NCBI GenBank assembly: GCA_024998625.1
Contig: JACOEL010000001.1
Coordinates: 186,001-250,000 of the forward strand
Source of the DNA: Nitrospira sp.
GTDB taxonomy: Bacteria; Nitrospirota; Nitrospiria; Nitrospirales; Nitrospiraceae
DNA: 64,000 nucleotides
Direction: 5' to 3'
Shown: in pieces, positions 1 to 64,000 of the stretch
How positions within the stretch are numbered: the first letter of the stretch is position 1
Layout of the letters: every line of letters begins with the position of its first letter
Notes under the pieces: generated by a model
Told to the model about the DNA's origin: nothing
Seen by the model: only the letters and a program-made list of their open reading frames with translations
Databases searched by the model: none
Made by a program: the position numbers and the translations under genes

Positions 1-65
1 ACCAGCATCAGGAGCACTTGAATTATGGACGCTAAGACGTGATCCTTCTTGCTCCTGAATCGCAT
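1..65 (-). CDS. N-terminus of an unidentified protein (partial, runs off the window)
   Basis: Reading leftward, an ATG at 65 is preceded by a strong AGGAGG site (76-81) about ten bases upstream. The frame stays open to the window edge and begins MRFRSKKDHVLAS, then turns hydrophobic (IIQVLLMLV). This looks like a basic cytoplasmic lead-in followed by the first membrane segment of an envelope protein. It lies downstream of, and on the same strand as, the polysaccharide genes, so it probably belongs to that locus. Only 21 codons are visible, so no family can be assigned. Confidence 0.5.
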   Translation of the reverse strand, partial: MRFRSKKDHVLASIIQVLLML

Positions 66-197
66 GGATATGCTACCTCCTGAAATGTTCCGCATTAACA
101 ATTGCACTTTGGGTGCATAATGCCATCGGTGGGCGACGAGCGCACACTTCGTACGGATTGATACCCAAGAGCCTGAGCGAGAGACCTGTCATAGGAG

Positions 198-1367
198 TCA
201 GCAATTACGGTCATAAATCTCCATGAGAAGGTGGAAATTTCTGGCCGAAGTGTATCGCGCAAGAAACTCCGATCGAGCGTGCTCACGCATACGCAGCAGA
301 CCGCCAGGATCATCGACCAGGTGCTTCACCGTTCGAGCCAAATCCACAGCATTACCTGCCTCAAACCCGGCACCGGTCTCCCCTTCTCGAACGATTTCTT
401 CCAGGCTCCCGATCCGGGAACAGACGACAGGAGTTCCGCAGGCATAGGCTTCAGGCACCACCATCGGAAAGCCTTCATAGCATTCAGATGGAATCACTTG
501 AACTAGGGCATGACGCACGGCATGCAGAACGGCCGGACGGGCGCACAGACCGAGAAACTGGATAGGAAGGCGTTTTCGCAGTACATACTCCGTGAGCTGT
601 CCCCGTAATGGGCCATCACCGACAATCTTGAGCGGGATCTCGCGAAGAAATTCCCACGCAGCGATGAGGGTGCGCAGGCCTTTTTCAGCGCTCAGCCGAC
701 CGACAAACACGGCGTACCCTCCATTCCCGGGACCTGGCTCGGCGATATCGGGTGCAAAGTTCGGTTTGATACAGATGCGATCCTTCGGTATTCCACCGGC
801 AATCAAGCGGCCGGCTGCAAACTCGGTTAGTGCAATGTAGCAATTCACCTGTGTCTGATATGTTCCCTCCAGGCGGTTACGGATCAGCATCCACACCAAG
901 GCCCCCGTTGCCGGCAGAGATGATCGGTAACATCGGTGTCGCAGGGCGGGCATGAGTGTCGTCCCTACGCAGTCTTCGCAGGGATGGCCGTCCCTGAGTA
1001 AAAGCCCACCCGGACAGATGAAGCGAAAGTTGTGAAGGGTCTGGACGACGGGAACGCCGTTGTCGCGACAGGCCGCATACGCGCTGGGGGAAATCTGCGG
1101 GAAGGTGTTATGGAAGTGTGCGATATCGGGTCTGGTGCGTTTGACTAATCGACTAACTGCCTCATAGGTTTCGCGCGACCATGCGGTATCCAAAGCAAGC
1201 TTGACTCGACGGGTAAGGGACGTGGTATCGATGCGGTCGTTAAAGACTTCATAGGACACGACATCGACTCCGTTGCGACGAAGCAGATCTCTCTCGTTGC
1301 GGAAGGCTGTATCTTCCCCGCTGGGGGCGCTGGACCGGTAGAAGTTGTGGCCTAGGAGCACTTTCAT
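198..1367 (-). CDS. Glycosyltransferase family 4 (GT-B)
   Basis: A GT-B retaining glycosyltransferase that should add a sugar to a lipid-linked or polysaccharide acceptor on the cytoplasmic face of the inner membrane. The N-terminal acceptor half includes a Cys pair in CPGGLLLRDGHPCEDC (about residues 118-133). The C-terminal donor half starts with FVGRLSAEKGLRTLI (about 221-235). It then carries the E-x7-E type motif in SECYEGFPMVVPEAYACG, typical of GT4. The ATG at 1367 was chosen: it lies four bases after the TAA of the upstream gene and starts MKVLLGHNFY. The longer reading from TTG at 1388 would only add residues overlapping that gene. Length (389 aa) is normal for GT4. Donor and acceptor are unknown. 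Confidence 0.88.
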   Translation of the reverse strand: MKVLLGHNFYRSSAPSGEDTAFRNERDLLRRNGVDVVSYEVFNDRIDTTSLTRRVKLALDTAWSRETYEAVSRLVKRTRPDIAHFHNTFPQISPSAYAACRDNGVPVVQTLHNFRFICPGGLLLRDGHPCEDCVGTTLMPALRHRCYRSSLPATGALVWMLIRNRLEGTYQTQVNCYIALTEFAAGRLIAGGIPKDRICIKPNFAPDIAEPGPGNGGYAVFVGRLSAEKGLRTLIAAWEFLREIPLKIVGDGPLRGQLTEYVLRKRLPIQFLGLCARPAVLHAVRHALVQVIPSECYEGFPMVVPEAYACGTPVVCSRIGSLEEIVREGETGAGFEAGNAVDLARTVKHLVDDPGGLLRMREHARSEFLARYTSARNFHLLMEIYDRNC

Positions 1368-1371
1368 TTTT

Positions 1372-2505
1372 TTAGGCCCACTGCCCAAGACACGCCCTGA
1401 TCCCCGTAGCCATGTTGTTCACCATCGCTTCCATCGAATACTTATAGGCACTGCTTCGACAACCCTCAATCAAGATTTGCTTTTGCGTAGGCGAGTTTAG
1501 GAAGGTACAGACTGCATCTACATAAGCAGCCAGAGAGTCAGACGTGACGCAACCATTGGAGCCGTTTTCGAGAAACGCGATTTCTGGGCCGTGGGTACTC
1601 AGATTGGTTGTGAAGAGTGGGACCTCCGCAACGAAACTATCGACAATGACCAGCCCAATTGTGCCAGGCTGGATCAGCACATCGCTTATCTTGAAATAGG
1701 GCGCACGTTCGACGCCGAATTTGGGGCCGACATAATGGAGCCATGGATGGGAGGCTGCCGCCTCCTCAACAATACGCTGTTCCGGTCCGCTCCCTATAAT
1801 AATTGCTTCAAAATCAGGGATGCGTCGTCGTATAGCCACGCATGCCTGGACCACCATATCCATCCGTTTGGGCGCTATGAATGCGCCGCAGTATAAACCA
1901 ACCTGTGAGCCGGTGATGCCCAGCGTGTCCCGCAGGTTCGCGCATTGCTGTGGCGTCACCGCTTCAATGGCACATGTGAATGCCTCATTATCGACGGCAT
2001 TCTGAACCACGGTGATTTGGTGTTCCGGATAACGAACCTTTCGTAGAATGTCGTGAGTATGTTCTGAGTAGGCAAACCACCAATCAACCCTCTTCAGGAG
2101 CAAAGCTTTGATGCGCTCAGCGAAACTGCCGGGGTGTTGTGTACGGACGTTGATCCCCTGTCCCCAGTAGGCGACTTGCGTTCGACTGAACCGTCTGTAG
2201 AGCAAGAGCCAATAGTTCATCAGCTGCGAACTGGCCTGTTCAACAATGACCAGATCGGAGGTTTTGGCATGGTTCCATGCGGCTTGCCATACAAGTTGTC
2301 CATTCGCCACGGCGAGGTATTTATTTTCAATGCGCACAGCCCAGGATGCGTCCACGGGTGAGGTTGTGGGAACTGTCCCCGGGTACTCCTGGCCGTATAC
2401 CAATCGGAAATCAATACCGTCGTCTGCCAAACGCTCAGCGAGGCGCGTGAAGAAGGGGACTCTATAGTGCGGCACGATACGTTGAATAATCGTAACGGTA
2501 GGCAT
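1372..2505 (-). CDS. Glycosyltransferase (GT4-like, GT-B)
   Basis: 377-residue GT-B type glycosyltransferase. The start MPTVTIIQRIVPHYRVPFF is typical of a group of polysaccharide-locus transferases. The donor-binding half includes VGLYCGAFIAPKRMDMVV and a later segment (SDVLIQPGTIGLVIVDSF) where GT4 enzymes carry their E-x7-E motif. Here the first Glu is replaced by a Gln/Pro-Gly stretch, so the catalytic motif is diverged. The gene sits 8 bases downstream of the polymerase gene and 4 bases upstream of the next transferase, so it is translated within the same operon. Family is fairly sure; substrate is unknown. Confidence 0.82.
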   Translation of the reverse strand: MPTVTIIQRIVPHYRVPFFTRLAERLADDGIDFRLVYGQEYPGTVPTTSPVDASWAVRIENKYLAVANGQLVWQAAWNHAKTSDLVIVEQASSQLMNYWLLLYRRFSRTQVAYWGQGINVRTQHPGSFAERIKALLLKRVDWWFAYSEHTHDILRKVRYPEHQITVVQNAVDNEAFTCAIEAVTPQQCANLRDTLGITGSQVGLYCGAFIAPKRMDMVVQACVAIRRRIPDFEAIIIGSGPEQRIVEEAAASHPWLHYVGPKFGVERAPYFKISDVLIQPGTIGLVIVDSFVAEVPLFTTNLSTHGPEIAFLENGSNGCVTSDSLAAYVDAVCTFLNSPTQKQILIEGCRSSAYKYSMEAMVNNMATGIRACLGQWA

Positions 2506-2513
2506 TGGATGAC

Positions 2514-3890
2514 TTATCGGATTGTCTGAATGGTTGGTGTGTCGGCTTTCCTACGCCACTCGAAGTTGTCTGGCTTGGGTACACTGCGGTCCCGGGATGG
2601 ATCGAATAGTGACTTCCGGAGAAAGCGTTCCCGATCAAAGGTAAAGAGATAAAAGAACAACAACAACGTCCAAAGCAGATGCGTCTCGCGTGCAATCGAA
2701 GCTTCCGTCACATTATGAACCAAGATTGCCAAGGTCATGGCGGCAAAAACCACCGCCCGGCGGTATTCCAGTTTTGACAACCGGGCGATACGGGCCAGCG
2801 CGCCGGCGAGGATGCCGAAAAAGAACACCATACCGACCCATCCGCCACGCACGAGAAGGTCAAGATAGCCGCTGTGAAATTGACCCACTCCTCCAAGGTG
2901 TTTCAGCACCGATAGGTTTGAATCGAAACTCCACCCCAACCACGGCCGCAAGTCGATCAATTTCAAGGCTTCTTCCCACAGATGAGTGCGCCCGCTAAAG
3001 GTGGTACTCCGTCCAAGGAAACCGAAAAACCCCTTGGCTTCGAGCAAGTGAGGCACGAAAGCAAACACCGCGACCATGAGAATCAGCATGCCCCAGGCTG
3101 CAGCAAGGGTTTTCATGATACGAACTACGTATGGTTGGCCCTCCAGCCTGACGAGAAAGATCGTCAACGTCACGGCAACACCAGCAGCCAGAATGGCCGT
3201 GACGCTTCGGGATCCGGCCAACGCAGCACAGGACACCGCCAACCCAAGGCAATGCCATTTACGAGATTTCCTGGTAGCCGGCAGGTAGAGCCCAGCCGTG
3301 TTACTCCAGAGGGAAATCATGGCGATCATGCCAAGGCTATTCGAGTTGCCGGCAAGACCTTGCCAGCGGCCTTCGGGCATTGCGACGCCGACTGACGGGA
3401 CCAGGATCGCCACGAGGATGGAGAGGAATAATGCCATTCCTAAGACGACGCTGATGAATGCAAAAAAACTATTCGGCTTCTCCGTAAAATACCGCACTGC
3501 AGCGACCAGCACGAGTCCTAGCCCCGCCAAATGTCCCACGTTGATGAATACCTTAGTCGGGAAAGAAGACCAGAACATCGATGCCGCTACATATCCAGTG
3601 AACAGTAGAAGCGCCCCTTGCTGCCTGATCAGATGAAGCGGGCCTCCCAAATGCCACAGTACAATGAGCAGTGCCCATCCATATGCGAGCCCTCGGACAA
3701 ACAGAGGCAGTGGATTGTTCTGAAAGCCAACTTCCTGAACCGTGATAGTCTCCGAGGGCGCGGCCAGATTATGCCCAATGCTGGCAAAGAGCACCAGAAT
3801 CAGCAGCGGAAGCAGATTGCCTCTGCCGGCTGTCTGACGGTTGCTCTCAAGAGAATTGACGGTAAATGAAACCGTTTGAGCCTGGACCAT
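2514..3890 (-). CDS. O-antigen polymerase/ligase-like membrane protein (Wzy/WaaL family)
   Basis: About 458 residues, mostly hydrophobic, with roughly ten to twelve predicted membrane helices. It has the Wzy_C-type signature: GRTHLWEEALKLI, then PWLGWSFDSN, then FHSGYLDLLVRGGWVGM. Such proteins polymerise repeat units or ligate the polymer to a carrier in the periplasm. The ATG at 3890 (MVQAQTVSF) was chosen because it forms an ATGA overlap with the stop of the upstream glycosyltransferase. A longer reading to 3977 would lie wholly inside that gene. Sequence alone cannot separate polymerase (Wzy) from ligase (WaaL). The basic C-terminal tail (about 60 residues) is cytoplasmic by the positive-inside rule. 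Confidence 0.85.
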   Translation of the reverse strand: MVQAQTVSFTVNSLESNRQTAGRGNLLPLLILVLFASIGHNLAAPSETITVQEVGFQNNPLPLFVRGLAYGWALLIVLWHLGGPLHLIRQQGALLLFTGYVAASMFWSSFPTKVFINVGHLAGLGLVLVAAVRYFTEKPNSFFAFISVVLGMALFLSILVAILVPSVGVAMPEGRWQGLAGNSNSLGMIAMISLWSNTAGLYLPATRKSRKWHCLGLAVSCAALAGSRSVTAILAAGVAVTLTIFLVRLEGQPYVVRIMKTLAAAWGMLILMVAVFAFVPHLLEAKGFFGFLGRSTTFSGRTHLWEEALKLIDLRPWLGWSFDSNLSVLKHLGGVGQFHSGYLDLLVRGGWVGMVFFFGILAGALARIARLSKLEYRRAVVFAAMTLAILVHNVTEASIARETHLLWTLLLFFYLFTFDRERFLRKSLFDPSRDRSVPKPDNFEWRRKADTPTIQTIR

Positions 3891-5182
3891 CACGATGCGC
3901 CTTGTTTCACCTCCAGAGAACGGAGCCGCATCGCCTGTTGGTAACAATCCAGCATCACATTCGTCTGGTTCGGCCAAGAGATTTCGCGAGCCCGCTGCAG
4001 CGCTCCCTCGGAAAGTGCACGGAGAATCTGTGGGTCTTGGGCCACCCGTACGATAGCGTCGGCAAAGGCGCAGCAGCTTTGCCGAGGACTATTAACCGGG
4101 ATCTTGATCCCGGACGTTTCAGTGATAATCGAGCCAAACCCACACAAGTCATGACAAATCACCGGTACTCCAAATTGAAGCGATTCCACTACAACTGTTG
4201 CCGTGGCTTCCTGCAAGCTGGTGAAGAGCATAACGTCGCTTCTACGAATGATTTCCATCGCGTGATCATGAGGTACACTTCCGTGCCAGATGAACAAGGA
4301 GGAATTGCCTAGCTTTTTAGCCACGGACTTCCACAGTTGCTCGCATTCACCAGAGCCAACGATATCGAGTTGAACCGGAATTTTCCGCGCTGCACGTTGA
4401 ATTGCCCTTAGTGCAATCGGCAGTGCCTTGCGGCTAACGAAGGTGCCGCACCATGCGACCCGTAGAGGCCTGTTACCGGTATGGAAATCCTTTGCTGCTG
4501 TGGAAACGAGAGGGTTAGTGCCGACCTCGCTCAGAAGCGCCGACTTGCGACCGTGAATCCGCTCTATCGCTTTTTGATCAACTTGGGTGGCGGCGAGTAG
4601 TATATCGGCGCGTCCGATCGCTTTTCTGACGCGAACACTACTTCGCATCTGGACAGCGTTAAGACAATTTCTGAGCCCGTGGTGGAACGCTCCCTTCGGC
4701 CCAAGCGCGCAAAGAAACCGCCAGGGCATTTGGGCATGTCCACCGATGGGGCCCCAGACGAATGGAGGCCCCAGTTGCCACAAGTATCCTGGTTCTCGAT
4801 AGCCGATCATGTTCAGCTGATGGACTAAATCGAACGCTATCTGTTGGTGCAGCTTGCGCGCCACTCGGAGAGCATCTCTCTGCCAAAGCCGGTACGTCCA
4901 GTAGTAAAAGAAATGTTGCCATAGGTTCTCGCCGAACCGTTTGCGAGGAATGCCGACAACATGGATGGCTGATTTGAGTTCCGGGCAGTGCCGGTCGAGA
5001 TATCTGGTTAGCGCCGGGGCAAACCGGTTTGCTTCAGTCAGGACCCATAGGTCATGATGCTGTGCTAGTTGCACAACCCAGTTTCCGCCCATGCCGGGCT
5101 CTGAGCCTAGCTCTGGATCACAGGCATAACATGAGACCAAGATTTTCAGCCTGCAGCCATGCACGATAGACGAATGGCTCAC
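3890..5182 (-). CDS. Glycosyltransferase family 4
   Basis: 430-residue GT-B enzyme. The N-terminal CDPELGSEPGMGGNWV is the hallmark GSEPGMGW-type loop of a GT4 subgroup in exopolysaccharide loci. The donor domain contains VAWCGTFVSRKALPIALRA and the E-x7-E region FTSLQEATATVVVESLQFG. Translation starts at GTG 5182, overlapping the upstream stop at 5179 by four bases (GTGA), and its stop overlaps the next start (ATGA). This implies translational coupling on both sides. It is cytoplasmic, probably membrane-associated. The sugar is not predictable. Confidence 0.87.
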   Translation of the reverse strand: MSHSSIVHGCRLKILVSCYACDPELGSEPGMGGNWVVQLAQHHDLWVLTEANRFAPALTRYLDRHCPELKSAIHVVGIPRKRFGENLWQHFFYYWTYRLWQRDALRVARKLHQQIAFDLVHQLNMIGYREPGYLWQLGPPFVWGPIGGHAQMPWRFLCALGPKGAFHHGLRNCLNAVQMRSSVRVRKAIGRADILLAATQVDQKAIERIHGRKSALLSEVGTNPLVSTAAKDFHTGNRPLRVAWCGTFVSRKALPIALRAIQRAARKIPVQLDIVGSGECEQLWKSVAKKLGNSSLFIWHGSVPHDHAMEIIRRSDVMLFTSLQEATATVVVESLQFGVPVICHDLCGFGSIITETSGIKIPVNSPRQSCCAFADAIVRVAQDPQILRALSEGALQRAREISWPNQTNVMLDCYQQAMRLRSLEVKQGAS

Positions 5183-6027
5183 AGGCTCGTTGCCCTCGTC
5201 TTACCGGAAAACCTGCTCTGTAACCACACCCCCGTCATGAACAGGCGACGCAGTCGCGCGCGCCACGGCACTAACCACCGTCGTACTACTCCCGGGCGAT
5301 GTAAACCTCGTTTGGAAAAATCCATCTCTATGCCATGCATGATAAATAGATCTTTCACGGCTGGTTCATACCATTTTCCCCGCACAATTCCCGTTGGATG
5401 GTAGGGAACGATAAACCGGCGTCTCGCGTTGAAGTGATCGAGACTCTGACAGAGGAATGCATCACCCCGCTGGTAGGACCGGCGCGTACCCCAACGCTCA
5501 AATTGCCACGCGCTTTCGCCGGGCCGGAGATATGAGCACAGCGTATCTTTGTGCCAAAGCCCCGCTTGCAGATTGAGCCGGTAGTCGGCTCGTTCGTGAA
5601 TCTCCCATAGCAGCGGATGGACCGGAGACGGCCGGTGCCCGGCGTTGCGATCCAGCTCCATAAGGCGAATATGCGGAATGCGTTTTTCACTCATTAATGC
5701 GATGAATTCCAGGAGCAGGCCTTGGTCCACGGGCGCATTCAAAAAATAGTCTTCCTGCAGATAGAGGACGTACTCAGTCTCGACTTGCTCCAGGCAACGC
5801 AGGAGGCAGTCGCTCCAGGGAATTCTTCCGCTTCCACTCCAAGCAGTCGCTACCTGGCTGCTTCGAATGCTAAGTCCTCGATAGGCGAAGGTCTTATGTT
5901 CGGTATTCAAGATAATGCGATGAGCACAGTCTGGCCAATAGATGCTGAGCAGTTTGAAAAATGGGTGCCAGCAATCCTCGAAGTTGTCGCAGCTGTTGAC
6001 GAGAATGGTGAGGGGGCGTATCTGCAC
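5179..6027 (-). CDS. Putative GT-A-type glycosyltransferase
   Basis: 282 residues. Features recall a GT-A nucleotide-sugar fold: a beta-strand start (PLTILVNSCDNFEDC), an early segment RIILNTEHKTF, and YVLYLQEDYFLN (about residue 95) where GT-A proteins carry their metal-binding acidic motif. The start is the GTG at 6027. It is preceded by a near-perfect GGAGGT (6034-6039) six bases upstream, whereas the longer frame to 6075 lacks such a site and overlaps the upstream gene. It lies among glycosyltransferases in a polysaccharide operon. I do not recognise a named subfamily, so the function is inferred from fold-like cues and context. Confidence 0.65.
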   Translation of the reverse strand: MQIRPLTILVNSCDNFEDCWHPFFKLLSIYWPDCAHRIILNTEHKTFAYRGLSIRSSQVATAWSGSGRIPWSDCLLRCLEQVETEYVLYLQEDYFLNAPVDQGLLLEFIALMSEKRIPHIRLMELDRNAGHRPSPVHPLLWEIHERADYRLNLQAGLWHKDTLCSYLRPGESAWQFERWGTRRSYQRGDAFLCQSLDHFNARRRFIVPYHPTGIVRGKWYEPAVKDLFIMHGIEMDFSKRGLHRPGVVRRWLVPWRARLRRLFMTGVWLQSRFSGKTRATSL

Positions 6028-6050
6028 AGGCTTACCTCCGGTTAGTTGAA

Positions 6051-6947
6051 CTAACGATACCCCTCGTACAACCATCCTGACTGGCTCGTGAGGTGACCTA
6101 GATTAGAGCTGATTTTCATCAACGCTCGCACCCCTGCATCCTTCCCCCACAACCATGCTAACGGAAGCAGGGCAATGGCAATTGCTAGATAGGTGACTCT
6201 TTGCGTAACCCATGGTATGCGTGCCAGAGGCCGTTTCGGCGAGATCAATACTCGACCGTACATTTGGCCGCCGCGGTAGGCACGGCGGATCAACCACCCT
6301 GGGGTCATCCTATTCTCTGCCACACCCTCAGTCACTAGCGCTTCGTCGCACCAGACCATACGCGCACCCCGTTGAGCTAGGCGGTAGAAAAAATCGGTGT
6401 CTTCACCACCAGTGCGCCCGTATGCTGGGTTGAATTGCAGCCCTGTGGCTATGATGGTTTTGCGTGAAATGAGGACGTTATTTGTTGCACCATGAGGACA
6501 GGATACGCCGGTTTGCCTGCGGTCTCGTTCAAAAAAACGACCACGCCGGACCCATTCCGGGGTGTTTTCTGGATAGAGCGGAAGTACTGGCCCAAATACC
6601 ACGTCTGCCTGAAACCTGCGAATGGCATCTAGTAGATGCTGTAACCATTTTGGTGTCGCTTCCTCATCATCGTCGATAAACGCAACATAATCACCACTAC
6701 ACACTGTTAAGGCCCTGGTACGAGCCAGCGCGATGTTTTGCACTGGTTCCGTTTCATAACGGATGGGCACCTCACTCATTGCGGCATAACGCTTGACAAT
6801 ATCGCGAGCAGACTCGGCTATATCGTTGTCCACCACGACGATCCGTATTGCCACACCTTGGTCGATCTGCTGACGGATAAGGCTCTGCAGCAGTTTTTCC
6901 AATAACCCCGGCCGTTTATATGTCGCTACACACACGTCAACCTGCAT
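6051..6947 (-). CDS. Glycosyltransferase family 2
   Basis: A GT2 inverting transferase of about 298 residues. It begins MQVDVCVATYKRPGLLEKL, with the usual strand and nucleotide-binding loop. The metal-binding motif is FIDDDEEATPKWL (about residues 95-107). An ETEP...IALARTRAL segment precedes it, and GRTGGEDTDFFYRLAQRG carries the ED catalytic-base motif. A hydrophobic stretch near the C-terminus (VTYLAIAIALLPLAWLWG) probably anchors it to the inner membrane. ATG 6947 overlaps the flippase stop by 11 bases. A longer GTG start at 6974 is possible but would lie deeper inside the flippase gene. Confidence 0.87.
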   Translation of the reverse strand: MQVDVCVATYKRPGLLEKLLQSLIRQQIDQGVAIRIVVVDNDIAESARDIVKRYAAMSEVPIRYETEPVQNIALARTRALTVCSGDYVAFIDDDEEATPKWLQHLLDAIRRFQADVVFGPVLPLYPENTPEWVRRGRFFERDRRQTGVSCPHGATNNVLISRKTIIATGLQFNPAYGRTGGEDTDFFYRLAQRGARMVWCDEALVTEGVAENRMTPGWLIRRAYRGGQMYGRVLISPKRPLARIPWVTQRVTYLAIAIALLPLAWLWGKDAGVRALMKISSNLGHLTSQSGWLYEGYR

Positions 6948-8256
6948 AGGTTCGCCTGACACGCGCAAAGCCACTCCTCAGTAGCACAACGAGAATAATT
7001 TCCCCCAACGCCACTGCTGCGATGCTACCCAACACTCCGTAGTAATACATCAACGGCCAGGTAAGGATGAGTACCACGACGGCGCTGCCGATATTGGCAA
7101 GCGTGATCGTTCTGAACGCCTTGAACACTTGCAATAAGATGGACGTATTGCCTCGTAGTGCCGTGAGCAGGTTGACTGCCGCCCACGCGACGATGAACGA
7201 TTCCAGCCCCGTGTAAGCGTCACCTAGCACGAGGCTAGTGAGTCTTCCGTCAGCCAATACTACGAGAGCCGTATACAGCACAAAGATGCCCGCTATCATC
7301 CACATGAGACGATGGGCCAATTGCTCCGCTTCGATGTAGCGTTCCTCGGACCGCAGGAGCACCAGCCTTGGCAAGAGCACATTGGTCAAGCCAGAATTGA
7401 CCAGCATGAGCGGCGCCACTAGCAGTCTGGCCGCATTAGCATCTGCCACGCTGGCTAAATCCGCAAAGACTGCTAAAAAATATACGAAGCTCTGGTTTTG
7501 TACCCAGGTCACCAGTACGCCACCCAATGTCCATCTGCCGTGGCCCCAAGATTCTCTCACCGAGTCCCAGACCTGGCGCGAATCTGACGGACGGGCAAGT
7601 TCCGACTCTGAGAGAGCCCACAGACCTGTCCCCGCAGTTGCGAGTCCATAGATGACAAAAATCCACCAGTGCATGCTTCGCGAGTTAGAGTACATTGCAG
7701 TGACAAGCCCAATGGCCATCATCGATGCGTAACAGATATCCCATCGCAACACGGTTCCCGGTTGTAGTCGTAAATAGTAATATCGCCGAGAAAACTCCCA
7801 CAGCATTCCTCCCACCGCGGCGATCCCAAGCACTGTCGCGAGCCGAGTCGTATCCAGGTCTAGCACGCCGGCCTGATATAGACATCCAACTGCCAGTAAC
7901 ACCAATGCTATTGCGGGCAGAAAAATGGCGTACTGCCCGACCAGCATAGAGGTGCAATAGCTTTCGCGTTGTTCGATCGGTCGGTCTGCATAATTCACGG
8001 TCATAGGTGTCATGATCAATGCACCGGCGAAGCTAATCACGAGAGTGATGACACCATAGGATAGTGCGTACAAGCCGTACTCGTCCTTCGTGGAGAAATG
8101 GACAAAGTACATTCCGATGGAAAAATTTGTTGCGCTGAGCAATGCCTGATCGGCAACGCTGTAAAGAGAGTCGGTCGAACGTGATACCGCGGGACGCACC
8201 CAGCGGCGTACTAAGCCTAATTCATTTTTGAGAAGTAAGCGTGTGGAAGCAAACAT
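6937..8256 (-). CDS. Polysaccharide flippase (Wzx/MATE-like)
   Basis: 439 residues with about a dozen hydrophobic helices spread evenly, the pattern of the oligosaccharidyl-lipid flippases that move undecaprenyl-linked repeat units to the periplasmic face. The N-terminus has a short basic cytoplasmic lead-in, then ALLSATNFSIGMYFVHFSTK, resembling the first helix region of polysaccharide exporters. It lies directly upstream of a GT2 gene whose start it overlaps. Together with the polymerase-like gene at 2514 it makes the locus look Wzx/Wzy-dependent. Assignment rests on topology and context more than on a diagnostic motif. Confidence 0.8.
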   Translation of the reverse strand: MFASTRLLLKNELGLVRRWVRPAVSRSTDSLYSVADQALLSATNFSIGMYFVHFSTKDEYGLYALSYGVITLVISFAGALIMTPMTVNYADRPIEQRESYCTSMLVGQYAIFLPAIALVLLAVGCLYQAGVLDLDTTRLATVLGIAAVGGMLWEFSRRYYYLRLQPGTVLRWDICYASMMAIGLVTAMYSNSRSMHWWIFVIYGLATAGTGLWALSESELARPSDSRQVWDSVRESWGHGRWTLGGVLVTWVQNQSFVYFLAVFADLASVADANAARLLVAPLMLVNSGLTNVLLPRLVLLRSEERYIEAEQLAHRLMWMIAGIFVLYTALVVLADGRLTSLVLGDAYTGLESFIVAWAAVNLLTALRGNTSILLQVFKAFRTITLANIGSAVVVLILTWPLMYYYGVLGSIAAVALGEIILVVLLRSGFARVRRTYAG

Positions 8257-8323
8257 AGTTATAGGGATTCAGACCCATTTGCGACTACAATAAGAAGGTA
8301 AGTTCCCGCCCAGATACGGTTCC

Positions 8324-9286
8324 CTAGAACACCACTTCCCGAATAAATGTCTGGTGCGAACGGAACCAAGTCACTGTCTTCTGGATTCCCTCACGCAGCT
8401 TGCACGTAGCTTCAAATCCTAACAACTCTTTCGCCCGCCTTGTATCCAGGCACCGCCTGGGTTGCCCGTTCGGCTTGCCGGTGTCCCACACGAGTTCCCC
8501 TTTGTAGCCTACCTCGTCGGCGATCAGATGCGCCAGATCTTGAATCGTGATCTCTTCACCCGTGCCGATGTTCACCGGCTCGTCGCCATTGTAGTGTTCG
8601 GCCGCTAACAGAATGGCGCGGGCTGCATCATCCACATAGAGAAACTCCCGCGATGGTGAGCCATCTCCCCACAGCACGACCTGCTTCTCACCCCTGGCTT
8701 GCGCCTCCACACATTTCCTGATGAGGGCCGGGATGACATGCGAGGTTTGCATGTCGAAGTTGTCGCCGGGACCATAGAGGTTCACTGGAAACAGTACAAT
8801 GGCGTTAAATCCATATTGCTGCCGGTAGGCCTGAGCCTGGACCAGCATCATTTTCTTGGCTAGGCCGTAAGGCGCGTTGGTTTCTTCCGGGTATCCGGCC
8901 CACAGATCTGCTTCGCGGAAAGGAACCGGGGTGTATTTAGGATAGGCACAAATGGTGGCGAGTGCCACGAATTTTTCCAGCCTCCGCTGACGCCCGATTT
9001 CCATCAACTGCGTGCCCATCATGAGGTTGTCGTAGAAGAACCGGCCGGCATTAGCTTGATTGGCGCCGATGCCTCCGACCCGTGCCGCCAAGTGCACCAC
9101 GATATCCGGCTCCGCGTGGTCATAGAGCCGCCGTACTGCCTCCATCTGCACGAGATCATAGTCCTGACTTCTGGGAACCCAGATATTTCGGCAGCCCTGT
9201 TCCCGGAGCTGTGTCACGACGACTGAACCCAGGAACCCGGCACCTCCGGTGACGACCACTCTTTTATCCGAAAAGAAAGATGGCAT
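8324..9286 (-). CDS. fcl: GDP-L-fucose synthase
   Basis: Converts GDP-4-keto-6-deoxy-D-mannose to GDP-L-fucose by epimerisation and NADPH reduction. The 320-residue extended SDR protein has the Rossmann motif [14 protein letters not shown] (about residues 10-23), the family signature [17 protein letters not shown], the catalytic YGLAKK (YxxxK) and LYGPGDNFD. It ends with the sugar-binding region [16 protein letters not shown]. Its substrate is the product of Gmd at 9776-10786, separated only by a small broken element. The ATG at 9286 is preceded by a 15-base palindrome rather than a clear Shine-Dalgarno sequence, so translation may be weak or the leader structured. Confidence 0.93.
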
Positions 9287-9289
9287 AGG

Positions 9290-9304
9290 CTAAATCAGAT
9301 TTAG
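9290..9304. repeat. 15-base palindrome at the fcl start
   Basis: CTAAATC A GATTTAG is a perfect inverted repeat with a one-base centre, lying three bases upstream of the fcl start codon and next to the left end of the IVS-like element. It could be an operator-like site or the residue of an insertion. No further evidence is visible. Confidence 0.4.
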
Positions 9305-9306
9305 GT

Positions 9307-9768
9307 CAAGGCTAAGGTTGAGGGTAAGTCTTATTTCTAAGAGACCGGATCAATGCATTCAACTCTTTCCAGATGTCGTCGATGCGTTTCAGGGCGACAC
9401 GGTGATCATCCCTTTTCAGGTAACCAACCCGCTGGGCATGGATGAGATAGCTTTTGGTCTCCGTCAGTGAGCCACGGGAAGCATAGTAAAAATTCATCTT
9501 GTCCTTCGTATGATGGCGGCCAAAACCTTCGGCTAGATTTCCAGAGACAGAGAGTGCCGATCGCCTGATCTGGGAGGTCAATCCGTAGTCTTCCTTTTTG
9601 GGAAGCCCCCTCGGTCAACGCAAATATCTGTTGAGCCAGGTCCATCGCTTTCTTCCAGGCCGGCATCTCCTCGAATGAGCGATACACCGCCTATCCCTCA
9701 GGAATGGCTAGCGCGCAGGCTTTAGTCCGAATATCGATCTCTGAACTTTTACCTCAGCCTTGCCCTTG
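9307..9768. mobile_element. IVS-like element: four-helix-bundle gene between imperfect inverted repeats
   Basis: The left end (9307-9329, CAAGGCTAAGGTTGAGGG...) and the reverse complement of the right end (9745-9768, CAAGGGCAAGGCTGAGG...) match over about 24 bases with a few indels. They bracket one small gene of the S23/four-helix-bundle family. Genes of that family are known from intervening sequences in bacterial 23S rRNA, where a stem formed by the element's ends surrounds the ORF. Here the same architecture occurs as an intergenic insert splitting gmd from fcl. No transposase is present, so how it moves, if it does, is unknown. Confidence 0.5.
9312..9687 (-). pseudogene. Four-helix-bundle protein (S23/IVS-encoded family), frameshifted
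   Basis: The N-terminal part (from ATG 9687: MYRSFEEMPAWKKAMDLAQQ) and the C-terminal part (SQIRRSALSVSGNLAEGFGR, then YLIHAQRVGYL) are in different frames. Removing one base from the five-C run at 9606-9610 restores a continuous protein reading LTEGLPKKEDYGLTSQIRR across the junction, exactly the family consensus. The restored protein would be about 124 residues, normal for the family. Either the gene is dead through a one-base homopolymer insertion, or this is a sequencing error. The biochemical role of the family is not established. Confidence 0.8.
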
Positions 9769-9775
9769 TTAAGCG

Positions 9776-10786
9776 CTATCCTCTCCCCTTACCCGTCCCC
9801 TCCAGCGTTTGCCGCTCCGCTCGCACATCCGCGTCCACCATCATGGTCACTAGCTCTTCGAACGAGACTTTCGGCTCCCAACCCAGCGTCTGCTTGGCTT
9901 TGGACGCATCGCCGATCAAGAGGTCGACTTCAGTGGGGCGGTAATAACGTGGGTCGATTTTCACGTATTGTTGCCAGTCCATATCAAGGTGGCTGAACGC
10001 CCGGTCGAGAAATTCCTTGACCGTATGTGTCTCACCCGTCGCGATGACATAGTCGTCCGGCCGGTCGGCCTGTAGCATCATCCACATGGCCTGTACGTAG
10101 TCACCGGCGAATCCCCAATCACGTTTGGCATCGAGATTGCCGAGGTACAGCTCTTTCTGAACCCCCAGCTTGATTCGAGCCGCGGCCCGCGTGATTTTTC
10201 TGGTCACGAAGGTTTCGCCGCGTCGAGGGGATTCATGATTGAATAAGATGCCGCTGCAGGCAAAGAGATCGTAGGCCTCGCGATAATTGACCGTGATCCA
10301 GTGGGCATACACTTTGGCGGCGCCATAGGGACTGCGCGGGTAAAACGGGGTCTGTTCCCGCTGCGGAATTTCCTGCACCTTGCCGAACATTTCGCTGGAG
10401 GAGGCCTGGTAAAACTTGGGTTTGATTCCGGACTCCCGAATGGCCTCCAGGAGGCGAACGGTTCCGAGCCCCGTGACCTCGGCCGTATATTCCGGAACGT
10501 CGAAACTCACGCGAACATGGCTTTGGGCGCCTAAGTTGTAAATTTCATCCGGTTGGATCGTCCGCAGAATCCGATTGAGCGAACTGGCGTCGTTCAGGTC
10601 TCCATAGACGAGCCGCAACCGTGCTTCCGGCACGTGGGGGTCTTGATAAATGCCATCGATGCGAGCCGTATTTAAGGAGCTGGAGCGGCGGACGATCCCA
10701 TGGACCTCGTACCCTTTGGCCAACAGCAGTTCTGCCAGATACGATCCGTCTTGTCCGCTGATACCGGTGATGAGTGCTTTCTTCAC
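9776..10786 (-). CDS. gmd: GDP-mannose 4,6-dehydratase
   Basis: 336-residue SDR enzyme that converts GDP-D-mannose to GDP-4-keto-6-deoxy-D-mannose, using tightly bound NADP. Diagnostic segments are [19 protein letters not shown] (about residues 4-22), [43 protein letters not shown], the catalytic [12 protein letters not shown] (YxxxK), [16 protein letters not shown], and [16 protein letters not shown] near the end. It provides the substrate for GDP-fucose synthase downstream. The intermediate can also lead to GDP-rhamnose or perosamine, but the fcl neighbour points to fucose. About 170 non-coding bases separate it from the divergent heparinase-like gene and should hold its promoter. Confidence 0.96.
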
Positions 10787-10955
10787 GCGTCGCGTTGCTC
10801 CCTCTTTCTGTGTTCAACATCACACCTGCGGGTGTCGCGGGTCAGGCGGAGTACGCTCACCTGACTTGGAGAGCCTTGTTCCTTATCACAATTCCGCTAC
10901 GTAGTGTTAGTGCCGTTCGCCACTGGCTCCAGATCCATACAGACGTTGTCTTATC

Positions 10956-13019
10956 GTGACACACTCACCGCGGATTGCCGCACTGAACTGTGTCAGGACT
11001 GACGGCCGGTCTTTACGTGGTATTTCGGCATTGACCTCAGCGCACGACGAATGTACTGTGCCTTCATCGACGGTGCACCTTGCCAAGGCCGAATGGACGG
11101 AGCCTTGTTCACGAAATTCTTTCCCACTCATTCTGTATGGCGTGTCATTGCGCGTAACGCTTTCATTCAATCCCAATGCACTTCCCCAACGCCTCGCCTC
11201 GTCGGTGAAAGCGCTCGCTGCACCGGGGGGGCTGGAATGGTGGAGCCATGCGCGGGAACGGGCGCTGTTTTTTTCCCTGCACCTGCGGCAGGGTCTCGGC
11301 AGGCCATCGCTCCATCGACAATTTTCCGCGCAGGATGTGCCGCGCTACTCATTCTGTACGAGCCCCTCGCCGCTGTTGCCTTCCCTGCCCTGGCATCTTC
11401 CGGCCGATGACGGACAGTTGGACGCGTTGCTCAAAGGCGTCGTCACCGTCTTCGGGTATTCCTGGGCTTGGGCCCCCGATGGCTCCTGTTGGCATCGAGC
11501 GCCGGATACGGGAGCGCTGTGGCCGCGCCGGTTTTTTGCCGACATTCCGGTTCATGCCGGCAACCCCTGCGGAGATATTCGCATGGCGTGGGAGCCTTCA
11601 CGCCTTCAGCACCTGGTATGCCTGGCTATGTTGGCACAGCAGGCTGAACCCGCCGTACGCACAGGCGCCGTGGCGGCGGTGGAAGCACAGCTCGTCTCCT
11701 GGGTGGAGGCGAATCCGTTTTTAACCGGTATCCACTATATCTCCCCGACGGAATGCGCCCTTCGACTACTGGCTGTCTGTCATGCGATGGATGTCCTCCG
11801 TCCGTGGTTGCTCTCCTCGGCGCGAGTGTGGCCTGCTGTATTGACCCTCGTTTCCGGCCATGCGGAATTGATCCGGAAACGCCTTTCGCTTCGCGTGACT
11901 ACCCCTCACGACACACTGGCGGCTGCGGTGGCGTTGATCTATGCCGGCAGTCTCTTTCCTGAAATGGACATGGCTGAGCGATGGCTCGCGTTCGGCCATT
12001 ACCTGTTGGAAGCAGAGACTCCTCGGCATATCAGCCATGACGGCGGCAGTCAGGAGCAGGGAGTGGGGTACCTTCAGTTTTGTACGGATCTCTATGGGAT
12101 GGTGTTGGCGCTCCTCGATCATCGGCACTCGCCTGTTGCTGAGAAGATTCGCCCGGTGTTCGCGCGCAGCCGAGACTTTCTGGACGAGTTCCGCAATTCC
12201 ATCGATGGGAGTCTTCCACCGATCGGGGAAGGCGAGCATGAGTGCGCGCTGTCTCCCTATATGCATTTTGTCCAACCCCGCAAGGCGCACTCTCCCGGCC
12301 TGACCACCTTTCATCTCTCAGGGTATTCGATTCTTCGCGGCCGGATGGGGGAACGGGCGATTTTCGATCATGGCGCGTTGGGCATGGCGCCACGGTATAC
12401 ACACGGCCATGCCGATGCGCTCTCTTTGTTCCTTCAGGTCGGATCGCGTGATGTGTTGATCGACCCGGGGACCTATACCTGCACCGGCAATGAAGAGTGG
12501 CGGATGTATTTTCGCGGTACACGCGCCCACAATACGGTGACCATCGATGGGCAGGACCAGGCCGTCCAGGATGGTCCGCTGGCTTGGTCAATGCCCTTCG
12601 ATACCCACCTCGTCTACAAAGATGAAACGCCTGAAGGGAAAATCACCGTGATCGCCAGGCATTATGGATACAAGGATCGATTAGGGGTGACCCATTTACG
12701 CGGGGTGTCGTATGAGCCGCCCGGTTCCTGGATGATTTGGGACTGGCTCACCGGAACCGGCATGCACCAGGTAGAGCTCAATTGGCATTTGGGCTGCCGG
12801 CCGATTCCCGTGGATGGGGGCTATCGCTTGGAAGGGTGTGATCCCAGTCTCCTGCTCACCGTTGAAGGCGGCAGGAGTACCCTCTGTGAGGGCAGTGTGC
12901 AACCGGTGGGCGGATGGGCCTCGAAACGGTATGGGTCAAAGCATCCGATCACGACACTACGGGTCGAATACACCGGTTCGGTCCCACATGAATTCATGAC
13001 TCGTCTGCGCTTCGTGTAG
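10956..13019 (+). CDS. Heparinase II/III family polysaccharide lyase-like protein
   Basis: An up to 687-residue protein with an alpha-toroid N-terminal half and the C-terminal heparinase II/III domain. The best signature is in the C-terminal half: HADALSLFLQVGSRDVLIDPG, then YFRGTRAHNTVTIDGQDQ, which holds the conserved metal/active-site region. Members in exopolysaccharide loci are thought to cut or trim acidic polysaccharide. It is the only plus-strand gene in region A and lies divergent from gmd. The start is uncertain. GTG 10956 gives a long N-terminus of low-complexity, non-family character. GTG 11142 (VSLRVTLSFNPN) would remove 62 residues and fits the family better. No signal peptide is evident from either start. 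Confidence 0.82.
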   Translation: MTHSPRIAALNCVRTDGRSLRGISALTSAHDECTVPSSTVHLAKAEWTEPCSRNSFPLILYGVSLRVTLSFNPNALPQRLASSVKALAAPGGLEWWSHARERALFFSLHLRQGLGRPSLHRQFSAQDVPRYSFCTSPSPLLPSLPWHLPADDGQLDALLKGVVTVFGYSWAWAPDGSCWHRAPDTGALWPRRFFADIPVHAGNPCGDIRMAWEPSRLQHLVCLAMLAQQAEPAVRTGAVAAVEAQLVSWVEANPFLTGIHYISPTECALRLLAVCHAMDVLRPWLLSSARVWPAVLTLVSGHAELIRKRLSLRVTTPHDTLAAAVALIYAGSLFPEMDMAERWLAFGHYLLEAETPRHISHDGGSQEQGVGYLQFCTDLYGMVLALLDHRHSPVAEKIRPVFARSRDFLDEFRNSIDGSLPPIGEGEHECALSPYMHFVQPRKAHSPGLTTFHLSGYSILRGRMGERAIFDHGALGMAPRYTHGHADALSLFLQVGSRDVLIDPGTYTCTGNEEWRMYFRGTRAHNTVTIDGQDQAVQDGPLAWSMPFDTHLVYKDETPEGKITVIARHYGYKDRLGVTHLRGVSYEPPGSWMIWDWLTGTGMHQVELNWHLGCRPIPVDGGYRLEGCDPSLLLTVEGGRSTLCEGSVQPVGGWASKRYGSKHPITTLRVEYTGSVPHEFMTRLRFV

Positions 13020-13194
13020 GAGTCTGTCCGAGCCATGCCATTGTGCTGCGGCAAATGAACTGCTGGCATCTGCGTCGTTCTCGGCCCAAAACAATCCTCA
13101 ACGTATTCCAGTGAATGCGCCTCCGGTTTTTTCGCGCCTGCAGCCTCGCAACGAAGGACGACTCAGAGGGACTCCTAGTATCCCTTCGAGCACT

Positions 13195-14295
13195 TTATTC
13201 AGAGGCGAGCAGCCTTTCCAGGTGTGCCACGATGCGCTCTGCTGTCTTGCCGTCCCATTTCGGCGGAATCGCGCCCTTTTTCCATTGACCGGCCATCAAG
13301 CGTGCCAGCGCGGGGGGCAGTTTCCTCGGATCGGTTCCGATCAACTCGTTGGTCCCGATCGTAACGGTCTCCGGTCGTTCGGTGTTATCGCGCAGGGTCA
13401 GACAGGGCACTCCGAGCACGGTCGTTTCTTCAGTGATGCCGCCTGAATCGGTAATCACTCCGCGGGCGTGTTTCACGAGATAGTTGAATTCGAGGTAGCC
13501 CAGCGGATCGACATAGTGCATGGAAGGAAGCGTCTTGCCGGCTTCGCGCAAATTCTTGGCGGTACGCGGGTGCACCGGAAAGACCACCGGCAACCCGTGG
13601 GTGCCGTCTGCAATCGCCTTCAGCAGTCCGAGCAATTGCTGCTCGCCATCCACATTCGCAGGACGGTGCAGGGTCACAACGAAGTAGCGGTTCGGTTCCA
13701 GCGCGAGGGAACTCCAACAGGCCGGCGGACGCAAACGCGGGAGTTGCTTCAATAACGTGTCGATCATGGTGTTGCCGACGAAGAAGATCCGGTCATCCGT
13801 CACACCGGCCCGGCGCAGATTCTCGTTGGCGGTGTCGCTGGTGGTGAAGAACCAATTGGTAATGGAATCCGTCACGACTCGGTTGATCTCTTCCGGCATG
13901 GTCCAATCGTTCGAGCGGATGCCCCCTTCCACATGGGCCACGGGAATACCCATCTTGCGGGCCACGATCGAACAGGCCATGGTTGAGGTGACGTCCCCGA
14001 CGACCAGGCAGAGGTCGCTCTTCTCTTTCGTCAGCACCCGCTCGTAGTTCACCATAATACCGGCCGTTTGCTCGGCCTGCGTCCCCGACCCCACCTCCAG
14101 GTTGATGTCCGGATCCGGTATGCCGAGCTCTTCGAAAAAACTTCCCGACATGGCTCGATCATAGTGCTGCCCCGTATGGATGAGCCGGAAGCGCAGCGCG
14201 CGGCCTTTCGTGCGAGCGACATTCAAGGCGTCGATGATCGGCGCGATTTTCATGAAATTCGGCCGAGCGCCGGCGATGAGATCGATACGTTTCAT
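13195..14295 (-). CDS. wecB: UDP-N-acetylglucosamine 2-epimerase (non-hydrolysing)
   Basis: 366-residue GT-B-fold enzyme interconverting UDP-GlcNAc and UDP-ManNAc. Recognisable segments are AGARPNFMKIAPI at the start, HTGQHYDRAMSGSFFEELGI, LEVGSGTQAEQTAGIM, VVGDVTSTMACSIVARKMGI, HVEGGIRSNDWTMPEEINR and TDSGGITEETTVLGVPCLTLR near the C-terminus. Length is normal. It supplies UDP-ManNAc for the polysaccharide. It converges on the heparinase-like gene, with 175 bases between the two stop codons and no convincing terminator there. Confidence 0.94.
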   Translation of the reverse strand: MKRIDLIAGARPNFMKIAPIIDALNVARTKGRALRFRLIHTGQHYDRAMSGSFFEELGIPDPDINLEVGSGTQAEQTAGIMVNYERVLTKEKSDLCLVVGDVTSTMACSIVARKMGIPVAHVEGGIRSNDWTMPEEINRVVTDSITNWFFTTSDTANENLRRAGVTDDRIFFVGNTMIDTLLKQLPRLRPPACWSSLALEPNRYFVVTLHRPANVDGEQQLLGLLKAIADGTHGLPVVFPVHPRTAKNLREAGKTLPSMHYVDPLGYLEFNYLVKHARGVITDSGGITEETTVLGVPCLTLRDNTERPETVTIGTNELIGTDPRKLPPALARLMAGQWKKGAIPPKWDGKTAERIVAHLERLLASE

Positions 14296-14680
14296 AAGCC
14301 TAATCCTGTCTGGGTTTGTGCACTCCGCGATTCCGCCCTCGCCGTCGAGGCAAGGCGATGAGGTTCAATGTTCACATGCTCAAGAGACGGTGAGTTGAAA
14401 GACGCCCGCTTCCGATGCACGGTCCCGGCTGATCCGAGAAGCACGTGGTGAAAAAGACGGAATACGATGGCGAGGATCGCCTCATCATGTACATAGCGGA
14501 GCCGGACCCGTCAGTCAACAAAAACGGCTCTGTTCACGAGTGGGCGGGAATTGACAACGAGGTGCGGTCCTGCGAGTCGAACCGTTCTCCGGCTGAACGC
14601 TCAGGCGGGGGAAATGGCATGCGCAGCGAATCATCCCGGAGGAGGCTTGCTCTGCGTGGAAAGGATACAGACGTGCTCGC
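14296..14680. other. Non-coding spacer with no recognisable feature
   Basis: 385 bases between wecB and the small lipoprotein gene. Short open frames occur on both strands, but none has a convincing Shine-Dalgarno/start pair, protein-like composition or a family match I recognise. A TTGACA at about 14550 lacks a partner -10 element. The segment upstream of wecB presumably holds its promoter, but I cannot point to it. Confidence 0.5.
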
Positions 14681-14920
14681 CTACTCTTTTTCGACCAGGC
14701 GCCATCCCTGTTTCTGTACACAGCGCTCGGTGGCCTGGATGATGAGCAACTGAATACCCTGTTGCAGTTTGGGATCGCGCAAAGTGTCGGCTTGACACTT
14801 GTTGTAATCCTGAGTGAATTGATCCTTCGGGCGGTTCGGATGCACCCATTCGCTGGTACTGCACCCAGCTGACAGGGAGAGGACTACGAGGGAGAGCGTC
14901 AGGCGCATGCAACGAGTCAT
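14681..14920 (-). CDS. Small lipoprotein, unknown function
   Basis: 79 residues with a classic type II signal peptide: MTRCMRLTLSLVVLSLSAGC, with the lipobox LSAGC and modified Cys at 20. The mature part is short and polar (STSEWVHPNRPKDQFTQDY) and contains two more Cys (in NKCQAD and ERCVQKQG). These could pair in the periplasm. It should be anchored to the inner or outer membrane by lipid. Residue 2 after Cys is Thr, not Asp, which favours outer-membrane sorting under the E. coli rule. It stands alone between the polysaccharide and chemotaxis regions. Function is not recognised. Confidence 0.75.
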   Translation of the reverse strand: MTRCMRLTLSLVVLSLSAGCSTSEWVHPNRPKDQFTQDYNKCQADTLRDPKLQQGIQLLIIQATERCVQKQGWRLVEKE

Positions 14921-15024
14921 GGGTGCCTCACAAGTGAGCGTGCCACAAGAGAATGAGATGGACGACGGGAAGATAAACCGTGGTTACGGTGCGCGTCAAG
15001 CTGGGGTGCCGGCAACTGAGCGCC

Positions 15025-15924
15025 CTAGGGCAGCGGCACAGAAAACGTGACCTCGGTTCCGCGCTCGTTGTAGGTCAAGTCGGGAAAGAAAGCCTTGGCG
15101 AGAAATACGCCGCGCCCGTTTGCGTCGCGACTGTCGCAGGGTTGATCCGATCGCGTCAGGAAGCGGTTCCAGGTGAAGCCGTTTCCTTCATCCGTGATGG
15201 CATACCGCATGCGACGGTGGAACTTGTCATACAGCGCCCGGACGATGACGCGACGCTGGGCAAAGCGCGGGTTGCGGCGCCGTTCAGCGATCAGGGCATC
15301 AAACCGGTCGGTACTCAAGGCTTCATGTTTTTCTCGATAGTAGATTTCCAGGCTGCCATGTTCCACCGCATTGACAATCAGCTCGATCAAGGTTGTGCGA
15401 AGGTGCAGCCGTTGGGTTTCGGGAAGCCCCATCGCCGTGCTCTCAATCAGCCAGGTTACGCAGGATTCAACGTCGCCAGGATCGGTTCCGATAACCAGGC
15501 GATACTCCAACTGCTCGATGCCCGGGACATCGTCGATGGTCTGAGGGATTCTCCGGAGCGCCCGATCCAGGGCCATGCCGAGCTCCCCTGCCTGGGTCGG
15601 TTTGTACAGGCAATCTCCCGCGCCGGCTCGAACGGCTTCCAGGACAGCCTGTTCATTCCCCGCCTCGATGGTCGCGATGACCGCCGTCCGTGCGCTGCGT
15701 TTGATCGCTTCACGGATCAGTTTGAACCCGTTCGGCTCGGGGAGAAACAGGTCGGTCATGAGCACATCCGGCGATGCCATGTCCATCATGGCCAAGGCCA
15801 CATGCGGATCAGGGGCTGTCATGATCGAGAGACCGCGAGTCTTTGCCTGTTCCATGACCATGGCCAGCGTGCCGGCACAGGGCTCCACGACGAACAGCGT
15901 TCGGGATGCGGCGGGACGTGTCAT
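15025..15924 (-). CDS. Receiver-like domain fused to an RsbW-type HATPase (anti-sigma/serine kinase)
   Basis: 299 residues. Residues 8-125 form a receiver-like domain with the phospho-acceptor Asp in VLMTDLFLPEPNG and the Lys in LYKPTQ. The usual N-terminal acidic pair is degenerate (LFVVEPCAG), so Mg binding may be impaired. Residues 140-299 are an RsbW/HATPase_c_2 domain with N box ELIVNAVEHGS, G1 box TDEGNGFTW and G2 box NGRGVFLAKAFF. Such kinases phosphorylate STAS antagonists. The gene overlaps the Hpt gene (ATGA) and follows the receiver-PP2C and STAS genes. The set therefore looks like a partner-switching circuit with kinase and phosphatase on separate proteins. The output target is unknown. 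Confidence 0.83.
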   Translation of the reverse strand: MTRPAASRTLFVVEPCAGTLAMVMEQAKTRGLSIMTAPDPHVALAMMDMASPDVLMTDLFLPEPNGFKLIREAIKRSARTAVIATIEAGNEQAVLEAVRAGAGDCLYKPTQAGELGMALDRALRRIPQTIDDVPGIEQLEYRLVIGTDPGDVESCVTWLIESTAMGLPETQRLHLRTTLIELIVNAVEHGSLEIYYREKHEALSTDRFDALIAERRRNPRFAQRRVIVRALYDKFHRRMRYAITDEGNGFTWNRFLTRSDQPCDSRDANGRGVFLAKAFFPDLTYNERGTEVTFSVPLP

Positions 15925-16280
15925 GACGGAAATCCCTTCTCGATGATCACCCGCAGGGCGGCCGTTAATCGTTGAACCTCGGCATGGACCCGCTCTCCGA
16001 CCGCTGCGATCTCGTTTAGGGCCGCCTGTCGGGCTGATTCTTCAAGCTGTGCCGCGGCGGCCACGGTCGGGCGAGCGCAGAACTCCATGGCTGAGCCCTT
16101 CAATTTGTGCGCTTCCTTGGCCAGCGCCGGAAGATTTTTGTCGGCGAGGGCGGTCTGAATTGCAGCGAGTGCTGCGGGCGAACGTTCGAGGAACATCTCG
16201 GCCAGGGTCAGAAATAAGTCCTGATCGCCGCCGAACCGTTCCATGGCGGCCGTCAGGTCCATGACGGGTTGAGCGTTCAT
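15921..16280 (-). CDS. Hpt (histidine phosphotransfer) domain protein
   Basis: 119 residues, essentially one Hpt four-helix bundle. The phospho-histidine lies in KEAHKLKGSAMEFCA (about residues 56-70), preceded by the MDLTAAMERFGGDQDLFLTL segment common to Hpt proteins. The start is ATG 16280, overlapping the upstream stop by one base (TAATG). Longer frames would be buried in the receiver-PP2C gene. It probably relays phosphate from an external hybrid kinase to the receiver of the neighbouring PP2C or HATPase proteins, as HptB does toward HsbR in Pseudomonas. That analogy is inference from gene order. Confidence 0.88.
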   Translation of the reverse strand: MNAQPVMDLTAAMERFGGDQDLFLTLAEMFLERSPAALAAIQTALADKNLPALAKEAHKLKGSAMEFCARPTVAAAAQLEESARQAALNEIAAVGERVHAEVQRLTAALRVIIEKGFPS

Positions 16281-17545
16281 TATGACTTCTCCTTCGCCGG
16301 AGCCGATCTGTCCAGCACTTCGACGCCGAGGAGCGCCACATCGTCGGGAAACATGTCGCCCCCCAGCCATTGTCGAGCCGTGGTCATGGTATCTCCGATG
16401 CTGTACGCCAACGTATGCGTGCGGTGGCTTTCCAGTGTGGCCTGCAAACGATCCCTGCCCCACAGCTCCCCGCTCGGCGACGGGGCTTCATAGATACCAT
16501 CACTCAGGAGATACAGACGATCCTGAGGCTGCAAGTGCGCGGTCGCACTGTCGAAGATGAGCGTCGGGTCGAACCCGAGCGGGAGGCTCGCCGAAGATAA
16601 CCATTGCGAAGCCCCTTGGAGGGAATGGAGAAATGCGCCGCAGTGCCCTGCTGCTGCATACGATAAGGTCCGCGACGGAAGATGCAGACGCCCGACCCAC
16701 AGGGTGAAGTATTCCCCGTCCTGGGTCAGCGGAAACCGACGGTTCGCTTCCGTGATGATGGCCCCCGGCTCGAAACTTCCGACGGCTTTCGCGAGGTTGT
16801 CTTCCCGCAAGAAACTCATCAGTGCGACGGCGCGCAAGGCTGCGGCCACCCCGTGGCCCGACGCATCGAGAATATAGAGACCGAGCGTTTCGGTACCCCA
16901 GGCGCTGACCTGAAACAAGTCGCCACCCAAGGCGAGGGACGGTTGGTAGGCCCACTGCACGCTGACTCCCGGGGTCGGCATGCTGGGGGGAGGAAGCTGC
17001 GCACGCACGAAGTCCGCAGCCGATTGCAGCTCGCTTTCCAGTTCGGCTTGCTTCGCGGACAGCAGCCGATGCGAACGATCGAGATCGTCGCGCGTGCGTT
17101 CGATTTCGCGAACCAACGCACTGGATCGAAGGCTGGCCTGTACCCGTGCCAGAACTTCCTGCTTGCTCGCTGCTTTGCTGAGAAAATCGTCGGCGCCACG
17201 CGAGAGCCCCTCCGCAATTTGTTCGGGCTGGTCGTGAGCGGTCATGAGCACGACTTGGCTGGACCGTAACTCCCTATCCGCGCGGATCGCCTCGCAGACG
17301 CTGGGACCGTCCAGACCCGGCATCATCCAATCGAGAATCACCAGATCCGGACGCTGTGCGCGGATAGCGGCCAAGCCGGCGACTCCATCGCCGGCTTCGA
17401 TGACACGGTAGCCCAACCGTTTCAGCCGCCCGGCCATGCTGATACGGGTGATCTCATCGTCGTCGACGAGGAGGATGACCGGCATAGGCCTGGCGACCTT
17501 ACCGGCAAGAGGTTCATCCACGATGCGATGCGCTGACTCAGCCAC
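16280..17545 (-). CDS. Response regulator with PP2C (RsbU/SpoIIE-type) serine phosphatase output
   Basis: 421 residues. The receiver (about 20-140) has an intact acidic pair (ILLVDDDEIT), acceptor Asp in VILDWMMPGLDG and Lys in FLSKAASK. A coiled-coil linker follows (IERTRDDLDRSHRLLSAKQ). The C-terminal PP2C domain has metal-ligand motifs SLALGGDLFQV, LDASGHGVAAALRAV and FPDDVALLGVE. When phosphorylated it should dephosphorylate a STAS anti-sigma antagonist. Two STAS genes lie immediately upstream. GTG 17545 is chosen because AGGAG sits eight bases upstream. ATG 17482 is an alternative. The architecture matches HsbR minus its C-terminal kinase, which here is encoded by the gene at 15025. Confidence 0.9.
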   Translation of the reverse strand: MAESAHRIVDEPLAGKVARPMPVILLVDDDEITRISMAGRLKRLGYRVIEAGDGVAGLAAIRAQRPDLVILDWMMPGLDGPSVCEAIRADRELRSSQVVLMTAHDQPEQIAEGLSRGADDFLSKAASKQEVLARVQASLRSSALVREIERTRDDLDRSHRLLSAKQAELESELQSAADFVRAQLPPPSMPTPGVSVQWAYQPSLALGGDLFQVSAWGTETLGLYILDASGHGVAAALRAVALMSFLREDNLAKAVGSFEPGAIITEANRRFPLTQDGEYFTLWVGRLHLPSRTLSYAAAGHCGAFLHSLQGASQWLSSASLPLGFDPTLIFDSATAHLQPQDRLYLLSDGIYEAPSPSGELWGRDRLQATLESHRTHTLAYSIGDTMTTARQWLGGDMFPDDVALLGVEVLDRSAPAKEKS

Positions 17546-17568
17546 GTCTGCTGCTCCTGATACCGGTG

Positions 17569-17919
17569 TTATCCGGCCGTCGGAAGACGGCTCTCTGCAA
17601 GGGCATCCTGTTCCGAAGCATAGACCGGCAGGATCTGGTGGAGATTTGCCAGGGTGATGATTTCTTTGACATAGCTCTGGGGGTTCAGCAGGCTGACCAT
17701 GCCTTGCGTGGCTGGAAAGCTCTGGGCCAACAGCGCCAATATGCCGATAGCCGAACTGTCCAGAAAGCGAACGCCTTGCATGTTCAAAATCAAATGCCGA
17801 CAGCCGGCTCGCTTACTCCGCTCCACCGCAGCTTTGAACGTGGTGCGATTGGCGTAGCTGAGTTCTCCCATCAGATCGAGAATAATGGACTGTCCGATAC
17901 GGCGTTCGGTGACCTGCAT
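17569..17919 (-). CDS. STAS-domain anti-sigma factor antagonist
   Basis: 116 residues, one STAS domain: beta-strand MQVTERRIGQSIILDLMGEL, then LILNMQGVRFLDSSAIGILALL, where the Ser pair after Asp is the normal RsbV-type phosphorylation site. It should be phosphorylated by the HATPase protein (15025) and dephosphorylated by the PP2C regulator (16280). It lies 23 bases upstream of the latter, in the same operon. Short C-terminal extension, no membrane segment. Confidence 0.86.
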   Translation of the reverse strand: MQVTERRIGQSIILDLMGELSYANRTTFKAAVERSKRAGCRHLILNMQGVRFLDSSAIGILALLAQSFPATQGMVSLLNPQSYVKEIITLANLHQILPVYASEQDALAESRLPTAG

Positions 17920-17951
17920 ACACGGCTCCTCTCCCAGTCTCAGTCCCGATC

Positions 17952-18293
17952 TTAGGCGCTTTTCTTGGCCAGGCTCGACACGCCGGCATCGATCATCGGG
18001 ATCGTCTTGTGCAAATTCGCCAGTTCGATGATCTGACGAACCGTCGGCTGAGGATAGGCCAGAGAGAACTTGCGTTTTTCGGCGTCCAATTGCCGATGGC
18101 TGATCATCAACAACCCCAATGCCGCACTGTCGAGAAACGTGACCTGGGACAGGTCGATCACGACTTCCTCCACTTGATCGGTGCAGATACTCTTCAACAC
18201 CTCTTGAAACGGTTTGCGTTGCGTGTAGGTGAAGTTCCCTTCGAGTTTCAGAGTCGCTTTCTTGTTATTCATTTCCTGGGTAATTTTCATCAT
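17952..18293 (-). CDS. STAS-domain anti-sigma factor antagonist
   Basis: 113 residues, one STAS domain, close in size to its downstream neighbour. The conserved segment is VVIDLSQVTFLDSAALGLLMI, with Ser following Asp as the predicted phospho-site. An identical theme appears at the end of both paralogues: a PTVRQIIELANLHKTIPM helix here, SYVKEIITLANLHQILPV in the neighbour. This suggests tandem duplication. Two such antagonists beside one kinase and one phosphatase imply either alternative targets or a competing pair. Confidence 0.86.
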   Translation of the reverse strand: MMKITQEMNNKKATLKLEGNFTYTQRKPFQEVLKSICTDQVEEVVIDLSQVTFLDSAALGLLMISHRQLDAEKRKFSLAYPQPTVRQIIELANLHKTIPMIDAGVSSLAKKSA

Positions 18294-18320
18294 GGCTCCT
18301 CTCTGTGCAAAGGTGAACGA

Positions 18321-19370
18321 TCAGACACGGGTGACATGGTTCAAGATGGTCGATGCAATATCGTTGAGCGGCCGGACGATCTCGGCGGCGCCGAGCTTAA
18401 TGGCTTCTTTCGGCATCCCGAACACTACACAAGAGGCCTCGTCTTGGGCGATGGTATAGGCGCCGGCTTCCTTCATTCGCAGCAGACCCTTGGCGCCGTC
18501 CCCGCCCATTCCGGTCAGGATCACACCCACCGCGTTGCCGCCGGCATATTGCGCGACGGAGTCGAACATGACGTCGACCGACGGGCGATGGCGATTGATG
18601 GGTTCGTTTTGGTTGATGCGCACCGAATAGCGCGCGCCGCTGCGGACCAACGTCATGTGGTAATTGCCGGGAGCAATCAGCGCATGCCCGGGCAGGACGC
18701 TGTCTCCGTCCTCGGCTTCCTTCACGGAGATGCGGCACAACTCATTCATGCGATCGGCCCAGGTTTTGGTGAACCGCTCCGGCATATGCTGCGTGATCAG
18801 GACCGGAGGGGTATTGGGCGGCAGGACTTGCAGCACCTCCTTGACCGCTTCGGTGCCTCCGGTCGAAGAGCCGATGGCGATGATCATGTCGGTAGTCTTG
18901 ATCATGGCCGAACTCAAGACTGCCGGCCGAGCGCTGTCCTGGCTGGATGCCGGGGAGCCTCTTCGAATACAGGCCGTGGCAGCGCCTTTGACTTTTGCGA
19001 TCAGATCGTCCGCGAGATTGTCCATCCCTTCACGGAGATCAATCTTGGGTTTGGTGATGAAGTCGACGGCGCCCAGTTCCAATGCCCGCAGTGTGGTCTG
19101 GCAGCCGGCTTCCGTCAGCGAGCTCACCATAATCACAGGCATGGGGCGCCCGCGCATGAGTTTTTCGAGAAACGTGAGCCCGTCCATCTTCGGCATTTCC
19201 ACGTCCAGCGTGAGCACGTCGGGGTTGAGCATCTTGATTTTTTCTCTGGCCACATAGGGATCCGGCGCGCTGCCGATCACTTCGATGGCAGGATCTTTCG
19301 AAAGCAGTTCGGCCAGCACCTGCCGCATCAGCGCTGAATCATCGATCGTCAGAACCCGGATCTTAGCCAT
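18321..19370 (-). CDS. cheB: CheB: receptor methylesterase/deamidase response regulator (set 1)
   Basis: 349 residues. The N-terminal receiver has [14 protein letters not shown] and acceptor Asp in [14 protein letters not shown] (about residue 54). The C-terminal methylesterase has the catalytic Ser in [12 protein letters not shown], His in [19 protein letters not shown] and Asp in [13 protein letters not shown]. It removes methyl groups from MCP glutamates in receptor adaptation and opposes CheR at 20056. It is the first che gene downstream of cheD and cheR, in the order cheR-cheD-cheB. A second cheB (33115) belongs to set 2. Confidence 0.96.
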
Positions 19371-19432
19371 GGCGAGGAATCTCCTGCTTGTGTGGGGAGG
19401 GCCTGCCGCCTGCCGCCACCATTCGTCTGATG

Positions 19433-20050
19433 TCAGAAGAGCGTGACATTGTTCTCTTGTGCAACCGGTTCGACTTCGATCCGATGCTGGTATTCGGTTT
19501 CCCGATCGACAATCGTCTGATTCTTCACTCGCTCAAGTTTTTTCATCAGCACACGGCCTGAATCGGTAAAGTAGTAGACCTTTCTCGGGAACACGTCGCC
19601 CAGATCGCTCTTCGTGAGCGCGTAGCCTTCGGTTTTGAGGTACTGGAGGACCCATTCTGTATTCCGAGCCCCGACATCGATACTGCCGTCATAAATTCTG
19701 CCGGCGCCGAACAACTTCACCTCCAGCCGGTGCTTCATTCCACCGCGCTTGAGGATCTCGTTGATCAATTGCTCCATTGCGAAGGAACCGTACCGTGTGG
19801 ATTCCCCTCCCCACGCATCGCCTGACTGGTGTTCCTTCGGCGCCGGCAACATGAAATGATTCATGCCCCCGACTCCTGCGATCGGGTCTCGGATACAGGC
19901 CGAGATGCAGGAACCGAGCACGGTATAGACGACCATGGGTTCCCGACTCACGAAAAACTCGCCCGGGAGGATGCAGGCGACCTCAGTCGGGAACCGGCTA
20001 TCGTTCATCCGTCGGATGTGGGAGAAGGTGTCGGTGTCGATACGAGCCAT
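19433..20050 (-). CDS. cheD: CheD: receptor glutamine deamidase
   Basis: 205 residues. The catalytic Cys lies in [16 protein letters not shown] and the His in [11 protein letters not shown], the standard CheD dyad and spacing. It deamidates Gln residues on chemoreceptors and can bind CheC-type phosphatases. ATG 20050 is five bases after the cheR stop; the longer frame would overlap cheR. The C-terminus ends QENNVTLF. The last five residues are identical to those of the MCP-like protein at 27245, so this tail may be a shared docking peptide. It pairs functionally with CheB and CheR of set 1. Confidence 0.94.
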
Positions 20051-20055
20051 CCGGG

Positions 20056-20874
20056 TCAGGCTTCCTTCCAGTAAACGGTCGGGGCGATGGTCTTGAACGG
20101 GTGGGACACCCATTGGAGACTTTCCGAATGGCCGATGAGGAGGTACCCGCCGGGTTTGAGATGGTGATAGAACTTGTTGACCAGCCGTTCCTGCGTCGGA
20201 CGATCGAAATAAATCATCACATTCCGGCAGAAGATCAGATCCAAAGGCGCCTTAATGGGAAAATGATCGTCCATCAAGTTCATACGGCGAAACTTGATGA
20301 TGGCGGAGAGGTGCGGCTTCACCTTGACGAGCCCGGCGCTGTCCCCGTGTCCCTGGAGGAAATGGCGTTTCACGATGTCGGCCGGCACCTCCCGCACACG
20401 CTCCTCGGCGTACAGTCCATTGGCGGCATGGGCCAGCACGCGGGTGGAGATGTCCGAGGCGAGGATCTGAAAGTTCCACAAGGCCGGATTCTTGACGGCC
20501 TCGTGCAACGTTATGGCGATGGTGTAGGGCTCCTCGCCGGTCGAGCAGGCAGAAGACCAGATGCGAATGCGCTTGTCCTGTTCCAGCGTGGGCAGGATGC
20601 GCTCGCGAAGAAAATCGAAATGTTTGGGTTCCCGGAAAAAGTCGGTCTTGTTCGTGGAGAGCAAATCCAGCATCCGCGTGAATTCTTCCCCGCTCTGATC
20701 CTGAGTCACGTACTCGTAGTAGGAGGAAAAATCCTCCATCTGGAGATCGCGCAAACGTTTGGTGAGACGGGACACCACTAAGGATTGCTTGCTGTCTCCC
20801 AGTGAGATGCCGCTTTCGTCGTACAGCAGGGAGCGGATTCGCTCGTATTCCTGCTTCGTAATGGAGTATTCCAT
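20056..20874 (-). CDS. cheR: CheR: chemoreceptor methyltransferase (set 1)
   Basis: 272 residues. An N-terminal helical domain (YERIRSLLYDESGISLGDSK) is followed by the SAM-binding domain with IRIWSSACSTGEEPYTIAI, LASDISTRVLAHA and IFCRNVMIYFDRPTQERLV. It ends with YLLIGHSESLQWV. It methylates glutamates on MCP signalling domains. It lies upstream of cheD and cheB in the same transcript. The globin receptor two genes upstream ends with a CheR-tether-like pentapeptide, making it a likely client. A paralogue is at 38345. Confidence 0.95.
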   Translation of the reverse strand: MEYSITKQEYERIRSLLYDESGISLGDSKQSLVVSRLTKRLRDLQMEDFSSYYEYVTQDQSGEEFTRMLDLLSTNKTDFFREPKHFDFLRERILPTLEQDKRIRIWSSACSTGEEPYTIAITLHEAVKNPALWNFQILASDISTRVLAHAANGLYAEERVREVPADIVKRHFLQGHGDSAGLVKVKPHLSAIIKFRRMNLMDDHFPIKAPLDLIFCRNVMIYFDRPTQERLVNKFYHHLKPGGYLLIGHSESLQWVSHPFKTIAPTVYWKEA

Positions 20875-20878
20875 CGTG

Positions 20879-21340
20879 CTAGCTCGGGTACCAGACGAAC
20901 AGCATTAAATAGACGAGATAGGCCGTGATCATTGTGCCGCTGAACGTCCAGACCAGCGCGTTGCCCATCCGACGGTGGGTGGTCATGCCGGCCACCATGG
21001 CTCCGACGCTTCCATATCGAAGGCGATGCAGGCCCATGTAGAGGTTGTAGGCGCCCAACCCGATGGTCGTGACGGCAAACAGCATGTGTGTGACAAACAC
21101 CGGCACATAGACGGTCCAATAGGCGCTGTCGGGGCCTTTGAACGATTCGCGTCCGCAGATCACCTGTTTGAGGACGTAGGCCACCAACCAGAGACCCACG
21201 ATCGTGCACCCGACGATCATGCGATGCGAATGGTGCGAGACATCGTGCGACTTGGCGGCCCGCACGCCGGCCAGCACAACCAAATAGGCGACCGTCAGGC
21301 TGGAGAGGACGAGGTACCAGAGGATTGTTTTAAGGTCCAT
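20879..21340 (-). CDS. DUF420-like four-helix membrane protein
   Basis: 153 residues with four hydrophobic segments: about 6-26, 42-62, 78-103 and 127-150. Conserved-looking His residues lie between helices (SHDVSHHSHRMIVG, FVTHMLFAVTT, MTTHRRMGN). This resembles DUF420, whose members include CtaM-type proteins needed for haem-copper oxidase maturation. Those His residues are plausible haem or metal ligands. It lies four bases downstream of nothing but the receptor spacer and four bases upstream of cheR. A respiratory-type protein inside a chemotaxis operon next to a globin receptor suggests a link to oxygen or redox sensing. That function is inference. Confidence 0.62.
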   Translation of the reverse strand: MDLKTILWYLVLSSLTVAYLVVLAGVRAAKSHDVSHHSHRMIVGCTIVGLWLVAYVLKQVICGRESFKGPDSAYWTVYVPVFVTHMLFAVTTIGLGAYNLYMGLHRLRYGSVGAMVAGMTTHRRMGNALVWTFSGTMITAYLVYLMLFVWYPS

Positions 21341-21503
21341 GATCCGTCCCTGGGCTAGAAGGTGGAATCAACCGGAACTATCCCTGCTGATCCAGTACGA
21401 ACATACCCGCACCAGCATATATCGGTCGTTGGGAGTTGTTTCTTGAGGGGTTCCGAGCTGGAGGAAAGAAGGAGCAGCGTAGGCCCGAGCAAGTGAGGAT
21501 CGT

Positions 21504-21536
21504 CGCGGGAGTGGGCAAAATATGCCCACTCCCGCG
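21504..21536 (-). terminator. 14-bp perfect hairpin after the globin receptor gene
   Basis: Arms 21504-21517 and 21523-21536 are perfectly complementary (CGCGGGAGTGGGCA and its complement) with a five-base A/T loop. Pairing nearly continues three bases further. It lies ten bases beyond the receptor stop. There is no U-run, so it is either a factor-assisted or attenuating terminator, or a 3'-end stabiliser that lowers expression of DUF420-like/cheR/cheD/cheB relative to the receptor. Confidence 0.65.
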
Positions 21537-21545
21537 GCGAGGAAC

Positions 21546-23996
21546 CTAGAATTCTTCGAAATCGTCGTCCTTCTTTCGACGGTCGTGACCGTTTCCGGCG
21601 GCAACCCCGGCAGGCACCTTGGCATCCCCGGGTTTGGACGAGAATCCCGGTTTTTTCAGCGGCGGTTTCGTGGCGGTGGGACCCGCTTTGACCGCGGTCT
21701 TTTCGGTTGAGGGCCGGGGATTCGCCTCCCGATGACCTCCGTTCGTCTCGACCTTGAACACTTCAACCTGACGCATGAGTTCCTGGGCCTGATCTTTCAT
21801 CGACTGACTGGCCGAGGTGGTTTCCTCCACCAACGCCGCGTTCTGCTGGGTCGTTTCGTCCATCTGCATGATGGCCTTGTTGACCTGGTCGATGCCCTGG
21901 GCCTGTTCCTGGGATGCAGCCGTGATTTCGGCGATGATATCCGTCACACGTTTGACCGAGCTGACAATCTCTTCCAGCGTTTTGCCGGATTGATTGACCA
22001 GCTCGCTGCCGTCGTTCACACGTTGGATCGATTCGTTGATCAATCCCTTGATCTCCTTGGCGGCCGTAGCCGACCGTTGCGCGAGGTTGCGCACTTCGGC
22101 GGCGACAACTGCGAACCCGCGACCATGTTCTCCTGCCCGGGCCGCCTCCACCGCGGCATTCAAGGCCAGCAAATTGGTCTGGAAGGCGATTTCGTCGATC
22201 ACGGTGATGATGTCCGCGATCTTCTTGCTGCTTTTATTGATCTCGCCCATGGCTCCCACTGCGCGGACCGTCACGGCCCCGCCCTTGTCGGCGATGTCGC
22301 GCGCCGCGATCGCCAACTGATTGGCCTGTTTCGCGTTGTCCGCGTTCTGCTTCACGGTCGAGGTCATCTCTTCCATGGAGGCCGAGGTCTCTTCCAACGC
22401 GCTGGCCTGCTCCGAAGTACGTTGCGACAGATCTTCGTTCCCCTTGGTGATCTGTTCGGCTCCCGCTGTCACGCTTTCCGCTCCATCCCGGACGGTCGAA
22501 ATGGCGGCGCTCAACGTGCTCATGGCGCCGTTCAGGCTGCTCTTCATCTGCTCGAACTCGCCCTGATAATGACCAGTCATGGTCTTGGTGAGATCATTGG
22601 CCGCCATTGCGGTGAGCACCATTTGTGCTTCGTGCAAGGGTGTGACGACCGCATCGAGCATCTTGTTGACGCCTTCCGAGAGCGTCTTGAAGAAGCCTTC
22701 GAATTCTTCGGCATTGATCCGTTCAGAAAGTTGTCCGGCCGCCGCCGCGCCGATGAGTTTATCGATTTCGATCTGCGCCTTTTTCTGTGCGCTGACATCC
22801 GCCCATTCCACGACGTTGCCGAGATAGTCGCCCTTTTCGCTCATGATCGCCGCGACCGCCAGGTCGAGCGTGAGCGGCCCGATCTTGATTTCTGTCCGAT
22901 AGGGCAGGTTCTGTGGGTTATCGAGCAATCGGCGTTGCTGCGCCGGATTTTTGTGATATTGGTCGATATTCGATCCGACCACTTTGGCTACGGAGAAGCC
23001 CGGCATGACTTTTTGGATATCGGATTCCAACCGGCGCAAGGTGGTGACAGATTGGTTGTTCGCATATACGATGGTATAGCTGCGGTCGCACACGAGGACG
23101 TTTGATCGCGCATTGTCGAGAGACGCCTTGAGCCGGGACATTTCAGTCTCGAGTCTGCGTTTTTCGGTGACATCGGCCCACTCCAATGCATTCCCCATGT
23201 ACTCACCGGTAGGACTCATGATGGCTGTCACGAGAAGACTGAGGGTTAACGGTCCGATTTGAATATCCGCCCGGTGTGGCATATTGGCCGGGTTCGATAG
23301 AATCCGGCGTTGCTTACTGGGATCGACGTGGAAGTCGTCGATGCAGACGCCGACGATCGAAGAGGCGTTGAATTTCGGCAGCACTTTCTTGATTTCTGCT
23401 TCCAGCGAAACGAGGGTCTTTTTGGCCGTCGAGTTGGCATAGGTGATGACCAGATTGCGATCGCAGAGCAGAATGTTGTTCTGCGACTGATCGAGGGCCC
23501 CAAGGTAGAATCCCAGCATGTCTGCTCCAGCGGAAGCATCCTTCTTCTCTTTTGCCTTACTCATTGTCTTCGCTCCTTGTGTGGATTGTGCGCGCTCCGC
23601 TCCGGCGAGCATGATAGTCTTGATAGCCTCGTAGGCCTCGGTCCAGGCTTGTTTAACCTGGGGAGTCCATGCCGATCCGGCAAATTCGCCGAGGACCGCC
23701 AGGAGATTTTCCCCGACCGCATCGTAGTGGGCCGGCTTCGCGCCGTATCCTACGTGCCTGGCTCCCATATCCTGTAAGACGGGGGTGAGTTTGTCGGGGC
23801 GACGGAGGTTCTGAATCACCAGGACCAAGGATGCCAACAGCTTCTTTTTCTGCTCCTTGATCGAGGTCTTCTTGAACAGAGGTTTGACCGACGGGTACTT
23901 CTTAAATAACCGCTCGTAAAACCTCGTCACCAATGCGTCGCCCTTGGGGGCCACCAGCTTAAAGCTGGACTCCAGCAATTCAACATCCAATCCCAT
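21546..23996 (-). CDS. Soluble globin-PAS-PAS methyl-accepting chemotaxis protein (putative aerotaxis receptor)
   Basis: 816 residues, no membrane segment. Residues 1-135 are a bacterial haemoglobin-type globin: B10 Tyr27 in RFYERLF, E7 Gln49 and proximal F8 His81 in GARHVGYG all align with Vitreoscilla Hb and Hmp. Two PAS-like repeats follow (about 165-277 and 293-402), sharing NxLxCDR...YAN and an (F/Y)Hx(D/N)P motif. A linker precedes the MCP signalling domain (about 500-745), with the hairpin [21 protein letters not shown] 65-residue Lys/Pro-rich tail ends DDDFEEF. ATG 23996 has AAGGAG seven bases upstream. It likely senses O2 or NO through haem and controls CheA of set 1. HemAT is the known relative, but HemAT lacks the PAS pair. 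Confidence 0.92.
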   Translation of the reverse strand: MGLDVELLESSFKLVAPKGDALVTRFYERLFKKYPSVKPLFKKTSIKEQKKKLLASLVLVIQNLRRPDKLTPVLQDMGARHVGYGAKPAHYDAVGENLLAVLGEFAGSAWTPQVKQAWTEAYEAIKTIMLAGAERAQSTQGAKTMSKAKEKKDASAGADMLGFYLGALDQSQNNILLCDRNLVITYANSTAKKTLVSLEAEIKKVLPKFNASSIVGVCIDDFHVDPSKQRRILSNPANMPHRADIQIGPLTLSLLVTAIMSPTGEYMGNALEWADVTEKRRLETEMSRLKASLDNARSNVLVCDRSYTIVYANNQSVTTLRRLESDIQKVMPGFSVAKVVGSNIDQYHKNPAQQRRLLDNPQNLPYRTEIKIGPLTLDLAVAAIMSEKGDYLGNVVEWADVSAQKKAQIEIDKLIGAAAAGQLSERINAEEFEGFFKTLSEGVNKMLDAVVTPLHEAQMVLTAMAANDLTKTMTGHYQGEFEQMKSSLNGAMSTLSAAISTVRDGAESVTAGAEQITKGNEDLSQRTSEQASALEETSASMEEMTSTVKQNADNAKQANQLAIAARDIADKGGAVTVRAVGAMGEINKSSKKIADIITVIDEIAFQTNLLALNAAVEAARAGEHGRGFAVVAAEVRNLAQRSATAAKEIKGLINESIQRVNDGSELVNQSGKTLEEIVSSVKRVTDIIAEITAASQEQAQGIDQVNKAIMQMDETTQQNAALVEETTSASQSMKDQAQELMRQVEVFKVETNGGHREANPRPSTEKTAVKAGPTATKPPLKKPGFSSKPGDAKVPAGVAAGNGHDRRKKDDDFEEF

Positions 23997-24021
23997 GTCC
24001 GATCTCCTTAACAGTGAGTAG

Positions 24022-24531
24022 TTAGGCTGCGGCTTTCTCGGCTTCGTGCATGTCTCCATCGGTCAATAGCTTGTCCATATCCAGCAAGGCCACCAACTTG
24101 TCCCCAGCCTTACCGATGCCGTTCAAGAAGCTGACGTCCACCTGCGCTCCGAACTGCGGAGCGGGCTGGATGTCCTTCTTGTCGATATCCAAGACGTCCG
24201 ACACTGCATCCACCACGAGACCCATGATTTTCTCTTTCACGACGACCACGACGATCACCGTGAACATGGTGTACTCAATCGTCGGCATGCCGAACTTCGT
24301 CCGGAGTTCCACGATCGGAACGATGGTGCCGCGCAAATTCAGGACCCCCTTAATGTGGGCGGGCGTATTGGGAATGCGCGTCACCGCCGTATAGCCTTTG
24401 ATTTCCTGAACCCGGAGAATGTCGACCCCGTACAATTCATCTCCCAGCTGGAAGGTCAGGAATTGACTGCCGTCCGTCGTACTCCCGATTTGCTGATTCG
24501 AATCTTTGCTCGTCAACTCCTGTGTCGCCAT
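24022..24531 (-). CDS. cheW: CheW coupling protein (set 1)
   Basis: 169 residues, one CheW/SH3-like domain: FLTFQLGDELYGVDILRVQEI, then RIPNTPAHIKGVLNLRGTIV and VVDAVSDVLDIDKKDI. It physically links receptors to CheA. It sits between cheA and the globin receptor in the transcript, so it most likely couples that receptor. A second cheW (30835) serves set 2. Confidence 0.94.
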   Translation of the reverse strand: MATQELTSKDSNQQIGSTTDGSQFLTFQLGDELYGVDILRVQEIKGYTAVTRIPNTPAHIKGVLNLRGTIVPIVELRTKFGMPTIEYTMFTVIVVVVVKEKIMGLVVDAVSDVLDIDKKDIQPAPQFGAQVDVSFLNGIGKAGDKLVALLDMDKLLTDGDMHEAEKAAA

Positions 24532-24591
24532 CGTACCCTCCTACCCCTGTTCGTAAAATCGTGGACGTCGATCCTGTCCATCACATGTGTA

Positions 24592-26715
24592 TTATGCTGC
24601 CTTCGCCGTGCCCTGGCGCGCGATGTTGAGTAATCCGCGCACATCGAGAATAAACCCGACCGTACCGTCCCCTAGAATGGTCGCACCGGCCACTCCTTCA
24701 ATTTTCCTGAAATTCTGCTCCATACTCTTGATCACGACCTGCTGTTGACCGAGAATTTCATCGACCATGACGGCCACGCGCTCGCCTTCGGTTTCCAGAA
24801 TCAACAGAATGGCCTTCGTAGGATCTGAGAGTTCTGGTTCCAGCTGAAACACGTCGTACAGGCGCATGAGGGGAAGATAGGTGCCGCGAACATTCACCAA
24901 CTCCCCTTTCCCGACGATGGTTTTGAGCATCTCGCGTTTAGGTTGAATCGATTCCAGGATCGAGAGGAGTGGAACAATGTAGGTGTCCTGACCGACCCGG
25001 ACGGTCATGCCTTCGATGATCGCAAGTGTGAGTGGCAGCTTGAGTGTGAATGTGGTGCCTTTGCCGGTGACGGTTTTGATGCTGACCGTGCCGCCTAACC
25101 CTTCGATGTTGCGTTTCACGACATCCATGCCGACACCGCGGCCGGACACATCCGTGACTTTTTCAGCGGTGGAGAACCCGGGTTTGAAGATGAGCATCCA
25201 GATTTGCTCGTCCGACAGTTTGTCGGATTCCGCAATCAATCCCTGCTTGACGCCCTTGGCAAGAATCTTTTCCCGATTCAGACCGCGCCCGTCGTCCTCT
25301 ACGGTGATGCATATGCTGCCGCCTTCATGAAAGGCGTTGAGGCGGATGATGCCCTGTTCCGGCTTTCCCGCGGCCAGGCGTTCATCCGGCGGCTCCAGGC
25401 CATGGTCTGCAGAGTTGCGGACGAGGTGAGTCAGCGGGTCGCCGATCGATTCGATGACCGTTTTGTCGAGTTCGGTCTCTTCTCCGGAGAGGATCAGTTG
25501 AATTTTCTTTCCAGCTTTGCCGGACAAGTCGCGCACCAGACGCGGGAACCGGCTGAACGCATTCCCGATCGGGACCATGCGAATCCCCATGACGCGCTCT
25601 TGGATTTCCCGCGTATTGCGTTCCAATTGTGCGACGCGTTCGAGCAGAACCGGGAGCTGACTCATTTCAAAACGAGACCCCAGATCGCTCAACATGGATT
25701 GGGTGATCACCAGCTCCCCGACCAGGTTGATGAGACGATCAATCTTGACGGTATCGACCCTGATCGACGGGGTTTCAGCCTTCTTGGTCGGTGCGGCGAT
25801 TTCGGATTGCTTCTTGAGCGCCTCGGTGATCTGCTCCGGCGTCGCCACTTTCTGTTCGACCAGAATCTCACCGACCTTCTTCTGCTGGGATAAGGCCTGA
25901 TTCAACTGAGACTGTGAGACCACTCCGGTTTCGACGAGGATTTCGCCCAACGGCTTCGTCCCTTCGGACGCAACGGCGCTTGTGTGTGTTTCAACTGGGT
26001 TGTCCACGATCGTCAGGGTGCTGTCCTCACGAACGAAGTCGAAGACGGCTTCGATGACCGTGAGGTCCTTGGCGGTATCCAGATTCAGCGTCCAGCCGAG
26101 ATAACATAGCTCGGGATTCAGCTCAGCCAGTGCCGGCAAGCGGCCGGCATCCAGGGTGAGGCGCGTCACAGTGCCAAGCCCCCCTAGTTCTTTGATGAAC
26201 TGCACAGGATCCAGGCCCCGTTGAAACAGGTACTCCGGCGGCATCCAAGTAATGGTGTAGCGGTGCATGTCCGGAGCCTGTGCGTGGAGAGAAGCTGTCG
26301 ACCCGGTGCGTTGTTGTCCGGTAGCTGTTCCGCCCTGGCACGCATCCAGTCTGGCTCCAAGGGCCTCGACCTGGGCTTCGTCGGGAGAGGCTCCGGTGCG
26401 GGCGCAATCGATCAAGGTCTTGAGGCAATCCAGCGACTGAAGAAGCAGGTCCGTGATGTCGACCGTCACGACCATTTGACTGCTGCGCAACTGATCCAGG
26501 ACCGATTCCATCTTGTGCGTGAACTGAGAGACGGCGCTGAATCCGAACATGCCGCTGTTGCCCTTGATGGAATGGGCTCCGCGGAAAATGCGGTTCAGCA
26601 AGTCGATATCACCCGGCCGCTGTTCGAGCTGGAGCAATCCCTCCTCGATGGTCGTCAGGTGTTCCTGGGACTCTTCGAAAAAAGCGTCTTTGAAATGTGA
26701 GAGATCAGTGCTCAT
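24592..26715 (-). CDS. cheA: CheA: chemotaxis histidine kinase (set 1), with unusual middle region
   Basis: 707 residues from ATG 26715; a TTG at 26739 is a weaker alternative. P1/Hpt has phospho-His48 in FRGAHSIKGNSGMFGF. A second globular segment follows (about 150-240). In place of a normal P2 there are two copies of a 23-residue repeat at about 256-278 and 280-303 (LGEILVETGVVSQ and VGEILVEQKVATP), resembling the MshEN/GspE N-terminal motif. P3 dimerisation starts near IDRLINLVGELVITQ. P4 ATPase has HLVRNSADHGLE, DDGRGLNREK and VSGRGVGMDVV. P5 is the CheW-like domain at the end. It phosphorylates CheY (26836) and CheB. A P2 substitute could change how CheY docks. Confidence 0.95.
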   Translation of the reverse strand: MSTDLSHFKDAFFEESQEHLTTIEEGLLQLEQRPGDIDLLNRIFRGAHSIKGNSGMFGFSAVSQFTHKMESVLDQLRSSQMVVTVDITDLLLQSLDCLKTLIDCARTGASPDEAQVEALGARLDACQGGTATGQQRTGSTASLHAQAPDMHRYTITWMPPEYLFQRGLDPVQFIKELGGLGTVTRLTLDAGRLPALAELNPELCYLGWTLNLDTAKDLTVIEAVFDFVREDSTLTIVDNPVETHTSAVASEGTKPLGEILVETGVVSQSQLNQALSQQKKVGEILVEQKVATPEQITEALKKQSEIAAPTKKAETPSIRVDTVKIDRLINLVGELVITQSMLSDLGSRFEMSQLPVLLERVAQLERNTREIQERVMGIRMVPIGNAFSRFPRLVRDLSGKAGKKIQLILSGEETELDKTVIESIGDPLTHLVRNSADHGLEPPDERLAAGKPEQGIIRLNAFHEGGSICITVEDDGRGLNREKILAKGVKQGLIAESDKLSDEQIWMLIFKPGFSTAEKVTDVSGRGVGMDVVKRNIEGLGGTVSIKTVTGKGTTFTLKLPLTLAIIEGMTVRVGQDTYIVPLLSILESIQPKREMLKTIVGKGELVNVRGTYLPLMRLYDVFQLEPELSDPTKAILLILETEGERVAVMVDEILGQQQVVIKSMEQNFRKIEGVAGATILGDGTVGFILDVRGLLNIARQGTAKAA

Positions 26716-26835
26716 GTGATGGGCCTCGTCATCGGTCAATCGTCGTTCGTCAATCGAGATGAAAGAGTCACACCCACCTGGTCGCTACCACGTTCCGGTT
26801 GCGGATGACGTGTGACCATTGACGGGTGACGAGAT

Positions 26836-27207
26836 TCAGCCCGGCAGCACCTTCTTAATGACGGCCATCATCTGCTCAGGATTGAACGGCTTCACGATCC
26901 ATCCGGTGGCTCCGGCGGCCTGTCCCGCCTTTTTCTTGTCGTCGGAAGCCTCGGTCGTCAGCATCAAAATCGGCGTAAATTTGAGGGCCGGCATCTTTCT
27001 GATTTCCTTGATCAGGGTGATGCCGTCCATTTCGGGCATGTTCAGGTCAGTGACGACAAGATCAGGTTTTGCCCCGCCGTTCACTTTGCCGACCGCCTCT
27101 TTGCCGTTGCCGGCTTCCACGACCTGATAACCGGCGCTGGTCAGGGTGAAAGCCACCATCTGTCGCATCGTGGGAGAATCGTCGACAACCAACACTGTTT
27201 TCGCCAT
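26836..27207 (-). CDS. cheY: CheY response regulator (set 1)
   Basis: 123-residue single receiver. Acidic pair in VLVVDDSPTMRQMV, acceptor Asp in LVVTDLNMPEMDG, Thr in LMLTTEASDD, Lys in WIVKPFNPEQM. Phosphorylated by CheA, it should bind the flagellar switch. It lies between the MCP-like gene and cheA. A second CheY-like protein (37952) is encoded in set 2, so one may act as a phosphate sink. Which one binds FliM cannot be told from sequence. Confidence 0.94.
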   Translation of the reverse strand: MAKTVLVVDDSPTMRQMVAFTLTSAGYQVVEAGNGKEAVGKVNGGAKPDLVVTDLNMPEMDGITLIKEIRKMPALKFTPILMLTTEASDDKKKAGQAAGATGWIVKPFNPEQMMAVIKKVLPG

Positions 27208-27244
27208 GGCGCACTCCTTAATTCTTCTGATGAACCGAGGTTAC

Positions 27245-28360
27245 TTAAAACAACGTGACATTGGCGTCTTCAGACGAGGCGTTGCCGTGCGCCGATGGGG
27301 ACACATGCCCGTTCGCGGCCTTGTTGAAAACAGCGCGTTCTGCTTCCATGGTGTAGCTGCGGTCGAGCTTCGTCAGAAAGTCCATCTTGGCCGCCACCTG
27401 CTCCTGTGAACAGCCGTGAATCAAGGCATCCATCACGGCGCGAACCTCGGTAAGCGGTTCGATGACATGTTCCAGCTTCTGTCTCGTGATGTCCTGAAAC
27501 TGAAGCGCCATAATGATTTGACCGACGTCGCGCGCCAGTTCAGCCGCATGGGATTTCGAATTCAGAACAGCCGATTTGAGCGTATGGTTCCGTTCGGCTA
27601 GGTCACGCGTCATCTTGTCGAGGCGATGTTTAATCGACAGGGTTTTGCTCAGATCGACGGAGGCCAAGCTTTCGACTGTGCCCATCGCCGACGCGGTGCT
27701 CTTCTGAACCGCCATGACGAGGCTGTTAATGCTGCTGGCAGCTTGTCCTGAACGGTTCGCCAGTTTAGTCACTTCATCGGCTACCACGGCAAACCCGCGG
27801 CCATGCTCCCCGGCACGGGCGGCTTCGATCGCGGCATTGAGCGCCAGCAACCGGGTCTGGTCTGCAATGAATTCAATTTCACCGATCATGCCGGTGATCG
27901 CTTTGGTGCTCCGCTCGACTTCATCCATAATGGTCGCCACCTGCAGCGCCATTTCCGACGACTTCATGACGTCACCGACGAAGCCTTCGAGCATGGTGTC
28001 GGTCGTTTTCAAGACCGTATCGAGACTCATCTCGCCGTCTCCGAAGTGGTGGCTCGACTCCTTGGCTTGTAATGTCGCGCGTGAGGCGATCATCCTGAAC
28101 CGCTGCCCCAGATCGGTGGCCGCCTGCTCCGTCTGGCTGATCACCGTTTTCATTTGAGCGTTTAAGACGGCAACCAGGGGAATTGCGGACTGTCCCAGTT
28201 GCTCCCAAGCAGCGGTACGCTCAGCCTGCTTCTTCAGCATGGCATCATGTGCGGCCTGCAGACCCTGTTTAGCTGAGGTTGTTTGGCGTTGAAACCAACT
28301 CCAGGACACGCAGATACCGATAAGGAACGCCCCGAGGGATATTGACAAGTATGAAATCAT
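27245..28360 (-). CDS. Membrane-anchored MCP signalling protein without a periplasmic sensor
   Basis: 371 residues. A single N-terminal membrane helix (about 5-23) is followed directly by a cytoplasmic helical region. There is no periplasmic domain, PAS domain or second helix. The MCP hairpin is [22 protein letters not shown], a variant of the standard tip. The C-terminal part ([20 protein letters not shown]) is followed by a flexible tail ending DANVTLF, matching the end of CheD. It could sense membrane state or form mixed arrays with other receptors. It sits second in the operon after the STAS gene. Confidence 0.85.
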
Positions 28361-28401
28361 CGGCGGTTTTTCCCGTACGTGTTGACGAAGTGGGACAATT
28401 G

Positions 28402-28632
28402 TTACGCGCCCAATTCGGCCATGCGCGCTCGCATGGGGTCGGTCAAGCCCGTCAACATGAGGCGTTCCGATCGCCGGACGGCGATAAGCAGTTGAATCGC
28501 TGAGGCATCCAGTTTGTCTACTTCGGAGAGGTCCAGTTCGACCTGAGGATGGGCGGTGACCGCCTGTTTGATTTCTTCATACAAGGCACCGACTTCAAAT
28601 ATTGTTACATCACCAGCCGGCTTGAGTCTCAT
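28402..28632 (-). CDS. Small STAS-domain protein
   Basis: 76 residues: [20 protein letters not shown], then [22 protein letters not shown]. The Asp-Ala-Ser context matches MlaB/RsbV-like STAS domains with one candidate phospho-Ser. ATG 28632 is preceded by AAGGAAGG. A sigma-28-like promoter ends 41 bases upstream, so the longer frame to 28668 would put the start codon at about the predicted transcription start. It is the first gene of the set 1 transcript. A STAS protein heading a che operon also occurs in other bacteria, where it links a kinase output to partner switching. Confidence 0.8.
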
Positions 28633-28672
28633 GAACGCCTTCCTTGCAAGAGGTGAACTCCGCCTCACGCAC

Positions 28673-28699
28673 GTATCGGTCAGCGTCGGAGAATTCTTA
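28673..28699 (-). promoter_or_regulatory. Candidate sigma-28 promoter for chemotaxis set 1
   Basis: On the minus strand: TAAGAATT, 11 bases, ACCGATAC. This compares with the flagellar sigma consensus TAAAGTTT-N11-GCCGATAA (5 of 8 and 6 of 8 matches, with the core CCGATA intact). Position fits an operon starting at 28632 with a leader of about 34 bases. The spacing and core are right; the flanks are not perfect. Confidence 0.5.
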
Positions 28700-28772
28700 A
28701 CACCTAAGGGTGTTGCCGTAGAAACCGCGGAGACTGGTCGCTCTCCACGGATGTCGGAGGTGTCGACCGCCT

Positions 28773-29552
28773 TCAGAGCGGTTGAGCCGGAGGGGCATTT
28801 CCAGGCAACATGGAATCGAGAGTTTCCTCGGTCAGGCCCTTCTCCAGAATAATGATTTCAACCCGACGGTTTTTCGTCCGGCCTTCAGGCGTATCGTTGG
28901 TTGCGATGGGTTTGGAGTCGGCGAATCCGGTGGCGGAGAGGTGTGAAATCGGCACTTCGTAGAGTTCGGAAAAAATTCTGACGACCATGACGGCACGGAC
29001 GGCCGACAGTTCCCAGTTCGATGGGAATTGCGCGGTCCTGATCGGCACATTGTCGGTATGACCGAGAATACGGACATGTCGATCCATCTCGATCAGAATC
29101 TGAGCCAGGGATTTCAGAAACGGCAGGGCCTCAGGGCGTACCCGTGCTTCTCCGCTCGCAAAAAGAATCGATTCGGGCAGGGAAATCATGATGGTCCCGT
29201 TGCCGGTTTCGATAATTTTGATATCGGGCATCTCCAGCGCGAGCGACGGATGAATCCTTTTCATGATTTCTTTCATCCGCCGGATGACCGGTTCGTTGGC
29301 GCTGGACATGTCGGGATTGATCATCTTCGGCTTGGCGTCACCGACGGCGAAGGGCAAGCGGCTGGACGGCGTACTGTTCACCGGATTCAATGCCGCTTTG
29401 ATCGAATCGCTCACCGTTCGGTACTTGCCCTCGTTGACGGACGACACCGAATACATCACGACGAAAAAGGCGAACAGCAGCGTGATGAAGTCCGCATAGG
29501 ACACCAGCCAGCGTTCGTGGTTTTCGTGCTCTTCGTGTTTCTTCTTTGCCAT
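28773..29552 (-). CDS. motB: MotB: flagellar stator protein with OmpA-type peptidoglycan-binding domain
   Basis: 259 residues. A short cytoplasmic lead-in (MAKKKHEEHENHERW) precedes one membrane helix with the ion-binding Asp in SYADFITLLFAFFVVMYS. The periplasmic plug and OmpA domain contain SLPESILFASGEARV and the peptidoglycan-binding RILGHTDNVP, then NWELSAVRA and KNRRVEIIIL. It couples ion flow to torque with MotA, encoded 81 bases upstream. The C-terminus is short and Pro-rich. Confidence 0.95.
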   Translation of the reverse strand: MAKKKHEEHENHERWLVSYADFITLLFAFFVVMYSVSSVNEGKYRTVSDSIKAALNPVNSTPSSRLPFAVGDAKPKMINPDMSSANEPVIRRMKEIMKRIHPSLALEMPDIKIIETGNGTIMISLPESILFASGEARVRPEALPFLKSLAQILIEMDRHVRILGHTDNVPIRTAQFPSNWELSAVRAVMVVRIFSELYEVPISHLSATGFADSKPIATNDTPEGRTKNRRVEIIILEKGLTEETLDSMLPGNAPPAQPL

Positions 29553-29633
29553 CGAATGCCCGTGAATCGTCCCACATGAAACGTGAAGTATCAGAGCTAG
29601 GCTACGAGATGAGTTTCCGCCCGACGAGCGACG

Positions 29634-30404
29634 TTATTTCTTGTCTTCTTTGGTCCGCTCATGCGGAGGCAGGAAACTTTCGAGTTTTTCCTGTAAGAGC
29701 CTGGGGTTTTCGCCCTGGGCCAGACCGACGAGCCCCATAATCACCATGGTCCTCAACCCGGCTTCTTCCTTTAGTTTAAATTTCATCTTGTTCCCGATCG
29801 GCAGGAAAAACAGGTTCGCTGCGCCGACGCCATAGACGGTTGCCACGAAGGCGACGGCGATACCGCCGCCGAGTTTTGAGGGGTCGGCGAGGTTTTCCAT
29901 CACATGGATCAACCCGAGCACGGCGCCCAGAATCCCGACGGTGGGCGCATATCCGCCGGCGGCTTCCCAGACCTTGGCCGCATGGACCCCTTCCTCTTCA
30001 TGGTGTTCGACCTCGATTTCCAGGATTTCCTGGAGCAATTTCGGATCGGTTCCATCGACGATGAGTTGGATGCCTTTTTTGAAAAATGGATCGTGCAGGT
30101 CCTTCAATTTCCCTTCCAATGCGAGCAACCCCTGCTTCCGTGAGACGTTGGCCAGGTCGAGGATCTGCGTAATCGTGCCTTTCACGTCGTGAGGAGGATT
30201 GGTCAGCGCCAGCGAGACCATACTGATGGATTTCAGGACGACGGAGAGCGGGTTTTGAACGCAACAGGCTCCGATCGTTCCTCCCATGACGATGATAAAT
30301 GCCGTCAGTTGGAGGACTGATCCGACATGGCCGCCTTCGAGCGCTTGACCACCCAGGATGGACCCGATCGCGATGACGACACCTAAGATGGTTGCAATAT
30401 CCAC
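29634..30404 (-). CDS. motA: MotA: flagellar stator ion channel
   Basis: 256 residues with four membrane helices: about 3-20, 30-50, 148-170 and 180-203. The cytoplasmic loop between helices 2 and 3 contains NPPHDVKGTITQILDLANVSR, where charged residues contact FliG. The channel region is YAPTVGILGAVLGLIHVM and GGGIAVAFVATVYGVGAAN. The start is GTG 30404, with GAGGT nine bases upstream. Whether H+ or Na+ drives it cannot be decided confidently by eye. Confidence 0.95.
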   Translation of the reverse strand: MDIATILGVVIAIGSILGGQALEGGHVGSVLQLTAFIIVMGGTIGACCVQNPLSVVLKSISMVSLALTNPPHDVKGTITQILDLANVSRKQGLLALEGKLKDLHDPFFKKGIQLIVDGTDPKLLQEILEIEVEHHEEEGVHAAKVWEAAGGYAPTVGILGAVLGLIHVMENLADPSKLGGGIAVAFVATVYGVGAANLFFLPIGNKMKFKLKEEAGLRTMVIMGLVGLAQGENPRLLQEKLESFLPPHERTKEDKK

Positions 30405-30533
30405 TGGTCGATTACCTCACCACCGCTTCCGGAGGCAGCGCATCGCTGTACCCAGAATGGTGGGCTTGTGTCGTTCAGAAACTCTCTGATAGCGTGCGGT
30501 CAATTCACAATTGTCTTGCATGGAGGTGCTCTT

Positions 30534-30776
30534 GTGGGTCCTGCCGATAGCTTGATGCTCGATGCCAAACAAGCCATTCTCGATGAGCAACATCGGAAGT
30601 TTCAGGTCCTGCAGCAGGAAGGACGTTGGCCGGAAGCCATGCAACAGTTTCATGTCACTCTACGTTGCGCCTCGGATGTGTTGACGGAGTCGTTGCAGTT
30701 GCTTGAGAGGGTCCTTGACGCCCGAAGCCGTCGCGGACCCTCCCAACCACCCTCTTCCGACCCCCAGAGTTCCTAA
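30534..30776 (+). CDS. Small helical protein, unknown function
   Basis: 80 residues on the opposite strand to all neighbours. GTG 30534 is chosen because a perfect GGAGG (30522-30526) lies seven bases upstream. The protein (VGPADSLMLDAKQAILDEQ, then a Gln-rich amphipathic helix and LRCASDVLTESLQLLERVL) looks like a two-helix coiled-coil, with a short Pro/Ser-rich tail. It lies between motA (divergent) and cheW of set 2 (convergent, 58 bases away). It resembles small flagellar chaperones or adaptors in size and character, but I recognise no family. The strong ribosome-binding site is the main support. Confidence 0.5.
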   Translation: MGPADSLMLDAKQAILDEQHRKFQVLQQEGRWPEAMQQFHVTLRCASDVLTESLQLLERVLDARSRRGPSQPPSSDPQSS

Positions 30777-30834
30777 CGCACCCCTGGATGATCGCAACGC
30801 TTCTGCAGCACCTCTCTCCCGGTCAGGCAGCTTC

Positions 30835-31353
30835 TTACGCTGCTTCCCGGGCTAGGAGCAGCCGGCTCAGATCCACCAGAATAAGGAGGCGGTCATCGAT
30901 CCGCCCGACTCCCTGGGTGAATTCAGCACCGGCCATCGTGCCGACCGAAGGCGGCGGCTCAATGGCGCTTCTCGGCACCCGCAACACCTCTTCCACTGAA
31001 TCCACGATCAGTCCGACCAGTCGTGCCTGCACCGAGACCACCACGATGCGCGTCTGGGTGGTCTGTTGGGCTCCGCTCAAACCAAAGAGTTTGCGGAGGT
31101 CCAAGACGGGAATGATGCGGCCCCGCAGGTTGATGACTCCCTCCACATAGGGGGGCGTCTTCGGAACTCGCGTCACTTCCACGATCCGGTTGATCTCCTG
31201 CACACTGAGGACATCGACCGCGAACTCTTCGCTTCCGATCAGACAAATCACGAACTGCAGCAGATCGTCACCGGCCTTCTCCTCCAGACGCTCCGCAGAG
31301 TGCTCCGCGGGCGCCTGGTAGTGAGATTGCACCTGTTGTCCAGTCGCACTCAT
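30835..31353 (-). CDS. cheW: CheW coupling protein (set 2)
   Basis: 172 residues. The CheW domain is LLQFVICLIGSEEFAVDVLSV, RVPKTPPYVEGVINLRGRII and VGLIVDSVEEVLRVPRSA. A polar 30-residue N-terminal extension precedes it (SATGQQVQSHYQAPAEHSAE). It follows the haem-motif receptor gene by 27 bases, so it probably couples that receptor to the CheA at 35375. Confidence 0.94.
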   Translation of the reverse strand: MSATGQQVQSHYQAPAEHSAERLEEKAGDDLLQFVICLIGSEEFAVDVLSVQEINRIVEVTRVPKTPPYVEGVINLRGRIIPVLDLRKLFGLSGAQQTTQTRIVVVSVQARLVGLIVDSVEEVLRVPRSAIEPPPSVGTMAGAEFTQGVGRIDDRLLILVDLSRLLLAREAA

Positions 31354-31380
31354 GCTGGGCTCCTTCTCGTGGTTAGCCGT

Positions 31381-33066
31381 CTACAGCTTGAATCCACCCA
31401 CGATCCCCTGCAGTTCGACCGCCAACTGACTCAGGTCCTGACTGGCCTTCGCCGACTCATGTGCGCCGGACGACGACTCTTTGGTGACCTTTGCCACATT
31501 CTCGATATCGCTCGCAATCTGTTGTGTCGCGACCGATTGCTGTTCAGACGCCACGGCAATCTGCCGGATCATATCGGCGCTTTCCGAGACCATGCGCACG
31601 ATCTGCGACAGGGCTTCACCGGTCTTATTGACCAGGTCCACACCGGCCGTGACTTTCTGCGTGCCCTGCTGCATCGAGTCCACGGCACCACGTGTATCCT
31701 GCTGGATCTGGCGAATCATGTCGCCGATTTCCTTGGTTGCTTTGGTGGTCCGTTCCGCAAGTTTCCGGACTTCATCGGCCACCACCGCGAATCCCCGACC
31801 CTGTTCCCCGGCTCGAGCCGCTTCAATGGCCGCGTTCAAGGCCAGCAAATTGGTCTGGTCGGCGATGTCTTCGATTGTGCGTACGATCTCGCCGATCTGG
31901 TCGGACGATTTGCCCAAATCAGAGATAATCGTCGCCGAATTCGACACGGCTTCGGACAACTGTTGCATACCCGAGATGGTGCTCGACACTACGGTTCCGC
32001 CTTCTTGAGCGGTTTTCACGGTGTCTTGTGCCAGACTGGCTGCTTTGCCGGAGTTCTGCGCCACCTGGCCGACGGTTGCATTCATTTCTTCCACCGCGGC
32101 GGCAGTTTGAGAGGCGCGCGATGTCAAGGTGTCGGTGCCTTTCGAAATTTCCTCAGCGGTCGCGGATAATTCCACCGAGGCGGACGCCACTTTGTCCGTC
32201 ACGTGGGCGACCTTCTTGATCATGTGCTGCAGTTTTTCAATAAACTCGTTGAAATACTTGCCCATGTGAGCGATTTCATCGTTGCCTTCAGCCGGTACAC
32301 GTTTGGTGAGGTCGCCTTCTCCTTTGGCGATGTCGCGCGAAATCTCGCTCATTTTGGCCAAGGGCAGCAGGACGATGTTGCGCAGCAGGAAATATGTGAT
32401 CACCAGAATGAGCACGACGATCCCGGCCATCAAACCGCCGGCTTGCCACATCGATTTGCCGGACATGGCGATAGCAGGGCCCATCGGCAGGGCTACGCTC
32501 AGCATGCCGAGTGTGTCGCCGACCTGGTTGCTCGTATGGCAGCTCAGACAGGCGGCAGTCGTCGCTTTGTCGACCACAGCGCGGCGAAAGGTCGGCACCC
32601 CGTTGACTTCATCTCGTCGGGCGTAGCTCTCCGCCCCACTCATGATGGCCCTAATGGCCTCGTTCTCAAAATTGTCCTTCGGAGAATTTGAGGGGTTCAT
32701 GGGGTTCTGACTCACCAACCTGGCGCTATACATGCCGGATCGGTTGGCTTCCTCGCCCATTTCCCGAACGGCAGTGGCCGGCACAGGGATGGCATCCGCA
32801 TTGCCCGCATGATCTTTGAGCACCTGAATGTCCGAACCGGCCTTCGATTTCTTGATTTTCGCGGCATAATTGCTGGCGATGTAGGCCCGCCCGATCAGAA
32901 TCTGTTGAGACAGCACTTGGGCACGTCCGCTCAACATCGTATCCATCTTTTCTTCTTCTTGTTGGTATAGGATGAACAGCCCGATGCCGATGGCAATGAC
33001 CGCCGCCACGGAAATCGCCAGGATGAACTTAGGCCCGATAGTCATGCTCTTCATGATGCTCCCCAT
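31381..33066 (-). CDS. Methyl-accepting chemotaxis protein with c-type haem periplasmic sensor
   Basis: 561 residues. Membrane helices at about 14-34 and 207-229 bracket an extracytoplasmic domain of about 170 residues. That domain carries a c-type haem motif CLSCH (Cys173, Cys176, His177) and resembles DUF3365/Tll0287-like sensors. HAMP (about 230-285) and the MCP domain ([22 protein letters not shown]) follow. Covalent haem in the periplasm implies sensing of redox state, O2, NO or a haem ligand. ATG 33066 has AGGAGG close upstream; ATG 33054 is an alternative. It lies in set 2 with its own cheW downstream. Confidence 0.92.
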
Positions 33067-33114
33067 AACTCCTCCTACCTCTCCATGTGTGAACGGTTGA
33101 ACTGACGATCCCTG

Positions 33115-34230
33115 TCACACCATATTCATGATTTCGCCGACCACTTTAGAGAGCGAAACCACTTTTTCCGCACATCCGGCCTCGACGACGGCTTTCGGCA
33201 TGCCGTACACGACACTCGATGCCTCGTCTTGCGCCACGGTCCGACCCTTCGCTGCTTTGATGGCCTTCATTCCCTCCAGGCCGTCATGGCCCATTCCGGT
33301 CAGAATCACTCCGATCGTCCGTTCGCCGTACAGCGCCGCCACCGACTTCAACATGATATCGACCGACGGGGCGTGTGGATGGTTTTCCAGATTGGGCGAT
33401 AGTTTGACGACGGAACTCGTAATCGATTTCTTGACGATCCGAAACTGCATTCCGCCGGGAGCGACAAGCACGCACCCGGGCTTGACTTCATCTCCCTCGA
33501 CCGCTTCCCGCACGTCCAAGGCACACAGATTGTTCAGTCGTTCGGCAAACGGTTTCGTGAAGGACTTTGGCATGTGCTGAACGATGACGATGCCGGCCGG
33601 AAAATCAGCAGGAATCGTCGGGATGATCTCAAACAGCGCTTGCGGCCCCCCCGTCGAGCAGCCGATGGCGATCAATTTGCTGCCGCGAGTCACCGTGACC
33701 GACCGGCTGCTGAGCGCTTTCGCCGGCATGGCGGCCGGCCTGACGCTGCCGGCGATCGGCATCTGTTTCAATTTTGCGCCGGCATACCTGGCCGCCAGCA
33801 CTTTGGAAACCAATTGCTTCTGAATTTCCGTGATTTTCGAGGACACGCCGTCCAGTTGCTTCGGCACAAAATCCACCGCGCCCCACTCCAGCGCTTGCAG
33901 GGTTTCTTGCGCGCCTTCGACGGTGATCGAGCTGACCATAATGACTGGCACAGGAAACCGCGACATGATCTGCTGCAGCGCCTGCAACCCCGTCATTCCC
34001 GGCATTTCCACATCCATCGTGACGACATCAGGCTTCAACTGCTGGACCTGTTGAATCGCTTCTTCGCCGTTTCGCGCGACGCCCACAACCTGAATCTGTT
34101 TGCCCTCTTCCAACATGGTCGTCAGGCTTTTTCTCATGAACGCGGAATCGTCCACGACGAGGACGCGAACCGGGCCGGTGGACTGCTGTGTCTGTGCGAG
34201 TGGGAGTGTCATAACGTCTTGCCGATACAT
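33115..34230 (-). CDS. cheB: CheB methylesterase/response regulator (set 2)
   Basis: 371 residues. Receiver: VLVVDDSAFMRKSLTTML and acceptor Asp in DVVTMDVEMPGMTG. Linker of about 50 residues with basic patches. Esterase: catalytic Ser in AIGCSTGGPQALFEII, His in VIVQHMPKSFTKPFAERLN, Asp in ILTGMGHDGLEGMK. It demethylates receptors of set 2. It is clearly a paralogue, not a recent copy, of the cheB at 18321 (different linker, and Cys rather than Ser before the catalytic Ser). ATG 34230 or 34212 may be the start. Confidence 0.95.
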   Translation of the reverse strand: MYRQDVMTLPLAQTQQSTGPVRVLVVDDSAFMRKSLTTMLEEGKQIQVVGVARNGEEAIQQVQQLKPDVVTMDVEMPGMTGLQALQQIMSRFPVPVIMVSSITVEGAQETLQALEWGAVDFVPKQLDGVSSKITEIQKQLVSKVLAARYAGAKLKQMPIAGSVRPAAMPAKALSSRSVTVTRGSKLIAIGCSTGGPQALFEIIPTIPADFPAGIVIVQHMPKSFTKPFAERLNNLCALDVREAVEGDEVKPGCVLVAPGGMQFRIVKKSITSSVVKLSPNLENHPHAPSVDIMLKSVAALYGERTIGVILTGMGHDGLEGMKAIKAAKGRTVAQDEASSVVYGMPKAVVEAGCAEKVVSLSKVVGEIMNMV

Positions 34231-34293
34231 CGGCCGTCTGCTCCGAAAGCTTAAGTGTTCGCCCGAATCGAGGGGCGCCCTTCCGTTGAGTGG

Positions 34294-35277
34294 TTATGCG
34301 GCTTTCTGAGCCTGCTGGCTGGATTCCTCGATGTGAAATGCGAGTTTCTCCCCCAACATTTTGGCGTCGAATTTGGTGATGTAATCGGTCGCCCCGACGG
34401 CCCGTCCCTTTTCCATGTTGCAGGCCCCGGTCAAGGAGGAGTGCAGCATGACAGGCAGATGGGCCAGCCTCGGATCGGCCCGGATGTGTTTCGTCAAGGT
34501 GAATCCATCCATTTCCGGCATCTCGATATCGCTGAGAATGCATTGGATCTGGTCCACTCGCTCCTTCCCCTCCGCCGTGGCTTGATCAGCGAGAGCTTGC
34601 AGTTTCGCCCAGGCTTCCCCCCCGGTAGTCGCCATGATGTACGACATCTCGAGGCGTTCCAATGCCTTTCGAATCTGCATCCGCGCAACGGACGAGTCGT
34701 CGGCAAACAACATGCATTTCGATTTCAGTGCTGGGGCGGCCACCATACCGGCGAAGACCTCATCGTCCGAGCGAGGGCAAATGTCGTTCAATACTTTTTC
34801 CACGTCGAGAATCAAGACCATGCGACCATCTTCCAGCATCGTGACCGCTGTGACCGCACCCTTATTGTTTTCCCTGACAATCGCGGGTGGCGTCTTAATG
34901 GCGGACCAAGAGAACCGAATGATGCGATCGACGCCGGCGACGAGAAACCCCTGCAAACTGCCGTTGTATTCGGATACGATCAAATAGGGATGCGTGCCGG
35001 GCGGACCTCCCGGTTGACCCTCGTTTTCCGTCCCCAACCCCAAGCTTCGTTTGAGGCCCACCACGGGAACCATGATCCCGCGAATATTGGCCATGCCGAC
35101 GATGCGGCTGTCCGCTTCCGGAATCTGCGTGAGCTCCGGCAGTTTCATCACCTCGCGAACTTTGAAGACGTTGATTCCGAAGATTTCGTTGGTTCCAAGT
35201 TTAAACAACAGCAGCTCCATCTGATTGGCCCCGGCCAATCGGGTTCGAGCATCAATTTCATTAATGAGAGTGGACAT
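34294..35277 (-). CDS. cheV: CheV: CheW domain fused to a receiver
   Basis: 327 residues. The CheW-like N-terminal half (about 15-165: LLLFKLGTNEIFGINVFKV, MKLPELTQIPEADSRIVGM) is followed by a receiver (about 185-320). The receiver has MLFADDSSVARMQIRKAL, acceptor Asp in CILSDIEMPEMDGFTL and Lys in YITKFDAKML. It couples receptors to CheA in a phosphorylation-adjustable way and can act in adaptation. It is placed between cheB and cheA of set 2. Confidence 0.93.
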   Translation of the reverse strand: MSTLINEIDARTRLAGANQMELLLFKLGTNEIFGINVFKVREVMKLPELTQIPEADSRIVGMANIRGIMVPVVGLKRSLGLGTENEGQPGGPPGTHPYLIVSEYNGSLQGFLVAGVDRIIRFSWSAIKTPPAIVRENNKGAVTAVTMLEDGRMVLILDVEKVLNDICPRSDDEVFAGMVAAPALKSKCMLFADDSSVARMQIRKALERLEMSYIMATTGGEAWAKLQALADQATAEGKERVDQIQCILSDIEMPEMDGFTLTKHIRADPRLAHLPVMLHSSLTGACNMEKGRAVGATDYITKFDAKMLGEKLAFHIEESSQQAQKAA

Positions 35278-35374
35278 ACTTCCTCCGATCTCGCGCGTCG
35301 CTGTTCATCTGTCGCATGACAGTATCCAGGCAAATGGTGCTCACCTGAGACTGCTGGTTCGTCGCGGATGGCCG

Positions 35375-37267
35375 TCAGACGGCGACCCCGGAGTTGTGCC
35401 AGGCCTGGGCGTTCTGGACCAATTCTGAGGTGTCCAGAATCAGCACGACCTTGCCTTCACCGGTAATCGTGGCGCCCGACACGCCTTTGACGGTTTCCAG
35501 ATAATCCCATATGGACTTGATGACGACTTCTTCCTGTGAACGCAGCTCGTCGACCACCACTCCAACGCGTCGATCGCCCAGCGCGGCGACGACCACATAA
35601 AACCGCTCCCGTTCCGTGTCGGTTGGAATGTCGAATTCCTGAGCCAGGCGGATCAGCGGCAGGACTCGATCCCGCAGGTGCAATACTTCCCGCCCGTTGA
35701 TGGTCTTGATGTCCGAACGTGAAATCCGGACCGCTTCGATGACGGTGCTCAGCGGAATGGCGAAGATCGAGCGTTCGACTTCGACCATCAGCGCCTGAAT
35801 GATCGCAATGGTGAGCGGCAGCTTGATGATGATCTGGCTGCCCTTGCCGACCTCTGATTCAAGCTCCACGCTGCCGTTGATTTTTCGAATGTTGGTACGG
35901 ACGACGTCCATGCCCACGCCTCGACCGGACACATCGGTCACCTGTTCGGCCGTGCTGAACCCAGGAAGGAAAATGAGGTTCAGGATTTCGCGATGCTCCA
36001 TCGTCGAAAGTTCGGCCTCACTGATCAGACCCTTCGCCAGCGCCTTGGCTTTGATCTTCTCGACTTGAATGCCGCGACCGTCGTCGTTGATGCGAATGAC
36101 GATGCTGTTCCCCTCCTGGCTCGCCGCGATGGTCAACTGCCCTTCGGCCTGCTTGCCCTTCGCCTGTCGTTCCGCCGGTGTTTCAATGCCATGATCGATC
36201 GCGTTGCGCACCAAGTGCACGAGTGGATCTCCGATTTCGTCCGCCACGGACTTGTCGAGTTCGGTTTCCTCTCCGCGCATTTCAAGATGAACCTGCTTGT
36301 TTAATTTTTGTGAGAGGTCGCGCACCATGCGCGGCAACTTGGCGAACACTTTTTTGATCGGCAGCATGCGCGTCTTCATGACGGCAAGTTGCAAGTCAGT
36401 GGTCACCAGATTGAGCTGCGCGAGTGTTTCGCTCAACACACGAACCTGCGGATCGGATTCGTGATGTTGTTCCAACTGCGTTCCGATCTTGATCAGACGA
36501 TTGCGGCCCAGGACCAACTCCCCGACCAGATTCATCACGCTGTCGAGGCGTTTGGTTTCCACCCGGATCGTGGCGTCTTCCTCAACCGGCTTGGGCTGCT
36601 TCTCCTGCTTGTGCAGCGCCTGATCGAGCGCCCGCTCCGTAATGGCTTTCGCTTGAAGCAAGATCTCGCCCAGGGGCGTTTTGGGATCCGGTTGATGCTG
36701 TTGGGCGTTGAGCGCATCGAGTACCTGATCCTTGGAGGCCAGGCCTTCGTTCACCAGAATCTCCCCCAGCGTGGGTGGCGGTGTTGCCGGGGTTTTCTGA
36801 GCGGCTGCGGAAGCTTCGGCCTTCGGCGCAACAGACGTTGCCTCAACATGTGCCGCGGCCGGAGACGCAACGGGCGCTGTGCCGTTGAGGATAGCGTCCA
36901 ATTTGGAAGCGATGGCGGCCGTTGCAACATGGTTGTCGGTGCCTGAGTCGCGAATATCGGCCATGATGGCTTTGATGACATCGATGGTTTCAAGAATGAC
37001 GCTGATGATCGACGGGCTGACGGCCATTTCGGCCTGGCGTAGCTTGTTGAGAATGTTCTCACCGCGATGCGCGACGTCCACCAGGTGATTGAAACCAAGA
37101 AAGCCGGCGGATCCCTTCATGCTATGCATCGCACGAAAGATTTCGTTCAGAAGGTCCGTGTTATTGGGATCAGATTCCAGCGTAACGAATCGCTGATCCA
37201 AGACTTCCAGCATTTCATTGGATTCGGTCAGGAAGTCGTTCAGTATTTCCTGCATTTCATCGCTCAT
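35375..37267 (-). CDS. cheA: CheA histidine kinase (set 2), with repeat-containing linker instead of P2
   Basis: 630 residues. Phospho-His48 in FRAMHSMKGSAGFLGF (P1). An Ala/Pro-rich linker (about 130-165) precedes two copies of the 23-residue repeat (about 166-190 and 198-222: LGEILVNEGLASKDQ, LGEILLQAKAITERA) in place of P2. P3 starts at LDSVMNLVGELVLGRN. P4 has HLVRNAIDHGIE, DDGRGIQVEK and VSGRGVGMDVV. P5 is CheW-like. It shares the repeat theme with the set 1 CheA but is otherwise clearly diverged. Partners are probably CheY (37952), CheZ (37276) and CheV. Confidence 0.95.
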   Translation of the reverse strand: MSDEMQEILNDFLTESNEMLEVLDQRFVTLESDPNNTDLLNEIFRAMHSMKGSAGFLGFNHLVDVAHRGENILNKLRQAEMAVSPSIISVILETIDVIKAIMADIRDSGTDNHVATAAIASKLDAILNGTAPVASPAAAHVEATSVAPKAEASAAAQKTPATPPPTLGEILVNEGLASKDQVLDALNAQQHQPDPKTPLGEILLQAKAITERALDQALHKQEKQPKPVEEDATIRVETKRLDSVMNLVGELVLGRNRLIKIGTQLEQHHESDPQVRVLSETLAQLNLVTTDLQLAVMKTRMLPIKKVFAKLPRMVRDLSQKLNKQVHLEMRGEETELDKSVADEIGDPLVHLVRNAIDHGIETPAERQAKGKQAEGQLTIAASQEGNSIVIRINDDGRGIQVEKIKAKALAKGLISEAELSTMEHREILNLIFLPGFSTAEQVTDVSGRGVGMDVVRTNIRKINGSVELESEVGKGSQIIIKLPLTIAIIQALMVEVERSIFAIPLSTVIEAVRISRSDIKTINGREVLHLRDRVLPLIRLAQEFDIPTDTERERFYVVVAALGDRRVGVVVDELRSQEEVVIKSIWDYLETVKGVSGATITGEGKVVLILDTSELVQNAQAWHNSGVAV

Positions 37268-37275
37268 AACCCACC

Positions 37276-37929
37276 TCAGTTAAAGCCGAATTGCTTCAAG
37301 ATTTCGTCCGCGAGATCCTGATCCATCGACGCGTTCTTCGTCGCTTCCAGTTGCTTCAACATTTCGCTGGCTTTTCCCTGATCGGTCTTCGCCGCCTGTG
37401 TTTGATAGGGACCGAAGACCACCACGAGTTGAAGCAGCTTATGCTCGACTTCATCCAGGATCGTGACAAGTTTATTGACGCTCTGCGCCACTAGGTCCTG
37501 GAACGACAGGGCCGTCATGATATCCAGCAGCCGCTTGTCGTCCTGTCCGAGAGTCCGCGTCAGTGTATGCATCTGTTGTATGAGAGCGGGGGAAACCTTC
37601 GTTTGCTGGAGTGCCTGTGTCATCTCCTTCAGCATCTGGCTGATCCGGGCATGGTTGTCCTGAATGGCCTCCACTTCAAGCATGACCCTGTGCGTTCCCT
37701 GTTCGGTCTGGGTTTTCAGATTTAGAAGGTGAGTCTGCGCTTGCGGCAACTGTTCCGTGGATGCATTGACCGGGGCGCTGAATTCGGAGAGCGTCTTCAT
37801 CGTGGTATCGATGAACCGTGCCAGTTCTCCGAGTTCCTCGTAGAGCTTCGTGTCAGGCGCCTTATCCTCCTGCTCATCCTCATTGACTGCATCCTGCGAT
37901 TTTGCTGCCGCACGTGGTTGTGCCATCAT
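37276..37929 (-). CDS. cheZ: CheZ: phosphatase of CheY-P
   Basis: 217 residues, long helical hairpin. The catalytic segment ALSFQDLVAQSVNKLVTIL matches E. coli QDFQDLTGQVIKRMM: Asp145 and Gln149 here correspond to Asp143 and Gln147. The C-terminal peptide LADEILKQFGFN is the CheY-tethering helix (VDDLLDSLGF in E. coli). The N-terminal 25 residues are acidic and probably disordered. It lies between cheA and cheY of set 2. CheZ marks set 2 as the probable flagellar system, since set 1 has none. Confidence 0.92.
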   Translation of the reverse strand: MMAQPRAAAKSQDAVNEDEQEDKAPDTKLYEELGELARFIDTTMKTLSEFSAPVNASTEQLPQAQTHLLNLKTQTEQGTHRVMLEVEAIQDNHARISQMLKEMTQALQQTKVSPALIQQMHTLTRTLGQDDKRLLDIMTALSFQDLVAQSVNKLVTILDEVEHKLLQLVVVFGPYQTQAAKTDQGKASEMLKQLEATKNASMDQDLADEILKQFGFN

Positions 37930-37951
37930 GCCCTCACCGGTTTAAAGGCGA

Positions 37952-38332
37952 TTACTTAAAAATCTTATTGATTTTCTCCTGCATCGTCTCGGCGGTGAAC
38001 GGCTTGACGACATAGTTGCTGACGCCGGCCTGGACGGCCTCCATCAGATTTTCCTTCTGCGCTTCGGCTGTGACCATCAACACAGGGATTTTTTTGAGCT
38101 TTTCGTCCGCACGAATGGCTCGCAGCAGATCGATGCCCATCATGACCGGCATGTTCCAGTCCGAGACCACGAACCCATAGGTGTCGGCCTTCAGTTTCGT
38201 CAGCGCTTCCTGGCCGTTTTCGGCCTCTTCCAAATTGTTGAAGCCGAGCTGCTTTAAGATGTTCTTAACGATGCGACGCATGGTGGACATGTCATCGACG
38301 ACGAGAATCTTCATATTTGGATCGGCTGGCAT
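37952..38332 (-). CDS. cheY: CheY response regulator (set 2)
   Basis: 126-residue single receiver. Acidic pair in [18 protein letters not shown], acceptor Asp in [18 protein letters not shown], Thr in [10 protein letters not shown], Lys in [11 protein letters not shown]. The MRRIVKN helix and the VVSDWNMP loop closely follow E. coli-type CheY, which makes it the better candidate for binding FliM. Cognate CheZ is 23 bases downstream. Confidence 0.95.
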
Positions 38333-38344
38333 GAATCATCCTCC

Positions 38345-39208
38345 TTACTGTTTCTCATGAATGACGGAACGGCCCGCATGAATGGTTTTGAAGAGCCCGG
38401 TGGTGTCGTGTAATGTTTCTGAAAATCCGATCATCAAATAGCCTTTCGGACGCAATGCATCGCGCAGGTCCGACACAATCTGCGCTTTGGCTTTGTCGTC
38501 GAAATAGATCAGGCAGTTCCGACAGAACACGATGTCGATGCCGCGGATCAGCTTGAGTCTGGGACGGTCGTAGAGATTCACGTTCATGAACCGCACCATG
38601 TCCTTTACCTGTGGCGCGAGCGTCTGCTGCTCTGTCTTGCCGGTGAAATATTTGGCCAGCATGGCGGGCGGTACTTTCCGCAGGGAGTGGGAACTATAGG
38701 TCGCGGTCCGCGCAATGCTCAGGACATTTTCGCTGATATCCGTCGCGAGAATGTCGATGGTCCAGCCCGCGAGTGGCGCATGGTCCCGCAACAGCAAGGC
38801 AAGGGTATAGGGCTCATCCCCGGTAGAGCAGGCGGCGCTCCAGATACGGATCTGTTTGGTATCCGCGTTCGTTTTCATCACTTCCGGAATCATGACCTTC
38901 ATGAAGCCGTCGAGCTGCGCTTCGTCGCGGAAGAAATAGGTCTCATTGGTGGTGATGACCGTATAGAGTTCGGTAACTTCACGGTCCCGGTATGCGTCGA
39001 ATCGCAGAAAGTTGAGATAACTTTCGAACGTCTGACAGTGGCAGGCCTTTAATCGAGGGAGTAACCGGCTTTCCAGTAGATAGGTTTTATTGTCCTGAAA
39101 GAAAATGCCGGTCTTTTCATAGATCAGATCCCGCAGCTGTTTGAACGTGTCGGGAGACAGCTTGGGCGTGGGGAGATCCGTTTTTCTTGCCGTGTTTGTG
39201 TCTGTCAT
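38345..39208 (-). CDS. cheR: CheR methyltransferase (set 2)
   Basis: 287 residues. Domain order is as in the CheR at 20056: helical N-terminal domain (FKQLRDLIYEKTGIFFQDNK), then SAM pocket IRIWSAACSTGDEPYTLAL, LATDISENVLSIA and IVFCRNCLIYFDDKAKAQI. It ends GYLMIGFSETLHD. It methylates set 2 receptors. It is first in the cheR-cheY-cheZ-cheA-cheV-cheB-MCP-cheW order. Confidence 0.95.
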   Translation of the reverse strand: MTDTNTARKTDLPTPKLSPDTFKQLRDLIYEKTGIFFQDNKTYLLESRLLPRLKACHCQTFESYLNFLRFDAYRDREVTELYTVITTNETYFFRDEAQLDGFMKVMIPEVMKTNADTKQIRIWSAACSTGDEPYTLALLLRDHAPLAGWTIDILATDISENVLSIARTATYSSHSLRKVPPAMLAKYFTGKTEQQTLAPQVKDMVRFMNVNLYDRPRLKLIRGIDIVFCRNCLIYFDDKAKAQIVSDLRDALRPKGYLMIGFSETLHDTTGLFKTIHAGRSVIHEKQ

Positions 39209-39301
39209 CGATTCCCTCGTCTAACCCGTCCGTGGTGATAGCCCCGAGCATCGGGCGGCAAGGCCGTCCGAGCCGCTCATGTTCCTGGACCCTCTGCAGT
39301 C

Positions 39302-39320
39302 GATCTCTTAGAAAGAGATC
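39302..39320 (-). terminator. Short hairpin at the end of the HTH gene
   Basis: GATCTCTT (39302-39309), three-base loop, AAGAGATC (39313-39320): an 8-bp perfect stem overlapping the stop codon of the HTH gene. No U-run follows. It may reduce readthrough into cheR, but evidence is modest. Confidence 0.35.
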
Positions 39321-39549
39321 AGCCCTGCTGAGTGCGGTTGTGCATCCAGTCGTGAATATCGCGTCGGAGAAACCGCCAATGCTTTCCGATTTTGGACGCC
39401 GGCAGTTGTCCGAGGCGCGCGAGCTTATAGACCGTGGATTTCGGCACGCGCAGAAAACGCGCCACATCCAGCACGGTTAGAATTTCGCTATCCGAAGGCG
39501 ATGCACCGTCGAGGTTCGCTTTGGTTGTTGCTGTGAGGGCATCATTCAT
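39319..39549 (-). CDS. Excisionase/MerR-type helix-turn-helix DNA-binding protein
   Basis: 76 residues. The DNA-binding core is EILTVLDVARFLRVPKSTVY, then KLARLGQLPASKIGKHWRF and LRRDIHDWM, the pattern of the excisionase-type winged helix (TIGR01764-like). The N-terminal 20 residues are polar. It could regulate the neighbouring motility operons or its divergent neighbour. The predicted promoter ends only about ten bases before ATG 39549, and no Shine-Dalgarno is present, so the transcript may be nearly leaderless. No phage genes are nearby. Confidence 0.8.
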   Translation of the reverse strand: MNDALTATTKANLDGASPSDSEILTVLDVARFLRVPKSTVYKLARLGQLPASKIGKHWRFLRRDIHDWMHNRTQQG

Positions 39550-39559
39550 GACGGATACG

Positions 39560-39587
39560 ATATCGGTGGGCGCCGTCTTAAACTTTA
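39560..39587 (-). promoter_or_regulatory. Candidate sigma-28 promoter for the HTH gene (and possibly set 2)
   Basis: On the minus strand: TAAAGTTT (exact -35 consensus), 12 bases, ACCGATAT. Consensus spacing is 11, so this is one base long. The -10 keeps the CCGATA core. A perfect -35 so close to the divergent HTH and FlhG-like genes is unlikely to be chance, but the alignment of the -10 is not ideal. Confidence 0.45.
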
Positions 39588-39744
39588 GTTGCCCGTTCTT
39601 AGGTGATGGGGTTTAATAGGCACGGTAGGACGGTTGAGCGGTGACGAGGAGTGCTGAGCTACCGGTGAATTGTGCTCATGTTTTGCTTCAGGCAGGCCGA
39701 AAGAAGAACCGGCGAAAACACACAACGGTGAGAGACCATTCCCT

Positions 39745-40674
39745 ATGGCGATGATCGTTTCAATCGGCTCAGGCAAGGGCGGTGTAGGAAAAAGCGTGAT
39801 TGCTGCCAATCTGTCCATGTTATTGGCCAAGCAAGGCAAGCGGGTGGTTCTGGCGGATCTGGACGTGGGTGGCGCGGATGCTCATATTCTGTTCGGCATG
39901 CTCAACCCTCCCCGTACCTTGACTGATTTTGTTGAACGACGGGTTGAACGTCTGGATGACGTCATCCAACAGGTCTCGGCACACCCCTTTCTCCAGTTGA
40001 TTCCAGGCACAGGCGATACCCTGGCGACGGCCAATCTACCCTATGCCAAGAAAAGGCGGTTGATACGCCATTTCCGGCAACTGCAAGCCGATATCATCAT
40101 GGTCGATATCGGCGCAGGCACGAGTTATCATGCGCTGGACTTTTTCCTGATGGCAGACCACTACCTGACAGTGGCCACTCCGGATCCGACGTCGGTGCTC
40201 GACCTCTACCGCTTTATCAAACTTGCAGCGATTCGTCGTGTCCTGTCGGCCTTCCTGTCGCGTGATGCCGTCACAGAGACACTCTCCGATCGGGATTTCT
40301 GCAGTATCGATGAGGTCATCCAGGCGGTGAGCGAAACCGATCCCAATGCCAGGGAGACCGCCAGCAGGACCCTCCAGGGATTTCACCCCTACCTGATCGT
40401 GAATCGAGTCTCCGGGAAGTCGCGTGTGAATGTGCTGCAGTTGAAGAAGCTGTTGCAGGAATATGTCGGCGGGGATCTGATGATGCTGGGGGAGATCCCG
40501 GATGATCCGGCCATGACACGTGCGGTGCGTAGTTATCTTCCGGTCGTCGAATTTGAGCCTACGGCGCCCGCATCCCTGGCCCTCGAGAAAGCCGCTCGGA
40601 CGCTCCTTACTCTCCTGGCTCACCCGGAAACAACTCCGGCTGACACCGTTCCCTCACCTGAACACGCGGCATAG
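39745..40674 (+). CDS. MinD/FlhG-like ATPase (flagellar number/placement)
   Basis: 309 residues from ATG 39745 (MAMIVSIGSGKGGVGKSVI). The deviant Walker A is GSGKGGVGKS, and the Lys of GKGG is present. VVLADLDVGGADAHI is the switch-type Asp region and IIMVDIGAGTSYHAL the Walker B-like region. No clear C-terminal amphipathic membrane helix is seen. An insertion around 185-215 (DRDFCSIDEVIQAVSETDPN) distinguishes it from E. coli MinD and is typical of FlhG/FleN-like proteins in other phyla. It is the only plus-strand gene in the flagellar region and lies divergent from the HTH gene. flhF is not in the window. Confidence 0.82.
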   Translation: MAMIVSIGSGKGGVGKSVIAANLSMLLAKQGKRVVLADLDVGGADAHILFGMLNPPRTLTDFVERRVERLDDVIQQVSAHPFLQLIPGTGDTLATANLPYAKKRRLIRHFRQLQADIIMVDIGAGTSYHALDFFLMADHYLTVATPDPTSVLDLYRFIKLAAIRRVLSAFLSRDAVTETLSDRDFCSIDEVIQAVSETDPNARETASRTLQGFHPYLIVNRVSGKSRVNVLQLKKLLQEYVGGDLMMLGEIPDDPAMTRAVRSYLPVVEFEPTAPASLALEKAARTLLTLLAHPETTPADTVPSPEHAA

Positions 40675-40726
40675 GCGGCAGCATCCGCCGGACCCCGGTT
40701 CCCGGTGAGGGCCGCGAGCCGGCAGG

Positions 40727-41338
40727 TTAGTGGGCGGATTTCCTCGCCCGCAGACGTTCGGCTTGCACCTGTAGAATATGCCGGATAATCAGCTCCTGCT
40801 CGTCCCCGCCTAACTCCACAAACTGTGTGGCGACATGATAGTCCCGAGATTCTCGCTCGGCCGGAGTCACCCGGATGATGCGCGCCGTCGCCTCGATCAT
40901 GCTGAATGGAGGCAGGATCACCTTCAGCACCAACAGGTCCTCTGTCTGAAACCGGCGCGGGGTATCGAAACCCAGACCACCGGCGCTGATATCGACATCG
41001 GTCAGCCGTGCGATGGCGACGCTCCCGGGATGACTTTTCACGAGGGACTTGAGAATCGTCTCCAGCATCCAGTCGATTTTTGAGACCCAGGGTAATAGCG
41101 GCGAGCCTGCAAAGGTCTCTCCTGCCCGGGCCAGCAGATCAATAGTCGGTTTTGACACCGCCGTGGCGATCGTATCTTCCGTCGCCGGAGGGAGATGGGC
41201 GTTCATGGATTCGGCCGGTTCGTCGAAACGACGGTACTCGAGGAGCAAGCGATCTTCGATGCGCAACCATTCGCGTCGCTCTTCATTCTTGATGTCGGTG
41301 TGGGGGGCCTGACGAAACAGGTCATGTGACGGAGTCAT
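40727..41338 (-). CDS. PilZ-domain protein (c-di-GMP effector) with a long insertion
   Basis: 203 residues. The RxxxR motif (REWLR, Arg22 and Arg26) and the DxSxxG motif (DISAGG, Asp116, Ser118, Gly121) are both intact, so c-di-GMP binding is expected. The two motifs are normally about 30 residues apart; here about 90 separate them. The insert (about 40-105) looks alpha-helical. It may be a dimerisation or partner-binding element. The neighbourhood of flagellar filament genes suggests a YcgR-like brake, but the N-terminal YcgR domain is absent. Confidence 0.82.
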   Translation of the reverse strand: MTPSHDLFRQAPHTDIKNEERREWLRIEDRLLLEYRRFDEPAESMNAHLPPATEDTIATAVSKPTIDLLARAGETFAGSPLLPWVSKIDWMLETILKSLVKSHPGSVAIARLTDVDISAGGLGFDTPRRFQTEDLLVLKVILPPFSMIEATARIIRVTPAERESRDYHVATQFVELGGDEQELIIRHILQVQAERLRARKSAH

Positions 41339-41395
41339 ACCGAACCTCTGCGGTGGAGGAACACGACCGAGGCATGCCGCCCTGGCTCAAGCGCA

Positions 41396-41740
41396 TCAGG
41401 CTTCATGGTGTATCGTGACACGTTCGGAAGCCAGTTGTCCGCTACTTTCACGTAATTGACGCAGGTGCCGTTTCACTTGAGCGGCATAGGCCAATTGTCC
41501 GGATATCCCTGCTTGCGCCACCAGAATGGCCGCGCGAACTTCTTCATCCATGCTCAGCAGTGGTTGCGCGGCGGTGTGGTCGAGTTCGCAGGCGGCCAGG
41601 CTGATCCCGCGCGCGCTATAGCACGCGTCGACTTGATCCCAGTCGCCGGCCCGGGCGGCCTCCAGAGCTTGGATGGTGAGCAGTTCGATGGCGCGGCGAT
41701 CGTGGAGAGAACCGGTATCGGGTGCACTAGCTGCCGACAT
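41396..41740 (-). CDS. FliT-like flagellar chaperone (tentative)
   Basis: 114 residues, all helical. It overlaps the fliS stop by 14 bases and lies in the order fliC-flaG-fliD-fliS-(this), exactly where FliT, the FliD chaperone, is found. The WDQVDACYSARGISL segment recalls the FliT (W..V....R..I) pattern. The C-terminal part (VKRHLRQLRESSGQLA) is amphipathic. I could not verify a family match, so the name is a context inference. Confidence 0.55.
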   Translation of the reverse strand: MSAASAPDTGSLHDRRAIELLTIQALEAARAGDWDQVDACYSARGISLAACELDHTAAQPLLSMDEEVRAAILVAQAGISGQLAYAAQVKRHLRQLRESSGQLASERVTIHHEA

Positions 41741-42119
41741 GCGCCACCGCTTCTTGCCTCGCGACTACTTGCCAGCCTTCCCGCAATGTCGTCAGGCAGC
41801 GAATCGGTCCGTCGAGGTGCTTGCCGTTATGTCGAAGGTTGGCTTGGATACATTGCTGCACCATGTAGTCATACAACCGGTGCAAGGAGACCGCGATCTC
41901 CCCGCCTCGTTCGAAGTCCAGGACGCTGGACAGTTCTCCGACAATCGCGATACTGCGATCGAGAAAACGGGCCTTATCCTTATAGTTGTTCGTCAGAATG
42001 GCTTCCCGTGCCAGCTCCATCGATTGAATCGCGGAATCGTACAGCAGCACGATCAGTTGCACCCGGTTGGCGGTCATGACGTGAGTCTGTTGATAGGCAT
42101 TCGCGGCAGTGGCGATCAT
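41727..42119 (-). CDS. fliS: FliS: flagellin export chaperone
   Basis: 130 residues, helical. The conserved start region is AYQQTHVMTANRVQLIVLLYDSAIQSM, followed by RFLDRSIAIVGELSSVLDFERG and LHRLYDYMVQQCIQANL. It binds the disordered C-terminal helix of flagellin (43980) and prevents early polymerisation. It sits between fliD and the FliT-like gene. Confidence 0.92.
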   Translation of the reverse strand: MIATAANAYQQTHVMTANRVQLIVLLYDSAIQSMELAREAILTNNYKDKARFLDRSIAIVGELSSVLDFERGGEIAVSLHRLYDYMVQQCIQANLRHNGKHLDGPIRCLTTLREGWQVVARQEAVAHVGS

Positions 42120-42133
42120 AGTGACCTTATGGC

Positions 42134-43525
42134 TTATCGGAGCGCCTGAAGGGCGCTGGTTTGTGATTGTAGTTTCTGTAACAACGCATCCAAGGAGGCA
42201 AATTGAAGTCGCAGCCGCTCCTCATATGCCGTGGCAACGTCTTCTTTGCGACCGATTTCATCGGTGAGCCGGCTGATCTGGCTGGTGATGGAGTTTTTTC
42301 GAACCGTGAAGGCGCCGCTGTCAACGCTGTCGAGGAAATCGACCGCTTTCACCAGACGGTCTGCAATGCCACTGGAAGTCGTCTGCGTCACGAACAAGGC
42401 CCGTGTGGCGACATAATTGCTCGCCATCGCTGAATCTAGCTTCGCGTCATCAATTGTGAGTGTCCCGTCGCGTTCTGTTTTAAATCCGACCGCGCCGAGC
42501 GTCTTGTAAGTGGAGAGTTCACTCACCTCTCCCGAGATGGCGGTGCGCAACTGGCTCAAGACATTCTTCGCCGTGCTCTCGTTGAAAAAGATTCCGCCGG
42601 TCTTCGTCGTGATGTCGTACGTGGTCCGCTCGTTGACGAATTTCACGACGTCGTTATAGGCGGTCACCAGAGATTTGATATTGGTCTTGACGCTGGCGGG
42701 ATCATTACTGATATTCACCGTGACCGGTTCCGGATCGGGAGTCGTGACGGTTTTTGACTTGAGCGTGAGGGTGACGTCCGGAATCGCATCGGTGATCACA
42801 TTGCTGGCCCGTTCAATGGAAATCGTGGTTTGGTCGGGATCCCCGATCACTACGATGGCATTCTGCCCTGCCTGCAGCGTATCGTTGCCGCCCGTCCCGC
42901 TTGTGTTCGTGAAATCAAGAGTGGTCGTATCGGTCACAACCGTGATGGAATTGGCCGCGCCCGACGAGGTTGCGGTCAACGTCAATCGGTAGGCCGGGCT
43001 TGCTTCCGTTCCCGTATTGATCACGGAGGCGGTAACACCGGCTCCCAGATCGTTGATGGCCGAACGGAGATCGTCGAGGGTGGCGCCGGCGCTCAGGGCG
43101 ACCGTTTGATCCGTTCCGCTTCCGACCCGGAAGGTAAAGGTGCCGCCGCCGCTTGAGACCACCTCAGTGGTGCCGGAAACAGCCTTGACGGCCTTGTTTG
43201 TAATTTGGTTGGCTTTGGCCAGCTGAGTAACTTGCACCGTATAACTGCCGGTCGCCGCTCCCGCGCCGGCTTGAGCCGTGAGAATGTTGTCGTCGCTGAC
43301 GGTGCTGGTGGAGCGATTGAAGCTGCTGGGAAGCCGGAGGGCATTCGCGGCGCTCTGCAGCGCGAGCAGCTTGTTGCCCAGAGTGCCATAATCGGTGAGT
43401 TTGGTTTGCAGATTTTTCTGCTTCGCCGTCAATGCGTCGATGGGCAGGCGTTGGACTTTGGCCAACTCGGAGACGACTTGACCAAAGTCCACACCATTTC
43501 CTAACCCGCCGAAACTAATCGCCAT
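42134..43525 (-). CDS. fliD: FliD: filament cap protein
   Basis: 463 residues. N-terminal FliD_N: GLGNGVDFGQVVSELAKVQR, then an amphipathic helix (LTDYGTLGNKLLALQSAANA). The middle is Thr/Ser-rich domains. The C-terminal FliD_C contains VTAYNDVVKFVNERT and ends KLQSQTSALQALR. It caps the growing filament so that flagellin can fold. It is slightly shorter than E. coli FliD (468). It lies downstream of flaG in the filament operon. Confidence 0.93.
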   Translation of the reverse strand: MAISFGGLGNGVDFGQVVSELAKVQRLPIDALTAKQKNLQTKLTDYGTLGNKLLALQSAANALRLPSSFNRSTSTVSDDNILTAQAGAGAATGSYTVQVTQLAKANQITNKAVKAVSGTTEVVSSGGGTFTFRVGSGTDQTVALSAGATLDDLRSAINDLGAGVTASVINTGTEASPAYRLTLTATSSGAANSITVVTDTTTLDFTNTSGTGGNDTLQAGQNAIVVIGDPDQTTISIERASNVITDAIPDVTLTLKSKTVTTPDPEPVTVNISNDPASVKTNIKSLVTAYNDVVKFVNERTTYDITTKTGGIFFNESTAKNVLSQLRTAISGEVSELSTYKTLGAVGFKTERDGTLTIDDAKLDSAMASNYVATRALFVTQTTSSGIADRLVKAVDFLDSVDSGAFTVRKNSITSQISRLTDEIGRKEDVATAYEERLRLQFASLDALLQKLQSQTSALQALR

Positions 43526-43552
43526 GACATCCCTTTCATGTCGTGAAGCAGG

Positions 43553-43912
43553 TTATACCTTGTGATGCAGGAGCAGCCCGGTCGGCGCCTCCAACCTCTT
43601 CGCAAGATCGATGACTTCCTGCTGCGGAATCTGGCGGATCACGGTTCCTGACTCGCCATCCATGACCTTCACCACCACCCGATCAAGATCCGGATCGACG
43701 GTAAACTCCAATCGGGAGTCTGCCTTCTGGAACACCTCACGTACTCGGGACAGAGCCTGTTCCAAATCCTTCTCTTTGACCTGAGTCGTGGACGCTTCAA
43801 GCTCAAGGTGCTGGGCCTCAGCCTTTTTTTCAACGGCCTGTTGAAGTCCGCTCTGGCTCGCATGTGCGGCGGCTGCGGGGAGGTCCTTATGATTCGAAAC
43901 CTGGTGGACCAT
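43553..43912 (-). CDS. flaG: FlaG-family flagellar protein
   Basis: 119 residues. An acidic, probably disordered first half (HLELEASTTQVKEKDLEQAL) is followed by the FlaG domain: FTVDPDLDRVVVKVMDGESG, then IRQIPQQEVIDLAKRL. FlaG influences filament length in several bacteria. ATG 43912 has AGGAGG five bases upstream. It lies between fliC and fliD, beyond a strong hairpin. Confidence 0.9.
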   Translation of the reverse strand: MVHQVSNHKDLPAAAAHASQSGLQQAVEKKAEAQHLELEASTTQVKEKDLEQALSRVREVFQKADSRLEFTVDPDLDRVVVKVMDGESGTVIRQIPQQEVIDLAKRLEAPTGLLLHHKV

Positions 43913-43936
43913 GTTACCCTCCTAGGTTCAATCCGT

Positions 43937-43966
43937 GGATAGCCCTCCCCGAAGGGAGGGCTATCC
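43937..43966 (-). terminator. 13-bp perfect hairpin between fliC and flaG
   Basis: Arms 43937-43949 (GGATAGCCCTCCC) and 43954-43966 are perfectly complementary around a CGAA loop. It lies 14 bases beyond the fliC stop codon. There is no U-run. This is suited to stop or stabilise most fliC transcripts, giving high flagellin and low FlaG/FliD/FliS, with partial readthrough. Confidence 0.7.
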
Positions 43967-43979
43967 CGCGGCTGATGCC

Positions 43980-44807
43980 TTATCCTCGCAGCAGCGCCAG
44001 GGCTTGCTGTGGCAACGAATTGGCTTGCGCCAAAATTGCGATGCCGGATTGGGTGAGGATCTGGTTCTTCGTGAACACAGATGTCTCCTGGGCAATGTCC
44101 GCGTCTCGAATCCGAGATTCCGCCGCGGTAAAGTTCTCCGCCGTGACCGTCAAGTTCTGGATCGCGACTTCGAACCGGCTTTGAATCGACCCGTAATTCG
44201 CGCGGGCGGTTGCCACCGCGCTGATTGCGCTATCGATATTCGCCAGCATGCTTTGAGCCGCTGCCGCCGTCGACACGCTCGCACCGGTCAATCCGACCGC
44301 CGCGACGTCGAGATCGGCCAGCGCCACATTCAACGAATTGCCCGATCCACTCTTGAAGCCGATGAAGACTTCAAACGTGTTGCTGCTGCCACTCAGAAGC
44401 GGCTGACCGTTATATTCCGTCGTCGTGGCAATGCGGTCGATTTCCGAACGCAACGACACGAATTCCTGGTCCAGATACGACCGCTCGGTCGTTCCCAGCG
44501 TACCGCTGGCAGACTGAGTCGCCAGCTCACGCATACGAGACAGCAAGCTGCCGACCGTTGCCGCGGCGCCGTCGGCGACTTGGGTCAAGCTGATGCCGTC
44601 TCCGGCATTTCGATTGGCCTGATTAATACTGCGGATCTGCGCCCGCAAGGTTTCGGACACGCCCAAACCGGCGGCATCATCCGCCGCACGGGTGATTCGC
44701 AAGCCTGACGACAATCGTTCAACCGACCGCCCCAATTGGGCTTGGTTGACCGAAAGGTTACGCTGGGCTGCCAGAGATGCAACGTTGGTATTGACGACTA
44801 ATGCCAT
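43980..44807 (-). CDS. fliC: Flagellin
   Basis: 275 residues, the short type. N-terminal D0/D1: VVNTNVASLAAQRNLSVNQ, LSSGLRITRAADDAAGLGV and GISLTQVADGAAATVGSLL. C-terminal D1/D0: NYGSIQSRFEVAIQNLTV and SVFTKNQILTQSGIAILAQA, ending ALALLRG. The central variable part is only about 70 residues, so there is little D2/D3. It is Ser/Thr-rich there (SASGTLGTTERSYL, LLSGSSN), offering O-glycosylation sites. This agrees with the glycosylation operon next to it. ATG 44807 has AGGAGG upstream. Transcribed from the sigma-28 promoter at 44941. Confidence 0.96.
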   Translation of the reverse strand: MALVVNTNVASLAAQRNLSVNQAQLGRSVERLSSGLRITRAADDAAGLGVSETLRAQIRSINQANRNAGDGISLTQVADGAAATVGSLLSRMRELATQSASGTLGTTERSYLDQEFVSLRSEIDRIATTTEYNGQPLLSGSSNTFEVFIGFKSGSGNSLNVALADLDVAAVGLTGASVSTAAAAQSMLANIDSAISAVATARANYGSIQSRFEVAIQNLTVTAENFTAAESRIRDADIAQETSVFTKNQILTQSGIAILAQANSLPQQALALLRG

Positions 44808-44940
44808 GACGTACTTCCTCCTGAAGATTCCGCACTACTACCGGAACGTCGCCAGCGTCCGTGCCGACGAGGTGGTAACCAGGTCTGGTGAAGATGTGGC
44901 CACATCCTCGCTGCGCCTTGCTACCGTATTGCTGTGCCCC

Positions 44941-44967
44941 TTATCGGCAGGCTGTTGGGAAGACTTA
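44941..44967 (-). promoter_or_regulatory. Sigma-28 promoter of fliC
   Basis: On the minus strand: TAAGTCTT, 11 bases, GCCGATAA. The -10 octamer is an exact match to the FliA consensus, the spacing is exact, and the -35 keeps TAA and the terminal TT. The leader to ATG 44807 would be about 125 bases. Strong support for class-3 flagellar regulation. Confidence 0.85.
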
Positions 44968-45045
44968 AGAGCGCCGTGATATACAGGAAACGGTTGCAAT
45001 GGGAGGCATCATCCGTTGAGGTGTCCTATCGGAGAGCAATGAGCA

Positions 45046-45588
45046 CTAAGCAGCCTGACTGGATTCAGTGAGCAGGGGCAATAATTCATACTCCAGCAGG
45101 TCCGCGACACGGATGGGGTCGGCGAACGTTCGCGCGCCGAGGAGTTCTTGGATCCACGGGAGGAACGGAGCGGATGATAGTCCTGCCACGCCCTGTGTCT
45201 GTCCGGCCTCAAGCATTTCCGTATAGTCTGCAAGCCGGCCCAGCCAAGCATCGATGGTTCCCACCTGCCCGCTGCCCGAACGTAGCGGGCCGAGCAGGAC
45301 CAGGCCATCGGCTCGCAACTGCGCGGCAAACCGGTCGATAGCCTGTTTCGCATCCGTAATGATGGCGTGCAGCGATTGCGACCGCCCGGACACCTCTCCT
45401 ACATCGCCGCACCGTTGATTCAAAAAGGCTGGATCCAAATCTCGATCGCTGATGGCTCTCCCACCGACCGTCAAGGACGTCACGATGCGATGTTGGGCAT
45501 GGGCTTTGTCGCTGAGAAAAGCCAGGACGTTCATGAGAGAAGTATCGTTCGGCAGTTGCCACTGTTCGCCGTCGAGGGTGATATGCAT
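45046..45588 (-). CDS. Conserved-looking protein of unknown function next to flagellin
   Basis: 180 residues from ATG 45588 (MHITLDGEQWQLPNDTS), which has AAGGA upstream; a frame from 45645 would add residues of poor character. Residues 1-50 look like a small beta-grasp-type module (strand-strand-helix-strand: VTSLTVGGRAISDRDL). The rest is helical (AIITDAKQAIDRFAAQLRAD, FLPWIQELLGARTF). It sits between the GT9 gene and fliC, downstream of the glycosylation operon. It may be an adaptor or chaperone for flagellin or its modification. I recognise no family. Confidence 0.7.
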   Translation of the reverse strand: MHITLDGEQWQLPNDTSLMNVLAFLSDKAHAQHRIVTSLTVGGRAISDRDLDPAFLNQRCGDVGEVSGRSQSLHAIITDAKQAIDRFAAQLRADGLVLLGPLRSGSGQVGTIDAWLGRLADYTEMLEAGQTQGVAGLSSAPFLPWIQELLGARTFADPIRVADLLEYELLPLLTESSQAA

Positions 45589-45632
45589 GATCGGATTCCT
45601 TTCGCCGAGTGTCGAACGTGTGTCGTATACCG

Positions 45633-47309
45633 TTACCCGATCCACGCCATTGGGATGGCCCGAGGCTTCCCCCGTGAGGCAAGCCCCTGTGGTGTAGCGA
45701 ACGAACGAAAGCCAGTCGCGACCTTCTGCAGCCTCTTTTGCCAGCGTCGATACGTGGCAAGACGGGATTCAGCCATGTCGGTCAGTTCGTGGCCGTCGTC
45801 ATTATGCGTATCCCGCACAAGGGCTACCGCCAGGGATGCGGTGGCCGGGGATTGGAGACTGAGCGCCACAACTGTCTGGCGCTCCCTGTTCTCCTCGAGT
45901 TGCATCTGCTGCAAGGCACTGACCGGCAACGGCCGTCTGGCGGTCAAACGCACCAGTTCCTTCGCTCTTGAGACCAACCCGGCTGCGAGAGGGAGAAGCC
46001 GGTCCAGGACTGCCATACTCTCTTTCCAGTCGGGCGGAGGCTCCGGAACCATGGGTACCAGACTGGGACGGCCCGTAAATTGTTCGAACCAGAACCGACG
46101 CCAAAACCGGCCATACCAGCCGATGGTCGGATCTTCCCGTCCCGCGCAGATATCCGCGCTTCCCAACCCGTCCTCATCCACGCGGGACCGATAGATCTTG
46201 ATGCCAGTGAATGTTTCTGGAAATGCCCCTCCATTGAGCACATGGAGGCACAGCGAGGCAATCTGATCGGGTACCAGCCGATCCTTACAGGCGTGGTGCA
46301 AACAGACCTGATCGAATCCACAAGGCGCGCACCCCATATCCGGCTGAACGATCCAATGTCCCGGTCCGTAGGGGCCCGTCTCGCGAAAGTCGACATGCCC
46401 GACCGAGAGATCGATCACCGGAATGCCCGCTCCGACTGCGAGGTGCATCGGGCCGGTGTCGTTGGTCAGAAGAAGTCGGCACTGGGTCAGCACCGCAGCG
46501 AGCTGAGGCAGCGTCGTCCGTCCCACCGCGTCGCAGAGAGGCGCGGATCCGCCGGCTTGTCGATAGGCGATCTGTGCAGTTTCAATCGCCTTCCGCTCGC
46601 TCTCCGTCCCGATGAAGACATATCCGACCCGTGTCTGCCGACTCAGCACAGCCAGGGTCCGTCCGAAGAGTTCCGGCCGCCAGGCCTTCATAGGATCGCT
46701 CGCACCGACTTGCACCGCCATCCAAGGGATCTGTTGCCCTCCGTGCGGTTCAAAATAGTCACGTGCCCATTGCGCCGTGCCCGGAGGAATGTCGAGCGAC
46801 AAGGGCGCAAACGGTCCGGTCCCGCTTCCTCCCAAGGCGTAGATATCCACCAGATTGAAGTGGTTGAACTGCCGTTGGCTGTGCACATCGGTCAAATAGG
46901 CCATCCACGGGTTATGGATGACCACGTCCCCGTCTTTCGGAGACGCGATGCCTCGAATTTCTTTGGAGCCGACGTAGGAGGCCAGCAGTCCGCTCCGGCG
47001 ATTGAAGGTCAAATTGACGACGCGGTCGTAGCCGGCCTCGATTAACGGCGCTGCCCAGCCTGTCATCTCACGGTAGAGGGTCACCACATCCTTCGTTTGT
47101 GCCCGACTCTCGTCGACCAGACGATGGAAGTCATAATCGATGATGTGCCGGAGATGAGGCAGGAGTTTCGCGATCGGAGCAAACCGTTGATCCACGACCA
47201 GATCGACGGCGACTCCCGGCCACTCATGCTGGAGACGCTGCAGCAGGGTGCCCATTTGCACGAGATCGCCCATCCGGGTGATATTGATGAGAAGCACCTG
47301 CTTATTCAT
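45633..47309 (-). CDS. Glycosyltransferase family 9 (heptosyltransferase-like)
   Basis: 558 residues, longer than the typical 350. The GT9 fold comes first: VLLINITRMGDLVQMGTLLQ at the N-terminus, then the donor motif LLLTNDTGPMHLAVGAGIPV and a Cys-rich loop MGCAPCGFDQVC. A 190-residue C-terminal extension follows, helical and basic, of unknown role. GT9 enzymes move heptose from ADP- or GDP-heptose. The gene start overlaps the stop of the CgeB-like gene (ATGA). Neighbours encode HddA- and HddC-like enzymes, so a heptose or derivative is a reasonable donor. It may act on flagellin. Confidence 0.85.
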   Translation of the reverse strand: MNKQVLLINITRMGDLVQMGTLLQRLQHEWPGVAVDLVVDQRFAPIAKLLPHLRHIIDYDFHRLVDESRAQTKDVVTLYREMTGWAAPLIEAGYDRVVNLTFNRRSGLLASYVGSKEIRGIASPKDGDVVIHNPWMAYLTDVHSQRQFNHFNLVDIYALGGSGTGPFAPLSLDIPPGTAQWARDYFEPHGGQQIPWMAVQVGASDPMKAWRPELFGRTLAVLSRQTRVGYVFIGTESERKAIETAQIAYRQAGGSAPLCDAVGRTTLPQLAAVLTQCRLLLTNDTGPMHLAVGAGIPVIDLSVGHVDFRETGPYGPGHWIVQPDMGCAPCGFDQVCLHHACKDRLVPDQIASLCLHVLNGGAFPETFTGIKIYRSRVDEDGLGSADICAGREDPTIGWYGRFWRRFWFEQFTGRPSLVPMVPEPPPDWKESMAVLDRLLPLAAGLVSRAKELVRLTARRPLPVSALQQMQLEENRERQTVVALSLQSPATASLAVALVRDTHNDDGHELTDMAESRLATYRRWQKRLQKVATGFRSFATPQGLASRGKPRAIPMAWIG

Positions 47310-49123
47310 AACAGATCGCGTGTCTCGCTCCGGTATTCATCCAACATCAGCACCATCAATTCTTCCCGCTTGAGCGTCATGATCGAACCTTTGCTGCGGA
47401 TTCGTGCGGCGACATCTTTCAACTCAACCCGCTGTCCGGCAGGAAACTCCTTGAGCAGCGATTCCAGCGGAACATCCCCGGCACAACGCGACAGCAGGGA
47501 TTCCTGCTGCCGGTCTCCCCGCAGCACGGCTCCGACTCGATCGGGCTGGGAGAATCCGATATGTCCCAACAGGTCCCGCATTCGATGCACATAGGTATGC
47601 GCACCCAGGACACGCTCGCGGGCTGCAGCGGCCATAGCCTGTCGCGCCGCAGGATCTCCGAGCCATCGCTCTACGAGTCCGGGGACTTCATCGAAGTTCC
47701 GGAACGAGAGGATCTCCCGGTCGGTGAAAAAATCCGGCAACTGGGAGCGGGAATCGACCAGCTGAAACGCGCCACAGGCTGCCAGTTCAAAGGTCCGTGG
47801 ATTGACGAAATCGGCTTGCGGATCAAGGCTCGCGCCGGTCGTGGAGTGGACATTCAAATTAATCGCTGTGGCGTTGAACACCTTCATGCAGGTGTCGGTA
47901 TCGATTCGCGCCCCGTTAAGCTGCAGCACGGAGTGAAGCTCATCGGCCCCGTCCCACTCATTTCCCCAGAGTTTGAACGACCAGGGTCGGCGTAGCAGTG
48001 CCGGGAACAGGCGCCGGCGATTGGCATATCCCGCGCCGACGAAGGAGACATCCGCACCATAGGTGCGCCGTTCTTCATCAGACAGATCCATCGGGCGATG
48101 CAACTCAGGGTCTGCCGCCATGGGCAGAAAGCCGACATGCCGCGCACCCGCCTGCCGGAACGCATCGAGGCAGGCCCCCTGTTGAAACACGAACCAGTAG
48201 TCATACCCCGGTGCCATCTGTTGCCAATAGGTCAGGTGGCGATAGTTCTCGACGAACCACATGGCGGTCAGCAGCTTCTTCCTCCGGAGATGTTCGAGCA
48301 CCGGCAAGGTCAACGGAGCCTGAGCCAGCGACAGGACGAGATCGGGAGGTGACTCGGCCAGTGAGGCTAAGGTCCATTGGCTTAAGACTTCGGCCAAGCG
48401 ACCCTGCATCAGTTGGCGATTGCGCGCATCTTTCAGCGCCCCCATCGCCTCGTAACTTGACGCATGTACACTGTGATCGATCCATTGCACCTTGTGCCCG
48501 AGCGTTTCCAGGGCCCGTCTCACATAGCGTGCAATCGGCAGCGAACCGCCGTAAATGGGCCCTACCAGTGCGATCGTCAGCTGCCCGCCGGTCTGACGCG
48601 CTATTCCGCGCTGCAAGGCCTGCTCGAACGTGCTGTGGAAGTTCGTATCACTGTGCATGGCCGGAGCATAGGACAGACAGCGCAGGGGGCGGCCCGTCTT
48701 GCTCAGCCGGTCAGCGATCTCGACCGGCGTACCGGAGAGCCAGAGGATGTTCTCAGCCCATGATCCGAGGGGCCGCGCGACGAGCGCGTCATGGAATTCG
48801 TCGAGGTCGGAGATCAGCACCGCAACCACAAGCTCCGGCGCCACTCGCTTCCGAAGGGCCTCGACGTGGTACAGCAACCCGACGCCGGCCACGACGACGG
48901 TCTCGCCTTCCCGACAGGCGGGTGCATGGGTTTCGGCCCAGGTTTCCGCCTCGCGGATCGGATCATAGGCGCTGTGAATCCACCGGCCGGCTCGTCGCGC
49001 CGAAGGGACGCCACTCCGCGCCGGCTCGATTGTAAGTACACCGCCGGCTGAAGTTTTCACAGCCGCGGTGAGGGATGTATCCCCTGCGGCCAACCGGGCG
49101 ATGTTGTCGTTGAATAGAGTCAT
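47306..49123 (-). CDS. CgeB-like glycosyltransferase (GT-B)
   Basis: About 605 residues. The N-terminal 180 residues include a domain with AGVGLLYHVEALRKRVAPEL, the MAF-related style of flagellin-modification proteins. A GT-B region follows (IALVGPIYGGSLPIARYVRR, LVLSLAQAPLTLPVLEHLR, MWFVENYRHLTYWQQMAPGY). The CgeB C-terminal part has NVHSTTGASLDPQADFVNPR and FELAACGAFQLVDSR. ATG 49123 overlaps the upstream stop (ATGA). Together this looks like a transferase that acts on a protein such as flagellin. The sugar is unknown. Confidence 0.8.
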   Translation of the reverse strand: MTLFNDNIARLAAGDTSLTAAVKTSAGGVLTIEPARSGVPSARRAGRWIHSAYDPIREAETWAETHAPACREGETVVVAGVGLLYHVEALRKRVAPELVVAVLISDLDEFHDALVARPLGSWAENILWLSGTPVEIADRLSKTGRPLRCLSYAPAMHSDTNFHSTFEQALQRGIARQTGGQLTIALVGPIYGGSLPIARYVRRALETLGHKVQWIDHSVHASSYEAMGALKDARNRQLMQGRLAEVLSQWTLASLAESPPDLVLSLAQAPLTLPVLEHLRRKKLLTAMWFVENYRHLTYWQQMAPGYDYWFVFQQGACLDAFRQAGARHVGFLPMAADPELHRPMDLSDEERRTYGADVSFVGAGYANRRRLFPALLRRPWSFKLWGNEWDGADELHSVLQLNGARIDTDTCMKVFNATAINLNVHSTTGASLDPQADFVNPRTFELAACGAFQLVDSRSQLPDFFTDREILSFRNFDEVPGLVERWLGDPAARQAMAAAARERVLGAHTYVHRMRDLLGHIGFSQPDRVGAVLRGDRQQESLLSRCAGDVPLESLLKEFPAGQRVELKDVAARIRSKGSIMTLKREELMVLMLDEYRSETRDLL

Positions 49124-50313
49124 GCGGCAACCGATTCGCACAGGGTTGGAGAGAGGGTTCGCCAGACAGTCGCGCGGGCATCCTCGACACCCTCTTGTCC
49201 GGATCCGTCGTCAAAACTCGTACCCCATTGGTCCATACGATTTCTCCAGAGGGTCCAATCGGAGGCGGCACGACGCTGGTCGTCGCAGATCAACGCGATA
49301 CTTTCCATGATGGGCCAGCGCTCAGGCTGGGCTTGCGCGGCATGTTGATACACCCAATGCCCTTCCCCATAGGGGCCGGTTTCGTGCACCCGGGCATGAG
49401 AAAAATAGAATCCGATGGCTCGACTTCCCATTAACGTCCCTAGATGGAGCGGACCGGTATCGGCACCGATCACCCAGCGGCATTTATGGAGAAGCTTCAT
49501 CAATTGCGGGATGCTTGTGCGGCCGGTCGCGTCCCAGACACGTCCTTGGAACAACGCGGGAATCGATTCGAGAATGGCCTGTCCGGTTTCACGCTCGCGC
49601 CCGCTTCCGATCAGCACGACCTGTCCTTCGTCTGTCCGTGTCAGAAACTCGTGGGTCCACCGGCCCCATGTAGTCGCCGGGATGCAACGATCCGCCTCGC
49701 CCGCTCCGGTCACCAGCGCGACCCAGAGACCCTGCCGTTCACCGATGGAAGCCAGGTCGTCAGGCAGATCGACGGTCGGTGGCTGGAGGAGCGGCGCCCG
49801 GCCACGTGGCCTGACTCCGCTCATGCCGCACCAGGCATCGGCCAGATGCACCCGATTGTTGCCACGCCGTGTTGCGATATGCCGGAGATACTCGGTCCAT
49901 GGACGTATGCGTGCCTCTGAACGGTCGTCCCAATCCGCGCGCACACTCGGGCTGGAAAATAAGTGCGTCAGCAGAAGGCTACGGTTGTGTTGATTCAGCG
50001 GGTAGATCCGGCCGTAGGTGCTCTCCCCGAGCCCTGCTAGATACGCCTGCGCGGCGCGCAGAGTTCCGTTCGGGTCTTCCGACCACTGCTCGCCCCAGGC
50101 CCGCCATCGCCCGCCATCCCAGGGTATGACACGGCCGATGTTCCGAGCTTCACCAAGGACCGTTGCCAAGGGGGCCGAACAAAGGACATCCAAGGGCGTT
50201 TCAGGAGCGGCATCCACCAAGGCTTCGATCGCAGGAAGGGACTGCACCAGATCTCCTAATCTGGCCAGTTGGATCAGCAGCGCCCGGCTGTTTTGTGTCG
50301 ACTCATGCCGCAT
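49120..50313 (-). CDS. Glycosyltransferase family 9 (heptosyltransferase-like)
   Basis: 397 residues from ATG 50313 (MRHESTQNSRALLIQLARLG), where the N-terminal motif LLIQLARLGDLVQSLPAIEA begins. The frame continues upstream for about 95 further codons to 50598, but that part lies inside the preceding gene and is not protein-like. The donor motif is VIGADTGPLHLGTLMGSRAI. Compared with the other GT9 it lacks the long C-terminal extension. It overlaps the giant gene's stop by 11 bases. Confidence 0.85.
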   Translation of the reverse strand: MRHESTQNSRALLIQLARLGDLVQSLPAIEALVDAAPETPLDVLCSAPLATVLGEARNIGRVIPWDGGRWRAWGEQWSEDPNGTLRAAQAYLAGLGESTYGRIYPLNQHNRSLLLTHLFSSPSVRADWDDRSEARIRPWTEYLRHIATRRGNNRVHLADAWCGMSGVRPRGRAPLLQPPTVDLPDDLASIGERQGLWVALVTGAGEADRCIPATTWGRWTHEFLTRTDEGQVVLIGSGRERETGQAILESIPALFQGRVWDATGRTSIPQLMKLLHKCRWVIGADTGPLHLGTLMGSRAIGFYFSHARVHETGPYGEGHWVYQHAAQAQPERWPIMESIALICDDQRRAASDWTLWRNRMDQWGTSFDDGSGQEGVEDARATVWRTLSPTLCESVAA

Positions 50314-53300
50314 GGTCTGGAACCAGATGGCCCTCGGCCTCGGCCAGCTGCCTGGCCAGTTCGTCCATTCCTTCGAATGTCGGGGACAGTGCGCGCAGCC
50401 GTTCGAATTCTCGTTGCGCGTCCCCTCGCCGTCCGGATCGCAAGAGCACCCCTGCCAAAGCAAACCGCATGGCGACATTGCCCGGATTGCGGGCGACAAA
50501 TGCCGCGAGTCGCGAGGCGACCGCCTCCCACCGTTGGAGCATGGTCCCGCATCGGAGCAGCCAATGCATACATTCTTCGTCGTCCGGCTCATTCGCACAA
50601 AGGGTCATCAATTGCGACCAGGCTGCTTCGGCCCGCTCGGCACCCATCGCCGCCATGACGATGCCCAAGGAGGCTTTGCGTGAATCGGCCCCGGAGAGTT
50701 TCGCCCGCTCGAACGCCTCTTCCGCCTGCTGATACGCGTTGCGTTGCATGGCCACAATCCCGCGCAGCAGCCAACCCTCTCCATGCGAAGGTTTCTGTTG
50801 CAGCAGCGCCGTCAAATGGAGGTCCGCCTCATCGAACACACCTGTTTCAAGCGCTTGCTTCGCCAGTCCGATACGGGCATAGGCGTCTTCCTCGAAGGTG
50901 AGGATGCGTCGCCAGAATGGAATAGCCAGTTGAGGTTGGGCGACCCCGAGACAGACGAGCACCCCCCAACGCAGGATCCATGGGTCGGCGGGCCACTCAT
51001 CCACGCGCGCGAGGAAGGCGGAGACGGCATTGAAGTCGCGGCGATGGGCTGCACCCTGGACCTCCGCCAGGATCGCCCGTTGGGTCTTGGTCTCCGGGTC
51101 GGCAATCACTTGAAGACGGTAGCTCAATATGCCGTCGGTGACATGCGTGTGAATGGCATATCCATCTTCAAAGTGCAGGAGATCTTCATCCGTCACCCAC
51201 CAACAGGCGCCCCAGCGCTCCCGGAGGCGTTGGCTGTTGTCGAGTTCATGTATTTTCCTGCCCGGTGTCTTGCTTTCCAGGTGATAGAGCACACTTTTGG
51301 GTTGATAGACGATCTTCCACTCTTGCTTCCGAATTTTGAGACAGAGATCGACATCCTCAAAGCCGTTTCGATAGCCTTCGTCGAATCCATCCACCTGCTC
51401 AAAGACGCTACGGCGCACGAGCATGCATGCGGCGGTGACGCACTGCAATTCGCGCCGTCTGTTCGCACAGGCCGCCTCAGCGCGACCTCCGCGATACATA
51501 TGGTAAGGCATCAGACATTCACGTGAGAAGGCAACGCCGGCATGTTGGATCGACCCGTCTTCGAAGAGGAGTTTGCTGCCCACCACCGCCACCTCCGCGT
51601 GGGCGCGGATGTCCTCAACCAGCGCCGACAGCCATCCCTTCAACGGAATCGTGTCGTTATTCAGAAACACCAGGAATTCGCCGCGTGCCGCCCGCGCGCC
51701 CTGATTGCAGGCCTTGGCAAATCCGAGGTTCTCTTCATTACGGATCACTTGTACGTCACCCCCGAGCGTCCGGAGAAAATCCTGCACGCCGTCCGTCGAT
51801 CCGTTATCGACCAGAATCACTTCATAGGTCACGTCGTCGGTGACCTCCGCCAGCGCCGTCAGACATTGCCGGGTCAAGGCCGCATTGTTCCAGACGGGAA
51901 TAACGATCGAGCAAGCATACGATGGCTTCTTCGCCCGGCCCTTCAGCCCCGCCAAATGGTGTCGTTGTGCCTCCAGCATTGTCGGCTTCGCCGCCACGTA
52001 CGGAAAGTATTTTCGATAAATGATATCGGTGGTGCGGCAGAAGGCATCGTGATCGTGACTGGTCATCGATGAGCCGTCGGTTCTCCACGTGAACTCTGCG
52101 GTCGTCTGCGCGATGTGCGCAAAAGGATAGACGGTGGCGAGCCTGATCCAGAGATCCCAGTCTTCATGGACGAACAGACTTTCGTCGAACAAGCCCACCT
52201 CATCGAGGCAGGACCGCCGGTGCATCAGACAGAGCACCGGAATATAGTTGTGAACAAGCAGACGCTGAGCATCGAACTCATAGGAGTAGGGCCGGTCACG
52301 ACGCAATACCGTCGCCTCGGCTCCCGCTTCCTGTTCGGTGACACGCCAGGCATCGGTGTAGGCCACCTGATGGGTGCCACGTTCGAGAAAGGCGACGAGC
52401 GTGCCCAGGTGATCGGGCAGGAAGCGGTCATCGTCATCCAGATAGGCGACGTAGGTCCCGGTGGCATGGCGAAGACCGGTGTTGCGCGCCCCTGCCAGTC
52501 CCCGGTTGCGGTCATGCTTCACAAGCGTCGTTCGTCCGGCACGGTTCATCTCAGCGACAACGGATTCGACCGGAGTCGTGCCGTCATTGACCACGATCAC
52601 TTCGAAATCCTGGTACTGCTGAGAGTTGAGACTCTCCAAGGCCATGCGCAAGCGGTCCGGCCGGTTATAGGTCGGCACAATCACCGACACCATCGGTCGT
52701 CGTGTAAACGGCACCGGGTGCGTCCCCGTCGCCGCCGTACGACGGCAGGCCCAGACCTGATAAATGGGCATGAGTGTCTTGGTTCGATAGTCATGGGCGG
52801 TGGCCGCCGGGAAATACCGGAGGGAGGGCACTTCGATCGGAATGCGTTCCAGCCCCAAATGATGAAAGCCGCCGTCGGCCAATAGTTGGCCCAGCTGCTG
52901 CTCCGTCACCCAATCCTCCACGGGCTGATTGGGCGGAGCGATGCGTCGCCATTCTTCCCACACATCCCCGCGTGGAGTCGTCAGAATGAGATAGCCTTCA
53001 CTGGTGAGAAGCTGCGCCAGTTGGCTGACGAACCCCGGCTTCTCTGGATGGGGGACATGTTCAATGACTTCGGAACAGAGCACGATATCGAACGGCATGA
53101 AGTCCGGCCTGGCCAACACCGTCTCGGGTGTGCCCGCCTCGAAGCGAATGTGTGGAAACATCCGACGCGCATGCTCGACCACGCCGGCCACCGGCTCGAT
53201 GCCTTCACAGGTTCCATAGACTGTCGCCAGATTCGTCAGCCATCCCCGGCCACAACCCACATCGAGAATCCGTAGCGTGCGCCCAGGAGTCTCGCGCCGC

Positions 53301-55663
53301 GTCTGTCGCACGACATGTTCAAGGAACGACGCAATCTTCGACCAGCGCGCCGCTTCATCGGCGTTCGGTTCGGGTGTCGACCAAGCCGGTTTGTTAACGA
53401 ACAGGTCTACATAAAAGGCATTCTGATCCATAGACACCTTGGCTGATGGGTGGGAAATCGGGTCTGTCGTCGGCAACCCTGTGGCGGACGGCGAGGATTG
53501 AGCCGCAGGCGCCGGAACCGTGGTCTGGGCGGCGGATGGGGAGTTTGCCTGTTCCGACAAGCCATAGTCCGGAGTCTGTCCGGAGCGAATCCACTCCAAG
53601 GTTCCCTGAAGGCGTCGTTCGGCTGTGTGATACCGTTTGATCTTGCCCTGCGCCCGCTGAGCCAGGGACTCGGCCAATGCGCGATCATGCAGAATCCGGT
53701 CGATCTGCCCGGCAAGGGCTTCAGGCGTATCCTGGGGGAAGAGCAGGATGTCTTTCTCCGGTTCGAAGAGTCCCCTGTTCTTCGGATGCCCGGGAATGTC
53801 CCAGGAGATCACCGGTCGACCGGCCGCCATGGCTTCGATGACTCGTCCGCCATAAAATTTGGCGAGGCTCGGCAGGTTCACGATAGCCGGCCACTGAGCC
53901 AGTTGCCCCATCCACTCGCTGAATTCGGCGAGGCGGATCTGTTGCAAGGATTGGGCATATTCCCGGATAGCCTCGTCGGTGACTGCATGGCCCTCTGCCA
54001 GGTATTGGGCCGCGACTTGCTGCAACTGATCGAACAACTGCTGATTGTTCGTAGGAGGCTGAGCCCCTTTCGCGTATTGCAGACGCCTGCTCAGTGACGG
54101 CTCACTCACCCAATGCTGCCGCCGCCCATACGGCGTTCCATGGAAGACAGCCTGTGGCTGGGTCGGAGCGCCGGCGGGAGTAACGATGAACCGTTCCGGA
54201 ACCATCGGCGGCCACCAGAGCACGTTGGCGAATCCACGCGCCCGGAGCTCGGCGGCATCCTGCTCGTCCGGCGCCAGCACATGGGTCAAATAGGGAAGTT
54301 GCGCTTCCAAGTGTGCGGCACGACCTTTCAACTGTGGCGCCCAGGCATAGTCGCCCGCGTCGTAGCGAAGCGACTCCATGAGGACCCCGACTCGCACCGG
54401 CGCCAATTGAGCGACCCATTCCAGCGTAGCCTGGTCGAGAGGCGTATGGATGAGCCAGAGCCATACCTGATCGAAGTGCTGACCGGCCAGGGCCTTCCTG
54501 GCATGGTAGACCCATGACGCAGGCGTGGAGCAGGCGTTCTCGGCGATTGCCGGCACGGTGACACACTCGACGCCGTTCGCCCGCAAACCTTCCTGCACAC
54601 CGAAAGCTGCGCTATAGGTCCAAGGGCGTGCGGTGGCCCAGGTTTGGAAATCCAATTGAATCAACAGGGCTCGTTGCCGAGGAGCGGCGACAGAAGCTCT
54701 GGAAACTGCCGAAGCAGTCCGGACCTGTTCGCCGCGTTCCGCTCCCCTGGGCACAGCCGCACTCGCCGGTCGGCTTCGTTGTTCCCGCCAGCGTTGAAAC
54801 TCGGGATCCACCGTGGGGTCCCGGCGAATGAGGTGAGCGGGAATACGATCCTCAGAACAACGCGCCGGTGACATGTCGAAGCGTTCCCAACCAGTGCCGC
54901 GTTTTCTCACCGCCCAGCACCCTGCCACTTGGGACACTTCACCGAAGAGTTCCCCCACGGCCAACGTGACGCCGGGATGATATTCGTGCCCCGATCGCGG
55001 ATCGCGAATGTAGTCCGACTCGATCTGAGTGCGGGCATAGGCCTGGTCGATTTCGAATGATTGACGTTCCAGATCGTCACCGCACAAGACGCCCCCATCC
55101 TTGATCAGGCCCCCGGCCGCCTGAATATCCGCCAGCACTGCCGCATAGGAGTGGTCGCCGTCGACAAAGACGAGATCGAAATAGTTCCGCGGAAGGGCCG
55201 GCAACATGGCTGTGGCGGCCCCTCTAAGCGGAAGGACCAGGCCCGCATGGCCGGCAGTGGTGATGTTATGCAGAAACAACTCGTAGATCATATCGTTGGC
55301 CAAGGCGTCGGACATCTCACGGTACACGGCCGCGTCCGGTCGCTTCTGCACATCGAAATACGGCTTCCAGGGATCCACACAGACGACACGGCCGTTGGCT
55401 CGATGATGCCGGGTCAACGCCTCGGCCCACGTAATAGCCGATCCCCCGGCCCATGATCCCACCTCAAGAATATGAAACGGACCTGCACCTTGGCGGGAGG
55501 CCTCCAGCCGCACCAGTTCCTGCATCACTACGTGGCGAAGCGGGAGTCCTTGCGATGCCCACATCACCCGACCGAAATAGGGACGCAGCTGTTCGCGGCA
55601 GAATTGGTAGTACTCAACGTCCAGCGGAGTCACTCGGTTTGCCTCACGTGCACCTTGCGACAT
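50303..55663 (-). CDS. Giant multidomain glycan-assembly protein: two methyltransferases, three glycosyltransferases, TPR-like tail
   Basis: 1786 residues in one intact frame. Domains: 1-260 class I SAM methyltransferase (HILEVGSWAGGSAITWA, DLVFVDGDHSY); 330-695 CgeB-like GT-B (PSLAKFYGGRVIEAMAAGRP); a Ser/Pro/Ala linker (705-745); 745-970 second methyltransferase (RILDVGCGRGWLTNL, CSEVIEHVPHPEKPG); 990-1200 GT2 (MVSVIVPTYNRPDRLRMAL, AYLDDDDRFLPDHL); 1250-1500 second GT2 (CSIVIPVWNNAALTRQCL, LVFLNNDTIPLKGWL); 1520-1786 TPR-like repeats. It should assemble and methylate a short glycan in one polypeptide. The TPRs may recognise the protein acceptor (flagellin). Such long fusions occur in a few flagellar loci; this exact order is new to me. 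Confidence 0.9.
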   Translation of the reverse strand: MSQGAREANRVTPLDVEYYQFCREQLRPYFGRVMWASQGLPLRHVVMQELVRLEASRQGAGPFHILEVGSWAGGSAITWAEALTRHHRANGRVVCVDPWKPYFDVQKRPDAAVYREMSDALANDMIYELFLHNITTAGHAGLVLPLRGAATAMLPALPRNYFDLVFVDGDHSYAAVLADIQAAGGLIKDGGVLCGDDLERQSFEIDQAYARTQIESDYIRDPRSGHEYHPGVTLAVGELFGEVSQVAGCWAVRKRGTGWERFDMSPARCSEDRIPAHLIRRDPTVDPEFQRWREQRSRPASAAVPRGAERGEQVRTASAVSRASVAAPRQRALLIQLDFQTWATARPWTYSAAFGVQEGLRANGVECVTVPAIAENACSTPASWVYHARKALAGQHFDQVWLWLIHTPLDQATLEWVAQLAPVRVGVLMESLRYDAGDYAWAPQLKGRAAHLEAQLPYLTHVLAPDEQDAAELRARGFANVLWWPPMVPERFIVTPAGAPTQPQAVFHGTPYGRRQHWVSEPSLSRRLQYAKGAQPPTNNQQLFDQLQQVAAQYLAEGHAVTDEAIREYAQSLQQIRLAEFSEWMGQLAQWPAIVNLPSLAKFYGGRVIEAMAAGRPVISWDIPGHPKNRGLFEPEKDILLFPQDTPEALAGQIDRILHDRALAESLAQRAQGKIKRYHTAERRLQGTLEWIRSGQTPDYGLSEQANSPSAAQTTVPAPAAQSSPSATGLPTTDPISHPSAKVSMDQNAFYVDLFVNKPAWSTPEPNADEAARWSKIASFLEHVVRQTRRETPGRTLRILDVGCGRGWLTNLATVYGTCEGIEPVAGVVEHARRMFPHIRFEAGTPETVLARPDFMPFDIVLCSEVIEHVPHPEKPGFVSQLAQLLTSEGYLILTTPRGDVWEEWRRIAPPNQPVEDWVTEQQLGQLLADGGFHHLGLERIPIEVPSLRYFPAATAHDYRTKTLMPIYQVWACRRTAATGTHPVPFTRRPMVSVIVPTYNRPDRLRMALESLNSQQYQDFEVIVVNDGTTPVESVVAEMNRAGRTTLVKHDRNRGLAGARNTGLRHATGTYVAYLDDDDRFLPDHLGTLVAFLERGTHQVAYTDAWRVTEQEAGAEATVLRRDRPYSYEFDAQRLLVHNYIPVLCLMHRRSCLDEVGLFDESLFVHEDWDLWIRLATVYPFAHIAQTTAEFTWRTDGSSMTSHDHDAFCRTTDIIYRKYFPYVAAKPTMLEAQRHHLAGLKGRAKKPSYACSIVIPVWNNAALTRQCLTALAEVTDDVTYEVILVDNGSTDGVQDFLRTLGGDVQVIRNEENLGFAKACNQGARAARGEFLVFLNNDTIPLKGWLSALVEDIRAHAEVAVVGSKLLFEDGSIQHAGVAFSRECLMPYHMYRGGRAEAACANRRRELQCVTAACMLVRRSVFEQVDGFDEGYRNGFEDVDLCLKIRKQEWKIVYQPKSVLYHLESKTPGRKIHELDNSQRLRERWGACWWVTDEDLLHFEDGYAIHTHVTDGILSYRLQVIADPETKTQRAILAEVQGAAHRRDFNAVSAFLARVDEWPADPWILRWGVLVCLGVAQPQLAIPFWRRILTFEEDAYARIGLAKQALETGVFDEADLHLTALLQQKPSHGEGWLLRGIVAMQRNAYQQAEEAFERAKLSGADSRKASLGIVMAAMGAERAEAAWSQLMTLCANEPDDEECMHWLLRCGTMLQRWEAVASRLAAFVARNPGNVAMRFALAGVLLRSGRRGDAQREFERLRALSPTFEGMDELARQLAEAEGHLVPDHAA

Positions 55664-55673
55664 ATCAGTCCCC

Positions 55674-57512
55674 TTACGGCTGTGACCGATCGTTCCGGCG
55701 AACCACGTCCGGATATTCAGGGTTCATCCACCCTTCCGCCGGCTCGATGACCATGTTGGCACGGAATTCTTCACGAGGCAGATAGGGATACATGTCCTCG
55801 ATCGGTGTCTTCCACCCGAAGATCCTGGGCTCGTAGGTGTGGAATTCGTGCATGTCCACATCACAGACCACGGGGCCGTCGAACCGGAGCACCTCGTCGA
55901 TCTTGGCGTCCATCTCGGCATGGTTGCGAATGGCCACGGTCTTGATCCCGTAGGCCTGCACGATCTTGAGAAAGTCCGGCGGGTTGTACCCTTTCGGGCC
56001 ACAGGCCTCGGCGCGGCCTTGAAAGTTCGTTTCCTGGTAGGCCTTGGTGATGCCGTAAATGTGGTTGTTGAGGATGAACGTCTTCACCTTCACGCCGTAG
56101 TTGATGAACGTCTGCAGTTCCTGGGGATTCATGTTGAAGCCCCCGTCCCCGATCGTGCAGACCACTTGACGGCTTGGCGCGGCAAACCAGGCGCCCATCG
56201 CTCCGGCAAAGGAGAATCCCATGGGAGAGTTGCCGTTGTTCGTGAGATTCCGCTGCCCGTATTTGGTTTCAAAGGCATGGTTGCTGACGACGATATTGCC
56301 TCCGCAGTCTCCGACCAGAATATCCGTGGTGCCCATCTTTTCAGAAAGGCGGCGCATGAACGCATAGGGGTGTACCCGCTCACGCTGGTCGAAGAACTCG
56401 GGCCGGACCGGGTCGTACTGGCGTTTCCACTCCATCACCCGTTCTGTCCACCCCGAATAATCCGGCAGCGGTTTGCTGCGACGATCCAGGGCGATCAACA
56501 GGCGCTGAGTGAACACTTTCGCATCGCAGAGAATGTTCACATCGAACGGCACTTGCTGAAACTTCCGCTGCACCATCGCCAGATCGATTTCCACCAAGAA
56601 CTTCTTGGCCTGGCGCGCAAAGCTTTGGACATTGCCGCCGGTAATGCGGCCGGAGATACGGCTGCCGATCGACAGCAGCAAGTCACTGTTTTGAATTCCG
56701 AAGTTCCGGCCGGCTCCCCCGTACGTTCCGACCCGTCCGCCGTAGTTTTCATAGTCCGAGCTGATCACGTCCAAGGCATTCCAGGTCGGAAAGCAGGGTA
56801 CGTTCAACCGCCGACCCAATGCGCGCACGTCATCCTGGGCATTCGCGAGACGCACGCCGCCGCCGACGAGAATGACCGGTCGTTCAGCATGTTGGAGCTC
56901 CGCGATGAAACGGGAGATCTGCTCATCCACCACGGTAAGGTCGAAGTTTGTGGCGGCGGGAGGCTCAAACCCGATGAGCTGCTTGGCATCGATCATCGTC
57001 TTTTGGACATCAAGGGGAATATCCAGCAGCACCGGTCCCGGCCGTCCTTCCTGGCAAAGCCACAGCGCCTTTTCCAATTCATACCGCACGTCTTCGGGCT
57101 TGACGACCATCTTGGCGTATTTCGTGACCGGCGCCGCCATGGCCACGATGTCGGTCTCCTGGAATCCGATCTGGCGAATGGCAGGATCGGGCCGGAGGAA
57201 TCGGGAATTGATCTGGCCGGTCAGAAAGACGCAGGGCACGGAGTCATAAAAGCAGTTGCCCATCGCCGTGAGAAGATTCATCCCACCCGGTCCGCTCGTG
57301 GCGATGGCCACCCCGGGCACGCCCTTCACCTTGGCATAGGCCTCGGCTGCAAACCCGCCGGCCTGCTCATGCATGACGGCGACGTATTCCGTGGCGGCGG
57401 TGCGGGTGAACGCATCGATGAGGTCGCCGTTCGCCGCGCCGTAGACCACGAACATCTTGTCGATTCCCCGTTCCGCCAATGTATGGATGATGAAATCCGC
57501 AACCTTGATCAT
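55674..57512 (-). CDS. Thiamine-diphosphate enzyme, acetolactate synthase-like
   Basis: 612 residues. N-terminal Pyr domain with the catalytic Glu in AVMHEQAGGFAAEAYAKVKG. Central domain (RPVILVGGGVRLANAQDDVR). C-terminal PP domain with the ThDP motif CTIGDGGFNMNPQ...ILNNHIYG. It uses pyruvate or another 2-keto acid to make a C2 carbanion. The neighbours make sugar nucleotides, not Val/Ile, and there is no small subunit gene, so a sugar C-C bond reaction is likely. YerE-type enzymes that add acetyl to 4-keto-deoxy sugars are a known precedent. Start ATG 57512 has AAGGA seven bases upstream. Confidence 0.88.
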   Translation of the reverse strand: MIKVADFIIHTLAERGIDKMFVVYGAANGDLIDAFTRTAATEYVAVMHEQAGGFAAEAYAKVKGVPGVAIATSGPGGMNLLTAMGNCFYDSVPCVFLTGQINSRFLRPDPAIRQIGFQETDIVAMAAPVTKYAKMVVKPEDVRYELEKALWLCQEGRPGPVLLDIPLDVQKTMIDAKQLIGFEPPAATNFDLTVVDEQISRFIAELQHAERPVILVGGGVRLANAQDDVRALGRRLNVPCFPTWNALDVISSDYENYGGRVGTYGGAGRNFGIQNSDLLLSIGSRISGRITGGNVQSFARQAKKFLVEIDLAMVQRKFQQVPFDVNILCDAKVFTQRLLIALDRRSKPLPDYSGWTERVMEWKRQYDPVRPEFFDQRERVHPYAFMRRLSEKMGTTDILVGDCGGNIVVSNHAFETKYGQRNLTNNGNSPMGFSFAGAMGAWFAAPSRQVVCTIGDGGFNMNPQELQTFINYGVKVKTFILNNHIYGITKAYQETNFQGRAEACGPKGYNPPDFLKIVQAYGIKTVAIRNHAEMDAKIDEVLRFDGPVVCDVDMHEFHTYEPRIFGWKTPIEDMYPYLPREEFRANMVIEPAEGWMNPEYPDVVRRNDRSQP

Positions 57513-57537
57513 GACCGTTCCTTTCCCCTCTCTCCCG

Positions 57538-59046
57538 CTAGGCAGCTGCATTCGTGGCCTCATCCTGATACCGGCGCCGGACCTGGCGCCGGCACATGTC
57601 CGCCACGTGTGTCGCGACGTGCGGACCGAACGTGCGGTGCAACATGTTCAGATACTGTGGATGCGTGAAATACTCGATAAAAGCCCGATCCCGGAATGCC
57701 AGGACCTGCGTCGCCGTGAGATGATCGGTCGGCAAGGGACGGCAGCCGTAGGCATGCTGCGCGTACCCGATCCATCCGGGGCCTCCCTGGTCATCGGGCA
57801 GAGCCCACTGTTTCTGCTTCGCCAGCGTGTACAGCGGTGAACCGGGGTACGCCATCGCACAGTAAAAGTTGGCCCACTCCGTATTGAGCGTGAGGGCCAG
57901 GTCCAACGTGGCGCGCATGCTTTCCATCGTGTCGTCGGGCAGGCCGAAGATATAGTTGGCCGCCACATGAATGCCGTAGGAGCGGATCTTGTCGACCGTC
58001 GCCACAATGTCCCGTTCGCCGAAGCGGCCTTTTTCGACACCGTCGCGGACATGCTGGCTTCCAGATTCGATCCCGAGCCCCAGCCAGGTGAATCCAGCCC
58101 GCGCGAGTTTCGCCAGTACTTCATCCTGGACCGTGTCCACGCGAGCATAGGCCCAGATATTGAGCCGGTACCCTCGCTCGATGATGCGATCGCAGATGCC
58201 GATGACATGCCGCCGGTTCAGCACAAACATTTCATCGGGGATCTTGATATTACTGACGCCATAGTCCTGGACCAGCCGGTCGATCTGCGCAATGACGTTG
58301 TCCGGGCTCCAGGCTCGCAACATAGGAGTTCCAAAAGGCGAATTGATGCAGCAGAAGGAGCAGGTAAACGGGCAACCCAAACTGGTCTGCAGCGACGCGT
58401 ACGGAGCCCGCGCCTCAAGATTGCCGAAGCAATGCCAGTTGTGGGCGCGATACCGGGTCATATCGAGGAGATCCCAGGCCTGCCCCGGCAACTCGCGATC
58501 CAGATTCGTCAGCAGTTGGGCCGGAGCATTCCCGACCGGCACCCCCTGCTCCAGGTGCCAGAGGCCGGGAACCTCGCGGAGCGAATGTTGAGGCGCGCGT
58601 AGGGCGATCACCAGACCGAGAATCGTGGAGGGGCCTTCTCCCTGGCAGACATAGGTATACGGCTCTTCCAACAGGGTCCGTTTCGGCAGTGCCGAGGGGT
58701 GCGTTCCCATGACGAGCGTGGGAATATCGGCCAGTGTATTGAGGATTTCGCACACCTTCCGGCCGGCGGGCATACATTGCGTGGAGGCGGAGGGTTGTTG
58801 CCCATAGATCACGAAGACTGCCAGTCGCGGCGCGATGACGGCGATCCGCTCCGCCGTCTGCTGGTGGTTCAACCCCTCTGCCTCGGCATCCAGAATGGCA
58901 ACGGAGCAGCTGTGTTGGCGCAAGAACGTCGCGATCAAACCCGACCAGACCGGTGGTTCAATGGCGGCCAGGTCCCGGCTCAGGTCTTGATAGACCTGCA
59001 CCCGGCTGGGCGGGGTGACCAGCAACACGTCAAGCGGCTTGGACAC
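57538..59046 (-). CDS. Radical SAM protein, B12-binding-type architecture
   Basis: 502 residues from GTG 59046, preceded by GGGAGGT four bases upstream; the frame extends further but without such a site. The N-terminal region (PLDVLLVTPPSRVQVYQDLS...PPVWSGLIATFLR) has the usual B12-binding fold pattern, though the cobalamin DxHxxG motif is not evident. The radical SAM motif is CPFTCSFC. The C-terminal region resembles the Elp3/MiaB-type radical SAM barrel. In sugar loci such enzymes perform C-methylation or related radical chemistry on nucleotide sugars. The exact step is unknown. Confidence 0.83.
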   Translation of the reverse strand: MSKPLDVLLVTPPSRVQVYQDLSRDLAAIEPPVWSGLIATFLRQHSCSVAILDAEAEGLNHQQTAERIAVIAPRLAVFVIYGQQPSASTQCMPAGRKVCEILNTLADIPTLVMGTHPSALPKRTLLEEPYTYVCQGEGPSTILGLVIALRAPQHSLREVPGLWHLEQGVPVGNAPAQLLTNLDRELPGQAWDLLDMTRYRAHNWHCFGNLEARAPYASLQTSLGCPFTCSFCCINSPFGTPMLRAWSPDNVIAQIDRLVQDYGVSNIKIPDEMFVLNRRHVIGICDRIIERGYRLNIWAYARVDTVQDEVLAKLARAGFTWLGLGIESGSQHVRDGVEKGRFGERDIVATVDKIRSYGIHVAANYIFGLPDDTMESMRATLDLALTLNTEWANFYCAMAYPGSPLYTLAKQKQWALPDDQGGPGWIGYAQHAYGCRPLPTDHLTATQVLAFRDRAFIEYFTHPQYLNMLHRTFGPHVATHVADMCRRQVRRRYQDEATNAAA

Positions 59047-60250
59047 GGCAACCTCCCAGTTGTTGCGCAAAGGCGATCGTGCGAGACAGACCTTCGTCCA
59101 CATCCTCTTCCTGCCCGCACACGGCAATGCGAATGAACGACGCGTAGGCGTCGCCGAAACTGCGTCCCGGGGTGACCGCCGTCTGGTGATCGTCCAGCAA
59201 TCGCCGGCAAAAGGTCATGTCATCGAGTCCGGTGCGCGCGATATCGACAAACAGATAGAACCCGGACTCCGGCTTGTGGCAATGCAGGATCCCGGAGCGA
59301 TTGATGCGGGTGTGGCAGGATTCGGTCAGGCGGGAGCCCCGTGATCGAACCTCGCTCGCATACGTATCGAGCACCTTCATCCCGGCGAGGCAACCAAGTT
59401 GAGTAAATAGGGGAAGACAGGAATAGAGAGTCGAATTCGAGAGCGCGAGTTTCGCCGCCACCGCCTCATGGGCGAAGGCATAGCCGGTTCGAAACCCCGG
59501 GATCGAGCACACCTTTGAAAAGGACGACATCGCCACGACATACCTGGCTTGCGCCGAGGCGAGGGTCACGAACGAACCATCGAACGTCAGATCGGCATAG
59601 GTCTCATCGCTCAACAGCCAGATCCCCGCCTCTTCACAGCGCTCCGCAAGCGCACGCAGGATCATTGAATCGTACAGGGCCCCTGTGGGGTTGTTGGCAT
59701 TGTTGACGACAATCGCCCTCGGTTCGGCAGCCAGTGCCTCATCGACGGCTTGTCGGGTCAGGTGAAATCCGTCTCGTTCAGAAAGCGCCACCGCCCTGAC
59801 CTGAAGGCCCTGATGCGCCGCAGCGGCCCAGTAGGAGGGAAACGCCGGCGCGAACAGCACCAGGCGGTCGCCGGGATTGCAGGTGATGTCCAGAAACTGG
59901 TGAATCAGGAGATTCGCCGGGCTGATCACGACATGGGAGTCCGTCAACGCCTCGCCCGTCAACGAGGTATATCGAGCAGCCAAGGCGGCGCGTAACTCCT
60001 TCACACCGGCCATCGGCGCGTACCCCAGTTGTTTCTCGCTGATCGCCTGGACGGTGCCGTCGACGATCTCACCCGGCGGAGCCATGCGGGGATTGCCGAG
60101 TTCTAGATGATAGATGCGGTGCCCCTGCCGCTCCAGCGTTTGAGCCCGATCCATGACCCGGAACATCTCTTGTCCGATCAGCCGCTCACCCCGCGCTGAA
60201 AATGTCAATCGGCTCGGTGTCTGTGAAGCCGGGACTGTCTGATGAGCCAT
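59030..60250 (-). CDS. PLP-dependent class I/II aminotransferase
   Basis: 406 residues, fold type I. Features: VVNNANNPTGALYDS (about 190-204), SDETYADLTFDGS with the ring-stacking Tyr and Asp, and the PLP Lys in SSFSKVCSIPGFRTGY (intact). The C-terminal segment is SGFYLFVDIARTG. It starts at ATG 60250, overlapping the upstream stop by one base (TAATG), and its stop overlaps the radical SAM gene by 17. Such enzymes usually act on amino or keto acids, not on sugars. It may make the keto acid used by the ThDP enzyme or a donor for the DegT-type enzyme. Confidence 0.87.
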   Translation of the reverse strand: MAHQTVPASQTPSRLTFSARGERLIGQEMFRVMDRAQTLERQGHRIYHLELGNPRMAPPGEIVDGTVQAISEKQLGYAPMAGVKELRAALAARYTSLTGEALTDSHVVISPANLLIHQFLDITCNPGDRLVLFAPAFPSYWAAAAHQGLQVRAVALSERDGFHLTRQAVDEALAAEPRAIVVNNANNPTGALYDSMILRALAERCEEAGIWLLSDETYADLTFDGSFVTLASAQARYVVAMSSFSKVCSIPGFRTGYAFAHEAVAAKLALSNSTLYSCLPLFTQLGCLAGMKVLDTYASEVRSRGSRLTESCHTRINRSGILHCHKPESGFYLFVDIARTGLDDMTFCRRLLDDHQTAVTPGRSFGDAYASFIRIAVCGQEEDVDEGLSRTIAFAQQLGGCRVQAA

Positions 60251-61017
60251 TACAGCAGCGATCCTTGTTCCTGATGCATGGACCTGACCGGAAAATGGAC
60301 CGACGGATCTTTCCAGACTTCGCGAAAATGCGCGAGGCGCTCGGGGGTGCCGATGTCATACAGGGGGCTGGCTGTGACGAATCCATAACAGGGTTCAGTG
60401 ACCAGCTGCGGAAGTAACTCGCGCTCCAGGGACCAGGAATGACTCTTCGGAAACAGCGCCTCAACGGTACGATCGAACAGATAGATGCCGGCGTTGTGAT
60501 AGCCCGTCATTCTGCGGCGCGGCTTCTCCACCATGGACAGGAGGCGGTCGTCCTCCCCTAACCTGACGGCTCCGGTATCTTCCCGTGTGTCGGCTGGCGT
60601 GACCGCGATTGTCGCGCGAGCGCGTTTACGGGTATGGAACCGCAGGAGTCGCTCCGGATCGAGCTCACAGAGCGAGTCTCCGTTCAGCACTAAAAAGGGA
60701 TTGCTGCGAACGAGCGTCATGGCTTGCGCGACTGCTCCGCCCGTTCCCAGCGGAGCGGGGTCGCGGACGAACAGGGTTTCATACCCGCCGCGATGGCGCC
60801 CAAACCAGTCCTCGATCATGTCGCCCTTATATCCGGTGCTGAAAATGAATCGACGGGCGCCGTGCCGCAGGAAATGTTCGACGAGGCATGCCACAAACGG
60901 GCGGCCATGAATCTCCGCCATCGATTTCGGGCGATCCGCCACGACCGATTGCAGGCGTGTACCGAGTCCCCCGCATAGAACAATCACATCGCAGTCCGCG
61001 AACCGGCCCATCGTCAC
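60250..61017 (-). CDS. Sugar-1-phosphate nucleotidyltransferase (HddC-like)
   Basis: 255 residues. Nucleotide-binding loop VIVLCGGLGTRLQSVVADRP with PKSM following, STGYKGDMIEDWFG, LVLNGDSLCELDPERL (catalytic Asp) and GRPFVACL. It closely resembles HddC/RfbM-type D-glycero-alpha-D-manno-heptose-1-phosphate guanylyltransferases in length and in the PKSMAEIHGRPF segment. It would activate a sugar-1-phosphate with GTP, CTP or UTP. GTG 61017 overlaps the kinase stop (GTGA); ATG 61011 is an alternative. Confidence 0.85.
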   Translation of the reverse strand: MTMGRFADCDVIVLCGGLGTRLQSVVADRPKSMAEIHGRPFVACLVEHFLRHGARRFIFSTGYKGDMIEDWFGRHRGGYETLFVRDPAPLGTGGAVAQAMTLVRSNPFLVLNGDSLCELDPERLLRFHTRKRARATIAVTPADTREDTGAVRLGEDDRLLSMVEKPRRRMTGYHNAGIYLFDRTVEALFPKSHSWSLERELLPQLVTEPCYGFVTASPLYDIGTPERLAHFREVWKDPSVHFPVRSMHQEQGSLL

Positions 61018-62084
61018 GCCGCCTTTCCGAGTAACGCGGCCTTCAATTGGGAGGCCGTATCAGCCGAGTGATGCGCCCACACGTCGTCGAGCAGGAGATG
61101 ATCTTCCTGATAAAACACGATCTGTGTCCCCAAGCCTTCAAACTTAAACGGAACCTGCAACAATCCGGGCAGCGCCCGGCGAATCCGCTCATGGTCCTCG
61201 GGCTTGGCAAACAGGAGCATGAACCCCCCGCCTCCGGCGCCCAGCAACTTTCCGCCCAACGCACCGGCCGCCCTGGCCGCCGCGTAGATCTCGTCGATGG
61301 CCGGAGTGGTAACGCGCGACGTCAACCGGCGTTTGAGCATCCAGCCTTCGTGCAGCAAGGATCCGAACGCAGCCAGATCGCCGCCGCCGGTGAGAATGGT
61401 AATCCCCTCCTCCACCATCTCCAGCATGGCCAACAGTTCCGCTGTGCGTTGGCGCGTGCGATCGATCTGCTCGCGCGCCACTTCCGATGCGATCCGCGAA
61501 AACCCGGTGAAGTACAGTTGCAAGTGGCTCTGAAAGGCGGCAAGCCGGTCGGGCCGCATGATGATCGGGGTATGCCCGATCTCTCCGTTCTGAAAGAACG
61601 TCGCCTTACACAGGCCACCATGCGCCGCCAACACCTGGTCCTGGCAACCGACCGCTTCTCCAAGCACGTTTTGCTCGACATGGATGGCCGCTTGGGCCAA
61701 CTGGTCCTTGCTGGGCATGATGTGCTGAAGGGCATACAGCGTATGGAGCAGGCCGACCGTGAACGAAGAGCTCGATCCCAACCCCGTGCGGGCCGGCAGG
61801 TCTCCGTCGTGGTGGATCTCCAGGCCGTCGTTGATGTTGAGATACTTCAGGACGCCGCGGACTGCGGGATGTTCGATCTCTTCATGGTTCTTCACCAGTT
61901 CAACCCGAGAATAGACAATGCGCGATCGGTGTTCGAAAAACGGCGGTAGGCGGCGGCAGCTAATGTAGCAATACTTATCGATGGTTGTGGCGAGGACGGC
62001 GCCGCCATGTTCACGAAACCACACGGGATAGTCGGTGCCGCCGCCGAAGAAGGACATCCGGAACGGTGTTCGACTGATAATCAT
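61014..62084 (-). CDS. GHMP sugar kinase, HddA-like (D-glycero-D-manno-heptose-7-phosphate kinase)
   Basis: 356 residues. Start MIISRTPFRMSFFGGGTDYP is the HddA/GHMP signature. Motif 2 is RTGLGSSSSFTVGLLH (about residues 99-114). Motif 3 is KLLGAGGGGFMLLFA near the C-terminus. It phosphorylates the C1 of a sugar-7-phosphate or sugar. With the HddC-like gene downstream it implies NDP-heptose, most likely GDP-D-glycero-D-manno-heptose, as precursor. GmhA and GmhB, needed for the full route, are not in the window. Confidence 0.87.
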   Translation of the reverse strand: MIISRTPFRMSFFGGGTDYPVWFREHGGAVLATTIDKYCYISCRRLPPFFEHRSRIVYSRVELVKNHEEIEHPAVRGVLKYLNINDGLEIHHDGDLPARTGLGSSSSFTVGLLHTLYALQHIMPSKDQLAQAAIHVEQNVLGEAVGCQDQVLAAHGGLCKATFFQNGEIGHTPIIMRPDRLAAFQSHLQLYFTGFSRIASEVAREQIDRTRQRTAELLAMLEMVEEGITILTGGGDLAAFGSLLHEGWMLKRRLTSRVTTPAIDEIYAAARAAGALGGKLLGAGGGGFMLLFAKPEDHERIRRALPGLLQVPFKFEGLGTQIVFYQEDHLLLDDVWAHHSADTASQLKAALLGKAA

Positions 62085-62114
62085 CGATGCCCTCCCCGCC
62101 TACCCGATCTCGAA

Positions 62115-63062
62115 TCAGACATTGGCATACTGACCGGCTTTGATGATCGTGTAACACTTCATCAACTCACGAATGCCGCGTTCCAAGGACCACTCCGGCT
62201 TAAACCCGGTTGCCACTAGACGCTGATTGGATACGATATAGTCGCGCTTGTCGGGGTCCTCGCCGATCGGCGCCTCGAACGACACGAAATGCGGAATGAG
62301 CGTCTGGATGACCCGGCAGAGTTCGAGTTTCGAGAGGTTGGCATCGTCCAGACCCACGTTGTACGGACGATCTTTCATCTCGTCGAAATGATCGATGGCA
62401 TGCAGAAACGTCCGGACGACGTCCCGGATATGGATGTAGTTGCGTTTGCAGTGCCCTTCGAATACGACGACGGCGCGATCCTGCACGGCGCGCCAGACGA
62501 AATCGTTGACTAGCAGATCCATGCGCATTCTGGGCGATACGCCGAACACCGTGGCCAGGCGCAGCGTGATGGCGTTTCCCCGGTCCAACACCACCCGCTC
62601 GGCTTTCACTTTGGTTTCGCCATAGAGGCTGATGGGACGTAGCGGTGACTCCTCCGTGCAGGGCACTCCCGGTTGCCCGATGCCATAGCCGCTGTTCGTG
62701 ACGGGAAAAATGATCCGCTGCCTGGGAGAAGACAGTTTACACAAGAGCTGAACGGCCTCGAAGTTGACCGTGTAGGCTCCGACGCGATCACGGTCACAGC
62801 GTGGTGCCCCGACGAGCGCCGCAAGCGGAATGATGATGTCGGCCGTTCGCAGGAGATCGGTCAACAGGCGTTCGTCGCGGCAATCGCCCCGCACCACCTG
62901 GAAACCCTCCTCGCCGCAACAATCCATCAAACTGTTTTGGCGATACATGAAATTGTCCAGGACGGTGACCTTGTAACCACGGTCCAATAAACGTTTGCTG
63001 AGCACGGAGCCGAGATAACCGGCGCCGCCTGTCACGAGCACATGGGTCGAGGCTGTCGTCAT
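62115..63062 (-). CDS. NAD-dependent epimerase/dehydratase (extended SDR)
   Basis: 315 residues from ATG 63062. Rossmann motif HVLVTGGAGYLGSVLSKRL (about 8-26), NAD-type acidic end of strand 2 (VLDNFMY), catalytic SLYGETKVKAE (YxxxK) and TNSGYGIG. C-terminal half is sugar-binding. The reaction (epimerisation, 4,6-dehydration or reduction) cannot be told from sequence. It lies between the DegT-type gene and the HddA-like kinase gene, so it acts on the same NDP-sugar pathway. Confidence 0.87.
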   Translation of the reverse strand: MTTASTHVLVTGGAGYLGSVLSKRLLDRGYKVTVLDNFMYRQNSLMDCCGEEGFQVVRGDCRDERLLTDLLRTADIIIPLAALVGAPRCDRDRVGAYTVNFEAVQLLCKLSSPRQRIIFPVTNSGYGIGQPGVPCTEESPLRPISLYGETKVKAERVVLDRGNAITLRLATVFGVSPRMRMDLLVNDFVWRAVQDRAVVVFEGHCKRNYIHIRDVVRTFLHAIDHFDEMKDRPYNVGLDDANLSKLELCRVIQTLIPHFVSFEAPIGEDPDKRDYIVSNQRLVATGFKPEWSLERGIRELMKCYTIIKAGQYANV

Positions 63063-63114
63063 GATCGAACAAGCTCCCCTGTGAATACATAGCTGCTGAA
63101 ATACACCAGTGCTG

Positions 63115-64000
63115 TCACGCAGCCTCCAGGACAATCCGTGCGATGTGAGCCACATCCTGTTCGTTCATGGAGGCGTGATTGGGCAGGAAGAAACCACAAT
63201 GATGCACGCGGTCCGCGATAGGGAAGCTGGCCTTCCCGTAGCGGTTCATCCAGAAAGGATGGAGCCCTAAATTGCCGGCGGAGAAGATTCTCGTCTCCAC
63301 TCCTTCTGCGACCAACGCCCGGACAATTCGACGACGTTGCTCCGTCGAATCCGCGAGCAGCCCGAAGGAGATGCTGGCGACCTTGCTCCCCTTCGGCGGG
63401 CGCTGAGTATAGAACCGCCCGCCCAAATGCTGCAGGTACCGTTCATGATTGGCCTGCCGTTGCCCGGTCATCCAGTCCAGTTTGTGTAGTTGCTCGATGC
63501 CGATAAAGGCATTGAGATCCGTGGAGCGGAGATTGAAGCCCGGTTCGTAAAACACGAAGGGCGAGTGGAAATCGTCGACCTGGTACTGCGTCACCAATGC
63601 CTGATGGCTGGTCTGGTCGAGGTCCTTGCTCCACCCGTGGCTGCGCAGCATCAGGAGCATGTCCGCCAGATGCTTGTCGCTGGTCGACACCATGCCGCCT
63701 TCGATCGTGGACATCTGATGGCCGAAATAGAAAGAGAAGCTCGCCATATCGCCGAATGTGCCGATCTTCTTGCCGCCATATTCCGCTCCGATGGCGGCAC
63801 AGGCATCTTCGAGCAGATAAAACCCGTACCGGTCCTTCAGGGTCTGCAGTTCCTGCATGCGATGCGGAACGCCGAGAACCTGAACGAGTAACACCGTCTG
63901 CGCGTCATGGCGTTGTAAGAGGTCTTCCAGATGATTGAGGTCAAGTCCGAAGGTATCAGGATCGGCCTCGCACATGATGGGTGTGAAGCCGAATTGAATC
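63115..64000 (-). CDS. DegT/DnrJ/EryC1-type enzyme with His in place of the PLP lysine (partial)
   Basis: Runs into the right window edge; upstream codons IQFGFTP confirm that the true start lies beyond. Fold type I signature: EDACAAIGAEYGGKKIGTFG, then SFSFYFGHQMSTIEGGMVST. In aminating members the loop reads S-F-x-x-x-K-x; here the Lys position is His (codon 63718-63720). The same Lys-to-His change is known in ColD and RfbH, the PMP-dependent 3-dehydratases that make 3-deoxy sugars. The rest of the fold (LRSHGWSKDLDQ, FNLRSTDLNAFIGIEQLHK) looks intact. It is probably a sugar 3-dehydratase, not an aminotransferase. Confidence 0.85.
   Translation of the reverse strand, partial: IQFGFTPIMCEADPDTFGLDLNHLEDLLQRHDAQTVLLVQVLGVPHRMQELQTLKDRYGFYLLEDACAAIGAEYGGKKIGTFGDMASFSFYFGHQMSTIEGGMVSTSDKHLADMLLMLRSHGWSKDLDQTSHQALVTQYQVDDFHSPFVFYEPGFNLRSTDLNAFIGIEQLHKLDWMTGQRQANHERYLQHLGGRFYTQRPPKGSKVASISFGLLADSTEQRRRIVRALVAEGVETRIFSAGNLGLHPFWMNRYGKASFPIADRVHHCGFFLPNHASMNEQDVAHIARIVLEAA

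Follow-up and report, generated by a model that had tools for sequence, protein, structure and literature searches.

We identified, at the edge of a 64,000-nucleotide stretch of Nitrospira sp. DNA (the window, by which we mean the whole stretch analysed), a gene for a DegT-fold protein (DegT-His) that carries a histidine where aminating relatives have the PLP Schiff-base lysine and whose operon neighbours are predicted GDP-heptose and ThDP-dependent enzymes. Sequence shows that the histidine replaces the lysine and is fixed, that the protein has the fold and pocket residues described below, and that its operon is one in which GDP-heptose and ThDP enzymes are conserved associates; we are moderately confident of the account as a whole, in which DegT-His would be a ColD-type dehydratase acting on a GDP-4-keto-heptose, its product would be branched by the ThDP enzyme, and the resulting sugar would decorate flagellin. 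For a broader proposal, namely that a widespread and undescribed pathway to GDP-activated C4-branched 3-deoxyheptoses couples a ColD-type dehydratase acting on GDP-4-keto-heptose to a ThDP carboligase of any of three unrelated classes, and serves flagellin decoration in Nitrospira, our confidence is evenly balanced.

Histidine at the Schiff-base lysine position

The full DegT-His protein (P0001) has 397 aa and runs from an ATG at window-equivalent position 64308 to the stop at 63115, with His197 in the context SFYFG-H-QMSTIEGG. An earlier note on this DNA had read the codon as a histidine replacing the Schiff-base lysine, and the alignments bear this out. In a phmmer search against the PDB, in which ColD 2gms was the best match (E 8.2e-49), His197 pairs with H188 of ColD, and in the H188N/H188K ColD mutant entries (3b8x, 2r0t, 3gr9) the altered letter falls in the same column; MAFFT pairs it likewise with H220 of an RfbH (RfbH/E1). 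The catalytic lysine is present in aminating DegT enzymes (ArnB, PerB, PseC) and at the corresponding position of the other DegT proteins read from this genome (e.g., L001, L003, L007), and histidine was found in all DegT-His homologues read. The note had also allowed for a conserved lysine elsewhere in the loop, but the alignment places none there, the loop of the DegT-His protein having no other lysine.

The histidine proved to be fixed among homologues from other Nitrospirota, a point that the note had left to be checked. A search of 296 genomes of the phylum, made without any sequence pattern, yielded 29 full-length Nitrospiraceae orthologues (76-100% identity, the window's own included), with an orthologue in every same-genus genome listed; an orthologue from Candidatus Nitrospira defluvii is 98% identical, which suggests a Nitrospira similar to that species as the source of the window. 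All 29 have histidine at position 197 (codons CAT 21, CAC 8), as do 80/80 further loci from a contig database (CAT 41, CAC 39), which were picked by two patterns, one including the histidine and the other (MST[IV]EGGM) not. These 80 loci belong to Nitrospirota, Elusimicrobiota, Acidobacteriota, Omnitrophota, Lentisphaerota, Verrucomicrobiota, Chloroflexota, Pseudomonadota and other phyla. Since both CAT and CAC are used, it is the residue, and not the codon, that is conserved; a sequencing error, the other caveat of the note, is ruled out by the occurrence of histidine with both codons throughout the orthologues and the further loci.

Two outlying sequences were also recorded. Another Nitrospiraceae genome has a 104-aa remnant, 65% identical to DegT-His and with an in-frame TGA (G009:C5:413353-413664), and a Lokiarchaeota contig (L123 6486-7652) encodes a relative of 40% identity with the motif FGHTMSTIEGG.

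The DegT-His gene is the first of a minus-strand operon in which neighbouring genes overlap slightly or are separated by no more than about 50 bases. Its order is that of Table 1, from DegT-His to the ThDP enzyme, downstream of which come the large multidomain protein, the two GT9 genes with the DUF3880 glycosyltransferase between them, and flagellin. The 1786-aa frame holds two methyltransferase domains, a GT1-like part, two GT2 domains and TPR repeats; its counterpart in other Nitrospira loci has about 810-850 aa, but the sequence there stops at the locus edge. The class I aminotransferase lies near GntC/VioD-type models and, within the clade, occurs in Nitrospira loci only, mostly alongside a YerE-like or E1 enzyme; it may supply a 2-oxo-acid donor or transaminate the branch.

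Table 1. Coordinates of the DegT-His operon and of the genes downstream of it, in window positions.
Feature	Coordinates	Strand	Remarks
DegT-fold, ColD-type sugar C3-dehydratase (PMP), predicted	63115..64000	-	5' part beyond window edge
His197 codon CAT, at PLP Schiff-base lysine position	63718..63720	-	
SDR, Cj1427-type NAD-dependent C4-dehydrogenase of GDP-heptose, predicted	62115..63155	-	likely start 63062
GHMP kinase, HddA (D-glycero-D-manno-heptose 7-phosphate kinase) type	61014..62084	-	PDB 3k85, E 4e-36
Nucleotidyltransferase, HddC type	60250..61017	-	PDB 6jq8/5xhw, E 8e-33
Class I/II PLP aminotransferase	59030..60250	-	
B12-binding radical SAM protein	57538..59127	-	co-conserved with the clade
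YerE/JanthE-like ThDP-dependent decarboxylase, predicted keto-sugar branching	55674..57563	-	likely start near 57512
1786-aa multidomain methyltransferase/glycosyltransferase/TPR protein	50303..55663	-	
GT9 (heptosyltransferase family) protein	49120..50598	-	
DUF3880 + Glyco_trans_1_2 glycosyltransferase	47306..49141	-	
GT9 (heptosyltransferase family) protein	45633..47309	-	
Flagellin, proposed glycan acceptor	43980..44807	-	

Enzyme class and predicted substrate

An AlphaFold2 model of the 98%-identical N. defluvii orthologue, built from a 63-sequence alignment, reached a pLDDT of 94.6. Its top fold match is ColD (3b8x/2gms: Z 50, 2.0-2.1 A, 374-376 residues; 3b8x singly: Z 50.2, 2.1 A, 374 residues), followed by E1 (Z 47) and then by aminating enzymes (Z 43-47; all by VIA-align), and Foldseek likewise places ColD first. 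An alignment of 63 homologues shows no variation at W96, D168, S192 and H197, which correspond to W88, D159, S183 and H188 of ColD, the first three of which we take to be pocket residues. Of the E1 iron-sulphur cysteines that can be aligned, DegT-His keeps only C170, which is also present in ColD. In the tree, His-type enzymes (RfbH, ColD and the DegT-His group) split from Lys-type enzymes with support of 100/100; the clade at least 50% identical to P0001 is monophyletic (100/99), its sister is a group of 40-45% identity, and ColD, at 27-28% identity to DegT-His, falls outside, although several reference rows are long-branched and their exact placement is unsure.

The change from lysine to histidine is the chief difference between 3-dehydratases and aminotransferases, the histidine serving as acid/base (PMC8987622). 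An H220K variant of E1 is reported to carry out a single turnover of transamination (PMC8987622). The mechanism of ColD is established and proceeds through a PMP ketimine, proton abstraction by histidine, loss of the C3 hydroxyl and hydrolysis, with glutamate regenerating PMP (PMC8987622). Based on its fold, its PMP-pocket residues and the missing E1 iron-sulphur cysteines, DegT-His is very likely a PMP-dependent sugar C3-dehydratase of the ColD type, a chemistry that is itself already known. The reading of PMP-dependent C3 deoxygenation in the earlier note thus gains support from the best sequence and fold match, ColD, and from the invariant pocket residues. As a refinement, the enzyme is to be compared with ColD and not with RfbH, since it lacks the E1 iron-sulphur cysteines.

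That DegT-His might instead be an iron-sulphur 3-dehydrase of the RfbH/E1 type, partnered by an E3 reductase, is hardly credible, despite the histidine common to E1 and DegT-His and the close E1 fold: the cysteines are missing save the one also found in ColD, the NCBIfam RfbH model gives 195.9 bits against a cut-off of 423, and the operon products scanned included no E3-type reductase. The RfbH/E1 identity was dismissed on the cysteines and on this family score. Similarly, losing the lysine alone would end the usual PLP chemistry and could leave a degenerate or non-catalytic aminotransferase; we regard this as a very faint prospect, since the histidine and the remaining pocket are invariant across many phyla and the His-type enzymes share their own clade with known 3-dehydratases.

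For a C3-dehydratase of the ColD type, the operon neighbours suggest a substrate. The best solved relative of the SDR is 6vo6 (E 1.4e-113, 55% identity over 310 aa), which we take to be Cj1427; the protein has a TNSGYG motif and YxxxK, and is without the S/T-[DS]-E motif of 4,6-dehydratases. N-S-G-Y-G and YxxxK are kept in 37/37 SDR relatives examined, with the S/T-[DS]-E signature missing from the motif. The kinase has as its best solved relative a D-glycero-D-manno-heptose kinase (3k85) and as its top model NCBIfam HddA, though the score is below the cut-off of that model. The best PDB matches of the nucleotidyltransferase are each named 'Putative 6-deoxy-D-mannoheptose pathway protein', and this guanylyltransferase also scores under its NCBIfam equivalog cut-off. 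Furthermore, the genome has a GmhA-like gene (200.7 bits against a cut-off of 209.45) and a GmhB-type HAD gene that passes a family cut-off which also spans histidinol phosphatases; SIS and HAD genes of the GmhA/GmhB kinds are present in some homologous loci.

With a Cj1427-type SDR, an HddA-type kinase and an HddC-type guanylyltransferase as operon neighbours, the predicted substrate of DegT-His is most likely a GDP-4-keto-heptose, and not the 6-deoxyhexose of ColD and RfbH. A Campylobacter C3-dehydratase acts on GDP-6-deoxy-4-keto-heptose (PMC10440746), and Cj1427 together with the Campylobacter C3-dehydratase gave GDP-3-deoxy-4-keto-heptose in vitro, in an artificial mix whose GDP-3-deoxy-heptoses were presented as novel (PMC10680097). 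For GDP-3-deoxy-4-keto-heptose, that study reports m/z 616.08 and, by NMR, two protons on C3 (PMC10680097). Separately, an SDR that bears an S-[TS]-S-E motif and may be a GDP-heptose 4,6-dehydratase stands beside the same genes in four clade loci (L070, L072, L082, L094). This motif suggests that 6-deoxy versions of the sugar also exist, the 6-hydroxyl possibly being lost in those loci.

A function like that of ColD itself was also considered. A strong GMD homologue lies in the window at 9776-10786, about 52 kb from the DegT-His gene, so that the cell probably also has GDP-4-keto-6-deoxymannose, which could be turned into a colitose-like 3,6-dideoxyhexose; ColD is, moreover, the best sequence and fold match, and GMD adjoins 7/23 loci of the sister group. 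Against this, a GMD at least 50% identical stands beside 0/44 loci of the DegT-His clade, the operon kinase, guanylyltransferase and C4-dehydrogenase are all of the GDP-heptose type, and the low identity and the position outside the ColD branch separate DegT-His from that enzyme. We therefore hold the ColD function to be quite improbable.

The heptose-type neighbours of DegT-His are conserved across its clade, which spans many phyla. Neighbours were counted in loci of at least 11 kb only (44 of the clade, 23 of the sister group), with related loci counted as independent. The Cj1427-type SDR occurs in 38/44 clade loci, the HddA-type kinase in 36/44, the ThDP enzyme in 37/44 and the B12 radical SAM protein in 30/44, each against 0/23 in the sister group, whereas GMD shows the reverse pattern given above; Fisher p-values for clade versus sister, which ignore kinship, range from 1e-12 to 3e-4. 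Outside Nitrospira, the clade loci have the SDR in 21/27, the kinase in 19/27 and the ThDP enzyme in 20/27 cases. In the available sequence of seven of the 44 clade loci, the ThDP enzyme was not found.

ThDP enzymes and flagellar context

In the PDB search, the ThDP enzyme of the window was closest to 8rph (E 7.7e-101), an acetolactate synthase coming next (E 2.7e-77). A CDG motif is found in 8rph where the others, including the window enzyme, have the canonical GDG. JanthE is a YerE-like enzyme with CDG (PMC12247030), and on this shared motif 8rph is taken as JanthE. A housekeeping acetolactate synthase was rejected as the identity of the ThDP protein, the genome having a separate acetolactate synthase-like copy at C7 that is 31% identical.

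In other loci the place of the ThDP enzyme is filled by E1-alpha/beta (PF00676, PF02779/PF02780), and in further ones by a split transketolase (PF00456, PF02779/PF02780). Even among Nitrospira loci (L050, L062, L073) the ThDP cassette differs while the remaining operon is largely unchanged, and at least nine switches among YerE-like, E1-alpha/beta and split transketolase forms are needed on the DegT tree. The classes known to branch keto-sugars are YerE-like decarboxylases, alpha-keto acid dehydrogenase 2 and split transketolases (PMC12247030), and the three classes swapped in the clade are exactly these. Neither of two E2 queries matched any of the 80 loci, a result in keeping with carboligation and not with acyl-CoA synthesis; on the same result, the E1-alpha/beta pair was rejected as a component of a 2-oxoacid dehydrogenase complex. 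ThDP branching has precedent on 3,6-dideoxy-4-keto-hexoses, as in yersiniose and erwiniose (PMC12247030). In this context, the ThDP enzyme is likely to branch the predicted DegT-His product at C4.

The product might otherwise stay unbranched, as a 3-deoxyheptose or 3,6-dideoxyheptose in the manner of Campylobacter HS:5, with the ThDP enzyme belonging to a separate glycan branch. The Campylobacter pathway does work without a ThDP enzyme (PMC10440746), and two further operon products, the aminotransferase and the B12 radical SAM protein, stand outside the proposed steps. Nevertheless, the ThDP enzyme is tied to the clade as strongly as the heptose enzymes, and its three unrelated forms are all known keto-sugar branching classes, which makes an unbranched product unlikely and leaves C4 branching as our preferred reading.

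Genes for flagellin, FliD, FlgK and FlgL flank the operon, and the two GT9 genes lie between it and the flagellin gene. Upstream of the operon are PilZ-like, HD-GYP-like and histidine-kinase-like genes, then FlgL, FlgK and other flagellar genes (named by eye). The DegT-His gene of a Hydrogenedentes contig (L074) has a divergent flagellin gene as its immediate neighbour, and a FliD-like gene stands in the flank of the DegT-His homologue of a Chloroflexota contig (L089). From the Nitrospira gene order and the two GT9 genes beside flagellin, it is reasonably likely, by guilt by association, that the sugar is put on flagellin.

Proposed pathway and comparison with known systems

The substrate, step order, product and acceptor that we infer form the following scheme. 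The HddA-type kinase and the HddC-type guanylyltransferase would make GDP-D-glycero-D-manno-heptose, the C4 of which would be oxidised by the adjacent Cj1427-type SDR. DegT-His would then take off the C3 hydroxyl to give GDP-3-deoxy-4-keto-heptose, with His197 as the acid/base replacing the PLP lysine and glutamate regenerating PMP. The YerE-like ThDP enzyme would take an acyl unit from a 2-oxo acid and join it to the ketone at C4, and the branched 3-deoxyheptose so formed would probably be attached to flagellin.

The first three steps (GDP-heptose, C4 oxidation, C3 deoxygenation) have biochemical precedent (PMC10440746, PMC10680097). In the open-access literature we found no description of a branched or 3-deoxy heptose pathway with a ThDP enzyme, nor of a natural pairing of the C4-dehydrogenase with the C3-dehydratase, which has been published as an artificial in vitro mix. 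Here, homologues of Cj1427 and of the C3-dehydratase are adjacent genes, a pairing that is kept in many phyla. Should the ThDP step hold, the pathway would represent a new group of branched seven-carbon sugars, in which an exchangeable enzyme sets the branch, and would offer a way to heptoses that bear tertiary alcohols; for Nitrospira, which are environmentally important nitrifiers, it would also supply a concrete and testable hypothesis for a flagellin glycan. The mass of the proposed product is readily predicted.

Compared with ColD of E. coli O55, DegT-His has the same fold, the active-site histidine and equivalents of W88, D159 and S183, and is likewise without iron-sulphur ligands; it differs in its distant sequence, its separate clade, its GDP-heptose-type neighbours and in having no adjoining GMD. 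The C3-dehydratase of C. jejuni HS:5/HS:11 (PMC10440746) is comparable in that the reaction predicted for DegT-His also falls on a GDP-4-keto-heptose. However, the Campylobacter enzyme is 62-67% identical to ColD and acts after a 4,6-dehydratase (PMC10440746), whereas the DegT-His clade lies far from ColD and has a C4-dehydrogenase as its partner. Cj1427 (PMC10680097) shares its motifs with the adjacent SDR, to which it is closely related, but in Campylobacter HS:2 its action is followed by C3/C5 epimerisation and C4 reduction, without a C3-dehydratase (PMC10680097). JanthE, if 8rph is rightly assigned by its CDG motif, is the nearest solved relative of the window ThDP enzyme, which has GDG instead. 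Finally, the yersiniose pathway (E1 and YerE; PMC12247030) also joins C3 deoxygenation of a 4-keto nucleotide sugar to a subsequent ThDP carboligation, using a CDP-hexose and an iron-sulphur E1 where the Nitrospira operon would use a GDP-heptose and a ColD-type enzyme; unlike that pathway, the DegT-His clade interchanges three ThDP classes within one operon type.
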